Below the pieces are notes generated by a model. The model had not been told where the DNA came from and searched no databases. It was given only the letters and a program-made list of their open reading frames with translations. 38,998 nucleotides of DNA from a virus, in IMG/VR virus record IMGVR_UViG_3300024262_000099, positions 1 through 38,998 of that record, one strand, 5' to 3'. Shown in pieces: positions 1 through 38,998 of the stretch. How positions within the stretch are numbered: the stretch's first letter is position 1; every line of letters starts with the position of its first letter. Made by a program: the position numbers and the translations under genes.

Positions 1-149
1 TAGATACCTTAATCTTAGCACTTGGCTTAGAAGGATAGTTCATATTCCTCAATTCGGCATAGTATGTCTGCATATCAGCAGCCGTTATAGCTGCACTGTA
101 ATAAGCAGCATAAGCTGTGTTCCCGTTAAAGAACCTTGAAGTTCCTGAT
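1..149. repeat. Terminal direct repeat, left copy (circular overlap)
   Basis: Bases 1-149 match 38850-38998 except at position 23 (T here, A at 38872). The mismatch is a silent proline codon change (CCA/CCT on the minus strand). The fibre gene is open and in phase across the join (658 + 1055 nt = 571 codons). This is best read as the overlap of a circular assembly of 38,849 bp, from a circular or circularly permuted phage genome. A true 149-bp terminal repeat is less likely because it would split a gene. Confidence 0.9.
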
Positions 150-658
150 AGTGCCCCTACATATTCCATATTAGAGTTAAGAGTTCCTGTCAATGTATCA
201 CTAGCAACAGCTACACCATCAACATAAATTGTTGTTGTATTCCCACTTCTAGTAGCAGCTAAGACTAACCATTTATTAAGATAATCAGCAGCAGTTATAC
301 TGTATGTAACGCTTATTGGGGTTAAATCTTGTAATAAAATTCTTATTTGGTTGCCGTTATTGAACTCAAGCCTTGCAGGATTAGTTATGTCAGTAGTTAG
401 AATAGCGTTATCAGAACCATCGATTGTCCTTGCTTTTATATAAGCTATCATAGTGAAATCTCCTGTAAGATTAACAGCGGCATGAGACAGATACCCAGTA
501 GTTCCATCTGTGTTCATTACAGTCCCTTGTGTTCCTCTAGCAAAATTAGCCCCTCCATTAACGGTGCAGATATTCGCATTTGCTTGGTCAGATAAACTTC
601 CTGTTAGGAAGTTATATTCTCTCAGTAGATTAGCCGAATATTTATTTGGTATGGTCAT
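1..658 (-). CDS. LamG-type tail fibre/adhesin, N-terminal part (continues at right end of window)
   Basis: This is the N-terminal 219 codons of a 570-residue protein whose remainder is at 37795-38849. It starts MTIPNKYSANLLREYNF at 658, two bases after the stop of the upstream LamG gene, so the two are probably translationally linked. Residues about 10-190 have the shape of a concanavalin/LamG sandwich: a 'GYLSHAAVNLTGDFTM' strand, 'TTIYVDGVAVASDTLTG' and the closing 'RFFNGNTAYAAYYSAAITAADM'. In phages such domains sit on virion fibres and bind host surface glycans. No SD precedes the start. The fibre role is inferred from fold and from its place between other fibre genes and the adaptor. Confidence 0.8.
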   Translation of the reverse strand, partial: MTIPNKYSANLLREYNFLTGSLSDQANANICTVNGGANFARGTQGTVMNTDGTTGYLSHAAVNLTGDFTMIAYIKARTIDGSDNAILTTDITNPARLEFNNGNQIRILLQDLTPISVTYSITAADYLNKWLVLAATRSGNTTTIYVDGVAVASDTLTGTLNSNMEYVGALSGTSRFFNGNTAYAAYYSAAITAADMQTYYAELRNMNYPSKPSAKIKVS

Positions 659-659
659 A

Positions 660-1943
660 TTAAATTTTATTAAGTTTCTCGAACATATCTATAGATAGGT
701 CTGCTATTTGTGTTGGAGTAAGTACAAAATCATACTGCTGGTACATATAAATATCTCCATCAAAAGTTCTATCTCCTGCTAATCTATTACCTATAATTAC
801 ATTATTATCCCCAGCAACAGGAGCCCCAGAGGAATCATCAGATATTAGTCGTGTACCATTAACCCAAATATCGGAATTATTTGAGGAATTTCTTGTTACG
901 ATAATTACATAGCGTTTCCCTAAACTAAGCGACCCATTTGCAGTAGCCGCCTCAGAACCTGCTGCGTCTGACGAAAAGCGGAATCTAGCACTTGAATCAA
1001 CAAACCCTAAAGTTTTGCCATTATCAAATAATCTACCAGAATTGCCTTCTCCCCAGCCAGTAGCTTTAAATGCTACTGCGAATGTACCTACACCAGTTCC
1101 TATGGTATCACTGCCTAAATTAAAGTAATCAGTTGTTCCATCAAAGCTATATCCTCTCTTAGCGAGCTTAGTAGGATAAGTTGTAGAAGTAGACCCATCT
1201 CCAAACTGTGCATTATGCCCATTCCCACTAACGTCTAGAGTTCTTACGTTAGTAGGGTCATGCGTAGCTGCGGTCATTGGATGATCTACAAGTGCTAAAT
1301 TTCTGTAATCATAAGTTTCATTATTGTAAGCATCTATAATTTGAGTAGGGGTTAATGCTTGATTGAATATTTTAAGATTTTCTATCGTAAACTCTCCAAA
1401 AATAGTAGAGACATGACCAACTTCTAAAGAACCAGTATTTGTTATATCATCATTGGTAAAAGTAGTTACAGTCCCTACTGAAGCAGCTCTATTTATATAA
1501 AATCGTATAGTATCAGCCCAATCTCCCACAATCGTAATATCATATTCTGTATTTGCATCAGCTATTCCTACTGCTGAAATAGCAGATATTCTAATGTTAC
1601 CTCCCACTAGACAATACATAAATATCTGACCAGCAGCCTCCCTCCTAACATACCATCTGTTATCGTTATCTTCCCATTTAGCGAAAAGATATTCCTGAGT
1701 TCCTGCTGATGGGAAACTAACTTTAAAGTTGAAAGAGAAATTTTCAGAACCCAGGTCTTTTACGTTACTGTAGGTGATATAATTAGTAGCACCATCAAAT
1801 GTGGTTCCATTATCTATAGATAAAGCACCAGTTACGGTTCCTCCATTTTCTACAACAGCAGTTTGATTCTCAAATTTCTCTGAAAATATGCAGCCTATAC
1901 GGCGTTCTGCGGGTGTTGTGTTGACGGTCAATTTTCCTGACAT
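660..1943 (-). CDS. Tail-fibre/adhesin with two LamG-like domains
   Basis: 427 residues. Two successive LamG/concanavalin-like domains are visible, at about 25-205 and 215-420. Each has the 'G(Y)SFDG-T-DYFNLG' type opening strand, a 'YIIVTRN..I.VNG' central strand and a closing 'GDIYMYQQYDFVLTPTQIADL' or 'IENLKIFNQALTPTQIIDAY' strand. LamG folds on phage fibres usually recognise carbohydrate. There is no signal peptide, and the gene lies between two other fibre genes on the same strand. The start at 1943 follows an A/T-rich leader without SD. The exact virion location is unknown. Confidence 0.8.
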   Translation of the reverse strand: MSGKLTVNTTPAERRIGCIFSEKFENQTAVVENGGTVTGALSIDNGTTFDGATNYITYSNVKDLGSENFSFNFKVSFPSAGTQEYLFAKWEDNDNRWYVRREAAGQIFMYCLVGGNIRISAISAVGIADANTEYDITIVGDWADTIRFYINRAASVGTVTTFTNDDITNTGSLEVGHVSTIFGEFTIENLKIFNQALTPTQIIDAYNNETYDYRNLALVDHPMTAATHDPTNVRTLDVSGNGHNAQFGDGSTSTTYPTKLAKRGYSFDGTTDYFNLGSDTIGTGVGTFAVAFKATGWGEGNSGRLFDNGKTLGFVDSSARFRFSSDAAGSEAATANGSLSLGKRYVIIVTRNSSNNSDIWVNGTRLISDDSSGAPVAGDNNVIIGNRLAGDRTFDGDIYMYQQYDFVLTPTQIADLSIDMFEKLNKI

Positions 1944-1951
1944 ATAATTTT

Positions 1952-2026
1952 TTAATTATCAATTAGTAATATTTCAAAATCTACTGAAACTTCTGCATAC
2001 CAATCTTTGTTTCCTATATAAGCCAT
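1952..2026 (-). CDS. Possible 24-residue micro-protein between fibre genes
   Basis: An open frame, MAYIGNKDWYAEVSVDFEI plus five residues, fills the gap between the fibre gene ending at 2031 and the LamG gene starting at 1943. It leaves 4 bases upstream and 8 downstream. The tight fit and an A-rich leader (AAAAATATGG) favour translation. It is too short to classify and could be a fragment of a former fibre domain. Confidence 0.35.
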   Translation of the reverse strand: MAYIGNKDWYAEVSVDFEILLIDN

Positions 2027-2030
2027 ATTT

Positions 2031-3788
2031 TTAGATTATGTAAGCATTTGTACCATCAACATAAATAGTGAGTGAATCGTAATTACCACTAATTACAGCA
2101 TTAGCCGCACCATCAATAGTCCCTCCATTTTCAAGTGTAATAGTAAGGTTCTGGGCAGTAGCGTTGCCGTATTCGTCTTTGATAACAAAAGTACGAGGAG
2201 CTGAAGTATTCGAATTTGTAACATCCTCAGTGCTAATGATGATATTTCTAGGTGCAGCAGTATTATCTGCTGTAATGAGATAATCACTTGTTTGAGCCGA
2301 AGGATTATAATTAGCAGCTCCAGCATCTGTTCGATTAACTCCTTGACCACCATTGATCCATAAAAAGTCATCAATCCTAGTTGGGCCACTATCTACCCAT
2401 AAAGCCCATGAATTAGTAAGCGTCATGTTTGCACCTTGCGTGGGCGCAGCGTCTATATAAACTGTTGCTGCGTCTGTGATTGTGAGTGCTCCACCTGCGT
2501 TACCTGCATAAGTGGGTGCTACAAACTGAAACTCTCTTTGAGCCGCAAGTGGTCCTGCTCCTGCCGCCCAAGTTTTAGTACCTCCATCTCCGAAATTTAA
2601 CAAAGATAATTCTGTTGCTGCTGTTACGGCAGCATCTTCTTCATAGTAGAAAACTGGAGTATAAGAAATAAAACCAATATCACCAGAATCCGCAGCTATT
2701 AAATCATCATAACCAGTGCCAGTAGCAAAGGCAACCATTGAACTAGCCCCACCATTTTTATTCGCATTAGCAGCCTTGAAAGACACAATTTCAATATCTG
2801 TATCATTACTAGAACCAGCAACATCAGCAGTAAAAGCAGCAATTTCATTATCGCTTGTATGTCCAGCAGCTAATCCAAGAATCGTTGACTTGATTCCGAT
2901 GTAATCAATATCATCAATCTTCATCGCTGACGTTAAATTTATACCACTTGAAGCGGTTATATTCGCATCAACATCAACCTTTAATGCCCCGTTAGTGTGA
3001 GCCTGGTCAGTTGTAGCACCATCAATATAAACCTTATCTGTTGCGCCTAATGTGTGATTAATACTTCCTGCCGCTGTCCACAACGAATAAGCATTAGTAA
3101 GCGTCATATTAGCCCCAGCTGTAGGTGCGCCTGTAATTGTGAAAGTAGATGCTTCTGTGATTGTCAAAGCTCCTCCAGCATCTCCAGCGTAAGTAGGTGC
3201 ATCAATTAAGACCTCACTCTGCTCAGCTAGTGGTCCTGCACCAGCAGCCCATGTTTTTGTTGCAGATAAGTCAAAATCTACACCTATACATTCCGTAGCT
3301 GCCGTCACTCCTGTGTTTGCCGCAGCAGTTACCACTAAAGCAGAAGGTGTCCCTGTAGTCTGTGCTTGTTGTGCAATATTCATGCCATCTCTACCCATAG
3401 TTGTTACACGATTTCCACCAGCAGTAAAATTAAGAATGTCAGCGCCACCGCTGTACATTCCAGTGTTTACATCATTTAGGAAACCATATGTCGGACTCCC
3501 TGCTCCTCCAGTATATGAAAGAACTTGTGCAGTTGTTAGAGCAAGTCCTACTGCCCCATTGGTAGCAAGACCAATTGTATTTGCTGCATAGTTATACATT
3601 CCAGTGTCAGGGTCAGAAACAAAACTTAAACTTGGCGTTCCAACTGCACCATCGCCAACAAAAATTTTATCTCCAACTTCTAGGTCATCGGCTATAAATT
3701 CATCTCCACCTAACCCATCGATGACTGTGGGTGTTCCCGCCCCCGATTGTAAATACGGATGTAAATCCGAGCTTCTATGTATTGTCAT
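2031..3788 (-). CDS. Tail fibre protein
   Basis: 585 residues. Near the N-terminus the phrase 'SDPDTGMYNYAANTIGLATNG' and its partner 'NDVNTGMYSGGADILNFTAGG' form the short beta repeats (PDTGMY-G-N-LG) common in trimeric phage fibres. Further on there is an internal duplication: 'TWAAGAGPLAEQ..VLIDAPTYAGDAGGALTITEASTFTI' recurs as 'TWAAGAGPLAAQ..FVAPTYAGNAGGALTITDAATVYI', about 200 residues apart. Composition is rich in Ala, Gly and Thr with no cysteines to speak of. It probably forms part of the host-binding fibre; receptor unknown. Confidence 0.8.
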   Translation of the reverse strand: MTIHRSSDLHPYLQSGAGTPTVIDGLGGDEFIADDLEVGDKIFVGDGAVGTPSLSFVSDPDTGMYNYAANTIGLATNGAVGLALTTAQVLSYTGGAGSPTYGFLNDVNTGMYSGGADILNFTAGGNRVTTMGRDGMNIAQQAQTTGTPSALVVTAAANTGVTAATECIGVDFDLSATKTWAAGAGPLAEQSEVLIDAPTYAGDAGGALTITEASTFTITGAPTAGANMTLTNAYSLWTAAGSINHTLGATDKVYIDGATTDQAHTNGALKVDVDANITASSGINLTSAMKIDDIDYIGIKSTILGLAAGHTSDNEIAAFTADVAGSSNDTDIEIVSFKAANANKNGGASSMVAFATGTGYDDLIAADSGDIGFISYTPVFYYEEDAAVTAATELSLLNFGDGGTKTWAAGAGPLAAQREFQFVAPTYAGNAGGALTITDAATVYIDAAPTQGANMTLTNSWALWVDSGPTRIDDFLWINGGQGVNRTDAGAANYNPSAQTSDYLITADNTAAPRNIIISTEDVTNSNTSAPRTFVIKDEYGNATAQNLTITLENGGTIDGAANAVISGNYDSLTIYVDGTNAYII

Positions 3789-3805
3789 GATTAAATTAGG
3801 TTAGA

Positions 3806-4159
3806 TTATAATTCTACGACTGGAGTAAGTTCAGCAATCATAGCTTGTCTTGCTAAATCTATCTCCTTGATTTGTCCATAAGAGAAGCCTTGAGCTGATA
3901 TTTGGAAGTCATATTCTTCTTCCCCATCTGCAACTTGCTCTCCTTCGACCTCTTTATATTTAGGTCTCATTCGTTTCTCAGTTTCAGTTCTACGAACAGC
4001 GAGTTTGATTTCTCTAAAAGTTTTACCTTCTTTGAGTAAGTTTAGAATTTGTCCAACCTCTGCTTCTGTAGGTTCAAGTAAAGTAACTTCAACATTATTG
4101 ACAGTTGAAACTAGGTCTTCTAGCTTTTTCCCTTTAAGGGCTTTTTCAAGATTTTTCAT
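3806..4159 (-). CDS. Hypothetical protein in fibre operon
   Basis: 117 residues, highly charged and mostly helical. It runs MKNLEKALKGKKLEDLVSTVNN, then a Glu/Lys-rich middle with 'KRMRPKYKEVEGEQVADGEEEYDF'. It lies between two beta-rich fibre genes, 20 bases from one and 17 from the other. Fibre operons often carry a small chaperone or assembly factor, and this protein's size and composition would suit that, but no family was recognised. Confidence 0.65.
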   Translation of the reverse strand: MKNLEKALKGKKLEDLVSTVNNVEVTLLEPTEAEVGQILNLLKEGKTFREIKLAVRRTETEKRMRPKYKEVEGEQVADGEEEYDFQISAQGFSYGQIKEIDLARQAMIAELTPVVEL

Positions 4160-4178
4160 AGTTTATCGTAATTAGTTA

Positions 4179-5459
4179 TTAATATAATTTCTTGGTGTAT
4201 ACGGTCAAATCTGCATCATTTCCCCCGCCTGCACTTGTAACATATTTTACTCTCAGATATTTCACTGGGAGTGGAGTATCAATAAGAGCGAAGAAGTCAG
4301 TGTCAACCCAACTGGCAACTCCAGATAGACCCGTTGTAACGTCTTGATAGGTACAAGAGGCTGGTGCAGTACCATCATCCTGACAAGTCGCTTCTAACGT
4401 AACTGTGAGCACGTCTGTTGGTGTTGCACCACTTGTCTCACCCTGAATACCGAGATATTTAACTCCTGCCATGTCAATATAGCCATAAGCAGTAGTTGAT
4501 TGTGCAATATTTGTAAGTGCGAGTAATGTCTCTGCAACATACTGTTGAGAGATTGGATTGATTTCCTCTACACGATTTGAGTTTGTAGCCCAAGTGTGTC
4601 CTGCCATTACTTGTTCTCCATAGAGATTTGTAATAAAATCAGTACGATCATCAGCAGCAACGGCTGCAATTTGAGCGGAAACCGCACGACCACCTACCTT
4701 AACTGGATTGCCTGAGTCAGCAGCATCGTGAGCTACGTTCCCCTCTACATCAAGAGCACCTGCGCCTGTATTGATAAGAAGGTTACCGTTCACATCAGTC
4801 TGTAATACAGTAGCATCTCCATCTGCGTAAGTGGTAGCAGCTAAGCGATATTCTCCACCAACTGGTAGAAAAGGAGGAGTTGCAGCCATTGCAGAATCGT
4901 CTACAGCGACAGCAGTTCCACCAATCTCGTCAATATTAACATCTGATTCTAGTCCTCCGCCTCCACCACCTGTAATTCCCATTTCCACCTTATAATTAGC
5001 AGATAGGGTTGTTGAATTATCAGCTTTTACACCATATAAAACACCTGTTCGGTGATCAATACAATATTGACCATTCAAGAAGCCAGCAGTTGCAGCAGTG
5101 GCTTTTGCAAGCCCAGTAGCAAGTTTGTTGTATCCAGTACTTTCTGCTGTAGCTACATCTATTTCTCTGAAAGGTTTGTTCACTATAAATGCTGTAGATG
5201 TAATAGCCACAGATGTATCTCCGTAATGTCCAACTACATCTCCTAAAGCATTCTTCACATTTCTATTAGCAAGTTTCCCCACAACTACAGTTCCAGCCGC
5301 TTGACCAGCATCAGTAGTAAGCACACCAGCAGTTGTATAGTAATAAAACTGTACTGTTTCACTGGTGATACTCTTTAGCTGATCTGTTGCGATATCATCA
5401 ACTGGCATTCTGCGCTGTGCGGAAATCTCACTTTGTTGATTTGAATTAAGTAAGCTCAT
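4179..5459 (-). CDS. Virion-associated fibre/baseplate-like protein
   Basis: 426 residues. The first 40 are polar and helical (MSLLNSNQQSEISAQRRMPVDD). The rest is beta-rich, with a Gly run 'GITGGGGGGLESDVN' acting as a hinge near residue 165. Its last 130 residues ('YGYIDMAGVKYLGIQGETSG..TLEATCQDDG..VKYLRVKYVTSAGGGNDADLTVYTKKLY') resemble a jelly-roll domain, as found at ends of phage tail proteins. It sits among fibre genes on the same strand and begins without an SD. The precise role is not recognised. Confidence 0.65.
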   Translation of the reverse strand: MSLLNSNQQSEISAQRRMPVDDIATDQLKSITSETVQFYYYTTAGVLTTDAGQAAGTVVVGKLANRNVKNALGDVVGHYGDTSVAITSTAFIVNKPFREIDVATAESTGYNKLATGLAKATAATAGFLNGQYCIDHRTGVLYGVKADNSTTLSANYKVEMGITGGGGGGLESDVNIDEIGGTAVAVDDSAMAATPPFLPVGGEYRLAATTYADGDATVLQTDVNGNLLINTGAGALDVEGNVAHDAADSGNPVKVGGRAVSAQIAAVAADDRTDFITNLYGEQVMAGHTWATNSNRVEEINPISQQYVAETLLALTNIAQSTTAYGYIDMAGVKYLGIQGETSGATPTDVLTVTLEATCQDDGTAPASCTYQDVTTGLSGVASWVDTDFFALIDTPLPVKYLRVKYVTSAGGGNDADLTVYTKKLY

Positions 5460-5485
5460 TTTAAAGTAAGTTAATTAGTTAAAGT

Positions 5486-7537
5486 TTAGGCTGCATAATG
5501 TGCTGGAATATAAGCTGTAGTTCCATTTATCTCTACTTGAATCCAAGTAGTAGCACCTGCGCCTGGTGAGTTATTAACAGCCATTGTCCCAGCTCCAGTT
5601 GAAGCCATAGCAGTTGCGAAGTTGATAGCGATAGTACCTGCTGAGAAGTTAAGTGCTTCTACAGTAGTTACATCCTGTTGGATAGCCAATACAGGTTGGT
5701 CATCTCCTGCGTTGTCATTCCGTATACCCATAACAGGTCCAGAAGTCAAACCAGAAGCAGCATTTCTATTGAAGAAGAAACTACCACTTGAATTATCGTC
5801 AGCGAAATTAGCAACTAATGTATTTGCACCTTCAAATCTGGCTACGCTTGCACCCTGACCAGCTACGACGTGGAGTCCATAACTAGCAGCAGTAGTTGCT
5901 TCTGTGTCTATATGTAAACCTATAGCATCACCATTCTGGTCGATGAATAGCCCCTGTCCAGTACCATCATTCTGGATGTTCAAAGCATTTTGGTCATCAC
6001 CTGCGTTGTCTTGGACTAAAAGGATTACAGGTCCTGCTGTTGTTGCCGCTACTTCATTTCTATAAAAGTAATTAGAAGCAGCTCCACCAGATTTTTCTTT
6101 GATATAAAAATCATTGCTACCAGTTCCAATCCAACAAGGATGTGCTCCTTGAGTTGCTTCAATTCTTAGACCATAACTAGCTGCTGTAGTAGCTTCTGTA
6201 TCTATAAACAATCCATCTGCATCACCGTTTTGGTCGATGAATAGACCTCTACCCGTTCCATCTTGTTTAAGTGTTATAACATTTTGGTCATCACCTGCGT
6301 TATCATTAGTAAAATAAGCTACTGGACCCCCTGTTGCTGCTGCTGCTAAGTCACGATAGAATTGATTGCTTCCATTTGCGTTATTAGGCTGTCCTAATCT
6401 AGCAAATTCATTTGCAGAAGTTGCAAAATAACCAGCAATAGCCCCTTGTCCAGTGATTACTTGCAAACCATAATTAGTCAATGTAGTAGCCTCACTGTCT
6501 ATATCTAATCCTATAGCATCACCGTTTTGGTCAATGAATTGCCCCTTACCAGTTCCATCTTGTTGAACATTTAGTGCATTTTGGTCATCCCCTGCGTTAT
6601 CCTGCTCTATGAACACAACTGGACCACCTGTGTTGGCAGCAGCTAAATCTCTTTTAAAGTGATTTGAACCACCTACATAAGCATTATCCATTGCTAGATA
6701 GGTATTAACGCTTGCATCTGCTGTCAATTTTGCAGCTCTAGCTCCTTGTCCTGTTACAACATTTAAACCGTAACTATTTACTGTAGTAGCCTCACTGTCG
6801 ATGTCAAGTCCAATTCCATCTCCATCTTGATCCACAATTACACTACCAGTTCCATTTGTAGCAAAAGTCATATCTGCATCTGCACCGTCTGTGATAGTGA
6901 ATGTACCAGTGGTTGAGTTTCCTGTACGGAGGATTACATCGAAGTCTCCACTTGATTGAAACACACCAGCAGCAGCAGCATCCCCCGCATTTATGATCCC
7001 ATTTGACCCATCATGCTCAATAATTGCTGCTTCAACCAAGGATCCTGTGCCATTCATGGCAGAAAAAGATACTGAACCGAATTCAGCACCAGCGGTTGCA
7101 TCTTCAATAATGCCAGTAATTTTAGAATATTCAGAAACAGCACCTCCATCATCTTTTCCAATAAACTCTATAATACCTACTTCATCATCAACTGCAGGAG
7201 AAGCAGAGTTTTGATAAAGCTGTAAAGTGGCACCTTCTGCTGTAGCACGAGTTGTTCCTATAATCATTTCTGGAGAAGCACCTGCATTTGTGATTGTAAC
7301 AGTGTCATCAATCGTAGCTGTAATTGTAAGCGTATCTGCGGAAGTATCGCCAATATCTGTATCTCCTGTTATAGTAACGTCTTTAAATTCGACATCGACA
7401 CCTCCGATTCCATCTTCGTCGATGATTACGTCTCCGTCATAAGTTTTAATCACCGCATCGTCACCGAGGATAAGATAATCCCGCACCAGTAAGGTGTCGG
7501 CAACTTCACGGATTTTTACATTGTTTGGATCGGTCAT
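5486..7537 (-). CDS. Tail fibre with about four 85-90-residue repeats
   Basis: 683 residues. From about residue 230 to 640 a module recurs four to five times. Each has 'DNAGDDQNAL' (variants -NVI, -PVL), then 'QQDGTGKGQFIDQNGDA', then 'GLDIDSEATT..YGL.V.TGQGA', then a variable stretch ending in 'FYRDLAAA.TGGPV'. The N-terminus 'MTDPNNVKIREVADTLLVRDYLILGDDAVI' probably anchors it, and the C-terminus 'WIQVEINGTTAYIPAHYAA' is typical of phage fibre ends. Regular modules suggest a long rod. It follows a strong hairpin that separates it from the capsid cassette. Confidence 0.8.
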   Translation of the reverse strand: MTDPNNVKIREVADTLLVRDYLILGDDAVIKTYDGDVIIDEDGIGGVDVEFKDVTITGDTDIGDTSADTLTITATIDDTVTITNAGASPEMIIGTTRATAEGATLQLYQNSASPAVDDEVGIIEFIGKDDGGAVSEYSKITGIIEDATAGAEFGSVSFSAMNGTGSLVEAAIIEHDGSNGIINAGDAAAAGVFQSSGDFDVILRTGNSTTGTFTITDGADADMTFATNGTGSVIVDQDGDGIGLDIDSEATTVNSYGLNVVTGQGARAAKLTADASVNTYLAMDNAYVGGSNHFKRDLAAANTGGPVVFIEQDNAGDDQNALNVQQDGTGKGQFIDQNGDAIGLDIDSEATTLTNYGLQVITGQGAIAGYFATSANEFARLGQPNNANGSNQFYRDLAAAATGGPVAYFTNDNAGDDQNVITLKQDGTGRGLFIDQNGDADGLFIDTEATTAASYGLRIEATQGAHPCWIGTGSNDFYIKEKSGGAASNYFYRNEVAATTAGPVILLVQDNAGDDQNALNIQNDGTGQGLFIDQNGDAIGLHIDTEATTAASYGLHVVAGQGASVARFEGANTLVANFADDNSSGSFFFNRNAASGLTSGPVMGIRNDNAGDDQPVLAIQQDVTTVEALNFSAGTIAINFATAMASTGAGTMAVNNSPGAGATTWIQVEINGTTAYIPAHYAA

Positions 7538-7565
7538 TTCGTTAATTAGTTAAATTATATATTTT

Positions 7566-7624
7566 TAATCCCTTAGTGGGGAGAGTAACCCGAAGGTTGC
7601 CCCCCCTCTCCCTTAAAAGGATTA
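7566..7624 (-). terminator. Strong UUCG hairpin after the decoration gene (attenuator or RNA-stabilising stem)
   Basis: Read on the minus strand this is a long hairpin: TAATCC..AAGGGAGAGGGG pairs with CTCTCCCC..AAGGGATTA, tipped by AACC-TTCG-GGTT. The very stable C(UUCG)G loop exists only on the minus, transcribed strand. It begins at the stop codon of the decoration gene. The sequence after it is AAAATATATA, not a U-run, so it is not a classical rho-independent terminator. Partial termination or protection of the upstream mRNA end is more likely. Confidence 0.6.
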
Positions 7625-8032
7625 AGCTTCTTTTGTGAGTACACCAGCATATCCTGTAACGATCCATTGGACTCCGTCACAGTATAAGTCTGCGTAATTC
7701 CCAATCGTACCTGCAACTTGCAAGTATTTTCCAGCGACACCACTTCCTCCCAAATATACTTTTTCCGTTCCATAAGGATCGAATCTAGTAATTTGAGCAA
7801 CAGTGGCTTGGAAACGGAAGAATTGTTCAGGAACAGAAGATGCTTTTGGAAGGGTTAAAGTAACAGTTCCAGCAGCACCAGTGTTAGTGATATTCTTTCC
7901 CATATCAGTGCTAGACATGGACGCAGTAGCGGCCTTAGCACCAACAGTTGCATTAGCGGCAACTACAGGATAGTAGTACCCACCTAAAGCCGAGTCTCGA
8001 ACAACATTCGAGTATAGTGGACTTTTAGGCAT
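7622..8032 (-). CDS. Probable capsid decoration/head protein
   Basis: 136 residues, directly after the major capsid gene (20-base gap). It is small, Ala/Gly/Thr/Val-rich and predicted all-beta: 'NTGAAGTVTLTLPKASSVPEQFFRFQATVA', then 'YLQVAGTIGNYADLYCDGVQWIVTGYAGVL'. The position and the beta fold with a 'DG..W.VTG' end fit a surface decoration protein, but similar folds also occur at fibre tips. The call rests on position and composition only. Confidence 0.6.
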   Translation of the reverse strand: MPKSPLYSNVVRDSALGGYYYPVVAANATVGAKAATASMSSTDMGKNITNTGAAGTVTLTLPKASSVPEQFFRFQATVAQITRFDPYGTEKVYLGGSGVAGKYLQVAGTIGNYADLYCDGVQWIVTGYAGVLTKEA

Positions 8033-8051
8033 AGCAAGGTTAGATTAAGAA

Positions 8052-9224
8052 TTAAACATTGTAAGAAACAGCAGCTAAACGATCAGCATCACGAGTGAAC
8101 ACAGTGGTTCCATAAAGGTGATGTGTGATGTAGTTGTTAGTCAACTGTTTAGGTTCTGGTCGTACATATAGGCTAGGCATCATTTGGCGAGCGCAAGAAA
8201 CTGATCCACGTTTACCACATAATAGGTAACCACTTTCAGTTCCCCATCCTTCACCTGTAGGTGTAAGAGTTTCAGAACCGTTGATTTTACCATAACCTGT
8301 GATAGTAGCCACACCAGTAGCAAATGCACCACAAGTAGCTTGTGCGTTTTGTAGTTTGCGTCGGTTAGCAGTAGATAATTCAACATAAGTAGCAGCACCA
8401 GGAGTACCAGTACCATTAACAGCTAGAATGAAGTTTGCTTGAGCAGCAGCAGCGTTAATACCGATAGAGATTTCTCCAGCAGCAGAAGCTGTACCGTTAG
8501 CAACGAAAGTAAATGTTACACCAAATAGAGTAACAGTGTCAGTAGCTGTAGGAATAGTTGTTTGGTTCCAAGTGTTAGAAACATACAAGTTGTTAGATGC
8601 ATAAATGCGGAATCCAGCTTGTGAGTCTCCTACGAAACCATTCATAAGAGCACGATCAGCAACATTCCATCCGTTAGCAACTTCAGATTGAGCCAAGAGA
8701 GCTACACGTTCTGGATCGAGAACAGCGAACATTTCACCGTCAGCTCCATTAGCACGTTGTAGAGCAGCCATAGCATCTGTAAGTTTTGAATAGATTGTAG
8801 AAGCGGTCAAAGTACCACCAGTTACAGAGTTACCAGCGTTGGTAGCTCCATCATAAAGTACTTTTTGGTCTAGTTCTTGTCCCAAAACAAAAGCACATTG
8901 TCGAGCAAGTGCTTCTGGGTATCCTTTAAACTCAGCTTGTTTAACTTGAACTGGGTCAATAGGAGTAGTAGCGGCATAAGAACGGTTAATTGTAAGAGCA
9001 TCTGCCGTAGCAGTAAATTCATCGACAGTTAAGTCGGTTCCTTGTGCGTAGGATTGAACACGCATGTCATTGATGTATGGGAAATTGATGGTATCACCAG
9101 AGTTTACCATACTACCAAATTTCTTCATGTTACAGATTTTCTCTGCGACAAGAGTGGCGTTCAGATAATCCTGCACATCACTCATCCATTTTTCGGGATT
9201 GAGTGGAGCAACAGTATTAGCCAT
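8052..9224 (-). CDS. Major capsid protein
   Basis: 390 residues following a scaffold-like gene, the usual order scaffold-coat. The N-terminus 'MANTVAPLNPEKWMSDVQDYLNATLVAEKICN' then 'GDTINFPYINDMRVQSYAQGTDLTVDEFTATADALTI' is typical of HK97-fold coat proteins of the P22/phage-N4-like short-tailed group. Residues about 225-325 ('TDTVTLFGVTFTFVANGTASAAGEISIGI..ATGVATITGYGK') look like an inserted beta domain on the capsid surface. The C-terminus 'LYGTTVFTRDADRLAAVSYNV' is characteristic. The leader TAACGACTAACTACTATG lacks an SD, although this should be the most expressed gene. Confidence 0.88.
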   Translation of the reverse strand: MANTVAPLNPEKWMSDVQDYLNATLVAEKICNMKKFGSMVNSGDTINFPYINDMRVQSYAQGTDLTVDEFTATADALTINRSYAATTPIDPVQVKQAEFKGYPEALARQCAFVLGQELDQKVLYDGATNAGNSVTGGTLTASTIYSKLTDAMAALQRANGADGEMFAVLDPERVALLAQSEVANGWNVADRALMNGFVGDSQAGFRIYASNNLYVSNTWNQTTIPTATDTVTLFGVTFTFVANGTASAAGEISIGINAAAAQANFILAVNGTGTPGAATYVELSTANRRKLQNAQATCGAFATGVATITGYGKINGSETLTPTGEGWGTESGYLLCGKRGSVSCARQMMPSLYVRPEPKQLTNNYITHHLYGTTVFTRDADRLAAVSYNV

Positions 9225-9270
9225 AGTAGTTAGTCGTTAAAGTAAATAAAACGACCTTTCTACCTAAGCT

Positions 9271-9981
9271 TTAGAATCCGAAACTTTTAGCTTCAGCTTC
9301 CAAACGCTTTACCCTCTCTTGGACATCGTCTTTCGAGATTTTCTCTCTCCAGTCGTCGGCCACAACTTCGCTAGACGCAGAAGATTGACGAGGTGGAGTT
9401 ATCTTTGGTTTGGACTTCGAGAAGTTCACACCAGCGATAGCTCTAGCCTTATCAAGGGCAACGGATTTCTCCAGCCCTCTGTTTCGTAAGTCGAGATATT
9501 CCTGCTTGATAACCTCCTTTTGATCGTCGGTTAAACTAGCGGAATTAAGTTCTTCTCTGAGGTCATTGAATTTTCTTTCATCAGCTTCGGTTTTGAGCCG
9601 AGACTGAAGTTTCTGTTCAATGATAGTCTCAACATCGAGTTCCTCAACCTTGTTCTCAAGGTCAAGCTGTTTCTCGACGTGTTTACGAATCCAAGATTGC
9701 TTGTCTGGTATATCTTCTAGGGACTTTTCCCCAGTAGATACTTTGTTATACCAGGCATCAATCTGTTTCTGCCTAGCCTCTTTTTGAGAGGATGTACTCT
9801 TAGGCTCTTTGAGCTCAAGAGCTTCTTTGCTTTCTTCACCATCTAAGTCGTCTAGTGATTCAGTTTTGCCGTCCTGATCACCGTCCTCATTGGAGGTGGT
9901 ACTTGCAGGCTGTGAGCCGCCTTCACTTTCGGATGTGGCAAAGAGTTCATCATCCGTCGTGGATTGGTCTTCATCAGACAT
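9271..9981 (-). CDS. Capsid scaffold protein
   Basis: 236 residues, extremely polar. The first 65 are Asp/Glu/Ser-rich ('MSDEDQSTTDDELFATSESEGG'). The rest is predicted coiled coil ('RKHVEKQLDLENKVEELDVETIIEQKL..'), ending in a helical 'DDWREKISKDDVQERVKRLEAEAKSFGF'. Its position immediately before the coat gene and its helical, charged composition fit a scaffolding protein that guides procapsid assembly. No protease is encoded nearby, so it is probably released rather than cleaved. Confidence 0.8.
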   Translation of the reverse strand: MSDEDQSTTDDELFATSESEGGSQPASTTSNEDGDQDGKTESLDDLDGEESKEALELKEPKSTSSQKEARQKQIDAWYNKVSTGEKSLEDIPDKQSWIRKHVEKQLDLENKVEELDVETIIEQKLQSRLKTEADERKFNDLREELNSASLTDDQKEVIKQEYLDLRNRGLEKSVALDKARAIAGVNFSKSKPKITPPRQSSASSEVVADDWREKISKDDVQERVKRLEAEAKSFGF

Positions 9982-10004
9982 AGAAATTAGGATTAAAAGA
10001 TCAT

Positions 10005-10042
10005 GTAGCTTGTGGGCTACTTACTCCCCACATAATGGGGAG
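10005..10042 (-). other. Tandem hairpins upstream of the scaffold gene
   Basis: Two stems lie in the 75-base gap between the 86-residue gene and the scaffold. CTCCCCA (loop TTATG on the minus strand) pairs with TGGGGAG at 10024-10042, and GTAGC pairs with GCTAC at 10005-10020. No U-run follows. The pair mirrors the hairpin at 7566-7624, so the scaffold-coat-decoration cassette is bracketed by stems. A role in mRNA processing or stability is inferred. Confidence 0.5.
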
Positions 10043-10056
10043 ATAGCAACTCAGAA

Positions 10057-10317
10057 TTACTTTTCTGATTCTATTTTACACTTTTTCATGAATGTTGGCA
10101 ATATGCCAAGCCCTGTCTTGAAGGCTGCGAGTTCGTCTTTTGTGTACTCATTCTCGTTTGCGAACTCTAATAGTGAATTAGTTATAGCGAGGAAAATACT
10201 CCTCTCATTCTCTGTGTAGAATCTCCCCATCTGATCTACCCGCTGTGGGCTTCCTAGTACCTTTTCGCAGAAATCCTCACCTTGTTTGTCGTTGATGTAA
10301 AGTTCGTCTAATATCAT
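10057..10317 (-). CDS. Small hypothetical protein between portal and scaffold
   Basis: 86 residues: MILDELYINDKQGEDFCEK at the start and 'ENERSIFLAITNSLLEFANENEYTKDELAAFKTGLGIL' in the middle, mostly helical and acidic. Its ATG overlaps the portal stop (ATGA), so it is translationally coupled to the portal gene. Many short-tailed phages carry a small gene of unknown function in this slot. No family recognised. Confidence 0.7.
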   Translation of the reverse strand: MILDELYINDKQGEDFCEKVLGSPQRVDQMGRFYTENERSIFLAITNSLLEFANENEYTKDELAAFKTGLGILPTFMKKCKIESEK

Positions 10318-12080
10318 ATTACGGGTTCCTGCTCAGCTTTACGGGGATTAATAGTCATTCTATCTGTACTAGTTCCCTGTGGAGCGGTGGCTTCCTCAGG
10401 GGTAGCCTGTCCTTGTGGAGCTTGTTGTTGTTGGGCAGGCATCATAAAATCTTCTCCAGGAATATCTAAATCATGGAGTTGTGCGAATTGTCCTGACAGT
10501 CTTTGTTGTGCTTTTGTTCCAGGAGCTGCGATTGAAAGTCCTCTAGCAATTTGAGCTGAACGCAGTACGTTACTTGGTATTGCACCACTTCTTGCATTAA
10601 TGCGAATAAAATATTTGTTCTTCTTTAGCTCGTCACTCACCATCCCCATTGTGATTCCATCAGGTACAACGTCTTCTCCGTTGTCTAATCTGATAGTAGT
10701 TGATAGATTTACAGGAGTCTTGTTATTCTTAGTGATATACTCCTTAATCATGTCGATAGTTAGTTCGACAGCGAATTTACTCTCACTGGCGTTGTACTCC
10801 ATAATTTGCTTAACGAGTGCGTTTGCGTTTTCTTCCTCCGCTAGAATCTGTGTAGCGGTAATATTTCCTTGACGATCAATTTCATCAAGTGGGATTCCCA
10901 TACGTTTGATTTCTCTATCTAGTGTGTCGTAAGCAAGTTGCCATTCGTTGACTAAATTCTGTGTGACAAGTGACTGTGAGCTTACTGACTGTGGACTCAT
11001 TGGGTCGTATTCCATAGCTACATATCCTTTTTTACCACTAGCTCTCATTTCATGAGCGAGAGAGAGTTTGTTGAAGAACTTACTAGCTTCGCCCTGTGGA
11101 ATGTTGACAAGTTCAATCGGATAGGTGTTGTCTTCGATGTGAGCCACTTCCATATTCAGAAGTCTACGGCTGATAATCGCTAGGTCGTAAATCATTGAAC
11201 CAATACCGAAATTGTAGAATCCTTCAGAAGAAGGCCAGCAAATGTATTGCAGAATCGGAATATATGGCTCTTTGTTCATCTCAAACGGATAATCTCCTTT
11301 CTCGTGTTTCTCAAGAATAGTACAAGATGGTCCTGCAAATACAGTGTAGTTCGGATAGTTGATGTCGTAGAAGTGAGCAACCTCGATGAGTTCGTCCTCT
11401 AGTTTGTACTTAAAGTCCTTTTGTCTTTCAAGTTCTTCGTTGGTAGATAGCTCTCTTGGTATCCGACCGAGGTCAACTTTATCTTTGAACTCAGGGTACA
11501 TAGACACAAACTCAGGCCAACTGTAACTGAAAATAGCCACCAGCTTTGTAGCATTCCTGCCCCATCCCTGGGCTCTGATAGCAGTTGCAAAATTATCGAC
11601 GTAGATATTTGTGTTGGAAAGAGGATTGAACAGAATCGGTGGACCCTGTTCGGGATTGGCTCCTACATACATAAAAGCGTCTCCATACATCAGAAGATTA
11701 TAAAAAGCTCCTCCTTTGTTTCGGAGAGCTTCAGCATATCCTCCATCATCCATAGTTGTCCAAATTGCATCAGCAACTACTCTCTCGATTGATTCTGGTC
11801 TTCCTACTCCTTGAACCGTAAAATCAAGCGGTTTCATCCGAGAGGCCATTCGCCAAATAGCCTGGTAGAGTTTCTTAGAGGTAATCTTACGATTGCCTGT
11901 TGGATTTCTCACCTCAAAACCATTTGTGAATAACTGCTGAATGTCCTTATTGATTCTATCTTGCTCGTTTTTAATATCCCAGTTACGAGAAATAACCTCG
12001 AGCGCAGTTGATACAGCTTTATCATCTCGATTATCAATTCCCACCATGGATTTTGGTGGATCTAACGTAAGAGTTCCCAT
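10314..12080 (-). CDS. Portal protein
   Basis: 588 residues, the usual size for P22/T7-type portals. Portals form the twelve-fold ring through which DNA enters and leaves the head. Supporting features are the place between terminase and scaffold, the helical 'KKLYQAIWRMASRMKPLDFTV' N-terminal region, and 'NFGIGSMIYDLAIISRRLLNMEVAHIEDNTY'. The long C-terminal helix 'ATQILAEEENANALVKQIMEYNASESKFAVELTIDMI' is the crown/barrel hallmark. The last 60 residues are a Gln/Pro-rich tail. A TATAAT box lies 24 bases before the start. Confidence 0.88.
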   Translation of the reverse strand: MGTLTLDPPKSMVGIDNRDDKAVSTALEVISRNWDIKNEQDRINKDIQQLFTNGFEVRNPTGNRKITSKKLYQAIWRMASRMKPLDFTVQGVGRPESIERVVADAIWTTMDDGGYAEALRNKGGAFYNLLMYGDAFMYVGANPEQGPPILFNPLSNTNIYVDNFATAIRAQGWGRNATKLVAIFSYSWPEFVSMYPEFKDKVDLGRIPRELSTNEELERQKDFKYKLEDELIEVAHFYDINYPNYTVFAGPSCTILEKHEKGDYPFEMNKEPYIPILQYICWPSSEGFYNFGIGSMIYDLAIISRRLLNMEVAHIEDNTYPIELVNIPQGEASKFFNKLSLAHEMRASGKKGYVAMEYDPMSPQSVSSQSLVTQNLVNEWQLAYDTLDREIKRMGIPLDEIDRQGNITATQILAEEENANALVKQIMEYNASESKFAVELTIDMIKEYITKNNKTPVNLSTTIRLDNGEDVVPDGITMGMVSDELKKNKYFIRINARSGAIPSNVLRSAQIARGLSIAAPGTKAQQRLSGQFAQLHDLDIPGEDFMMPAQQQQAPQGQATPEEATAPQGTSTDRMTINPRKAEQEPVI

Positions 12081-12103
12081 TAGCGTACAGTTATGTTTAA
12101 CAC

Positions 12104-12109
12104 ATTATA
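12104..12109 (-). promoter_or_regulatory. Possible -10 box upstream of portal gene
   Basis: The minus strand reads AGTGTATAATGTG, so a TATAAT hexamer with the same GTG prefix as the strong promoter at 28791. The expected start of transcription would be near 12097 and the portal ATG is at 12080. No good -35 hexamer is seen 16-18 bases upstream, so this is weakly supported. Confidence 0.35.
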
Positions 12110-12133
12110 CACTATTTTTAGAAAAAAGAAAAA

Positions 12134-13498
12134 CTATTTTAGAATTTCCTGTGCGCTTTTCTGATATTCTCTCCATTCATCAGGAGAGTAACCTAGATTG
12201 TAATCTGCTTTTTTAGCCCCTTTCACAAATGAATAAGCACTTTCTTCGTAGTCATCAACACGGTCTTCTTCCCATCCTACAGCCATATAACGGATGGCGT
12301 CACAAGCATGACTGCTCCAATCATGTCGAGGTTGATTCCGAAAAACCTTATTCACCTCATCCCATTCTCTGTGATAATTCTCAATAGCACGAATGAGCTG
12401 TGAAGTTCTCTCGCTATCGAACCACATTCGGGGGAATAACTTTCTAACTGTTTGTATTCCTGAATTGATCTCTGCTTTCGGTACTATCTTTGTCTTGAAT
12501 CCAGCAGCTTCGAACTGCTCTTGTACACTATGCTTACCCTCTAAACGCTTTTGCCTAGCGTCATGAGGGAGGTTGATAACTCCAATCTTGTACCCACTGT
12601 CCTGAATGAATGTAATGTAGTGATCAACTGCTTCCCCTGCATATTCGTAGAAGTCTATAATCCGAATCTCTTTCCCTACTCGTTGAGTGAAGATGATAGA
12701 AGTTGAGTCATTTCTCCCTAGATCAAGCCATAAATCCACATTCTTAGTTTTCTCGATAGGGATTTTACAAATCCTTCCATGTTCTCTTGTCTCTTTGATT
12801 TGTGGGCTGTAATAAGCACCTAAAGCTCCAATATCAAAAGAAACGTAGTATTCCTGTTGAATCATCTCCTCACTCATGCCCTCCTTCCTCTCCTGTACCA
12901 TGTCATCATCTTCAAGTACGTTAGTGTCTTGTATGGTTAGCTTCTCACAGAACCACTGGTCATCCACCTCTGCCATGTTGTAGAGGTCGTAGGCGTGATT
13001 TTTACCGTTGGGGGTAGTGTTGAACACCGCCCACCCCCTATTGACCTTTAGAATCGGTTTAATGACCTCCCAGGCCATAGGATTTTGGAAAGCATACTCT
13101 GAAAAAATACAACCAATAGGATTGGTACCACGAATTGCATCGTAGTGATCAGTACCGATAAGCTGGATAATACTACCGTTCTTGAGGGTTAGCTTCAGCT
13201 CGGAGGCGTTCTTCTGCTCTACCATCACACTAGGTACAAAATCTAGGAACTTAATTCCGTCGTTGGTGATACCGTCCCAGATAATTCTCTTAGCCTGTAC
13301 AAAGGTGGGGAGAAGATAATAGTAAATCCCAACATCTCTAATAGCTCTGTTGGTAACGTAATGCCAAAGAGTCAAGTCTTTTCCTGAACGACGATGCCAC
13401 AAGCAAAAAGCCCGCTTTCCTCTAGGGCCACCTGTGTCCATGTAATCAAGAAGTGGAAGTTGGTAGTTTCTTGGTTGGAACTCTGGCTGCTCCTGCAT
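12134..13498 (-). CDS. terL: Terminase large subunit
   Basis: 454 residues. This is the DNA-packaging motor and headful nuclease. The ATPase half carries a Walker A variant WHRRSGKD at residues 34-41 and a Walker B-like stretch 'GCIFSEYAF' near 128-136. The RNase H-like nuclease half shows 'LWLDLGRNDSTSI' (about 254), 'LPHDARQKR' (about 308) and 'DWSSHACDAIRY' (about 389), which supply its acidic metal ligands. It overlaps the terminase small gene by 53 bases. A complete, uninterrupted gene. Confidence 0.95.
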   Translation of the reverse strand: MQEQPEFQPRNYQLPLLDYMDTGGPRGKRAFCLWHRRSGKDLTLWHYVTNRAIRDVGIYYYLLPTFVQAKRIIWDGITNDGIKFLDFVPSVMVEQKNASELKLTLKNGSIIQLIGTDHYDAIRGTNPIGCIFSEYAFQNPMAWEVIKPILKVNRGWAVFNTTPNGKNHAYDLYNMAEVDDQWFCEKLTIQDTNVLEDDDMVQERKEGMSEEMIQQEYYVSFDIGALGAYYSPQIKETREHGRICKIPIEKTKNVDLWLDLGRNDSTSIIFTQRVGKEIRIIDFYEYAGEAVDHYITFIQDSGYKIGVINLPHDARQKRLEGKHSVQEQFEAAGFKTKIVPKAEINSGIQTVRKLFPRMWFDSERTSQLIRAIENYHREWDEVNKVFRNQPRHDWSSHACDAIRYMAVGWEEDRVDDYEESAYSFVKGAKKADYNLGYSPDEWREYQKSAQEILK

Positions 13499-13751
13499 AA
13501 TCTGTTATTTTAAGATTTACATCCCCACTAACATTTGTGTCAGTCCTAGCAAGTTTAGGCTTAAAGTATTCTAGAATCCTCAGGAATGTTTCTGAATATT
13601 CTTTGTCATCACAAGAGTTTAAATAGTTGAGCATTCGTTCTGATCCCTGTTGCACTAGAAACTCTCCAATAGCTTCCCATTGCTGGGTTTTTACATTCTT
13701 AGCTCCTTTTGGTCTCCCTGTGCTATATGTATTTCCTTTAGGTGCTGCCAT
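13446..13751 (-). CDS. terS: Terminase small subunit
   Basis: 101 residues. The N-terminus 'MAAPKGNTYSTGRPKGAKN' resembles the basic, AT-hook-like starts of several small terminases. The remainder is helical ('WEAIGEFLVQQGSERMLNYLN') and suited to oligomerising. It lies immediately upstream of and overlapping terL, and would recognise the packaging start on the DNA. Its own promoter lies 36-64 bases upstream. Confidence 0.75.
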   Translation of the reverse strand: MAAPKGNTYSTGRPKGAKNVKTQQWEAIGEFLVQQGSERMLNYLNSCDDKEYSETFLRILEYFKPKLARTDTNVSGDVNLKITDYAGAARVPTKKLPTSTS

Positions 13752-13786
13752 GAGTTATATTAAGTTTTTATAGCATTTACAATCCT

Positions 13787-13815
13787 ATTATAACATTATC
13801 TTCTATTTATTTCAA
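13787..13815 (-). promoter_or_regulatory. Promoter for terminase/structural operon
   Basis: On the minus strand TTGAAA (13815-13810), a 17-base spacer and TATAAT (13792-13787) form a good sigma70-type promoter. The predicted transcription start is near 13780, about 29 bases before the terS ATG. It overlaps the end of the upstream secreted-protein gene. It is the best candidate for driving morphogenesis genes. Confidence 0.65.
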
Positions 13816-14088
13816 CAATTTATAAGCTGCTACTCTCTTTAGCCACTTCTTTGTGTGCTGTAAGTAGTTGTGAGGAAATGGACAAGAAAGGTTTGTTCGA
13901 GCTGCAGGCCCCATACATCTTCCTCCATCTCCGAGAGCAAAAGGACAGTATCCCTCTCCATCGTCATAGCATAAGAATATTCCGTTATCCTTCTTGGTAA
14001 CTGTGTAGATGTCTTTATCTGAAGCTAGTGCTGTTCCTGCAAGTCCAAGTAGCATAACAGTTGCGATCAACAATGTTAGTGTCTTCAT
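13807..14088 (-). CDS. Small secreted cysteine-containing protein
   Basis: 93 residues when started at the ATG at 14088 (MKTLTLLIATVMLLGLAGTALASDKD), a clear signal peptide with an ALA-SDK cleavage site. A longer in-frame start at 14133 would bury the signal and is not used. The mature part has four cysteines ('FLCYDDGEGYCPFALGDGGRCM', 'NLSCPFPHN') that could form two disulfides. It would act outside the membrane of the infected cell, for instance in superinfection exclusion or envelope modification, but no family was recognised. Confidence 0.7.
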   Translation of the reverse strand: MKTLTLLIATVMLLGLAGTALASDKDIYTVTKKDNGIFLCYDDGEGYCPFALGDGGRCMGPAARTNLSCPFPHNYLQHTKKWLKRVAAYKLLK

Positions 14089-14135
14089 ATTAAAAGTTTT
14101 TAGGTAATGGGATAAACTCTCCTTTTCCTTCAATC

Positions 14136-14330
14136 TTATTTTGATTTCTTGTCGTCCCCCCCTTTACTCTTATCATCGGTGGGTTTTCCTTCAGGCTCTT
14201 TAGCCACTTTGGGAGTTTCTTTGGCATTTAGTTTAGAATTTAGGAAATTAATAAGAGGCAGAGCAAACTTAGTTGGTTGCTCGTTGAGATATTGCATAAT
14301 ATCTTGTAGGTCTTTCTCTGTAAGTTCCAT
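14136..14330 (-). CDS. Small helical protein with charged tail
   Basis: 64 residues: 'MELTEKDLQDIMQYLNEQPTKFALPLINFLNSKL', followed by a Lys/Asp/Glu/Pro-rich disordered tail ('GKPTDDKSKGGDDKKSK'). It lies 4 bases after the sulfotransferase stop and upstream of the secreted protein. Function not recognised. Confidence 0.65.
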   Translation of the reverse strand: MELTEKDLQDIMQYLNEQPTKFALPLINFLNSKLNAKETPKVAKEPEGKPTDDKSKGGDDKKSK

Positions 14331-14334
14331 GGTG

Positions 14335-14901
14335 TTAAAAGTTATAATTAAATTGTTTGATAGCGTCTTGGTAGAAGTCTCCTACGATCTCCTTTGTCTC
14401 CTCTGTGTAAAATGATCTGTAGTCTCTAGTGGGTCTATTCTTTGTCTTAGTCCTCGGTAGTCTCTCGTAGGGTATCCCGATGAACTTGCACAACTCCTTG
14501 TAGCTCTCCTCCAGTCTGTGAAAATCAATGTAGTAATCCATCCCAGTCCAGTAGTCTCTTGTGTCCAGAAAGCTACCACGTTTTACAAAGTCTGTAAAAT
14601 TATCAGTTGGTCTCTTTGCCCAGAACCAGTAGCTCACTACCTGATCCCAGGGATTCCTCTTGATACTAATCTTGAGATAACTCTCAGGGAATACACATTC
14701 AATCGGCTTTGTGTGGGTGGAGTGTCGACCTCTATTCTTTCCCTTCACCTCATTCCAATCATGATCAGAGTGGGGGATGTGGGAGTGGGGTGTAACTATA
14801 TCAGCATCTCCAGTGTGCTTGGCAAGATTTACCGATATTGATGTTCCTGCACACTTAGGGGCATGAAAAAAAGCGTACTTGTGAAGATGAGATATTATCA
14901 T
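14335..14901 (-). CDS. Sulfotransferase family protein
   Basis: 188 residues, short for the family. It probably transfers a sulfuryl group from PAPS to a carbohydrate or other acceptor. The 5'-phosphosulfate loop is visible as 'FFHAPKCAGTSISVNL' (residues 11-26), with Lys in the expected place. The 3'-phosphate motif is 'KISIKRNPWDQVVSYWFW' (about 76-93). The gene's ATG overlaps the stop of the micro-gene upstream. Sulfotransferases are rare but known in phages; modification of host surface polysaccharide or of a virion glycan is an inference. Confidence 0.85.
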   Translation of the reverse strand: MIISHLHKYAFFHAPKCAGTSISVNLAKHTGDADIVTPHSHIPHSDHDWNEVKGKNRGRHSTHTKPIECVFPESYLKISIKRNPWDQVVSYWFWAKRPTDNFTDFVKRGSFLDTRDYWTGMDYYIDFHRLEESYKELCKFIGIPYERLPRTKTKNRPTRDYRSFYTEETKEIVGDFYQDAIKQFNYNF

Positions 14902-15005
14902 TTACACTTACATTCCTTGGTAAGCTTCTTGTCTTTGTAGTGGAAAGTTATTTCCTCTTTGCATTTGTTGCAACGTACCCGACAAGGTTTCTCTTTTTTA
15001 GTCAT
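14898..15005 (-). CDS. 35-residue zinc-ribbon micro-protein
   Basis: MTKKEKPCRVRCNKCKEEI..KECKCK, with two CxxC-like pairs (C-x3-C-x2-C near residues 8-15 and CKC at the end), suggesting a single zinc knuckle. It starts at 15005, seven bases before the upstream gene's stop at 14998, and its own stop overlaps the sulfotransferase ATG (ATGA). This coupling on both sides supports translation. Function unknown. Confidence 0.6.
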   Translation of the reverse strand: MTKKEKPCRVRCNKCKEEITFHYKDKKLTKECKCK

Positions 15006-15168
15006 GAAGTTTGGTTAAGAATTTCGCTAATTTTGGGGCCTTGTGAATCAGATCCAGGTTGGCTTGACTGTTGTGATACTCCCTGATCCACTCTGTTTCC
15101 GTAGTTTGTTCAACAGGGAAGTTATAGATTCGGCCATCGTTGGTTTCTATTCTTAGGTATTTGCTCAT
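14998..15168 (-). CDS. 56-residue hypothetical protein
   Basis: MSKYLRIETNDGRIYNFPVEQ..., with 'TETEWIREYHNSQANLDLIHKAPKLAKFLTKLHD' at the end: a small beta hairpin then helices. Its ATG overlaps the stop of the upstream zinc micro-gene (ATGA) and its 3' end overlaps the next start. Not recognised. Confidence 0.6.
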   Translation of the reverse strand: MSKYLRIETNDGRIYNFPVEQTTETEWIREYHNSQANLDLIHKAPKLAKFLTKLHD

Positions 15169-15302
15169 TTGTTGTTACAGTTACAAGACCAGATTAGTTT
15201 ACGTTTACCAGTAGCACTCACTGAAAGGACTCGTTGAATAGGATCATTGCACGTTTGGCATATTTTCTTGACCTGTTCTACTTTTTTCTTTGGTAGTGCC
15301 AT
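15165..15302 (-). CDS. 45-residue zinc-ribbon micro-protein
   Basis: MALPKKKVEQVKKICQTCN..., with CQTC near residues 15-18 and SCNC near 39-42: two CxxC/CxC knuckles separated by a beta hairpin, a classic zinc-ribbon spacing. It overlaps the end of the upstream frame by about 59 bases and the next gene by 4 (ATGA). Nucleic-acid or protein binding is inferred only from the fold. Confidence 0.6.
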   Translation of the reverse strand: MALPKKKVEQVKKICQTCNDPIQRVLSVSATGKRKLIWSCNCNNK

Positions 15303-15408
15303 GTTTTAAATAATTGTTTTTGCAGGCCTGTATCTTACATTCAGGGGAGCAATATTTCCCATTGTGAAGGGAAAGAAATTCACACCCACAGGGACATTTT
15401 ATTATCAT
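15244..15408 (-). CDS. 54-residue cysteine-rich micro-protein
   Basis: MIIKCPCGCEFLSLHNGKYC then SPECK..C: CPCGC at 5-9 and YCSPEC at 19-24 form a compact zinc-binding pattern like the FPG/IleRS type finger. The C-terminal 20 residues overlap the next gene in another frame, so the true functional part is probably the first 35. Unrecognised function. Confidence 0.5.
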   Translation of the reverse strand: MIIKCPCGCEFLSLHNGKYCSPECKIQACKNNYLKHGTTKEKSRTGQENMPNVQ

Positions 15409-15429
15409 GTTTCTATTTTAGCAAATAAA

Positions 15430-15603
15430 TCACTTACCGTCAACAATTGAGGATATGTCTTCGTGATTGTCTTCAACGTATTTCACAAAATCATATATCA
15501 CCTTCTGTCTGTACTCTTGCTTCTCATCACCCTCATTCCACTTAGGGATGAAGCCATGTATCTGTGCTGCTTGGTGTAGTATCTTTAAAGTTCTTTCATT
15601 CAT
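15430..15603 (-). CDS. 57-residue hypothetical protein
   Basis: MNERTLKILHQAAQIHGFIP then 'KWNEGDEKQEYRQKVIYDFVKYVEDNHEDISSIVDGK'. It is helical and acidic, and its ATG lies inside the last eight bases of the upstream gene. The pattern resembles small phage proteins of unknown role. Not recognised. Confidence 0.6.
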   Translation of the reverse strand: MNERTLKILHQAAQIHGFIPKWNEGDEKQEYRQKVIYDFVKYVEDNHEDISSIVDGK

Positions 15604-15733
15604 TGGTTTTGAAGTTAGATATTATTATTTTCATAGCCTCAGGATTATCCTTGTACCTTTTGAATAACCATGTTTTGGTGCAGATTTTACGCTTCACCAG
15701 TTCAATGTCAGTTTGTAGTACTGTTTTGTTCAT
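15596..15733 (-). CDS. 45-residue basic hypothetical protein
   Basis: MNKTVLQTDIELVKRKICTK then 'TWLFKRYKDNPEAMKIIISNFKTNE'. It is small, basic and helical. The start overlaps the RNase H stop (ATGA), so it is coupled to RNase H translation. Not recognised. Confidence 0.6.
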   Translation of the reverse strand: MNKTVLQTDIELVKRKICTKTWLFKRYKDNPEAMKIIISNFKTNE

Positions 15734-16149
15734 AGTAATTCAATAGACAGCCTATCAGCATAATCATTAAGATAATTTTCACTATGCCCCTTTACCCATT
15801 CAAAGCTCACATCAATCTGCCCCATCAAACCTAGAATATCTTTTATTAGGTCGTAGTTGGCTTTCTTCTGACCCTTTCTACGCTTCTCTATATTCCAAAC
15901 AGTAAGTGAATCAATAGAATAACGACTATCAGAATAAATTAGAACTTCATCATAATCATTTTTAATAGCATAAAGGATTGCTTCTGCTATCGCTGTAAGT
16001 TCACCAGTATTATTCGATTGCTTACCACGAACAAAACCATTGTCTTCTGATATGATTATATCATTCTCAACAACAACATAACCCCAACTAGCCGTTGCCC
16101 AATCTGTGCCATTACCTGTACACGCTCCATCAGTGTAAATCTCTAACAT
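15730..16149 (-). CDS. rnhA: Ribonuclease HI
   Basis: 139 residues, the usual length of a compact RNase HI, which cuts RNA in RNA:DNA hybrids (primers, R-loops). The DEDD catalytic set is intact: D7 in 'IYTDGAC', E50 in 'NNTGELTAI', D74 in 'IYSDSRYSI', and D132 in 'NDYADRLS'. The 'WVKGHSEN' loop with its His is also present. It lies downstream of the structured RNA region and is the first gene of a chain of overlapping genes. No polymerase is encoded, so it would act with host replication enzymes. Confidence 0.93.
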   Translation of the reverse strand: MLEIYTDGACTGNGTDWATASWGYVVVENDIIISEDNGFVRGKQSNNTGELTAIAEAILYAIKNDYDEVLIYSDSRYSIDSLTVWNIEKRRKGQKKANYDLIKDILGLMGQIDVSFEWVKGHSENYLNDYADRLSIELL

Positions 16150-16160
16150 AAATATAAGTA

Positions 16161-16189
16161 TTATTAAGCTTAAAGCTCTCAGGTATCAA
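16161..16189 (-). promoter_or_regulatory. Possible promoter for rnhA
   Basis: The minus strand shows TTGATA (16189-16184), a 17-base spacer containing the palindrome AGCTTTAAGCT, and TAATAA (16166-16161). The predicted start near 16154 would lie about 5 bases before the RNase H ATG. Both hexamers are imperfect. Confidence 0.35.
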
Positions 16190-16280
16190 GAGTTTTTCCC
16201 TCCCTATGCGATAAGACATAAAGAAAGAAATATCTCTATAACCTGTATTACCCTTTCTCAGGCTTTACATACCAGAACTT

Positions 16281-16532
16281 TATAGTTGCCTATAGGTTCA
16301 CACTCCTGCAAACCGTACACTCTTTTTGGATTACTGGTCACCGATATAAACTAACATAATCCGCACTAGATCACTTGTTTGTTTTCTCGTCAGGTTCTTA
16401 AGCCTGACAAAGGATTATGTATCATCATTCATAACGGGGAGTTGTTATCAGTTCCCTGCTCAGCGTACTTATCACGTCAAGTACCCATAATTCTGAGCTG
16501 TGCTACCCGTTCACCCGATAACTAATGAACGG
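16281..16532 (-). ncRNA. Candidate structured non-coding RNA
   Basis: The gene-free stretch 16150-16645 holds a dense series of stems on the minus strand. In 5'-3' order of that RNA: CCGTTCA/TGAACGG (16532-16507); GCTCAG/CTGAGC (16498-16458) enclosing GTACTT/AAGTAC (16484-16465); ACATAATCC/GGATTATGT (16420-16354) enclosing GTCAGG/CCTGAC (16408-16389); GGTTTGCA/TGTGAACC with wobble pairs (16314-16295); and TATAG-GCAA-CTATA with a GNRA-type loop (16294-16281). Nested stems over 250 nt with no coding frame suggest a functional RNA, bounded upstream by a terminator. The true ends probably lie between 16190 and 16555. I could not match it to group I/II introns, RNase P, tmRNA or other classes. Confidence 0.55.
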
Positions 16533-16552
16533 ACACCTCCACGTTTTTTGTA

Positions 16553-16586
16553 ACAAATAAAAAGAGAAGTCGGCGATTACTTCTCT
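16553..16586 (-). terminator. Rho-independent terminator after rusA
   Basis: On the minus strand AGAGAAGT, an 8-base loop AATCGCCG and ACTTCTCT are followed by TTTTTATTT. The loop's ATCGCC can also pair with GGCGAT about 30 bases upstream, giving a pseudoknot or an alternative fold that might control read-through. It would end the methyltransferase-HNH-RusA transcript ahead of the structured RNA. Confidence 0.7.
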
Positions 16587-16644
16587 AGTCTCAGTTATTA
16601 CCAAGTTATCGCCCAACCAAATAATAACTCCCTTTGTTTTCTGA

Positions 16645-17010
16645 TTACATTTTACACCTCTCAATATATAAGTCAAATGTATTTTCCTTTTGTTCACCAA
16701 TTTCAAAGCAAATCTCCTTGACATAATCAGGATTATCATCTGGAATCAATCCTAGATCAACCATTGCATCGATAGCAAATTTAACACTAGGGTAATTCCC
16801 ATCCAGATCCCTTAGGCATCTTTTGTCTTTATGGTGGAAGACGAAAGTTAGCTTGATCGGGGTTTCAATAGGTTCTTTCTTGTGGCCACACTTCTGCAAT
16901 GCTTCTAGGAAGAACCAACAGAACTCCTGTTTGAGAGCGTTTAGTTTGTGATAGTGGCAGTTCCTATACTGGTTCATGCTAATCGTTCTGGGGATGTCTT
17001 TGATCTTCAT
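16645..17010 (-). CDS. rusA: RusA-family Holliday junction resolvase
   Basis: 121 residues, the usual RusA length. It would cut four-way DNA junctions during recombination or before packaging. The metal-binding acidic pattern is visible: D68 and D70 in 'RCLRDLDGNYPSVKF', D81 in 'AIDAMVDLGLI' and D91-D92 in 'IPDDNPDYV'. The N-terminal 'IPRTISMNQYRNCHYHKLN' is the usual entry strand of the family. It lies 10 bases after the HNH gene in the same operon, and a terminator follows it. Confidence 0.9.
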   Translation of the reverse strand: MKIKDIPRTISMNQYRNCHYHKLNALKQEFCWFFLEALQKCGHKKEPIETPIKLTFVFHHKDKRCLRDLDGNYPSVKFAIDAMVDLGLIPDDNPDYVKEICFEIGEQKENTFDLYIERCKM

Positions 17011-17019
17011 TTCTATTTT

Positions 17020-17589
17020 TTAAAAAGTATTATGTTTTAAATATTCTAATTCAGGGAATAATTCCCAAAGCTTTCTTTCTTTTATTAACTTTTCTCTTGA
17101 GTCCTTTTTTCTTCTATGAAGGGTATTATGGCAACTCCTACAGGAAATAATTAAGTTCATTTTATTGTGTATATTTTTATGTCTTGGTGCTTCAGATCGA
17201 TAAATAATGTGGTGTAAATCCATCTGACCATTTCTACCACAAATTTGGCATAGCTTAATTTTACTATGCAACTCTTTAGAAATTTTTATAAAATCACTTC
17301 TGTATCCATCTTTATAAGCTGGGTTGCCTTCTCCTTTTCTTTTTTCTTTTTGGTGTAGCTCAAAACACTTTCTATTACAATACTTCTGCTTACCACAACT
17401 TCTAAAATATTTAAAACTATTCCCACAGAACCTACATAATGCTTCCTGTTTTGGATTCTCTCTCTTTTTTGCTTGTCTTATCCTTTCTTTCTCTCTGTTT
17501 CTTATAATCTGACAATCATAGCACCTTACCTGTATAGGTGCTCTTTGAGTAAATATAACCCCGCAATCTTTACATTTCTTTTCTTTCAT
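17020..17589 (-). CDS. HNH endonuclease with zinc ribbons
   Basis: 189 residues. The N-terminal 95 residues hold zinc-binding pairs ('CKDCG', 'CYDC', 'CRFCG', 'CNRKC'). The C-terminal HNH nuclease reads 'LCQICGRNGQMDLHHIIYRS', then N in 'KMNLIISC', then 'CRSCHNTLH', so both structural zinc pairs and the catalytic His are intact. The ATG overlaps the previous stop (ATGA). It may be a free-standing homing nuclease or a phage nuclease serving recombination; the presence of RusA next door allows either. Confidence 0.85.
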   Translation of the reverse strand: MKEKKCKDCGVIFTQRAPIQVRCYDCQIIRNREKERIRQAKKRENPKQEALCRFCGNSFKYFRSCGKQKYCNRKCFELHQKEKRKGEGNPAYKDGYRSDFIKISKELHSKIKLCQICGRNGQMDLHHIIYRSEAPRHKNIHNKMNLIISCRSCHNTLHRRKKDSREKLIKERKLWELFPELEYLKHNTF

Positions 17590-17924
17590 AATGTTGTTTC
17601 TTGCATAAATTTTTGAAAACTCAATAAACTCCTGTAAGCGTCTAGCTTTCGTTCTAAGACACCTTTCTTACCTTCAAGCTGATAGTAGACTGTATCTACT
17701 TTAAAAGCCTTCCAGAGGTACTTTTTGTAGCCCTCCGATCCATGAGCTCTCCTTGTTCTCTCCACATCACTGCCCTCAAACTTTTCTTTCTCTAAACTAA
17801 GCACAACTTTCTTGTACTCATCAACATAGTTCTTATCTGCTTTAGCTTTTGCAAATTCATCAACCATCAGATCGAGTTGATCGACTGTCTTGTAGATTTC
17901 ATTTTGAAGCTCTTGGTAGTTCAT
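17586..17924 (-). CDS. Hypothetical helical protein
   Basis: 112 residues, strongly helical and charged ('MNYQELQNEIYKTVDQLDLM'), with 'SDVERTRRAHGSEGYKKYLWKAFKVD' in the middle and 'LERKLDAYRSLLSFQKFMQ' at the end. It is fused into the operon by a TAATG overlap with the methyltransferase stop and an ATGA overlap with the HNH gene. It may be an accessory factor for these DNA enzymes. No family recognised. Confidence 0.7.
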   Translation of the reverse strand: MNYQELQNEIYKTVDQLDLMVDEFAKAKADKNYVDEYKKVVLSLEKEKFEGSDVERTRRAHGSEGYKKYLWKAFKVDTVYYQLEGKKGVLERKLDAYRSLLSFQKFMQETTL

Positions 17925-18526
17925 TAGAATAAAGTTGTTTTAGTAAAGGCTTCTTTGAATATGTGAAGCCCAAGTTGTGGATCAACCATATTTCTAAGAA
18001 TTTTTACTTTATTGTAACCACCACTTATTTTATATTTTGATAAATTATATCCATAAATTGTAGAGTCACTTTTGATATTAGCGTGTTTTCTATCACCATC
18101 GCCAACGAACATAGTCATCTGAAAATTAGTCCAAAATAAGTGTCGATGCATTTCTTTTGCTGGAATTAAGGGTTTGTACCAGGGGATAACATTTTCAACC
18201 ACCCATTTGCCATTAAAATATCCTTCCAAAAATAATATTTCTTCATAGAGTTTAAGATCTGGAAAAATTGGTGGGTTTTGGTGCGTGGCTGCCTTGCGTA
18301 TTCTTGAATGGCTAGGGCAAGGAGGTGAGGCCCATATAAAATCAAACTCCTTAAAGTGGTCTAGTAGATACTGGTGAGCATCTGTAACAATAACAGTATC
18401 ATTAGGGAAGAAGTCCTGATAGATAGCAGCGATTTGTGGGTCGTATTCAACTGCTGTGATCTCATGTTCATCACCCCAAAGTTTACGGTTACCACCGATA
18501 CCTGCGTATAAGTTTAAAATTTTCAT
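17924..18526 (-). CDS. Compact C5-cytosine DNA methyltransferase
   Basis: 200 residues from the ATG at 18526, chosen because it overlaps the stop of the 52-residue gene before it (ATGA) and starts right at motif I 'MKILNLYAGIGGNRKLW'. Motif IV 'WASPPCPSHS' carries the catalytic Cys70, motif VI is 'WVVENVIPWY', and motif X-like 'NMVDPQLGLHIFKEAF' closes the fold. It is about half the usual length and the target-recognition region between motifs VIII and IX is very short. It would methylate phage DNA against host restriction; no cognate nuclease is adjacent except the HNH protein. Confidence 0.9.
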   Translation of the reverse strand: MKILNLYAGIGGNRKLWGDEHEITAVEYDPQIAAIYQDFFPNDTVIVTDAHQYLLDHFKEFDFIWASPPCPSHSRIRKAATHQNPPIFPDLKLYEEILFLEGYFNGKWVVENVIPWYKPLIPAKEMHRHLFWTNFQMTMFVGDGDRKHANIKSDSTIYGYNLSKYKISGGYNKVKILRNMVDPQLGLHIFKEAFTKTTLF

Positions 18527-18681
18527 ACAAATTGGATGTAAGTTCCAGTACAATTATATTTAGTCCAGACGTATAGGTCATTAGAGACGTGTTCACACAT
18601 TTTCTGTTGCAACATATGATCCATATACTTAGATGGAATCCGCATCACTACCTCCTGTGGTTCGATATGTAGTAGTTTCAT
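18523..18681 (-). CDS. 52-residue leader-gene protein of leftward operon
   Basis: MKLLHIEPQEVVMRIPSKYM then 'DHMLQQKMCEHVSNDLYVWTKYNCTGTYIQFV'. It is the first frame after the leftward promoter (about 14 bases from the predicted start of transcription) and its stop overlaps the methyltransferase ATG. It may be a small regulator or a coupling leader. Not recognised. Confidence 0.6.
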   Translation of the reverse strand: MKLLHIEPQEVVMRIPSKYMDHMLQQKMCEHVSNDLYVWTKYNCTGTYIQFV

Positions 18682-18690
18682 AAAATTAAT

Positions 18691-18719
18691 TTGACATGAT
18701 CATTATACTTTGATACAAT
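18691..18719 (+). promoter_or_regulatory. Rightward early promoter
   Basis: TTGACA (18691-18696), a 17-base spacer and TACAAT (18714-18719) give a near-consensus sigma70 promoter. Transcription would start near 18726, about 30 bases before the ATG at 18756. Its span overlaps the leftward promoter, so the two should compete. Confidence 0.75.
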
Positions 18720-18731
18720 CCATTTTGTCAA
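18702..18731 (-). promoter_or_regulatory. Leftward promoter overlapping the rightward one
   Basis: On the minus strand TTGACA (18731-18726), an 18-base spacer and TATAAT (18707-18702) match consensus perfectly. The two -35 boxes form an inverted repeat TTTGACA...TGTCAAA (18690-18732). Start near 18695, about 14 bases before the ATG at 18681. An operator for the nearby HTH proteins could lie here. Confidence 0.75.
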
Positions 18732-18755
18732 ACTTTATTTTATAATTTATCTACT

Positions 18756-19223
18756 ATGTATTTTAAGGTAAAAGGTAAATTCCTCCATAAGAGAGGAAAC
18801 ACAAAAAAACTCTACGATTTAATAGAGAGCGGGGACAAACCAACAATCAAAGAAATAGCAGAGTTTTTGTATGGTGAGTATAACGTAAAAACCAGAGGGA
18901 GTGCAAACCGAACTTTGCACCAACTTAGAACTTATTATAGGAACTCTCATGGAGTTTTGTTCGGAGCGGTAAAAGAAAACAAAGTATGGAGACACCAGAA
19001 AATCGAGGAATCAGAACAGATTGTCGCTAAGGGGCGAGTAAATTCCGCTCAAGCTATTGCAAATCATAAGTCGCTTATATTCAAACAGAATATGGATGGG
19101 CTTGATCCGCAGGGGAGGAGTGAACTTAGAGAATGTATATTGATAACTCAAAAGCAAATCATCGAGGATGAACTTATATCACTTAAACAAACAAATGATG
19201 ATGATACAAAATATATCAATTAA
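18756..19223 (+). CDS. Winged-helix-like DNA-binding protein, first early gene
   Basis: 155 residues. The N-terminal 70 read 'LYDLIESGDKPTIKEIAEFLYGEYNVKTRGSANRTLHQLRTYY', with the order of helices and the 'T.KEIAEFLYG' step of a winged-helix or HTH domain. The C-terminal half is helical ('SAQAIANHKSLIFKQNMDG', 'QKQIIEDELISLKQ'). It is the first gene after the rightward promoter, so a role as early regulator or replication initiator is plausible. It overlaps the ParB-like gene by about 29 bases. Confidence 0.65.
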   Translation: MYFKVKGKFLHKRGNTKKLYDLIESGDKPTIKEIAEFLYGEYNVKTRGSANRTLHQLRTYYRNSHGVLFGAVKENKVWRHQKIEESEQIVAKGRVNSAQAIANHKSLIFKQNMDGLDPQGRSELRECILITQKQIIEDELISLKQTNDDDTKYIN

Positions 19224-20130
19224 TGAGATCAAATTTGATCCAACACAGCCACGCAAATATATAGATGAGGAAAAGGTACAAGGAATGGCTCAGTCAATGA
19301 AAGAGCAAGGTGTTATTAATCCTATCGAGATCGATGGAGATTATGTGATCGTAACAGGTGAACTCCGATACCGAGCAGCAAAGGAAGCTGGACTTGAAAC
19401 AATCCCTTGTAAGGTGATCGAGATTACCAAGAAGAATCGTTTTGAACGTCAGGTGGTGGAGAATATACACCACAACACAATGAGTGCATGGGACACCGCA
19501 GTAGCTTTAGACAAGCTATTATCAACTGCGTACGTCGTACGCAGTCAGGGTAAAGACTTTGGTATTAGAAAGCTCGCTGACAAGATAGGAAAAGGTGAGA
19601 AATGGATACGAGATGAGCTTGATCTATTATTGACAGATAAGAAAACGCAAAATGCTCTAAAGGAAAATAAGGTTTCTAAATCACAAATACGATCAACTAA
19701 ATCAGAGGATAAAGAACTACAAGGAAAATTAGAGAAATTTGTTTTAAAAAATCCAGAGGTTGGCAGTAAGGTTGTCGGCAAGATCAGACAAGCTATACAT
19801 GAGAACCCTGATAAAGAAGAACAAATTTTAAAACAGAAGTACAAAGATGTTAATGTAGAAAGAGCACAAAAGATTATAGAGAACATAGCTCCAACAGTAG
19901 AAGATAAGGCTAGAGATATAAACTTCTATTTTGAGGATATTGAATCGGCTGTAAACCGCCTTGTGAAACTCATCAATAATCCACCAGAGAAAGTTGTCGC
20001 TAAAGGAGGACTGATTGAGTTCAATGCCAAGGTTGCTATGATCAAATTGATAGACCTTTCCAACAAATTACAATTAATTTTTAACCAACAACAAAATGCT
20101 AGACTTGAAAGCAACACTACAGAAAGCTAA
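19195..20130 (+). CDS. parB: ParB/Spo0J-like nucleoid or partition-type protein
   Basis: About 311 residues. The ParB/Srx nuclease-like domain is clear: 'ISINEIKFDPTQPRKYI', then 'MAQSMKEQGVINPIEI' and the nucleotide-binding box 'VTGELRYRAAKEAG'. The linker helix 'RQVVENIHHNTMSAWDTAVALDKLL' and the HTH 'KDFGIRKLADKIGKGEKWIRDELDLL' follow. No ParA is encoded, so it may act as a DNA-binding regulator or in replication rather than plasmid-type partition. Three consecutive ATGs at 19195-19203 are possible starts; an upstream one at 19168 is less likely. Confidence 0.85.
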   Translation: MMMIQNISINEIKFDPTQPRKYIDEEKVQGMAQSMKEQGVINPIEIDGDYVIVTGELRYRAAKEAGLETIPCKVIEITKKNRFERQVVENIHHNTMSAWDTAVALDKLLSTAYVVRSQGKDFGIRKLADKIGKGEKWIRDELDLLLTDKKTQNALKENKVSKSQIRSTKSEDKELQGKLEKFVLKNPEVGSKVVGKIRQAIHENPDKEEQILKQKYKDVNVERAQKIIENIAPTVEDKARDINFYFEDIESAVNRLVKLINNPPEKVVAKGGLIEFNAKVAMIKLIDLSNKLQLIFNQQQNARLESNTTES

Positions 20131-20284
20131 TATGTCAGTTTACCGATTCGGAATAGAAATAGGTAGACACTCACAACAGCTTTACTCTTACACAAGCGGT
20201 AAACATAAGATCAGCCCTCTTTTGGAGGAAAAGATGAGAACATATTTTAAAGAACATGCAATAGAAGTTGTAGAAAAAGATTAG
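20096..20284 (+). CDS. Small XRE/Cro-like HTH protein
   Basis: 62 residues: 'MLDLKATLQKANMSVYRFGI', then 'GRHSQQLYSYTSGKHKISPLLEEKMRTYF', the helix-turn-helix pattern of small Cro-type repressors. It overlaps the last 35 bases of the ParB-like gene. The start at 20096 keeps the first HTH helix intact. It could bind the inverted-repeat operator at 18690-18732 or the promoter just downstream. Confidence 0.65.
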   Translation: MLDLKATLQKANMSVYRFGIEIGRHSQQLYSYTSGKHKISPLLEEKMRTYFKEHAIEVVEKD

Positions 20285-20302
20285 TCTTTTATAAAATTAC
20301 TA

Positions 20303-20331
20303 TTGACTATATTTGAAAATAGGAGTAATAT
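20303..20331 (+). promoter_or_regulatory. Possible early promoter in the 136-base gap
   Basis: TTGACT (20303-20308), a 17-base spacer and TAATAT (20326-20331). The gap 20285-20420 has no frame of its own and is the longest in the early arm, so it may hold a promoter or operator. Start near 20338, about 80 bases before the next ATG. Confidence 0.45.
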
Positions 20332-20420
20332 TAAAACTGCCACCAAGAGAAACACCTTTCGCCAATAGGCAATAATAAGGTCAATACAAAGATTCTCTCA
20401 GGCACACATCTTAACCCCCT

Positions 20421-20717
20421 ATGCTTATGTTTAATACTAACGATGATAACGCTCTGTGGAATGAAGCCGCAGAAGCTTGTGGAGAGGACTTCTGGTTATC
20501 AGAAGGACAAGTGTATAGAGTTCTCACTTATTTTGGGAGCACTAAACTATATGTAAGAGGCAATCACTACGATCTTACCTTTATTAAGGGTGATCCTGCT
20601 GATCGCCACGAACAGGCTAAGAAACTTGCCCATGAGATCAAGGCTTATAGCGACCACAAGCTCCGACCTATGATGAGAGATTTGGTTGAACTTTTACCAG
20701 CAGAAATTTTATTTTAA
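20421..20717 (+). CDS. Hypothetical protein
   Basis: 98 residues: 'MLMFNTNDDNALWNEAAEAC', 'FWLSEGQVYRVLTYFGSTKLYVRGNHYDLTFIKGDPADR', 'KLAHEIKAYSDHKLRPMMRDLVELLPAEI'. An alternative ATG lies two codons in. It shows an alpha-beta layout with no recognised domain, and it is followed closely by a zinc-ribbon gene. Confidence 0.65.
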   Translation: MLMFNTNDDNALWNEAAEACGEDFWLSEGQVYRVLTYFGSTKLYVRGNHYDLTFIKGDPADRHEQAKKLAHEIKAYSDHKLRPMMRDLVELLPAEILF

Positions 20718-20727
20718 TCCAAATACT

Positions 20728-20916
20728 ATGAAAAAATGTACCTATTGCGAGGACTTAGAATCAATGGATTCGGAATGTCCTGATGACCCAATGCATGGAT
20801 CAGTAATATACTGCGATGAATGTGAAGCTGAATACTATGTAGAATACGGAACCGATACTATCAACGCTTGTAATGAGCAAGCACAATTTAATCACCCTAA
20901 TCTTAAAAAGTTATGA
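20728..20916 (+). CDS. Small zinc-ribbon protein
   Basis: 62 residues starting MKKCTYCEDLESMDSECPDD at 20728, which follows the recurring AATACTATG leader; the longer frame from 20686 is not favoured. Cys pairs CTYC (4-7) and CDEC are set for one zinc. Its stop overlaps the next gene's start (ATGA). Function unknown. Confidence 0.65.
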   Translation: MKKCTYCEDLESMDSECPDDPMHGSVIYCDECEAEYYVEYGTDTINACNEQAQFNHPNLKKL

Positions 20917-21410
20917 ATCTCACAATGTTTACACCTAAATACGATTTGAACCACGACGAACCAGTCAAAATTAAGCTGATTGGATTCGGACAAGAAAAGA
21001 CAGGGAACTATGGCCCCTACTATCCTGACTGCACCATCGAAGTTGCTGGTAAGATACAGGGATGGAATCTGAAGATTAAACAGAAGGAGGAGTTAGACAA
21101 GATGGGAGTATCAGCAGGGGGAGAGTTTGTAGTCACCAAAGTTAAAACAAAACAAGGTTACGACTTCATTAAGATAGATGCTACTGGGGATATATCAGTA
21201 CAGCCCCAGAATTCCCCTCAGACGAGAGATAAGCTAGTTGAGCAGAAGATCATACCTGATCAGCAAGCAATCACTCAGAAGCGAATATTGAAAGGTATGT
21301 GTCTAAATTGTTCTTGTAGATTATTGCAAGGGAGAACTGAAGATGTGAAAGAGGTAAAGGAAAAGACAATACAGCTATATGATGAAATGAAAGAATGGCT
21401 TACTAACTAA
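20913..21410 (+). CDS. Possible OB-fold single-strand DNA-binding protein
   Basis: 165 residues. The first 90 are beta-rich: 'PVKIKLIGFGQEKTGNYGPYYPDCTIEV', 'GWNLKIKQKEELDKMG', 'GGEFVVTKVKTKQGYDFIKID', resembling an OB barrel. A short linker then leads to a helical end with 'GMCLNCSCRLLQGRTEDVKEVKE'. Phages that lean on host replication often encode such a small ssDNA binder. The assignment is from pattern only; a different OB-fold or nucleotide-binding role is equally possible. Coupled to the upstream gene by ATGA. Confidence 0.6.
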   Translation: MNLTMFTPKYDLNHDEPVKIKLIGFGQEKTGNYGPYYPDCTIEVAGKIQGWNLKIKQKEELDKMGVSAGGEFVVTKVKTKQGYDFIKIDATGDISVQPQNSPQTRDKLVEQKIIPDQQAITQKRILKGMCLNCSCRLLQGRTEDVKEVKEKTIQLYDEMKEWLTN

Positions 21411-21416
21411 AATAAT

Positions 21417-21692
21417 ATGAACAAAGAAGAATGGCTACGAGAATATATGATGGATCGTGGACTTACATCTAATGAAGCAGATGAGTACCTACGGCTCAAT
21501 CGGAAATGTAACTTTGAGGGGATGATCAGAAAGTGGAGAAAGGAGCATGATCAGGAAGAAAAATGCTATGAGTATGCGGAGGAGTATAGAAAAGAATATA
21601 GCCCTAATCCTGCCAGACAAGCACTCAATATTTATGAGATGGCATCTAGGCAGAGGAATAGGGACAATCCAAATCAATCATTTAATTTCTAA
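21417..21692 (+). CDS. Hypothetical charged protein
   Basis: 91 residues, helical and highly charged ('MNKEEWLREYMMDRGLTSNE', 'KCNFEGMIRKWRKEHDQEEKCYEYAEEYRKEY'), ending in a polar tail. It lies six bases after the OB-fold candidate and could be its partner. Not recognised. Confidence 0.65.
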   Translation: MNKEEWLREYMMDRGLTSNEADEYLRLNRKCNFEGMIRKWRKEHDQEEKCYEYAEEYRKEYSPNPARQALNIYEMASRQRNRDNPNQSFNF

Positions 21693-21702
21693 CTTTACTA
21701 AC

Positions 21703-21903
21703 ATGACAACCAAAAATATTGGTTACCTTCTAACTGTAACATCAGCGATTTACTTCCTGTTGTTATGCGGTTCAATGGTTTTTATAGCCTCCTTTGGCTC
21801 TTTCTCAGCCTTTGCACCAACAAAAGACTTCTTCCTAATCTTAGGAACATCTGCTGTAAACGCTGTACTTATTTTATTACTAACCATTGTAAGCAATGAT
21901 TAA
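21703..21903 (+). CDS. Two-TM membrane protein
   Basis: 66 residues starting at the ATG at 21703, after a TTTACTAACATG leader; the frame is open further upstream but overlaps the previous gene. Two hydrophobic spans, 'IGYLLTVTSAIYFLLLCGSMVFI' (about 6-28) and 'FFLILGTSAVNAVLILLLTIV', form a hairpin. It is the first of a membrane-associated trio with the next two genes. Confidence 0.7.
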   Translation: MTTKNIGYLLTVTSAIYFLLLCGSMVFIASFGSFSAFAPTKDFFLILGTSAVNAVLILLLTIVSND

Positions 21904-22042
21904 ATTTAATCCAGAACTCAAAGAGTTCAAGACTATCTGGGGCTGCTGGTGGGGCATGACATGGAGAATCTCTGTCGCCTACCTAGTGTTCTGTTTAGCC
22001 CTTGGCGTCTTAGTCAAGACTTTCGGATTCTTATATTCATAA
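21896..22042 (+). CDS. 48-residue single-TM protein
   Basis: MIKFNPELKEFKTIWGCWWG then 'MTWRISVAYLVFCLALGVLVKTFGFLYS'. One membrane span covers residues 25-45. The start overlaps the stop of the previous membrane gene by 8 bases, and the gene ends 10 bases before the lysozyme-like gene. It is probably made with them. Confidence 0.6.
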   Translation: MIKFNPELKEFKTIWGCWWGMTWRISVAYLVFCLALGVLVKTFGFLYS

Positions 22043-22052
22043 AAACAAAAAT

Positions 22053-22703
22053 ATGTTTCAATACAAACCAATCAATACTTCTAAGCCTAAGAAAAAGACC
22101 AATACAGTTATCGCCCTAATAGGGGCAGCTATCTTAGCCCTATGGACTATCGGGAGCTGGAACACCAAAGCATACTGGGATACGGGCAGAAACCCAGATG
22201 GGGAGAAGCACCCAAATATCGCTATCTCTAAAGTAGGCGATTTAGCTGATTTCGCTCGACTAAATTGTGACAAAGAGACTCACAGGAATATCGACAAAAT
22301 TATTTGGTACAGTAAGGAGAATGGCATTAAGCCTGAGATGGTGCTCGCAATCTCGTGGAGCGACTCAACGTGTGGGAAAAACCTCACAACAAATTGGAAC
22401 TTTGGCAATTACGGTAATAATGATAGGGGAGATAGGAGGGGGTACCCAAATGCGTTTAGTGGCTATAAAGCTATCGTTGATGGGCTTGCTAACGGAACAC
22501 ATATGACGGGCTTATATCGCTTGGGAGAATTATCACAAGGTGGTAGGAGCGTTCTAGGTACCCAATTCAGTTGTGCCGACGCTCCTACTCCGTATAAGTG
22601 TTGGGCTAGCTCAGAGTATAATTGGAATCATAACGCAAAAGCTGCTTTGCAAATTATTACTGGTGATATGCGGCTAGATGAGAGTTGGGAATTTAGACTT
22701 TAA
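22053..22703 (+). CDS. Membrane-anchored lysozyme-like protein
   Basis: 216 residues. A Lys-rich start and a TM span 'VIALIGAAILALWTIGSW' (about 19-36) anchor it with the C-terminus outside. The outer domain reads 'IDKIIWYSKENGIKPEMVLAISWSDSTCG' then 'NFGNYGNNDRGDRRGYPNAFSGYKAIVDGL', the shape of a glucosaminidase/transglycosylase (lysozyme) fold. The usual catalytic Glu is not obvious; the equivalent place reads SWSDSTCG. From memory, similar AIAWADTSLGK-type domains are frequent in Patescibacteria. It lies in the early arm, away from the lysis genes. Confidence 0.65.
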   Translation: MFQYKPINTSKPKKKTNTVIALIGAAILALWTIGSWNTKAYWDTGRNPDGEKHPNIAISKVGDLADFARLNCDKETHRNIDKIIWYSKENGIKPEMVLAISWSDSTCGKNLTTNWNFGNYGNNDRGDRRGYPNAFSGYKAIVDGLANGTHMTGLYRLGELSQGGRSVLGTQFSCADAPTPYKCWASSEYNWNHNAKAALQIITGDMRLDESWEFRL

Positions 22704-22712
22704 TTATTTAAA

Positions 22713-22958
22713 ATGCTTTGTAAAAACTGCAACAAGAAAAAGGTTCATGCTCGTTCTCTATGTTATACATGTTATCAAAGAGACGAACTTAGAAGGACAG
22801 CTATCTACTTCCAGCTAAAGGTCTGGGGGATAGAGATAATCATTCGCAGAAGATTTGGTACTTACAATGAATATATGCGTTGGTATCAAAGGAAGAATCG
22901 AAAGAGAATAAACGCTAATGCTAGGAGATTGTATCATAAGAAAAAATTTATTTCATAA
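22713..22958 (+). CDS. Small zinc-finger basic protein
   Basis: 81 residues. 'MLCKNCNKKKVHARSLCYTCY' gives two CxxC pairs at 3-6 and 17-20, a single zinc finger as in small phage DNA-binding proteins. The rest is very Arg/Lys-rich ('RKNRKRINANARRLYHKKKF'), fitting nucleic-acid binding. Function unknown. Confidence 0.65.
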   Translation: MLCKNCNKKKVHARSLCYTCYQRDELRRTAIYFQLKVWGIEIIIRRRFGTYNEYMRWYQRKNRKRINANARRLYHKKKFIS

Positions 22959-22969
22959 TTTTACTAACC

Positions 22970-23203
22970 ATGTTACAAAGACACATTTACGAAATCATCG
23001 TAGTTGACCACGCAAAAGGTACAATTATTGGTGATGAAAAGATAGTAGCTGCATCAACAGAATCAGCTATGTCTAAGATTGATTTACCTTCTATCTGCAA
23101 GAAGGCTAAAATCACAACAGACGATGCAGAGTTTATTATACTTAATCTTGGTTCTCTCCGAGCAGTACAGGAGGTACAAGAAACTAAAGTTTCTAATCTA
23201 TGA
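22970..23203 (+). CDS. Hypothetical protein
   Basis: 77 residues: 'MLQRHIYEIIVVDHAKGTII', 'STESAMSKIDLPSICKKAKIT', 'AEFIILNLGSLRAV'. A small alpha-beta protein of the kind found across phage early regions. Its stop overlaps the next ATG (ATGA). Confidence 0.65.
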   Translation: MLQRHIYEIIVVDHAKGTIIGDEKIVAASTESAMSKIDLPSICKKAKITTDDAEFIILNLGSLRAVQEVQETKVSNL

Positions 23204-23424
23204 AACAAGAATTATTAAACGAATCTAAATTAAAAGACTGTACTGGTGAATTATTTGGTGAGATGAAAGCAGATTATTTACTCTACGATAATTCTCTAAG
23301 TATAAATTACGATACTAGAACAGAAGTCTGTCTTTATATAGAAAACGAAGACGGTAAAAGCGAACCACTTGTTATGAAGCAGGAGCATCGTGAGTGGACT
23401 CCAGTTTGGACAAGAAAGTTATAG
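23200..23424 (+). CDS. Hypothetical protein
   Basis: 74 residues, acidic, predicted mostly beta ('SLSINYDTRTEVCLYIENEDG'). Coupled to the upstream gene by ATGA. The 65 bases that follow it hold only a weak stem CTCTTA/TAAGAG. Not recognised. Confidence 0.6.
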   Translation: MKQELLNESKLKDCTGELFGEMKADYLLYDNSLSINYDTRTEVCLYIENEDGKSEPLVMKQEHREWTPVWTRKL

Positions 23425-23489
23425 CCTTTCATCCTGCTCTTATTCCTAGGGGGTTTAAGAGTAGGTGTAAGAATATAATTAACAATACT

Positions 23490-23708
23490 ATGTTTTTTTC
23501 AAAACCTACACCACAGGACAAACCAAACAAGAAATTAAAATATGAATTATATGATTGGGTGATGACCAAGATTGGTATAAAGGCTCTTATCACAGGGGCT
23601 AGAGAGAGGGCAGACGATAATTTTGATTACCAGCTAATCTATATAAATAAGGTTGGTGATATGAAAGAGTTTAAATCAGATGAGGATTTCATTGAAAAGA
23701 AATTATGA
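23490..23708 (+). CDS. Hypothetical protein
   Basis: 72 residues starting MFFSKPTPQDKPNKKLKYEL at 23490, after the AACAATACTATG leader; the frame is open from 23394 but that part overlaps the previous gene. It ends 'NFDYQLIYINKVGDMKEFKSDEDFIEKKL'. Its stop overlaps the next start. Confidence 0.6.
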   Translation: MFFSKPTPQDKPNKKLKYELYDWVMTKIGIKALITGARERADDNFDYQLIYINKVGDMKEFKSDEDFIEKKL

Positions 23709-23866
23709 TAAACAAAAAAATACTAAAACTAAATCAACTCAAAAGAGAGACTCTTGCTATCCCCAAGTTTATAAAAGAGGAGATGGAGGCAAGGCTAAAG
23801 AGAGAGATAGAAGCAGAGATATCACTAGAGCATTTTAATCAAAATACACCTTTAATTCTTAAATAA
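23705..23866 (+). CDS. 53-residue helical protein
   Basis: MINKKILKLNQLKRETLAIP then 'KFIKEEMEARLKREIEAEISLEHFNQ': a single long charged helix, possibly a coiled coil. The ATG overlaps the previous stop (ATGA). Not recognised. Confidence 0.55.
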   Translation: MINKKILKLNQLKRETLAIPKFIKEEMEARLKREIEAEISLEHFNQNTPLILK

Positions 23867-23872
23867 TTTATT

Positions 23873-24430
23873 ATGGCTAATACTAACACTGGTGACTGCT
23901 CCACTGGTGACTACTCCACTGGTGACTACTCCACTGGTGACTGCTCCACTGGTTACTACTCCACTGGTTACTGCTCCACTGGTAACCGCTCCACTGGTAA
24001 CCGCTCCACTGGTAACTGCTCCATAAGTAAATTTTCATCAGGGCATTTTTCAACAATAGATTATAGTGGTTATGGATGGTTCAATAAGCCTTGTAATAAA
24101 ATGTGGGATGAAGTAGATACACCTAATTTTACTGATTTTGAAATAGCCTACTGGATTTCAGTAGAAAATATGACAAAAGAAGAAAAGAAGGAAAATCCTA
24201 CTTACAAAACAACTGGAGGATTCTTAAAATCAGTAGACTATAAAACAGCATGGAAATTATTCTGGAGAAAAACATCAGAAGAAAACAAGAAGAAGTTTCT
24301 AAATCTTCCTAACTTTGATTGGGATATATTCACAGAGATTACAGGAGTGGAGAGAGAGGAACAAGCACAAGAGATGACAATGGAGGAAGTATGCAAAGAA
24401 CTAGGTCGTACTATTAAGATTAAAAAATAA
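23873..24430 (+). CDS. Pentapeptide-repeat phage protein
   Basis: 185 residues. Residues 5-50 are nine tandem STG-x-x units (GDCST, GDYST, GNRST and so on), giving a right-handed beta-helix-like stalk. The C-terminal domain 'FNKPCNKMWDEVDTP', 'MTKEEKKENPTYKTTGGFLKSVDYKTAWKLFW' and 'LPNFDWDIFTEITGVE' matches a layout I recall from many phage proteins of unknown role. Pentapeptide stalks can mimic DNA, so a role against host DNA-binding enzymes is possible but unproven. Confidence 0.7.
   Translation: MANTNTGDCSTGDYSTGDYSTGDCSTGYYSTGYCSTGNRSTGNRSTGNCSISKFSSGHFSTIDYSGYGWFNKPCNKMWDEVDTPNFTDFEIAYWISVENMTKEEKKENPTYKTTGGFLKSVDYKTAWKLFWRKTSEENKKKFLNLPNFDWDIFTEITGVEREEQAQEMTMEEVCKELGRTIKIKK
23888..24022 (+). 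repeat. Nine tandem 15-bp repeats inside the pentapeptide gene
   Basis: Nine in-phase copies of ACTGGTGACTGCTCC, with changes concentrated at the GAC/TAC/AAC and TGC/TAC/CGC codons. The unit number can change by slippage without breaking the frame, so repeat length is likely to vary among relatives. Confidence 0.9.
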
Positions 24431-24451
24431 CCCTTAAAGACTAATACTATG
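24429..24451 (+). repeat. Duplicated 23-bp gene-start leader, copy 1
   Basis: The same 23 bases, beginning AACCCTTAAAGAC and ending in the start ATG, precede three early genes: here, at 24884-24906 and at 25161-25183. The first two share 28 bases. No SD lies in it. It is either a conserved translation-start element or a scar of gene duplication. Confidence 0.85.
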
Positions 24452-24676
24452 GAAAATGAAATAAAAAGCGAAGTATCTTTAGCAATATGTTTAGCAATGA
24501 TAGAGCTATTAAAGACAAACACTATCCCCAAAGAAACAAGCCCTGCTAGTGGATTGATTCAGTCACAACTAAACATTGCATTTACAGGTTGTTTAAAGAG
24601 ATTTGGAAATAATCTGAATCAAGACGGATTAAATGAGATTGGAAGCGAGATAACAAAACTTTTAGATAACCAATAA
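24449..24676 (+). CDS. Hypothetical protein
   Basis: 75 residues, helical: 'MENEIKSEVSLAICLAMIEL', 'SGLIQSQLNIAFTGCLKRFGNNLNQDGLNEIGSEITKLL'. It begins at the first copy of the duplicated leader. Not recognised. Confidence 0.6.
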   Translation: MENEIKSEVSLAICLAMIELLKTNTIPKETSPASGLIQSQLNIAFTGCLKRFGNNLNQDGLNEIGSEITKLLDNQ

Positions 24677-24683
24677 TAATACT

Positions 24684-24899
24684 ATGAAGTGCAAACATTG
24701 TAATGAAAACATAGAACTGCGGAATCCAAGTGGCTACTGTGACCACCTGTATTATCCTGAGAATTGCGGTGTATGTAACAACGACCCAAGCCCACATGAT
24801 ATACTAGGAGAAGTCAGGAGAATCCTCGAAGTGCCTGAATTTGCCTCCATTATCGAATTTGTGAAGGAACTTAAAGAAACAATAACCCTTAAAGACTAA
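24684..24899 (+). CDS. Small zinc-binding protein
   Basis: 71 residues. CKHC at 3-6 and the later C-x2-C 'CGVCN' with nearby CDH give four or more metal ligands at the N-terminus. A helical tail 'VRRILEVPEFASIIEFVKELKETI' follows. Its last codons (LKD-stop) lie inside the second copy of the duplicated leader. Confidence 0.6.
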   Translation: MKCKHCNENIELRNPSGYCDHLYYPENCGVCNNDPSPHDILGEVRRILEVPEFASIIEFVKELKETITLKD

Positions 24900-24906
24900 T
24901 ACTATG
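24884..24906 (+). repeat. Duplicated 23-bp gene-start leader, copy 2
   Basis: Identical to 24429-24451. Here it also encodes the last residues of the upstream gene, so the sequence works both as coding DNA and as leader. Confidence 0.85.
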
Positions 24907-25053
24907 GAGAAATGTAATTGCCTATGCCACACAGATAGCGAGACTCATGGTGCAGCTTATGACAAAAATGCTTGTTATATCTATGGCTGTAAGTGTGGGG
25001 CAAATAAGCCTATGACACAGCCTGTTAGAACGGAACAACAACAAACTAATTAA
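24904..25053 (+). CDS. 49-residue cysteine-rich protein
   Basis: MEKCNCLCHTDSETHGAAYD then 'KNACYIYGCKCGANKP': CNCLCH and CKC clusters plus His form a likely zinc site. The start ATG ends the second leader repeat. Function unknown. Confidence 0.55.
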   Translation: MEKCNCLCHTDSETHGAAYDKNACYIYGCKCGANKPMTQPVRTEQQQTN

Positions 25054-25064
25054 CAACTACTACT

Positions 25065-25157
25065 ATGGAATATACACTAACAGATTTATTTGCCAGTATG
25101 GGATTCGGCTTCGTTATAATGTTGATTTACTGTGGAATTAAGTACTTAATTGATTAA
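25065..25157 (+). CDS. 30-residue membrane peptide
   Basis: MEYTLTDLFASMGFGFVIML then 'IYCGIKYLID': one TM span over residues 10-27, preceded by the usual TACTACTATGG leader. Peptides like this are common in phage early arms; the target is unknown. Confidence 0.5.
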   Translation: MEYTLTDLFASMGFGFVIMLIYCGIKYLID

Positions 25158-25160
25158 CTT

Positions 25161-25183
25161 AACCCTTAAAGACTAATACTATG
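25161..25183 (+). repeat. Duplicated 23-bp gene-start leader, copy 3
   Basis: Identical to copies 1 and 2 over 23 bases and placed at the start of the 84-residue gene. The flanking sequences differ, so the identity is local to the leader. Confidence 0.85.
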
Positions 25184-25435
25184 AAGAATAAATTATATTT
25201 TTATTTAAAACACAATGTCTTTAAAATCCAAGAAGGGACTGTTCTGCCAACATATTTTCTAATAATAAGATTCATACTATTCCCTACTGATGTTTGGACT
25301 TGGTATCTAGCAAACAAGGCGAGAATAAGACAAGACATTTATATGGATGGTTATGTAATAGATGATGTTTTTATATCAAGATTTGAGATAATGGAAAGAA
25401 AAAATAATCCTGATGCTACTTTTACACTTAAATAA
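25181..25435 (+). CDS. Hypothetical membrane-associated protein
   Basis: 84 residues with a hydrophobic stretch 'LPTYFLIIRFILFPTDVWTW' (about 23-42) followed by a polar tail. It could be a re-entrant or monotopic membrane protein. It starts at the third leader repeat. Confidence 0.6.
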   Translation: MKNKLYFYLKHNVFKIQEGTVLPTYFLIIRFILFPTDVWTWYLANKARIRQDIYMDGYVIDDVFISRFEIMERKNNPDATFTLK

Positions 25436-25442
25436 TAATACT

Positions 25443-25733
25443 ATGAAAACTATAATCAAAATCTTTCTAGCTTTAATGCTAGTCCTATCTCTCGGTTACT
25501 ATGCTAATGCTGACAGCTACACCCAGTGTAAGATAGACAGGGTAATAGCTCAAAGACAGGCAAGGGATATAGCCGAGCAACTGGATTACACTGTTATGTT
25601 CTTGAATGATTCAATAAGCTTGGTAGTGAACCTGTTTAATGTCGAGGACAACATCCAATTCCTCTATCTCCTTGACGAATGGAACGCTCTACGGGATGAG
25701 ATACAAGCTTATTTTATTTATACTAGCCGATAA
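25443..25733 (+). CDS. Small secreted protein
   Basis: 96 residues from the ATG at 25443 (leader AATAATACTATG; the 30 bases of open frame upstream overlap the previous gene). The signal peptide 'MKTIIKIFLALMLVLSLGYY' cleaves after ANA-DSY. The mature part is helical ('KIDRVIAQRQARDIAEQLDY', 'NIQFLYLLDEWNALRDEI'). It acts outside the membrane; an immunity or exclusion role is possible. Confidence 0.65.
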   Translation: MKTIIKIFLALMLVLSLGYYANADSYTQCKIDRVIAQRQARDIAEQLDYTVMFLNDSISLVVNLFNVEDNIQFLYLLDEWNALRDEIQAYFIYTSR

Positions 25734-25754
25734 CCTAAACCCCCTAAAGCTGGG

Positions 25755-25952
25755 ATGATTATGAAATTTATTATAAATGCAAAAAATCACTGGTGGGAAA
25801 AGCCAGTTCAAATAGTAGTACTTTGTATTAACGAAAAAATGGCTATTAAGATGGCTAAAGAGAAAGTTCCTAGAAAATACTATAAGACAGTTTTGGCTGT
25901 TGACACAATAGTCTGGGAGAAAGAGATTGAATGTTGTTGTAACAATGAATAA
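25755..25952 (+). CDS. Hypothetical protein
   Basis: 65 residues, basic: 'MIMKFIINAKNHWWEKPVQI', 'INEKMAIKMAKEKVPRKYYKTVLAVDTIVW', ending in a Cys-rich 'ECCCNNE'. An alternative start is two codons in. Not recognised. Confidence 0.6.
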   Translation: MIMKFIINAKNHWWEKPVQIVVLCINEKMAIKMAKEKVPRKYYKTVLAVDTIVWEKEIECCCNNE

Positions 25953-25979
25953 CCCCTATCAAGACCCGTCAGGTCTAAA

Positions 25980-26255
25980 ATGGCAGAAAATATTATGACA
26001 CAAGAATCAGACATACAAGAAGCCATAATGGCTATTGATGAGATGGAGTTAGCACCACCTCCCACTCCTGAACAGACAGCTACAATGGCACATGAAATGA
26101 CAATGGTGATATATCGCCTAGCCTTTGAGCGTGTTATAGACCCTCTCATTCTCAACAGGGCAAAAATCTCCCCAGGGGAAGTGGGGAATATACTTGCTAA
26201 AGAATTGACTAATCTTTTAAATTCTGAAAGAGATAAACTAACTAAAACTATATGA
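25980..26255 (+). CDS. Hypothetical helical protein
   Basis: 91 residues: 'MAENIMTQESDIQEAIMAID', 'PPPTPEQTATMAHEMTMVIYRLAFERVIDPLILNRAKISPGEV'. It is helical with a Pro hinge. The stop overlaps the next start (ATGA). No family recognised. Confidence 0.6.
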   Translation: MAENIMTQESDIQEAIMAIDEMELAPPPTPEQTATMAHEMTMVIYRLAFERVIDPLILNRAKISPGEVGNILAKELTNLLNSERDKLTKTI

Positions 26256-26446
26256 ACAGAGTAGAGAAAATACTAAAGGCTTACGATGAGATGATAGCCA
26301 ATCGTCCTAAAAACGTTATCAATAAGGATTTTGATGTTTATCTTGATTCTAAAGCCTTCCTAAAGAAACACCTAGAGGAGATGTATGAACAGGGTATAGA
26401 GGATGAAGAAGATAGAATCAGTACAATCCAAATTAAGGATAGATAA
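26252..26446 (+). CDS. Hypothetical acidic protein
   Basis: 64 residues, helical ('MNRVEKILKAYDEMIANRPK', 'DSKAFLKKHLEEMYEQGIEDEEDRI'). It is coupled to the gene before it. Not recognised. Confidence 0.6.
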   Translation: MNRVEKILKAYDEMIANRPKNVINKDFDVYLDSKAFLKKHLEEMYEQGIEDEEDRISTIQIKDR

Positions 26447-26455
26447 CACAAACCT

Positions 26456-26608
26456 ATGAAATACATCGACTATCTAAAGAAGAACAAGGAGATACTAGAG
26501 GACAGTGACTTCTCAATAGAGAACGGAGAGGTGAAGGATGCTCACATCAGCGTCAGAGATAAGCAGAGTTTAAGAAGCAAAAACAAATGGAAGAACTTTA
26601 CTATCTAA
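26456..26608 (+). CDS. 50-residue hypothetical protein
   Basis: MKYIDYLKKNKEILEDSDFS then 'IENGEVKDAHISVRDKQSLRSKNKWKNFTI'. It fills the gap between neighbours with a short A-rich leader (AACCTATGA). Small and charged; not recognised. Confidence 0.5.
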   Translation: MKYIDYLKKNKEILEDSDFSIENGEVKDAHISVRDKQSLRSKNKWKNFTI

Positions 26609-26617
26609 AAAGCCAGT

Positions 26618-26643
26618 ATTTACTAACCACTCAAAGACATGAA
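26618..26643 (+). repeat. Second duplicated leader family, copy 1
   Basis: A 26-base block beginning ATTTACTAACCACTCAAAG and covering the ATG of the gene at 26639 is repeated exactly at 26848-26873. A shortened form (TTAACCACTCAAAAGTATGA) precedes the gene at 27064. Confidence 0.85.
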
Positions 26644-26872
26644 ATACTATATTAACGGAGTAGAAACAACCGAGAGTAAGCTAATGGATTTATTTAATAA
26701 ATCTGAACAACATGGTAGGGATTTCTATAGGGTTGGTGATGAATGGTTTTCGCTTATTGTTATAGATGATAGAATATTTGATGGCACTATCAGCAATGTG
26801 AAGTCATGGAATGGTAAACGACTTACAAAAGAAGAAATTGAAAAAGAATTTACTAACCACTCAAAGACATGA
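26639..26872 (+). CDS. Hypothetical protein
   Basis: 77 residues: 'MKYYINGVETTESKLMDLFN', 'DFYRVGDEWFSLIVIDDRIFDG', 'RLTKEEIEKEFTNHSKT'. It is alpha-beta. Its C-terminal FTNHSKT is encoded by the second copy of the leader repeat, so this end may have been created by the duplication. The stop overlaps the next start. Confidence 0.6.
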   Translation: MKYYINGVETTESKLMDLFNKSEQHGRDFYRVGDEWFSLIVIDDRIFDGTISNVKSWNGKRLTKEEIEKEFTNHSKT

Positions 26873-26873
26873 A
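26848..26873 (+). repeat. Second duplicated leader family, copy 2
   Basis: Exact copy of 26618-26643. Here it encodes the last residues of the upstream gene and carries the ATG at 26869. Confidence 0.85.
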
Positions 26874-27051
26874 GAAGTTTAAGACTAGACCACAAATAAG
26901 GTTTACTAATATATGGAAAGACAAGAATACATTTAATTGCTTGTTTGAATTTTCATTTTGGTTTCATAAAAATGATGCAGGATATTGGAGTTACGACTTC
27001 AACTTATGTTTATTTGGATTCCAAATATGTATTAACCGTAAATTCTATTAA
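26869..27051 (+). CDS. Hypothetical aromatic-rich protein
   Basis: 60 residues, unusually rich in Phe/Trp/Tyr ('NCLFEFSFWFHKNDAGYWSY', 'DFNLCLFGFQICINRKFY'). It is predicted beta rather than membrane. Coupled to the upstream gene by ATGA. Not recognised. Confidence 0.55.
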   Translation: MKKFKTRPQIRFTNIWKDKNTFNCLFEFSFWFHKNDAGYWSYDFNLCLFGFQICINRKFY

Positions 27052-27063
27052 CCACTCAAAAGT

Positions 27064-27381
27064 ATGAAACAACATATTACAACAGAACAGTGGGATGAGC
27101 TAGAACAGGAACAAAAAGTTCAACTTTATCTGGCAACACCAATTAGAAGTGTTGGTGTAAACAAGGAGAAAAACATTATTGAAGGAGAAATAGCAACTCC
27201 AAACATAGGTCAAATGATTGAGTTTTTGGATTGTGATGAAATGGCTTTATTTGAAGATGGTTGGGTATTAGAATATCTAAGAAAAGATAAACATACTGGC
27301 TCTCATCATAATACACAAATCCTCTGCGATGCACTCTGGGAAGCTGTAAAAACTAAACTCCAAAAAGCTACCAAGACCTAA
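27064..27381 (+). CDS. Conserved-type phage hypothetical protein, last early gene
   Basis: 105 residues: 'MKQHITTEQWDELEQEQKVQ', 'TPNIGQMIEFLDCDEMALFEDG', 'NTQILCDALWEAVKTKL'. From memory this layout (IGQMIEFL ... CDALWEAVK) recurs in small proteins of many Bacillota phages, function unknown. It ends the rightward arm. A stem GCTACC/GGTAGC (27367-27396) covers its stop, but without a U-run. Confidence 0.65.
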   Translation: MKQHITTEQWDELEQEQKVQLYLATPIRSVGVNKEKNIIEGEIATPNIGQMIEFLDCDEMALFEDGWVLEYLRKDKHTGSHHNTQILCDALWEAVKTKLQKATKT

Positions 27382-27475
27382 TCGGTTGATGGTAGCCATT
27401 TTCTCGTACCTCATTGATTCATTCTTACTGAGATGGTATGAACAAATGTCGTTGTAATTTTGCTCCCAGTGTATA

Positions 27476-27571
27476 ATGAAGTTTGCAGATGATGAAATCG
27501 TAGCTGTTCTTGTGATTATATTCCTTGTGGAATACTTCTTATTTTTTCTTTGTGGAATAGTAGGCTGTTAG
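27476..27571 (+). CDS. Possible 31-residue membrane peptide at the convergent junction
   Basis: MKFADDEIVAVLVIIFLVEY then 'FLFFLCGIVGC': a polar start and one long TM span. It is read toward, and overlaps by 33 bases, the end of the leftward two-TM gene. The upstream CAGTGTATAATG looks like a -10 box merged with the ATG. The reading frame is short, so this is tentative. Confidence 0.35.
   Translation: MKFADDEIVAVLVIIFLVEYFLFFLCGIVGC
27519..27552 (+). terminator. Weak terminator of rightward arm
   Basis: TATTCC-TTGT-GGAATA (27519-27534) followed by the pyrimidine run CTTCTTATTTTTTCTTT. The stem is short and A/T-rich, but it is in the right place between converging operons. On the other strand no U-run follows. 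Confidence 0.4.
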
Positions 27572-27754
27572 CTCTACTAGCCCCTTAACTACCAAGCGGA
27601 AACCTGCGAATGCAGCTCCAAGTAGAACTGATGGCCATGCTACATCACTCCAAGTAGTTGCTTGTTCAAGGACAGGGTAGAAGGCGATAAGGAACCCAGC
27701 CACAAATGACATGAGGGTAGAGATTCCGTAACGAATTAAAGTCTGTTTATCCAT
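27539..27754 (-). CDS. Two-TM protein, probable holin
   Basis: 71 residues: 'MDKQTLIRYGISTLMSFVAG' opens a first TM (about 9-27), and 'WPSVLLGAAFAGFRLVVKGLVEL' a second (about 40-62), with a basic end 'YYSTKKK'. It is the last gene of the late operon, just after the endolysin, and has the charged C-terminus typical of small holins. Holins open the membrane to let the endolysin reach the wall. The 39-residue nested frame overlaps its start. Confidence 0.6.
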   Translation of the reverse strand: MDKQTLIRYGISTLMSFVAGFLIAFYPVLEQATTWSDVAWPSVLLGAAFAGFRLVVKGLVELTAYYSTKKK

Positions 27755-27866
27755 TTGAAATGGTGGTTAGAAAGTAGATAGCTGTTGCTATTGTTGATAA
27801 AATTAAAAGCCTGAGATGCCAGTAGGGGTCTTCTATTTGTTGAATGTTCGATATAACATTGTCCAC
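27747..27866 (-). CDS. Nested 39-residue single-TM lysis-type peptide (GTG start)
   Basis: GTG-started frame VDNVISNIQQIEDPYWHLRL then 'LILSTIATAIYFLTTISNG'. It begins inside the last 34 bases of the endolysin gene and ends inside the first codons of the two-TM gene. A GGAGG lies a few bases before the GTG, one of very few SD-like sites in the genome, although it also encodes endolysin residues. The TM span covers about residues 18-36. It may be an antiholin or accessory lysis peptide. Confidence 0.5.
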   Translation of the reverse strand: MDNVISNIQQIEDPYWHLRLLILSTIATAIYFLTTISNG

Positions 27867-28432
27867 ATCTCCTCCCTCGTAACTGCATCATGTGGTTTTG
27901 TACCATCTGAGATTTTCATTCTCTTGACCCAGTCCTGAGCTTCCTTAGCCCATTCTGAAGCCTGTTCAGGATATTCAAAATAAGGTTCAGCGTTAATAGC
28001 CGACTTCCAATAGTTTTTATCCTCTCGTAATTCAAAGTGTAAATGTTCTCCCTGTGATTTACCTGTATTACCTCCTTTGCCTATAATATCACCTGCTTTT
28101 ACTTTCTGCCCCGTAGAGACGTAAACTTTTTCTAGGTGACCATATAAGGTAAAATACACTTTATCGTCTATAAAGTGCCTTAAAATGCAATGTACACCAT
28201 ATACAGAGCCTGACTTATCCCCCTTATAGTAGTTTCCTGTTGATTCTGAATCTACATCAATAACCTCACCATCTGCTACTGCAAGTATTTCTTTCTTAGG
28301 TTCGTTCCATGTTCTTAGGTCAGTACCATGATGAAAAGAGTGTCTAGGGTCAGTCCAACATACATAAGCAGGTGACTTAGCTCCGAAATTCTGTGTTATG
28401 AATGGAATATTTGTTGGGTACTGAATCTTCAT
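27833..28432 (-). CDS. Endolysin: M23 peptidase with SLH-like C-terminus
   Basis: 199 residues. Metal ligands of the M23/LytM fold are intact: H34 and D38 in 'FHHGTDL', H99 in 'LYGHLEKVYV', and H130-x-H132 in 'GEHLHFELR'. Residues about 157-199 ('WAKEAQDWVKRMKISDGTKP', 'DAVTREEMWTMLYR') match an S-layer homology repeat, which binds secondary wall polymers. There is no signal peptide, so it needs a holin. It lies between a Pro/Glu-rich protein and membrane peptides in the late operon. Confidence 0.88.
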   Translation of the reverse strand: MKIQYPTNIPFITQNFGAKSPAYVCWTDPRHSFHHGTDLRTWNEPKKEILAVADGEVIDVDSESTGNYYKGDKSGSVYGVHCILRHFIDDKVYFTLYGHLEKVYVSTGQKVKAGDIIGKGGNTGKSQGEHLHFELREDKNYWKSAINAEPYFEYPEQASEWAKEAQDWVKRMKISDGTKPHDAVTREEMWTMLYRTFNK

Positions 28433-28450
28433 ACCTTTACGGGTTATGTA

Positions 28451-28717
28451 TTATTTTAGCTCCTTATAGCGTGCTCTTTCCTCAGCATTCATTTTAGGCC
28501 ATCCAATAGCTTTAAGAGCCTCTAGCTCATCTACTGGTTCCTCTGTAGGCTCCTCTACTACAGGCTCCTCTACTACAGGTTCCTCAACTACAGGTTCCTC
28601 AACTGGTTTAGGTGCTACTTTTTTACCGAGCCTCTGATAAGCAGAAGGATCGAAACAATTTGGAAGGATGGCAGTCATCTTGCCAGTTTCCTTATTCATG
28701 ACTTGTATAAGTTCCAT
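28451..28717 (-). CDS. Pro/Glu-rich linker protein
   Basis: 88 residues. The N-terminal 'MELIQVMNKETGKMTAILPN' then a VEEP-x5 rod (about 37-62), and a C-terminal 'ELEALKAIGWPKMNAEERARYKELK'. It resembles small phage structural or linker proteins found between the ejection proteins and lysin. No enzyme motif. Starts after TTAACCCAAAATACCATGG without an SD. Confidence 0.65.
   Translation of the reverse strand: MELIQVMNKETGKMTAILPNCFDPSAYQRLGKKVAPKPVEEPVVEEPVVEEPVVEEPTEEPVDELEALKAIGWPKMNAEERARYKELK
28548..28607 (-). repeat. Four tandem 15-bp repeats encoding VVEEP units
   Basis: Four successive 15-base units on the + strand starting GGCTCCTCTACTACA, two identical and two with silent changes. 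They encode the PVVEE rod and keep the frame if copy number changes. Confidence 0.85.
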
Positions 28718-28768
28718 GGTATTTTGGGTTAAGATGTTAGTATTATATCATATTGTTTAATCTGTCTA

Positions 28769-28796
28769 TTGACATTAAGGTAGTTTTGTGTATAAT
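28769..28796 (+). promoter_or_regulatory. Perfect sigma70 promoter in the late operon, opposite strand
   Basis: TTGACA (28769-28774), a 16-base spacer ending TTGTG, and TATAAT (28791-28796): both hexamers match consensus. Transcription would begin around 28803, exactly at the ATG of the following 39-residue frame. It points against the surrounding late genes and lies in the 193-base gap 28718-28910. Confidence 0.75.
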
Positions 28797-28802
28797 AGTG
28801 GT

Positions 28803-28922
28803 ATGTTAGTTGGAATACTACGACTCATCGGCTTGTTATTACTTTATATTGGTCTTTGGATACTCCATCCATTATTTGGGATCGCAGCTACAATATGGAT
28901 CATCACTGAGCTACTTGACTGA
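28803..28922 (+). CDS. 39-residue two-TM peptide from a leaderless transcript
   Basis: MLVGILRLIGLLLLYIGLWI then 'LHPLFGIAATIWIITELLD'. Almost wholly hydrophobic, with a Pro break suggesting a helical hairpin. It begins seven bases after a perfect TATAAT, so its mRNA would be leaderless, and its last 12 bases overlap the end of the opposite-strand ejection-type gene. Being driven by its own promoter, it could be made in a quiescent or early stage, for instance for superinfection exclusion. No family recognised. Confidence 0.6.
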   Translation: MLVGILRLIGLLLLYIGLWILHPLFGIAATIWIITELLD

Positions 28923-30599
28923 TTTAGCTTTTTGAAACATATTTTTAATAATGGTATTCGGATCGTTCATAAACTTGAACCATTCTTTTATGGCTTTCTG
29001 AGTTGCTGCTTTTGCAAGTAAGGATGGATTCAATGATAGAATTCCTGCAACAGCTTCACCACCACTAAATATATCAGTAAAGTCTATAAGTCCTTTAGAG
29101 CTCTTTTTGGCATCTACAAGTGTTCTGTGGACAACATCTTTTTCAATCGATTTCAATGCAGCATACTGATTTCTAAGTGCTTGATATTCTGATCCAGTTG
29201 CGTTAGTAATAAGCTCATCAAGATTTTTTCTCATGTTATTCACAACAAGTGCATCAATATAAGCTTTAGAAGCTGAATCATAACTTGGATTCCTGTAAAA
29301 AGATTCTAAACTTTGATTAAGAATTTTAATTGCTTCTTGAGCCTCATCAGGAGAGTATGAAACTTTGGAATATCTTTTAATCTTTTCTTTAGCGTATTTT
29401 ACTATTTCGGGCCTTTCTGTTTGTAATACCTTATTTTTAACAACTTTATCTAATTCAGATCCGACATCCTTTAGGTCTAATTTAGAACCTTTTCCAGTAG
29501 CTTCTTTTGCAAGTTCATCATATTGCTTAAAAATACCTTTTTTTGTTTGATCAATAGAATCGGAAAATTGTTTTAAATTCTGTGGCAACCCTTCAACCCC
29601 TTCTCCGAATTCATCAACTAACTTTAGGTTATTTTCATTTTCAATAATTGTATCTACTGCTTGTCTGGCGTCCTGTTTCCATTTTTCCATACCAGAGAGA
29701 GTTTTCTTTGAACCAGTTAGTGATGGCTTGATCCCCTTCTCTAATCCTTCTTCAATGGCTTGCTCTGCCCTAACTATAGAAGCATTCTTAATATTTTTTC
29801 TGGCAACATCTAATGCTTCTTCTCCAGCTTTTAACCCCTTTCTGCTAAGAGCTAATGTTTCTTCTACCCCCTTAACTGCCCCCCTTCCTCCAACTAATGT
29901 TGCCATTATTTCAGCAATAGCACCTGCAAATTGAACTCCTGTTTTTTGATTACTCGGTAAATTATCATAAGCCTCTACTGTTTTTGCTATTACCTCTTGT
30001 GTGTTTTGACCAATATTATCATAAATCACATTACCTTCTTCTTCTCCTAGTGTTGCTATTAACCCTTTTTTTAATAAATCTTTTCCTAACTCAATACCAC
30101 CTTCAACAGCTGGTTGTAATGCAGCACCAACTACAGATGTGACAGGGGCTAGCCCTGCTTTAACATCTGCTGTGAACTCTTTAACCCTTCCTTCTATCGG
30201 TTCACCTGAGAATAACTTCTCTCTACCTTCTGCTCTTATTTGCCTAGATGATTCTATTTGTCCTTTGTATATATCAGATGTTCTTTGACTTAATCCTGGA
30301 TTCTCCTGCAATTCACCAAGTTTTGAACTTATATCAGCACTCGGTGTACCTTTCTTCATCATAGCCTTAGCAAGATTCTCCTGAGCTGGAGATTGTGGAG
30401 CAATAGACATAGCTGGCACAGACTGAGCAATACCAGTAGAAGGCATAACATCACCAATAGTTGTTTGATATTTAGAGCCATACTTTTGGTTTATCAAACT
30501 TTCAACCTTTTCAGGTGAAGTTTTTGCCATATCTATTGCAAGTTTTCTTTTCTCAATAGGTATAGTTGTATCGTTTAAATAGTTCTGTATTGTTGACAT
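28911..30599 (-). CDS. Large internal/ejection-type virion protein
   Basis: 562 residues, Lys/Glu/Ala-rich and mostly helical, with one weakly hydrophobic stretch 'VQFAGAIAEIMATLVGG' near residue 220. It has coiled regions such as 'KQFSDSIDQTKKGIFKQYDELAKEATGKG', and ends 'WFKFMNDPNTIIKNMFQKAKSVK'. It is paired with the 834-residue CHAP protein just upstream (gap 2 bases) and lies after the tail genes, as internal proteins do in short-tailed phages. Injection through the envelope is inferred from position. Confidence 0.65.
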   Translation of the reverse strand: MSTIQNYLNDTTIPIEKRKLAIDMAKTSPEKVESLINQKYGSKYQTTIGDVMPSTGIAQSVPAMSIAPQSPAQENLAKAMMKKGTPSADISSKLGELQENPGLSQRTSDIYKGQIESSRQIRAEGREKLFSGEPIEGRVKEFTADVKAGLAPVTSVVGAALQPAVEGGIELGKDLLKKGLIATLGEEEGNVIYDNIGQNTQEVIAKTVEAYDNLPSNQKTGVQFAGAIAEIMATLVGGRGAVKGVEETLALSRKGLKAGEEALDVARKNIKNASIVRAEQAIEEGLEKGIKPSLTGSKKTLSGMEKWKQDARQAVDTIIENENNLKLVDEFGEGVEGLPQNLKQFSDSIDQTKKGIFKQYDELAKEATGKGSKLDLKDVGSELDKVVKNKVLQTERPEIVKYAKEKIKRYSKVSYSPDEAQEAIKILNQSLESFYRNPSYDSASKAYIDALVVNNMRKNLDELITNATGSEYQALRNQYAALKSIEKDVVHRTLVDAKKSSKGLIDFTDIFSGGEAVAGILSLNPSLLAKAATQKAIKEWFKFMNDPNTIIKNMFQKAKSVK

Positions 30600-30601
30600 A
30601 T

Positions 30602-33106
30602 TTAAAATGGGTTATTTTCTTCGTCAGGTAAAGTAAAAGTGTCTTGTTGTGGTGTATCTGGGAAAATATCTGATTTTATTTCACCAGTAATCACCCTATT
30701 CATTTGCTCAACGCTATCAAAACCAAATCGTTTTGCTTTTGCTTTTGCTGATGCTTCATATTCACTGATCATTCTGTCTAACTGATCAGTAAATTGATCT
30801 TCAGTCATATCGACATTCGGCTTGTATCGTTTTAATCTTTGGAATTCAGGCTCACTAACAGCAACCCCTGAAATCTCTTTTACAAAAGAAACTAATGCTT
30901 CTCCCGTTAAAGCATCTAACTGACGGTAGTATTTTTGCTCATTAGTTTGACCTATCCCAAGAACAGATTCGCCAACCCTCCCAGTTACACGTTTTGCAGT
31001 ATCCCACCATCCACTAATACCACCCCCTTCTTCCTGTAATAATTTATAAACATCTTTTGCTTCTTGTAGGTTTTCTCTTAATTGTACAAATTTCATAAGC
31101 TTATCACCTTCGCTTGTTCCCGATTGATCAGTTGCCTTATCATTCACAAATGATTGAAATGTTTGATTCCCCAATCCTTGCTGTTTACGATAAGCTAAAA
31201 TTTCATCTAATTGATATTGATTAATTGATGATGGGACTCCATATTGAGCAGCCTCTGACGGAGACAAAGGTTTTACTTTTGGATCTGTGACAGCTTTTAT
31301 ATATTCATCAAGCCATCCTTGTGCTTCGGCCATTTTTCTATATTTTGTAGCATCTGTTGGTGTTACAAGACCTGATTTTATTTGTGCCATAATTGCATCC
31401 CTTCCTGTCAATTGTTTACCCATTCCTTGCCCACCAGGTAAAACAGGTGGTGTATAAGAGGTAACAGATGCTAACTCTTTTCCATTAGGATTCCATTTTG
31501 GAGTGGTTTTTGCAGGATCAAAGAACCCGATAATACCAGAAGCTGCAGGATCAGTAACATGAGAGGTATCTACCATTTCATCCCCATTTCTATTGGAATC
31601 TTTAATATCAAAAGACCCATCTTCATAAACCTTAGTAACAAGTCCTGTATGTCCCGTCTGACCTATCGTAGCTAAATTATAACCATATTTACTTATAAAT
31701 GCTCCACCTGCTACTGGAATATCAGAATTGTTATTCTCCATTTTAGATGCAAGCGTATCTCCAAATATTTTAGCACCAAAATAATTGTTTACATATTCAC
31801 CGCATTGCCCCCCCGTTGAACCAACAGGAACATTATCATCAACAGAACCATCAGCATATGTAACACCATCTCTTGACGGCCAAGTAAATGTTTCCTGATA
31901 ATATTTTAAAGCATAATCATTCCATTCCATTTGATTATCAAATTCTTGTTGAGCAGTTTTAGTATCTGCAAAACCAGCTTTTTGGGCGAATGCTTGTGCA
32001 GAAACCGCATCACTTTTTAATAATTTCTGATAATATAGGAAGTTCTTTTGCTCTGCCGTCATACCCACAGTCATTGCCTCATTCATTGATTTGATGTAAT
32101 CGGGGCTAGAAATCTGAGCATTAAACCTCATAGTATCTAAATTTTGTACAGTTTGTGCCATCCCCATATCTCCGCCAAATAAATTTGACATAGACACTAA
32201 GTCCATACCTTGGAATGATCCAGGAGCCATCTTCCCTATAAAATCCATGGCCTTTTGAGTGTTGGCTGCTTGCTGATTCTCTAAATCAACCCTCATATCC
32301 TGTATAGCCTTTCCTGTTTGAGCCAAATTGTTTGAAATAGAAGTAGCTAGTTTATCATTGCCGTCTTTTTGAGCTTTCTCTAATTCCTTTAGTTGACGTG
32401 CTCTAGATTGCATAGCAGAATCGAGCCTAATCTTTGCGTTTGTAAGCTGTTCTGTGACACGCCCCTGGAAACCAGATACTGCTGCTGCGGCTGATCCTGC
32501 AACAGGACCCTCTCTACCAGGTAAAAACTCTGCAGCCATACCAGAAGTTGCAGATTGCCCCTTGAATTTGCTTTGTTCGTACTCTGAAAGATTAACCTTA
32601 TTCATAGCCTCTATTTGTTGCTCTAAATAAGTTTTATCCTCCTCTTGTGTTTTAAACAATTCATCTTCTGCAGCCGTAATATCTGCCAGTAAAGCATCTG
32701 AACTGGTTTCAAGATAAGGATTCTCAAAATATCCAGTTCCAGCTGAACTCAATCCACTCAATGCTTCTTGTGCTTTTTTCTTATTAAGTCTTTGTTGAGC
32801 TGTTTCCTCCGACATTTTATTAACTGTCTCCTGGATTGATTTCAGTGTTCCTCCACTAAAGCCTAGATCCTGCAAAGTCTTTGTATAATCAGTTGCAGTA
32901 AAAGTAGGTTCAGCTTGTGTGGTCACAGGAGGGGCTACAGGGGTTTCAACCTTAGGTGTTTCAATCTTTGGTGTTTCAACTTTAGGAGAAGCGCCAGTGA
33001 ACGGCCCCATTGATTGTGGTTCACTTTGTAGTTTAAATTGAGCCACAGTTAGAGCTTTATTCTTCTTCTTGGCCTCATTAAATTTTTGAGTAAATGTTTG
33101 TGCCAT
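30602..33106 (-). CDS. Ejection/internal virion protein with CHAP peptidase
   Basis: 834 residues. The N-terminal 400 are helical and Gln/Ala-rich, with a short Pro-rich 'VETPKIETPKVETPV' repeat at about 42-56. Residues about 430-525 are a CHAP amidase: catalytic Cys in 'GGQCGEYVNNYFG', His in 'GQTGHTGLVTKVYEDGSFDI', and the closing 'DSNRNGDE'. The C-terminal 300 are helical. In short-tailed phages such proteins cross the envelope at entry, so a wall-cutting domain is fitting. It is the largest gene in the window. Confidence 0.8.
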   Translation of the reverse strand: MAQTFTQKFNEAKKKNKALTVAQFKLQSEPQSMGPFTGASPKVETPKIETPKVETPVAPPVTTQAEPTFTATDYTKTLQDLGFSGGTLKSIQETVNKMSEETAQQRLNKKKAQEALSGLSSAGTGYFENPYLETSSDALLADITAAEDELFKTQEEDKTYLEQQIEAMNKVNLSEYEQSKFKGQSATSGMAAEFLPGREGPVAGSAAAAVSGFQGRVTEQLTNAKIRLDSAMQSRARQLKELEKAQKDGNDKLATSISNNLAQTGKAIQDMRVDLENQQAANTQKAMDFIGKMAPGSFQGMDLVSMSNLFGGDMGMAQTVQNLDTMRFNAQISSPDYIKSMNEAMTVGMTAEQKNFLYYQKLLKSDAVSAQAFAQKAGFADTKTAQQEFDNQMEWNDYALKYYQETFTWPSRDGVTYADGSVDDNVPVGSTGGQCGEYVNNYFGAKIFGDTLASKMENNNSDIPVAGGAFISKYGYNLATIGQTGHTGLVTKVYEDGSFDIKDSNRNGDEMVDTSHVTDPAASGIIGFFDPAKTTPKWNPNGKELASVTSYTPPVLPGGQGMGKQLTGRDAIMAQIKSGLVTPTDATKYRKMAEAQGWLDEYIKAVTDPKVKPLSPSEAAQYGVPSSINQYQLDEILAYRKQQGLGNQTFQSFVNDKATDQSGTSEGDKLMKFVQLRENLQEAKDVYKLLQEEGGGISGWWDTAKRVTGRVGESVLGIGQTNEQKYYRQLDALTGEALVSFVKEISGVAVSEPEFQRLKRYKPNVDMTEDQFTDQLDRMISEYEASAKAKAKRFGFDSVEQMNRVITGEIKSDIFPDTPQQDTFTLPDEENNPF

Positions 33107-33155
33107 TTAGTTTAAGGTTAGGATTCGTCGTCTTTTAAGATTAATTATTTTATTC

Positions 33156-34721
33156 TTAGTATGCTTCCCAGAGTATGTTTATAGCCTGTTGGGATGTAAA
33201 AGCAGTACAGTAGAAATCAAAAGTAGTAGCTCCTACTGAGCGAATATCAAATTGGAAATCCTCTGCTGCGAAATGTACAATAGCCGCTGCCCCTATATTA
33301 GAAGCATACGATGGTCCTGCTGAAGAATAGTTTGTATGGATTCCATCAAGCCCAGTTTCAGCGGAATAAGTTAGTACACCACCTGGAACAAATGTAATTG
33401 TACCAGCAGCTTGCACATAATAAGTTGCTCTAATATATTTAGGTGTCCTTCCAAGCCCATGTGTTACTTGGCTTGTTTGCGTTGCAGCAGTTGGGTCCCA
33501 TGCAACTGTACCAGAAGTCCATGAATGGTAATGTATGCCAGCGACTTCACTTCCATCTGTTAGTGTATCTTTATTAGCTACAGACATTTGAGCTGCTGTA
33601 GGGGAAACCATTTGGAATTGAGTACCATCATGTACAACAGATACTATTTGACCTGCTTGGATATCCCCATCTGTTAATACCTCATCATCATTCTTCAGAA
33701 TAGCTAAAGCCCCTAAAGCATTTACATTAAGAGTAGCTGCACCTGTATTAGCTGTGTTTGCTTTGAAGTGGAATAATTCACCAGCTGCATAAGCAGCAGG
33801 AGCTGGTGTTAAAGTAATTACGTAAGTGTCACTTGCTTCTGCATCAGCAGCATACGACCAATCAGATTGCTGTACTCTCGCAGCTATTGAAGCAGGTGTA
33901 GCAACAAGACTAGCACCAGTTCCACCAGTCGCTGAACCATTCTCTGTTTCTGTTTGTGTAGCTACTTCTACCTTACCAGCTACAGTCGTAGAAGCATTTG
34001 CTACCGTTCCTCCCGCTGCGTTTGTTACCCATGCACCACCCTCTCTCCATTGAGTTTGTCCCACAGTTGTATTATAGACAGCAATACCGCCAGCAGGAGG
34101 AGTTGTTAAAGCATCACGTTCCGCAGTAGTCAATTGCATAAAGCCAGAAAGTTCATTGTCTACTACAGCACCACTATCATCTCCACGAGTAATTCTCCAT
34201 CTCTTAAGTGAGTCGTCAAAGTAGAATTTAGGTTTTACAGTTTGATCATTATGAACAACAAAGTTTACATCTGAAGCAGTCTCATCTCCAACCTTCCAAT
34301 TTGTACCGCCAGAACCAATCGTACCATTGAGTGCATTAATCATCATTTCAAAGTTCACCCCTGAGATCTGTCCGACAACAGGATCGTCTTGATCATGATC
34401 TACAGCATAAGCGGCTGTATTAGAAGTTGTATAGTCAAGTCCACACATATCAACCCCACGAACCGCACCTGTTAGGGTAAGTCCATCGGCAGAAATTGAA
34501 GTGGTTGGGCACCAGACACTTTCTACATATCCGTCAGCACTCCCGATTCCTATTAGACAATCTCCACGGATTACAGCACCATCCTCATCTAAGGGTGGAT
34601 CAGTAAAAGTGATAGTTGTATCGGAAGAAGAAATAGGAGCAGCCAAACGTGGATTAGGGGCATCATATTGACCCCATTGGAAGTATCTTAGATTGCTTGG
34701 CATAATTGACACATCAGCCAT
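33156..34721 (-). CDS. Tail fibre/spike protein
   Basis: 521 residues. An N-terminal adaptor-like part 'TTITFTDPPLDEDGAVIRGD' is followed by 'YFDDSLKRWRITRGDDSGAV' and 'MQLTTAERDALTTPPAGGIAVYNTTVGQTQWREGGAWV', a run common in phage fibres. A Gly/Ala/Thr-rich shaft ('AAYAAGELFHFKANTANTGAATLNVN') and a C-terminal beta domain ('IRATYYVQAAGTITFVPGG ... FDFYCTAFTSQQAINILWEAY') complete it. It sits downstream of an inserted HNH gene and the nozzle candidate. Confidence 0.75.
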   Translation of the reverse strand: MADVSIMPSNLRYFQWGQYDAPNPRLAAPISSSDTTITFTDPPLDEDGAVIRGDCLIGIGSADGYVESVWCPTTSISADGLTLTGAVRGVDMCGLDYTTSNTAAYAVDHDQDDPVVGQISGVNFEMMINALNGTIGSGGTNWKVGDETASDVNFVVHNDQTVKPKFYFDDSLKRWRITRGDDSGAVVDNELSGFMQLTTAERDALTTPPAGGIAVYNTTVGQTQWREGGAWVTNAAGGTVANASTTVAGKVEVATQTETENGSATGGTGASLVATPASIAARVQQSDWSYAADAEASDTYVITLTPAPAAYAAGELFHFKANTANTGAATLNVNALGALAILKNDDEVLTDGDIQAGQIVSVVHDGTQFQMVSPTAAQMSVANKDTLTDGSEVAGIHYHSWTSGTVAWDPTAATQTSQVTHGLGRTPKYIRATYYVQAAGTITFVPGGVLTYSAETGLDGIHTNYSSAGPSYASNIGAAAIVHFAAEDFQFDIRSVGATTFDFYCTAFTSQQAINILWEAY

Positions 34722-34728
34722 AGTATTA

Positions 34729-35151
34729 TTAGTTAGTAGTTAAAGATTTTTCTATTGACCATCCATATTTATAAATTCTCATTCCTAAAGTGCTTCTTTT
34801 TATCCCTAATTTTCTTGCCCATCTAGGTATCGTCATTGTTAAGCCATTATAGGTAACGTTAAAATTATCTCTTCGATTATTACTTTGCTCCTTAGGAGTA
34901 GACCACTTACAGTTCTCTGGGCAATAATCACCGTCATTATCTATCCGATCAAGTTGTAACCCTTTTTTGTAAGATTCCAGCATATCTTCTTCAAAGTTTT
35001 TGAACTTTCTCCATCTTTCACAAACTTTTATTCCTCGCCCTCCATATCCATTGTAGCGTGGATTCTTTTCGTTCGTACACCTTCCAACCATGTTCCCCCA
35101 AACATCAAATAGTATGTGTTTTCCCCTATATCTTTGCTGGGCCGTAGCCAT
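34729..35151 (-). CDS. HNH homing endonuclease
   Basis: 140 residues with the common phage layout: 'RYNGYGGRGIKVCERWRKFKNF' and the HNH core 'LQLDRIDNDGDYCPENCKWSTPKEQSNNRR' (about 65-94). A C-terminal DNA-binding part with 'MTIPRWARKLGIKRSTLGMRI' follows. It lies between nozzle and fibre genes with tight spacing. It looks like a selfish free-standing homing nuclease inserted between structural genes; both neighbours appear intact. Confidence 0.85.
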   Translation of the reverse strand: MATAQQRYRGKHILFDVWGNMVGRCTNEKNPRYNGYGGRGIKVCERWRKFKNFEEDMLESYKKGLQLDRIDNDGDYCPENCKWSTPKEQSNNRRDNFNVTYNGLTMTIPRWARKLGIKRSTLGMRIYKYGWSIEKSLTTN

Positions 35152-35168
35152 AGTAATTTAGTTAAAGA

Positions 35169-36950
35169 TTAATTTTGTGTCATATTACGTATTCGGATAG
35201 GTACCTTTTCTTTCGTGAGAACAGATAACCAGTTGATTGTATGTGGTACTTGAGAATGTTCTGTTACGTGGATTCTAACTCGTTGGAAGTTTTTTATCCT
35301 CCCCTTGAATCCTGCAAAGCTTTCTATTGTACCAAGTGGATCAACGTCACCTCCCCATGCAGCTCCCCAAGGGGCTGTTCCATATCCTGTGACGCCTACA
35401 AATCCCACATCAGGTGTCCATTGTAAGCTGAGTTTGTCTGTTACAAGCTTACCAGTCTTGTCATATATATTGAAATCTATTCTAATACTAGAAGACTGAG
35501 ATAGCTTACCTTGTGCATATTGTCCAAGTAATTCTTTTCTTGTCCATAATTGACCAACATTAAGCTCTTGCTTAAATTCAGTCCAGATATCCGTTCCGTC
35601 ATCATCATGACCTTCAAATATCTGCCAAACTTGAGCTGACTGAGAAGACGCTCCATAAATTACGCCATCATCATTCAAGAACCTGTTTATATTCCAGCCA
35701 GTGAATGTTCCAAAGGCTTTTAGTTGTGTGTTATAGACTAGAACAAAATTATTTGCACTAGCATCATTTCTACAAGTGATAAGTAATTGGTTACGTTTAT
35801 CATCTTTAATAATATCTGCTTGACTAAAATCAAAATCATCAAAGTAGTTATCGCCTAGAATCTCTGATACCAAAACTTCCTGATCTGAGAATTTGATATC
35901 GTTCTGTCCGATACTAACAAGTTGCCATAAACCCTGTGAATTAACGTAGAACAATCCTTCATCCGAGTGGAGAGCCGCCTGCATTCCAGCATCTTCAAAA
36001 TAAGCAACAATTCTATCAATTCTCGTAAGAGTACCCGCACTATCTATTGTGTCTGTAACAAACGCCCATTTACCCTCCTCACATCCGACGACAATATTAT
36101 CTCCTAAATTCTCTATCACATTAATCTCTCCTGCATTACGGTAGTAAATAACACCTCCATCATCAGCAAGTGTTGTACCAGTTGTCCAACTTCCAAAGGG
36201 TGGGTTTGTACCGTCATCAACATCAGAATATTGTACTAGGGTCGGATCAGCTTCAAGACATCCAGCATACATCCTGTTGCCTATTACCTTAATAATTTTA
36301 CAGTTAGGCCCTGCCGTAGCTGCATAAGTAAAATCTAGCACCCCATCTACAACAGCTACACCCGTTGCTGCATCTGTGAGAGCCTCGTTGTTTTGGAATG
36401 TTCCATTTATTGATCCTAAAGTGAGCGTTCCTGTAGCTCCTGCATCAATGTCTTCAAGAATTACCGCAGTAGCCCCAGATGTACCACCAGTAACAATACT
36501 ACCAACAGTAAAGTTTCCAGTTTGCCCATCATAGTCGAGAGTTAAAGAAATCTCACCAATAGGGTCCTCTAAACTGCTAACAAAGAAGTAATCACCATAA
36601 CGAGCGCCACCTGTGACAGTCGTATTAAAGTCCGTTTTAATATCAGTGACAGTATCGGTAGAAATCCGATAAGCTGAGACCGTTGTATCATATCCGAATA
36701 TATAAATGTCATCTGTCCATTTTTTAAGTAGTGTAATACCGACAGTGCCTGCCTCATCGAAAAGTTCCTCTAAACCTCCACGTTTTTCAAGTCCTCCATC
36801 AGAGGTCATCAGATAATTCCTAACAATAAGAGCATGACTTGGGTCAAGCAACTGGGGAAGTGTCCTCAAATCTAGACCACTTTTAGCCATTGTTGTCGTG
36901 CTATAAGCTTGTTTAGCACCAGTCTTTGATGAAATGGGGAAATAAGCCAT
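35169..36950 (-). CDS. Tail nozzle/stabilisation-type protein
   Basis: 593 residues, predicted beta-propeller. Short strands recur ('DIYIFGYDTTVSAYRIS', 'EGLFYVNSQGLWQLVSIG', 'NNFVLVYNTQLKAFGTFTGW', 'GVIYGASSQSAQVWQIFEGHDD') with the spacing seen in P22 gp10-like and T7 gp12-like tail nozzles. Near the start comes 'TTMAKSGLDLRTLPQLLDPSHALIVRNYLMTSDGGLEKRGG', the usual opening of that family. Its start overlaps the adaptor stop. It would close the tail channel. Confidence 0.75.
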   Translation of the reverse strand: MAYFPISSKTGAKQAYSTTTMAKSGLDLRTLPQLLDPSHALIVRNYLMTSDGGLEKRGGLEELFDEAGTVGITLLKKWTDDIYIFGYDTTVSAYRISTDTVTDIKTDFNTTVTGGARYGDYFFVSSLEDPIGEISLTLDYDGQTGNFTVGSIVTGGTSGATAVILEDIDAGATGTLTLGSINGTFQNNEALTDAATGVAVVDGVLDFTYAATAGPNCKIIKVIGNRMYAGCLEADPTLVQYSDVDDGTNPPFGSWTTGTTLADDGGVIYYRNAGEINVIENLGDNIVVGCEEGKWAFVTDTIDSAGTLTRIDRIVAYFEDAGMQAALHSDEGLFYVNSQGLWQLVSIGQNDIKFSDQEVLVSEILGDNYFDDFDFSQADIIKDDKRNQLLITCRNDASANNFVLVYNTQLKAFGTFTGWNINRFLNDDGVIYGASSQSAQVWQIFEGHDDDGTDIWTEFKQELNVGQLWTRKELLGQYAQGKLSQSSSIRIDFNIYDKTGKLVTDKLSLQWTPDVGFVGVTGYGTAPWGAAWGGDVDPLGTIESFAGFKGRIKNFQRVRIHVTEHSQVPHTINWLSVLTKEKVPIRIRNMTQN

Positions 36951-37600
36951 TAGTAGTAGTTAGAAAAATCATATAAACCGTAAGCAGAAGGTTCTTTTTT
37001 AATATGAGAGAGGAGTTGCCCTAGGGAACGCACAAATCTTGCATCGGCAAAACCCTCAGCACCAACCTCCTCGTCCCATACGCTATATAGAACATCAAGT
37101 GCATCGACTAAATATTGTGTTTTATAGTTAGGTACTAGGTCTGCCCCTCCTGTAAGTGCGTCTATTGTGAAATAATCGGCTTCTGCGGTGAATCTAGTGC
37201 GTTGGGGTAGGTAACGTAGCCTGTACACGCTAGAGTCGTCTAAGCCCGTAAATATGACGTTTGTTCCTTCTATATAGTATCCAATAATTCTTTGTCCAGG
37301 GCCAGATCTAACAAGGCGTTTATCTGTGTCTTTGGACTCAGAGTCTAATAAGAAGAAACCAGTACCCCATTCTCCAATATCATGAAAGTCTGATGGAAGA
37401 GCTGTGGTCTGTGGATCAGAAGACACTGTATAAGTGTTAGTATCATCTATAAAGCGTTCAGGATCAACGCCTTTTACATGATCATAAGCAAAATCAGCAA
37501 CATAATTGCACCACTCTATAAAAACAGTGGTTGATACATCAGAAAGATCTTTCTTTCTGTTAAGCAATGATTGACGTAAGTCTGATAGTTGTAAAGCCAT
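36950..37600 (-). CDS. Head-tail adaptor protein
   Basis: 216 residues: 'MALQLSDLRQSLLNRKKDLS', 'VFIEWCNYVADFAYDHVKGVDPERF', 'QTTALPSDFHDIGEWG', 'LPQRTRFTAEADYFTID', then a helical end 'YKTQYLVDALDVLYSVWDEE'. This helix-beta-helix order, with the ALPSDF phrase, is what phage portal-tail adaptors (P22 gp4 / T7 gp11 type) show. Being next to the nozzle candidate supports it. Its stop overlaps the nozzle start. Confidence 0.75.
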   Translation of the reverse strand: MALQLSDLRQSLLNRKKDLSDVSTTVFIEWCNYVADFAYDHVKGVDPERFIDDTNTYTVSSDPQTTALPSDFHDIGEWGTGFFLLDSESKDTDKRLVRSGPGQRIIGYYIEGTNVIFTGLDDSSVYRLRYLPQRTRFTAEADYFTIDALTGGADLVPNYKTQYLVDALDVLYSVWDEEVGAEGFADARFVRSLGQLLSHIKKEPSAYGLYDFSNYY

Positions 37601-37609
37601 AATTATTAT

Positions 37610-37795
37610 TTATTTAAGGAATGCTGATACTGTGGGAACTAAATTTAAGACTTGATTGATTACCCATGCTCCAACTCCAACCATCCCAAAGATGAGGACT
37701 CTTTCAGTCCATTTATTAGCCTTCTTATTAAGTGATTCTTTTATCCACTTGATATCTGTGTGCATTTCTGCGATTAATGAGTCGGTCTTTGTCAT
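37610..37795 (-). CDS. Single-TM haemolysin XhlA-like protein
   Basis: 61 residues: 'MTKTDSLIAEMHTDIKWIKE', then 'SLNKKANKWTERVLIFGMVGVGAWVINQVLNLV'. An amphipathic N-terminal coil followed by one TM (about 33-54) is the XhlA layout, associated with holin-like or virion-anchoring roles. It overlaps the fibre stop by one base (TAATG type). A second membrane gene near the lysin makes its exact role unclear. Confidence 0.6.
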   Translation of the reverse strand: MTKTDSLIAEMHTDIKWIKESLNKKANKWTERVLIFGMVGVGAWVINQVLNLVPTVSAFLK

Positions 37796-38998
37796 TAAGT
37801 TAGTTTTTTAGTAAATGAATGATTCCCTGAGATGTCTGAAATAGCCACCATATCTCCTGTTTCTGATTGAACAGAGAAATAAGTTGATGTTGTGAAAGTG
37901 TTATCTGTAAATGGGTTAGTGGCTCCGCCGCCGCCAAGTAAAGCCCCGTTTAAATATATCGCAGTTACACCAGCAGTAGTACGGGTAATTCTTAATTTAT
38001 TCCAAGTATCAACCACTATTGCTGAAGCTTCTCCAGTCTTTAATACTGGGGTGCCGTTAGTAACTTCATATACATAAACCTGTTCTGAATTCCCAAAGAA
38101 AACCAAATAACCATTCTGCCCCGCTGCGCTGTATACGTCCTTAATTTCAGAAATTATCATAACATAAGTATTTGTAGTCCCTGATACTGCTTTCTTAAAC
38201 CAGAATTCCCACTCACCGTAAGCTGCTTCTGTAGGAGTTTGCCCCATAATACTTGTGGGAATTGTAATAGCTCCAGCAGTTACACATTCAAACACCTTTA
38301 CTGGTGAGCTATTAATAGTATCTGTAGATACCTTCCATGAGCCTGAGAAGACCTCAAATGGTGTATTCTCTAAGAATCCTGCACTAACAGCTGCATTGCT
38401 TACATTGGCTGCCCAGTCTGTTTTCCATGATTCTTGGTAAGTCGCCCCATTCTGTACAACTTTCACATCATCAAATTCTACCCAATCCCCCCCAGATGTA
38501 TATTTAGAAAAATTTACTAGCGGTTTCCCAGCGGCTGCCTTAACAGTAACTTCAAAATATTCCCATGTTGTGCTTGTTGTTCCAGCCCAATAATAATCAT
38601 AATCTGTACTATGCCCAACAGCTGCTCTTGCGGTTCCATCCCCTCTAGCCCAACCACTAATGGTATAAAATAAATCATTACTAATTATGTTCTGAGATGC
38701 CCCACCTACTGCGCCACTCTTAGTGACCCTCAATGCCTGTGAGCCACCATGTTGCCCACTTGTGACCTTAGATAAGGTAGCCGTATTTATATCCGCCCAA
38801 TCACTTGTCCCACTAGCCTCCATATCTCCATCTTCTAATAGATTAGGACTAGATACCTTAATCTTAGCACTAGGCTTAGAAGGATAGTTCATATTCCTCA
38901 ATTCGGCATAGTATGTCTGCATATCAGCAGCCGTTATAGCTGCACTGTAATAAGCAGCATAAGCTGTGTTCCCGTTAAAGAACCTTGAAGTTCCTGAT
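37795..38998 (-). CDS. LamG/CBM-type tail fibre, C-terminal part (continues from left end of window)
   Basis: This holds the C-terminal 351 codons of the 570-residue fibre plus the 149-base overlap that repeats window positions 1-149. After the N-terminal LamG, the sequence 'NLLEDGDMEASGTSDWADIN' to 'WVEFDDVKV' has the opening and closing of a CBM4/9-like carbohydrate-binding domain. A last beta domain runs 'FEVFSGSWKVSTDTINSSPV' to 'DISGNHSFTKKLT', with 'WNKLRITRTTAGVTAIYLNG' inside. Three likely glycan-binding domains in one chain imply a receptor-binding fibre. The internal ATG at 38922 is not the true start. Confidence 0.8.
   Translation of the reverse strand, partial: SGTSRFFNGNTAYAAYYSAAITAADMQTYYAELRNMNYPSKPSAKIKVSSPNLLEDGDMEASGTSDWADINTATLSKVTSGQHGGSQALRVTKSGAVGGASQNIISNDLFYTISGWARGDGTARAAVGHSTDYDYYWAGTTSTTWEYFEVTVKAAAGKPLVNFSKYTSGGDWVEFDDVKVVQNGATYQESWKTDWAANVSNAAVSAGFLENTPFEVFSGSWKVSTDTINSSPVKVFECVTAGAITIPTSIMGQTPTEAAYGEWEFWFKKAVSGTTNTYVMIISEIKDVYSAAGQNGYLVFFGNSEQVYVYEVTNGTPVLKTGEASAIVVDTWNKLRITRTTAGVTAIYLNGALLGGGGATNPFTDNTFTTSTYFSVQSETGDMVAISDISGNHSFTKKLT
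38850..38998. repeat. Terminal direct repeat, right copy (circular overlap)
   Basis: Matches 1-149 with one difference (A at 38872 for T at 23), silent in the fibre gene. The variant base suggests the two ends came from slightly different molecules in a mixed population, or a sequencing error. Confidence 0.9.

Follow-up and report, generated by a model that had tools for sequence, protein, structure and literature searches.

Two adjacent predicted RNA elements, a short kissing-terminator RNA and a candidate large structured RNA, between rusA and rnhA of a tailed phage

Locus and coding potential of the gap

In this work, the non-coding gap between rusA and rnhA was analysed in a tailed phage for which no close database relative exists; the window is the whole 38,998-base virus record. 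Both genes are read on the minus strand, rusA ending at 16645 and rnhA starting at 16149, and the gap of 16150-16644 between them sits in an operon that continues to the terminase, portal-like and head genes (Table 1). The phage genes in the window lack Shine-Dalgarno sequences, and canonical TTGACA/TATAAT promoters are present elsewhere in the genome. A strong promoter of this kind lies at 28769-28911, where it faces the plus strand in a gap of the minus-strand operon and precedes a possible small membrane-protein ORF. At 17924-18553, a short minus-strand ORF resembles a cytosine-specific DNA methylase family over no more than the first 80 residues of the latter and is perhaps split or truncated.

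Table 1. Positions of the flanking genes and of the predicted RNA features (window coordinates)
Feature	Position	Strand	Evidence or remark
rusA, RusA-like Holliday junction resolvase, upstream gene	16645-17010	-	PHROG 1682, E 2.6e-17
Sigma-70-like promoter of the short RNA, TTGACT-16-TAAAAT	16649-16676	-	in last codons of rusA
Short two-hairpin RNA, ~90 nt, ending in an intrinsic terminator	16555-16641	-	homologue in L010
P1 hairpin, AU-rich, AGUUAUUA 16629-16622 / UAAUAACU 16600-16593	16593-16629	-	8/8 pairs kept in both phages
Loop-loop (kissing) helix, GGCGAU 16613-16608 / AUCGCC 16577-16572	16572-16613	-	P1 loop with terminator loop
Terminator hairpin AGAGAAGU/ACUUCUCU, T-run 16562-16555	16563-16586	-	8/8 pairs kept
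Large structured RNA, ~358 nt; possible closing helix AGGUGU 16538-16533 / AUACCU 16186-16181	16181-16538	-	z -4.5 for the region
Hairpin a, CCGUUCA/UGAACGG, loop UUAGUUAUCGGG	16507-16532	-	pair probability 1.0
Nested hairpin b, GCUCAG/CUGAGC around GUACUU/AAGUAC	16458-16498	-	pair probability 0.32-0.37; competing pairings
Hairpin c, GGGA/UCCC, loop CUGAUAAC	16437-16456	-	stem weakly predicted (pair probability 0.14)
Nested hairpin d, ACAUAAUCC/GGAUUAUGU around GUCAGG/CCUGAC	16354-16420	-	pair probability 0.56
Alternative long-range helix, 16418-16400 / 16265-16247	16247-16418	-	pair probability 0.44; excludes hairpin d
Hairpins e (GGUUUGCA/UGUGAACC) and f (UAUAG-GCAA-CUAUA, GNRA loop)	16281-16314	-	pair probability 0.99 and 0.47
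Hairpin g, 15 bp, five G-U pairs	16195-16230	-	-14.4 kcal/mol, pair probability 1.0
rnhA, RNase H, downstream gene	15730-16149	-	Pfam RNase_H, E 8e-24

An earlier note on this DNA had described about 490 bases without a credible gene, and this was confirmed, since no ORF at 16150-16644 matched PHROG or Pfam in any of the six frames. The gap is not a recognisable gene remnant either, as none of the eight stop-to-stop frames spanning the region had a match in these databases. A decayed protein gene might be expected from the gene density of the rest of the genome; it is nonetheless a very improbable origin, because of these empty frames and because the fold is too good for a random remnant, and a search for a relative carrying an intact gene at the matching place found none. 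Known RNA families were likewise absent: Rfam gave no match to the gap at the gathering threshold and chance matches only up to E 10, no intron family (group I or II) being among them, and the gap does not lie inside a gene. The covariance models of GOLLD and of ROOL had no match at the gathering threshold or at E up to 10, and neither tRNA nor tmRNA was found by ARAGORN or Rfam, the window containing no tRNA. By these tests, the gap RNA belongs neither to GOLLD or ROOL nor to the introns or tRNA-like genes. The suggestion that it could be a ribozyme or a packaging-type RNA found nothing in its favour, with introns and other Rfam families absent; both assignments are unsupported, as is membership in GOLLD or ROOL.

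The minus strand of 16150-16644 folds to -144 kcal/mol (z -4.49, 0 of 100 dinucleotide shuffles as good), better than the plus strand (z -3.0), which bears out the strong minus-strand structure that had been noticed. Among the 258 windows of 300 nt scanned along the genome, 16350-16649 placed among the five best on each strand. However, the strongest fold of the genome relative to shuffles belongs to a coding stretch, 9450-9749 on the minus strand within the ORF 9271-9981, which reached z -6.7 in the same scan. The energy of the gap is thus unusual and not unique, and energy alone is no proof of function. Of the claim of one new non-coding RNA, the non-coding character, the strand and the lack of an Rfam family stood, and the single RNA did not: the gap is two adjacent RNA elements, at 16676-16555 and 16538-16181 on the minus strand.

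The short element and its relative

The predicted promoter, stems and loop pairing of the short element are supported by sequence comparison with L010, a terminase relative whose large terminase is 58% identical. The homologue of the short RNA lies at L010:10881-10968 (76% identity, BLAST E 1.4e-9). It belongs to a promoter-to-T-run unit (10837-10968) that aligns nearly without gaps to the window; the homology reaches 16685, and the L010 promoter, TTGACA...TAGATT, aligns with that of the window without any gap. Both sequences retain all 16 stem pairs, three of which differ on both sides, with one compensatory change in P1 (A-U to G-C) and two in the terminator stem. Moreover, the kissing helix is re-formed with different bases at the matching place (CGGAUAA/UUGUCCG), a pairing read by hand, because at this spot the alignment is shifted by one base and misses the helix. 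With the loops shuffled, the loop pairing had p values of 0.009 and 0.008 singly and of 1e-4 jointly. The column shuffle of the two-sequence alignment (66/500) is weak by itself, and the covariation evidence covers two sequences and the short element only. The terminator with a pseudoknot-capable loop, which had been placed ahead of the structured interval, therefore holds up in its pairing through the compensatory changes in the relative, and not in its position, which is inside the interval.

The covariance model R2, built from both sequences, recovered just that pair across 876 kb of sequence from terminase relatives and yielded no third member in 46 whole records. A relaxed short-element pattern had no match in IMG/VR that R2 accepts, and a stricter one had none in 84,980 genomes. 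The matches in L017-L033 and L125-L134 were rejected as chance, with no terminator or kissing seen by eye, and L125-L134, additionally run through R2, gave no match. In L010 the unit stands between the head genes and some short ORFs, with no large RNA after it. Thus, the short element is a unit of its own, and it may move as a module.

The large element

The stems named in the earlier note were all found at their places, including the nested GCTCAG/CTGAGC (16498-16493/16463-16458) around GTACTT/AAGTAC, ACATAATCC/GGATTATGT (16420-16412/16362-16354) around GTCAGG/CCTGAC, and the GNRA-type loop GCAA on TATAG/CTATA (16294-16281). With these local stems enforced, the closing helix AGGUGU/AUACCU forms unasked and gives a 358-nt domain of -110.6 kcal/mol, against a free minimum of -117.4 kcal/mol; at least one other conformation of near-equal energy therefore exists beside these stems. 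Part of the free minimum is the long-range helix, with 19-nt arms that are 84% complementary. In addition, the loop of hairpin c could pair over 8 bp with loop a (GUUAUCGG; p 0.0026, one among several pairs tried). The closing domain, the alternation of hairpin d with the long-range helix and the a-c loop pairing are computed possibilities only. Two further candidates were discarded: the P1 strand 16632-16621 is complementary to 16448-16437 of hairpin c, but within chance, and the k-mer counts of the repeated GATAA/TTATC loop motifs are not exceptional.

The whole gap might be read as one large, ornate RNA acting in trans, with GOLLD/ROOL-like kissing loops within or between copies. The many hairpins, the GNRA loop and the location in a phage would suit such an RNA, as would the palindromic loop CUUAAG on hairpin d and the 8-bp complementarity of loop a both to loop c and to loop T1 (p 0.005), although these complementarities were picked among several pairs tried. 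We consider this unlikely, because the short element is separate, having its own promoter and terminator and occurring in L010 by itself, while GOLLD and ROOL are unmatched at any threshold and a nearby tRNA is absent.

The large part could also be a purely cis-acting switch in the rnhA leader, its two states being hairpin d and the long-range helix. The two partner sets lie on the same strand with near-equal pair probabilities, and the fold ends ~30 nt ahead of the rnhA start codon. On the other hand, the complementarity of the long-range arms barely exceeds what chance would give (~0.02 for the region by our own estimate), no homologue shows both states, and transcription from a promoter candidate within the 3' end could skip the leader, which leaves this switch a doubtful alternative. 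That candidate, TTGATA-18-AATAAT at 16189-16160, is what remains of the proposed rnhA promoter: it exists, but fits the consensus weakly, and sites like it occur at roughly background frequency. Bacteroidota-type promoters (TTG...TAnnTTTG) showed no excess.

No homologue of the large RNA was found by blastn in 50,697 phages and 72,556 plasmids, nor in the IMG/VR terminase relatives by blastn, nhmmer and whole-contig searches. Being without homologues, the large RNA is a candidate only. Its orphan status, the comparable outlier in coding DNA of the same genome and the inverted repeats that fold on both strands would fit a stretch without RNA function, either neutral or working at the DNA level (inverted repeats, a replication or packaging site). 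Such an explanation seems rather improbable, since the minus strand folds better than the plus, tandem repeats or iterons were not found, and the cumulative GC skew turns near 18,000 and not at the gap. Furthermore, the five G-U pairs of hairpin g exist on the minus strand only, which points to an RNA read from that strand and gives no DNA cruciform.

In the terminase relative L034, an 824-nt non-coding structured stretch lies upstream of the terminase. L034:640-1100 shares with the window an ordered chain of short words that scored above 1000 shuffles and 4000 pieces of real sequence but ranked only 5th among 19,768 windows. By local alignment it ranked 480th of 11,877 or worse, and a home-made structure alignment, run without shuffle or positive controls, gave no excess (residual z -0.09). 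As these local-alignment and structure-alignment controls did not single it out, its homology is unproven; a word pattern derived from it matches L034 alone in IMG/VR and is not independent evidence.

Other features were noticed among the terminase relatives. L034:390-596 and L008:5241-5505 have another structured non-coding element in common (nhmmer E ~1e-12), with an apparent tRNA-Leu-type D arm and T arm on an extended acceptor stem, for which ARAGORN and Rfam make no call. A strongly structured gap upstream of the terminase on the plus strand of L036 (7160-7537, z about -4 to -5.6) lies between divergent genes and carries a long hairpin followed by a T-run. Large terminase genes are interrupted in frame in L015 (8897-11176), L012 and L034 (2000-4066); the L034 insert, which starts with CFCRHTKIFTKRGNI... 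and ends with ...VLVSNC, looks like an intein. In L067, L068 and L069, genes are open only when TGA is read as an amino acid, and in the L067 terminase 10 of the 14 aligned TGA codons face glycine. TGA encodes glycine in the Gracilibacteria/Absconditabacteria code, which suggests that some members of the phage group infect bacteria of this type.

Proposed function and comparison with known systems

We hypothesize that the short element is a small RNA or attenuator and that a large functional phage RNA is made after it by read-through, a reading to which we give about an even chance. The promoter at the end of rusA would start the ~90-nt RNA, read leftward, in which P1 and the terminator hairpin would join loop to loop, and this pairing may steady or tune the terminator. 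The product could act as an attenuator, which would set how much transcription passes toward rnhA, the terminase and the head genes, or be a small free RNA of the phage; the attenuator hallmarks, namely a promoter, an upstream hairpin and a terminator hairpin with a T-run, are present. Transcripts that pass the terminator would carry the ~358-nt many-hairpin RNA, which could close into one domain just before rnhA. On the minus strand, nothing promoter-like was found in the stretch between the terminator and the large RNA, whose synthesis is thus most simply explained by read-through. It would follow that the large RNA and the rnhA-terminase genes fall under the control of the short element.

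The large part is most likely a functional phage RNA. Its fold and strand are supported by the computed structures, and we infer its function and boundaries: it may serve the rnhA-terminase operon as a structured leader or, if cleaved off, be a non-coding RNA in its own right. A bolder version seems to us improbable, in which the large RNA would be a new compact class of phage RNA, one closed domain working as a two-state switch or by kissing-loop self-assembly and gated by a new kissing-terminator RNA upstream. If our hypothesis is right, a little-studied phage group has an RNA unit that runs from promoter to terminator and is held together by its paired loops, so that a terminator is built or tuned in an unusual manner, and it has a new large structured RNA as well.

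The short element resembles attenuators and intrinsic terminators with an upstream pseudoknotting hairpin in its short leader, own promoter, hairpin, and terminator stem with T-run. It differs from them in pairing the loop of the first hairpin with the terminator loop and in matching no Rfam family. As for the large RNA, GOLLD is ~800 nt long and often close to tRNA genes. The nanocages formed by the phage RNAs GOLLD and ROOL are partly stabilised by kissing loops, and GOLLD members are often >800 nt, with a conserved 3' region (PMC12286853). The large RNA differs from GOLLD in its length of ~358 nt, in the lack of an Rfam match and in having no tRNA nearby; it differs from ROOL in being a single orphan sequence with neither an Rfam match nor a tRNA island. 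It is like GOLLD in being phage-borne and large, with many hairpins and possible kissing loops, and like ROOL, which is phage- or prophage-borne, in its several predicted kissing loops. By analogy, a GOLLD/ROOL-like working mode, as an RNA-only homo-oligomer, is possible for the large RNA.

Follow-up and report, generated by a model that had tools for sequence, protein, structure and literature searches.

An antisense promoter and a hydrophobic microprotein gene behind the last virion gene of an uncultivated podovirus: a candidate exclusion gene with the layout of P22 sieA

Introduction

Some of the proteins by which phages exclude superinfecting phages are small membrane proteins, T4 Imm among them. 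In the temperate phage P22 (NC_002371) the last ejection gene, gene 16, ends at position 13313, and sieA lies antisense to it from 13830 to 13336, 22 bp from gene 16, and has its own promoter at 13861–13891. SieA is an inner-membrane protein, and mutations that escape it are located in the ejection genes 16 and 20 (PMC10883804). The position of sieA is kept among P22-like prophages while its sequence diverges to about 25% identity, and other small membrane exclusion proteins are HK97 gp15, Sie2009, and TP-J34 Ltp (PMC10883804). The P22 “ant moron” is the sole moron site of the P22-like morphogenetic cluster and the slot in which sieA lies; it varies rapidly, and the ant morons of P22-like phages include genes that do not serve exclusion (PMC2629481).

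Here we describe a locus with a similar layout in IMG/VR virus record IMGVR_UViG_3300024262_000099, analyzed over a stretch of 38,998 nucleotides (positions 1 to 38,998; hereafter the window). An original prediction, made from the letters of the window, had proposed that a perfect promoter drives a leaderless, two-TM peptide against the late operon, and had offered exclusion, lysis timing, or abortive defense as its function.

Results

The genes of the window run rightward from 18756 to 27381 and leftward from 27539 to 38922 and from 660 to 18553. As the gene order runs across the ends of the window in relatives such as L052, the window probably represents the near-complete, circularly permuted genome of an uncultivated short-tailed phage (podovirus). 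At the end of the late array, tail proteins are followed by an 834-aa CHAP protein and a 562-aa helical protein; past a gap of 193 nt come an 88-aa protein, an M23 endolysin, and a holin-like protein (Table 1). This gap is large, other late gaps being mostly shorter than 30 nt. Judged from its place after the tail genes and the CHAP protein, the 562-aa protein would be an internal (ejection) protein, and the 834-aa protein is likewise a putative ejection protein. The AlphaFold2 model of the 562-aa protein is all-alpha, of low confidence (pLDDT 46) and too poor for identification, and homology to P22 gp16 was rejected since there was no similarity signal. No integrase was detected in the window, so that expression of the peptide from a prophage is not supported for this phage. 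An integrase or serine recombinase is present in four relatives; the group therefore includes temperate phages, and prophage expression is possible within it. The only clue to the host is three weak terminase matches, in Proteobacteria and Planctomycetota bins.

Table 1. Features at the end of the late array in the window and at the homologous junction of relatives.
Feature	Genome	Position or length	Strand	Remark
Sigma-70 promoter TTGACA-16-TATAAT	Window	28769..28796	+	12/12 match; predicted to drive the antisense unit
Possible back-to-back promoter TAGACA-15-TATAAT	Window	28742..28768	-	Candidate for the downstream 88-aa, M23, and holin-like genes; weak because its spacer is 15 nt
39-aa hydrophobic microprotein	Window	28803..28922	+	ATG at predicted transcription start; positional counterparts in nine relatives
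Tail-to-tail overlap of microprotein gene with end of 562-aa virion gene	Window	28911..28922	.	12 nt
All-helical protein of 562 aa, final virion gene in late array	Window	28911..30599	-	Placed behind the tail genes and the 834-aa CHAP protein
834-aa virion protein with CHAP domain	Window	30602..33106	-	Pfam CHAP 7e-6
88-aa protein, first gene past gap	Window	28451..28717	-	L052 and L062 have a small gene that looks similar
M23 peptidase endolysin	Window	27833..28432	-	Pfam M23 1.2e-21
Holin-like membrane protein, 71 aa	Window	27539..27754	-	Read from sequence only
Junction ORF	L051	68 aa	antisense	
Junction ORF	L052 (identical to L053)	37 aa	antisense	MSCILPIIYILFIIFAFSIHWALGLILIALLFVPNQN
Junction ORF	L054	39 aa	antisense	MVRLVDFAGYIAGAGFICFLFSIHWILGLMFVMALLATR
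Junction ORF	L055	54 aa	antisense	
Junction ORF	L058	49 aa	antisense	
Junction ORFs	L059	124 aa + 48 aa	antisense	
Junction ORF	L060	20 aa	antisense	MYWICFALLIVWLMYRGYID
Junction ORF	L062	35 aa	antisense	
Junction ORFs	L064	41 aa + 34-aa paralogue	antisense	Further membrane or secreted genes

Several other features of the genome were recorded. Shine-Dalgarno motifs are depleted in the window, and TAAC (often CTAACC) is found mostly 13–15 nt before the ATG; it occurs at most 30 nt upstream of 31 of the 47 genes, e.g., those at 24449, 25181, 26639, 26869, and 27064. The motif is enriched upstream of genes in all tail-protein relatives checked (27–71% against a background of 3–9%), and may possibly be a new start signal and a potential pointer to the host. 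A domain of about 63–85 residues, present or absent among relatives, lies at 36336–36524 inside the tail protein gene 35169–36950 and is found three times in L054 (9409–9591, 10418–10606, and 12044–12232), as if it were moving between virion genes. The window also carries a sulfotransferase-like gene (14335–14901; PHROG 3347, E 2.9e-12), and the C-terminal 40 residues of the M23 endolysin resemble an S-layer-homology-type motif that is common to loci L008 and L055.

The promoter in the gap had been predicted to be the best on the + strand, and it is the sole 12/12 sigma-70 match on that strand, with TTGACA at 28769–28774, a spacer of 16 nt and TATAAT at 28791–28796. Order-2 simulations gave an expectation of 0.03 perfect promoters per window for both strands together. 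The window has one further perfect match, at 18731 on the - strand, where the early and late gene blocks diverge; its presence suggests that this phage relies on host-type promoters. There, overlapping divergent promoters (+ 11/12, - 12/12) share bases between 18691 and 18731 and are likely the early/late switch.

The six nucleotides AGTGGT separate the -10 box from the ATG at 28803, so that the A is the seventh base after the box, as had been claimed, and the mRNA would therefore be leaderless, with transcription starting on the A of the ATG. The same spacing of six nucleotides occurs in L052 and L060 and, as a start predicted from sequence only, fits a leaderless mRNA in all three genomes. 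The TAAC motif used by most genes of the window is absent from this ORF. No intrinsic terminator was found after the ORF, and terminators are not enriched in the 20–39 kb half of the window either. Over the ORF no promoter was found that could drive an antitoxin RNA from the opposite strand, Rfam and tRNA searches gave no match, and the antisense RNA is not unusually structured (z -1.1).

The frame 28803–28922, with the end of the stop at 28922, has 39 codons and translates to MLVGILRLIGLLLLYIGLWILHPLFGIAATIWIITELLD. Running against the late genes of the minus strand, it shares its last 12 nt with the end of the virion gene and is as hydrophobic as had been described (GRAVY 1.84). Among base-shuffled versions that stay open only 1.5e-4 are as hydrophobic. 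Three others of the 96 ATG frames of 30–60 aa in the window are, however, at least as hydrophobic; hydrophobicity alone thus proves nothing and relatives are needed. A codon usage test of the frame was uninformative. The two TM segments of the original prediction are not established, as AlphaFold2, run on the single sequence, predicts one continuous helix of residues 2–38 (mean pLDDT 97.7). No homologue of the peptide was found in PHROGs, Pfam, INPHARED phages, or 13 contigs found early.

For comparison we used uncultivated IMG/VR contigs with the same late gene order, found by searches with the 593-aa tail protein; only alignments of this protein reached the junction gap, which relatives found with the terminase, M23, 834-aa, or 562-aa proteins did not. 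The Manatee Spring podoviruses, whose terminase matches at about 40%, seemed too distant for a comparison of synteny. Coordinates of the relatives refer to their own + strand, which corresponds to the - strand of the window. The original prediction was to stand or fall with conservation of frame and promoter in syntenic relatives, and it stood this comparison. In nine of 10 comparable relatives, i.e., in 10 of 11 genomes counting the window, the corresponding junction holds an antisense membrane ORF of 20–124 aa that faces the same virion gene tail-to-tail (Table 1). The exception is G014, where the junction is 1 nt long without an antisense ORF and where M23-like and holin-like genes are present. 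The ORF overlaps the end of the virion gene by 4–56 nt in L051, L052, L054, L055, L058, L060, and L062 and by 11 nt in L064, while L059 has a gap of 5 nt instead. The junction peptides of the relatives have from one to several TM segments. In L064 the antisense array of membrane and secreted genes (3866–4948) holds, besides the tandem 41- and 34-aa paralogues, a 142-aa protein with a signal-peptide-like start.

The counterparts of the 562-aa protein are very divergent (15–23% identity over the alignment), so that their correspondence rests mainly on gene order. The next sense genes past the junction are of lysis type in the window and in several relatives; those of L054 are not recognizable lysis genes, and L058 has no sense gene after the junction. 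As read from these gene orders, the conserved neighbor of the antisense ORF is the last ejection-type virion gene and not the lysis genes. An antisense hydrophobic ORF is present at eight of nine target junctions, whereas of 48 late gaps elsewhere that measure at least 30 nt five hold one (Fisher p=6e-6, a value that is indicative since the genomes are related); L058 and L059 do not enter the count, as the scanned stretch has no sense gene past the junction in either.

Across the approximately 368 kb scanned there are five perfect promoters, where about 0.3 would be expected by chance, and four of these are at the junction site (window, L058, L059, and L060). Most other relatives have candidates weaker than 12/12, with uncertain assignments in L051, L055, L062, and L064. 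The -10 box of L052, TAAGGT with an extended TG, is a weak one, and in L054, L055, and L062 leaders with the TAAC start motif of the group take the place of the six-nucleotide spacing. The distance from promoter to gene varies among the relatives.

The junction peptides of most relatives cannot be aligned with each other, and one shared function is therefore not proved. The window peptide aligns convincingly with none, the comparison with the first L064 peptide reaching only z 2.9. Two pairs are related. The peptide of L052 is homologous to that of L054 (z 8.4), and change in the FSIHW-LGL core common to both is mainly synonymous; apart from W, G, and one L, almost every conserved residue is encoded by different synonymous codons, the serine being TCC in one and AGT in the other. 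The 41-aa and 34-aa peptides of L064 are tandem paralogues (z 12). Synonymous drift within a homologous pair together with tandem duplication indicates that it is the protein that is under selection.

Discussion

The promoter, the antisense position and the recurrence of a hydrophobic ORF in nine of 10 relatives support well the prediction of an independently expressed membrane peptide. The locus is also a variable insertion in a syntenic late array, absent in G014 and variable in the others, with its own promoter by sequence (12/12 in the window and three relatives), as is typical of a moron; the intrinsic terminator that a moron may bring along was not found.

Of the functions originally offered, exclusion fits best because the conserved neighbor is the last ejection-type virion gene and because the layout equals that of P22 sieA: a membrane-protein gene antisense to the late operon, with its own promoter and tail-to-tail with the last ejection gene, a role that the 562-aa protein would fill here. 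As with sieA, the place is held across relatives while the sequence diverges. In contrast, the window peptide has 39 residues and one predicted helix, against the roughly 160 residues and several TM segments of SieA, and P22 is temperate while an integrase was not found in the window. The peptide shows no similarity to P22 SieA (BLASTP E 0.97), and the SieA motif FxRYPxEAxxFNK is absent from it. Membership in the SieA family was therefore rejected on size, TM number, similarity, and motif, while the layout agrees. The junction also resembles the ant moron of P22-like phages in being one hypervariable slot past the ejection genes, filled with genes that are, here by prediction, independently expressed; the P22 slot, however, holds regulators (mnt, arc, ant) and larger genes, whereas the junction holds membrane microproteins that are sometimes leaderless. 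HK97 gp15, Sie2009, TP-J34 Ltp, and T4 Imm are, similarly, small proteins said to block DNA entry but they are larger and belong to other phage types. No PHROG or Pfam family was found for the window peptide in scans.

We give an even chance to the explanation that the peptide acts in superinfection exclusion at DNA entry and is carried as a rapidly exchanged moron. The accessory gene would have its own transcription; it runs against the late genes, and its end meets that of the last ejection-type virion gene. Its consensus promoter would be read by the host sigma-70 RNA polymerase without phage activators, so that the peptide could be made early in infection while the late genes are silent; in temperate relatives a prophage may be an alternative source. 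Translation would begin directly at the 5′ ATG, and the peptide would enter the cytoplasmic membrane and disturb the ejection-protein channel that passes the DNA of a second short-tailed phage across the membrane, as P22 SieA does.

The main competitor, which we regard as unlikely but well above the others, is that the gene is indeed an antisense membrane moron but one that serves another purpose than exclusion, for example in altering host membrane or transport, or different purposes in different phages, and that the site is one tolerated cargo slot. The wide differences in size and sequence (20 aa to 124+48 aa), the L064 array with its 142-aa secreted protein and a 69-aa membrane protein, and the non-exclusion genes of P22-like ant morons (PMC2629481) all agree with this, yet a membrane peptide is found at every occupied site, which is narrower than random cargo. 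That such a peptide should instead time lysis, as a regulator or antiholin acting on the adjoining M23/holin-like cassette, is improbable. Lysis-type genes do follow in the window and several relatives, and a possible lysis-gene promoter stands back-to-back with that of the peptide, but the gene content past the junction in L054 and L058 disfavors it, G014 has M23-like and holin-like genes without the peptide, and a consensus sigma-70 promoter points to an early time of expression, not a late one.

It is just as improbable that the antisense RNA is the functional product, damping late transcription or translation of the virion gene, and that the ORF is incidental. The promoter is the best conserved element, and read-through antisense RNA is likely as there is no intrinsic terminator past the ORF; against this are the hydrophobic ORFs at 10 of 11 sites, the protein-level conservation in two pairs, the unremarkable RNA structure, and the variable distance from promoter to gene. 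Type I toxins are of comparable small size and hydrophobicity, and the peptides of 20–54 aa resemble them, but a role as a type I-toxin-like peptide in abortive infection or prophage maintenance is very unlikely given that an opposing antitoxin promoter was not found and that the predicted leaderless start would provide no 5′ UTR on which antisense control could act; abortive defense, the third function originally offered, has no positive support. A spurious hydrophobic frame behind a chance promoter is hardly credible: other spurious frames of the window are equally hydrophobic and codon usage is no guide, but promoter and hydrophobic ORF recur in relatives.

A wider form of the exclusion explanation is that unrelated short-tailed phages independently reached one layout, in which a constitutive membrane exclusion gene is placed antisense and tail-to-tail with the ejection gene it blocks, and that here this gene has shrunk to leaderless, channel-jamming microproteins of 20–40 residues, too fast-evolving for sequence search and missed by annotation. 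We put this forward tentatively, as more doubtful than exclusion itself. If true, it suggests convergence with P22 sieA in phages without detectable similarity in these proteins, and exclusion genes would be findable by position and strand, i.e., as a membrane ORF on the antisense strand past the last ejection gene, and not by sequence. It would also provide a minimal blocker of phage DNA entry, of 20–40 aa, that is directly testable.
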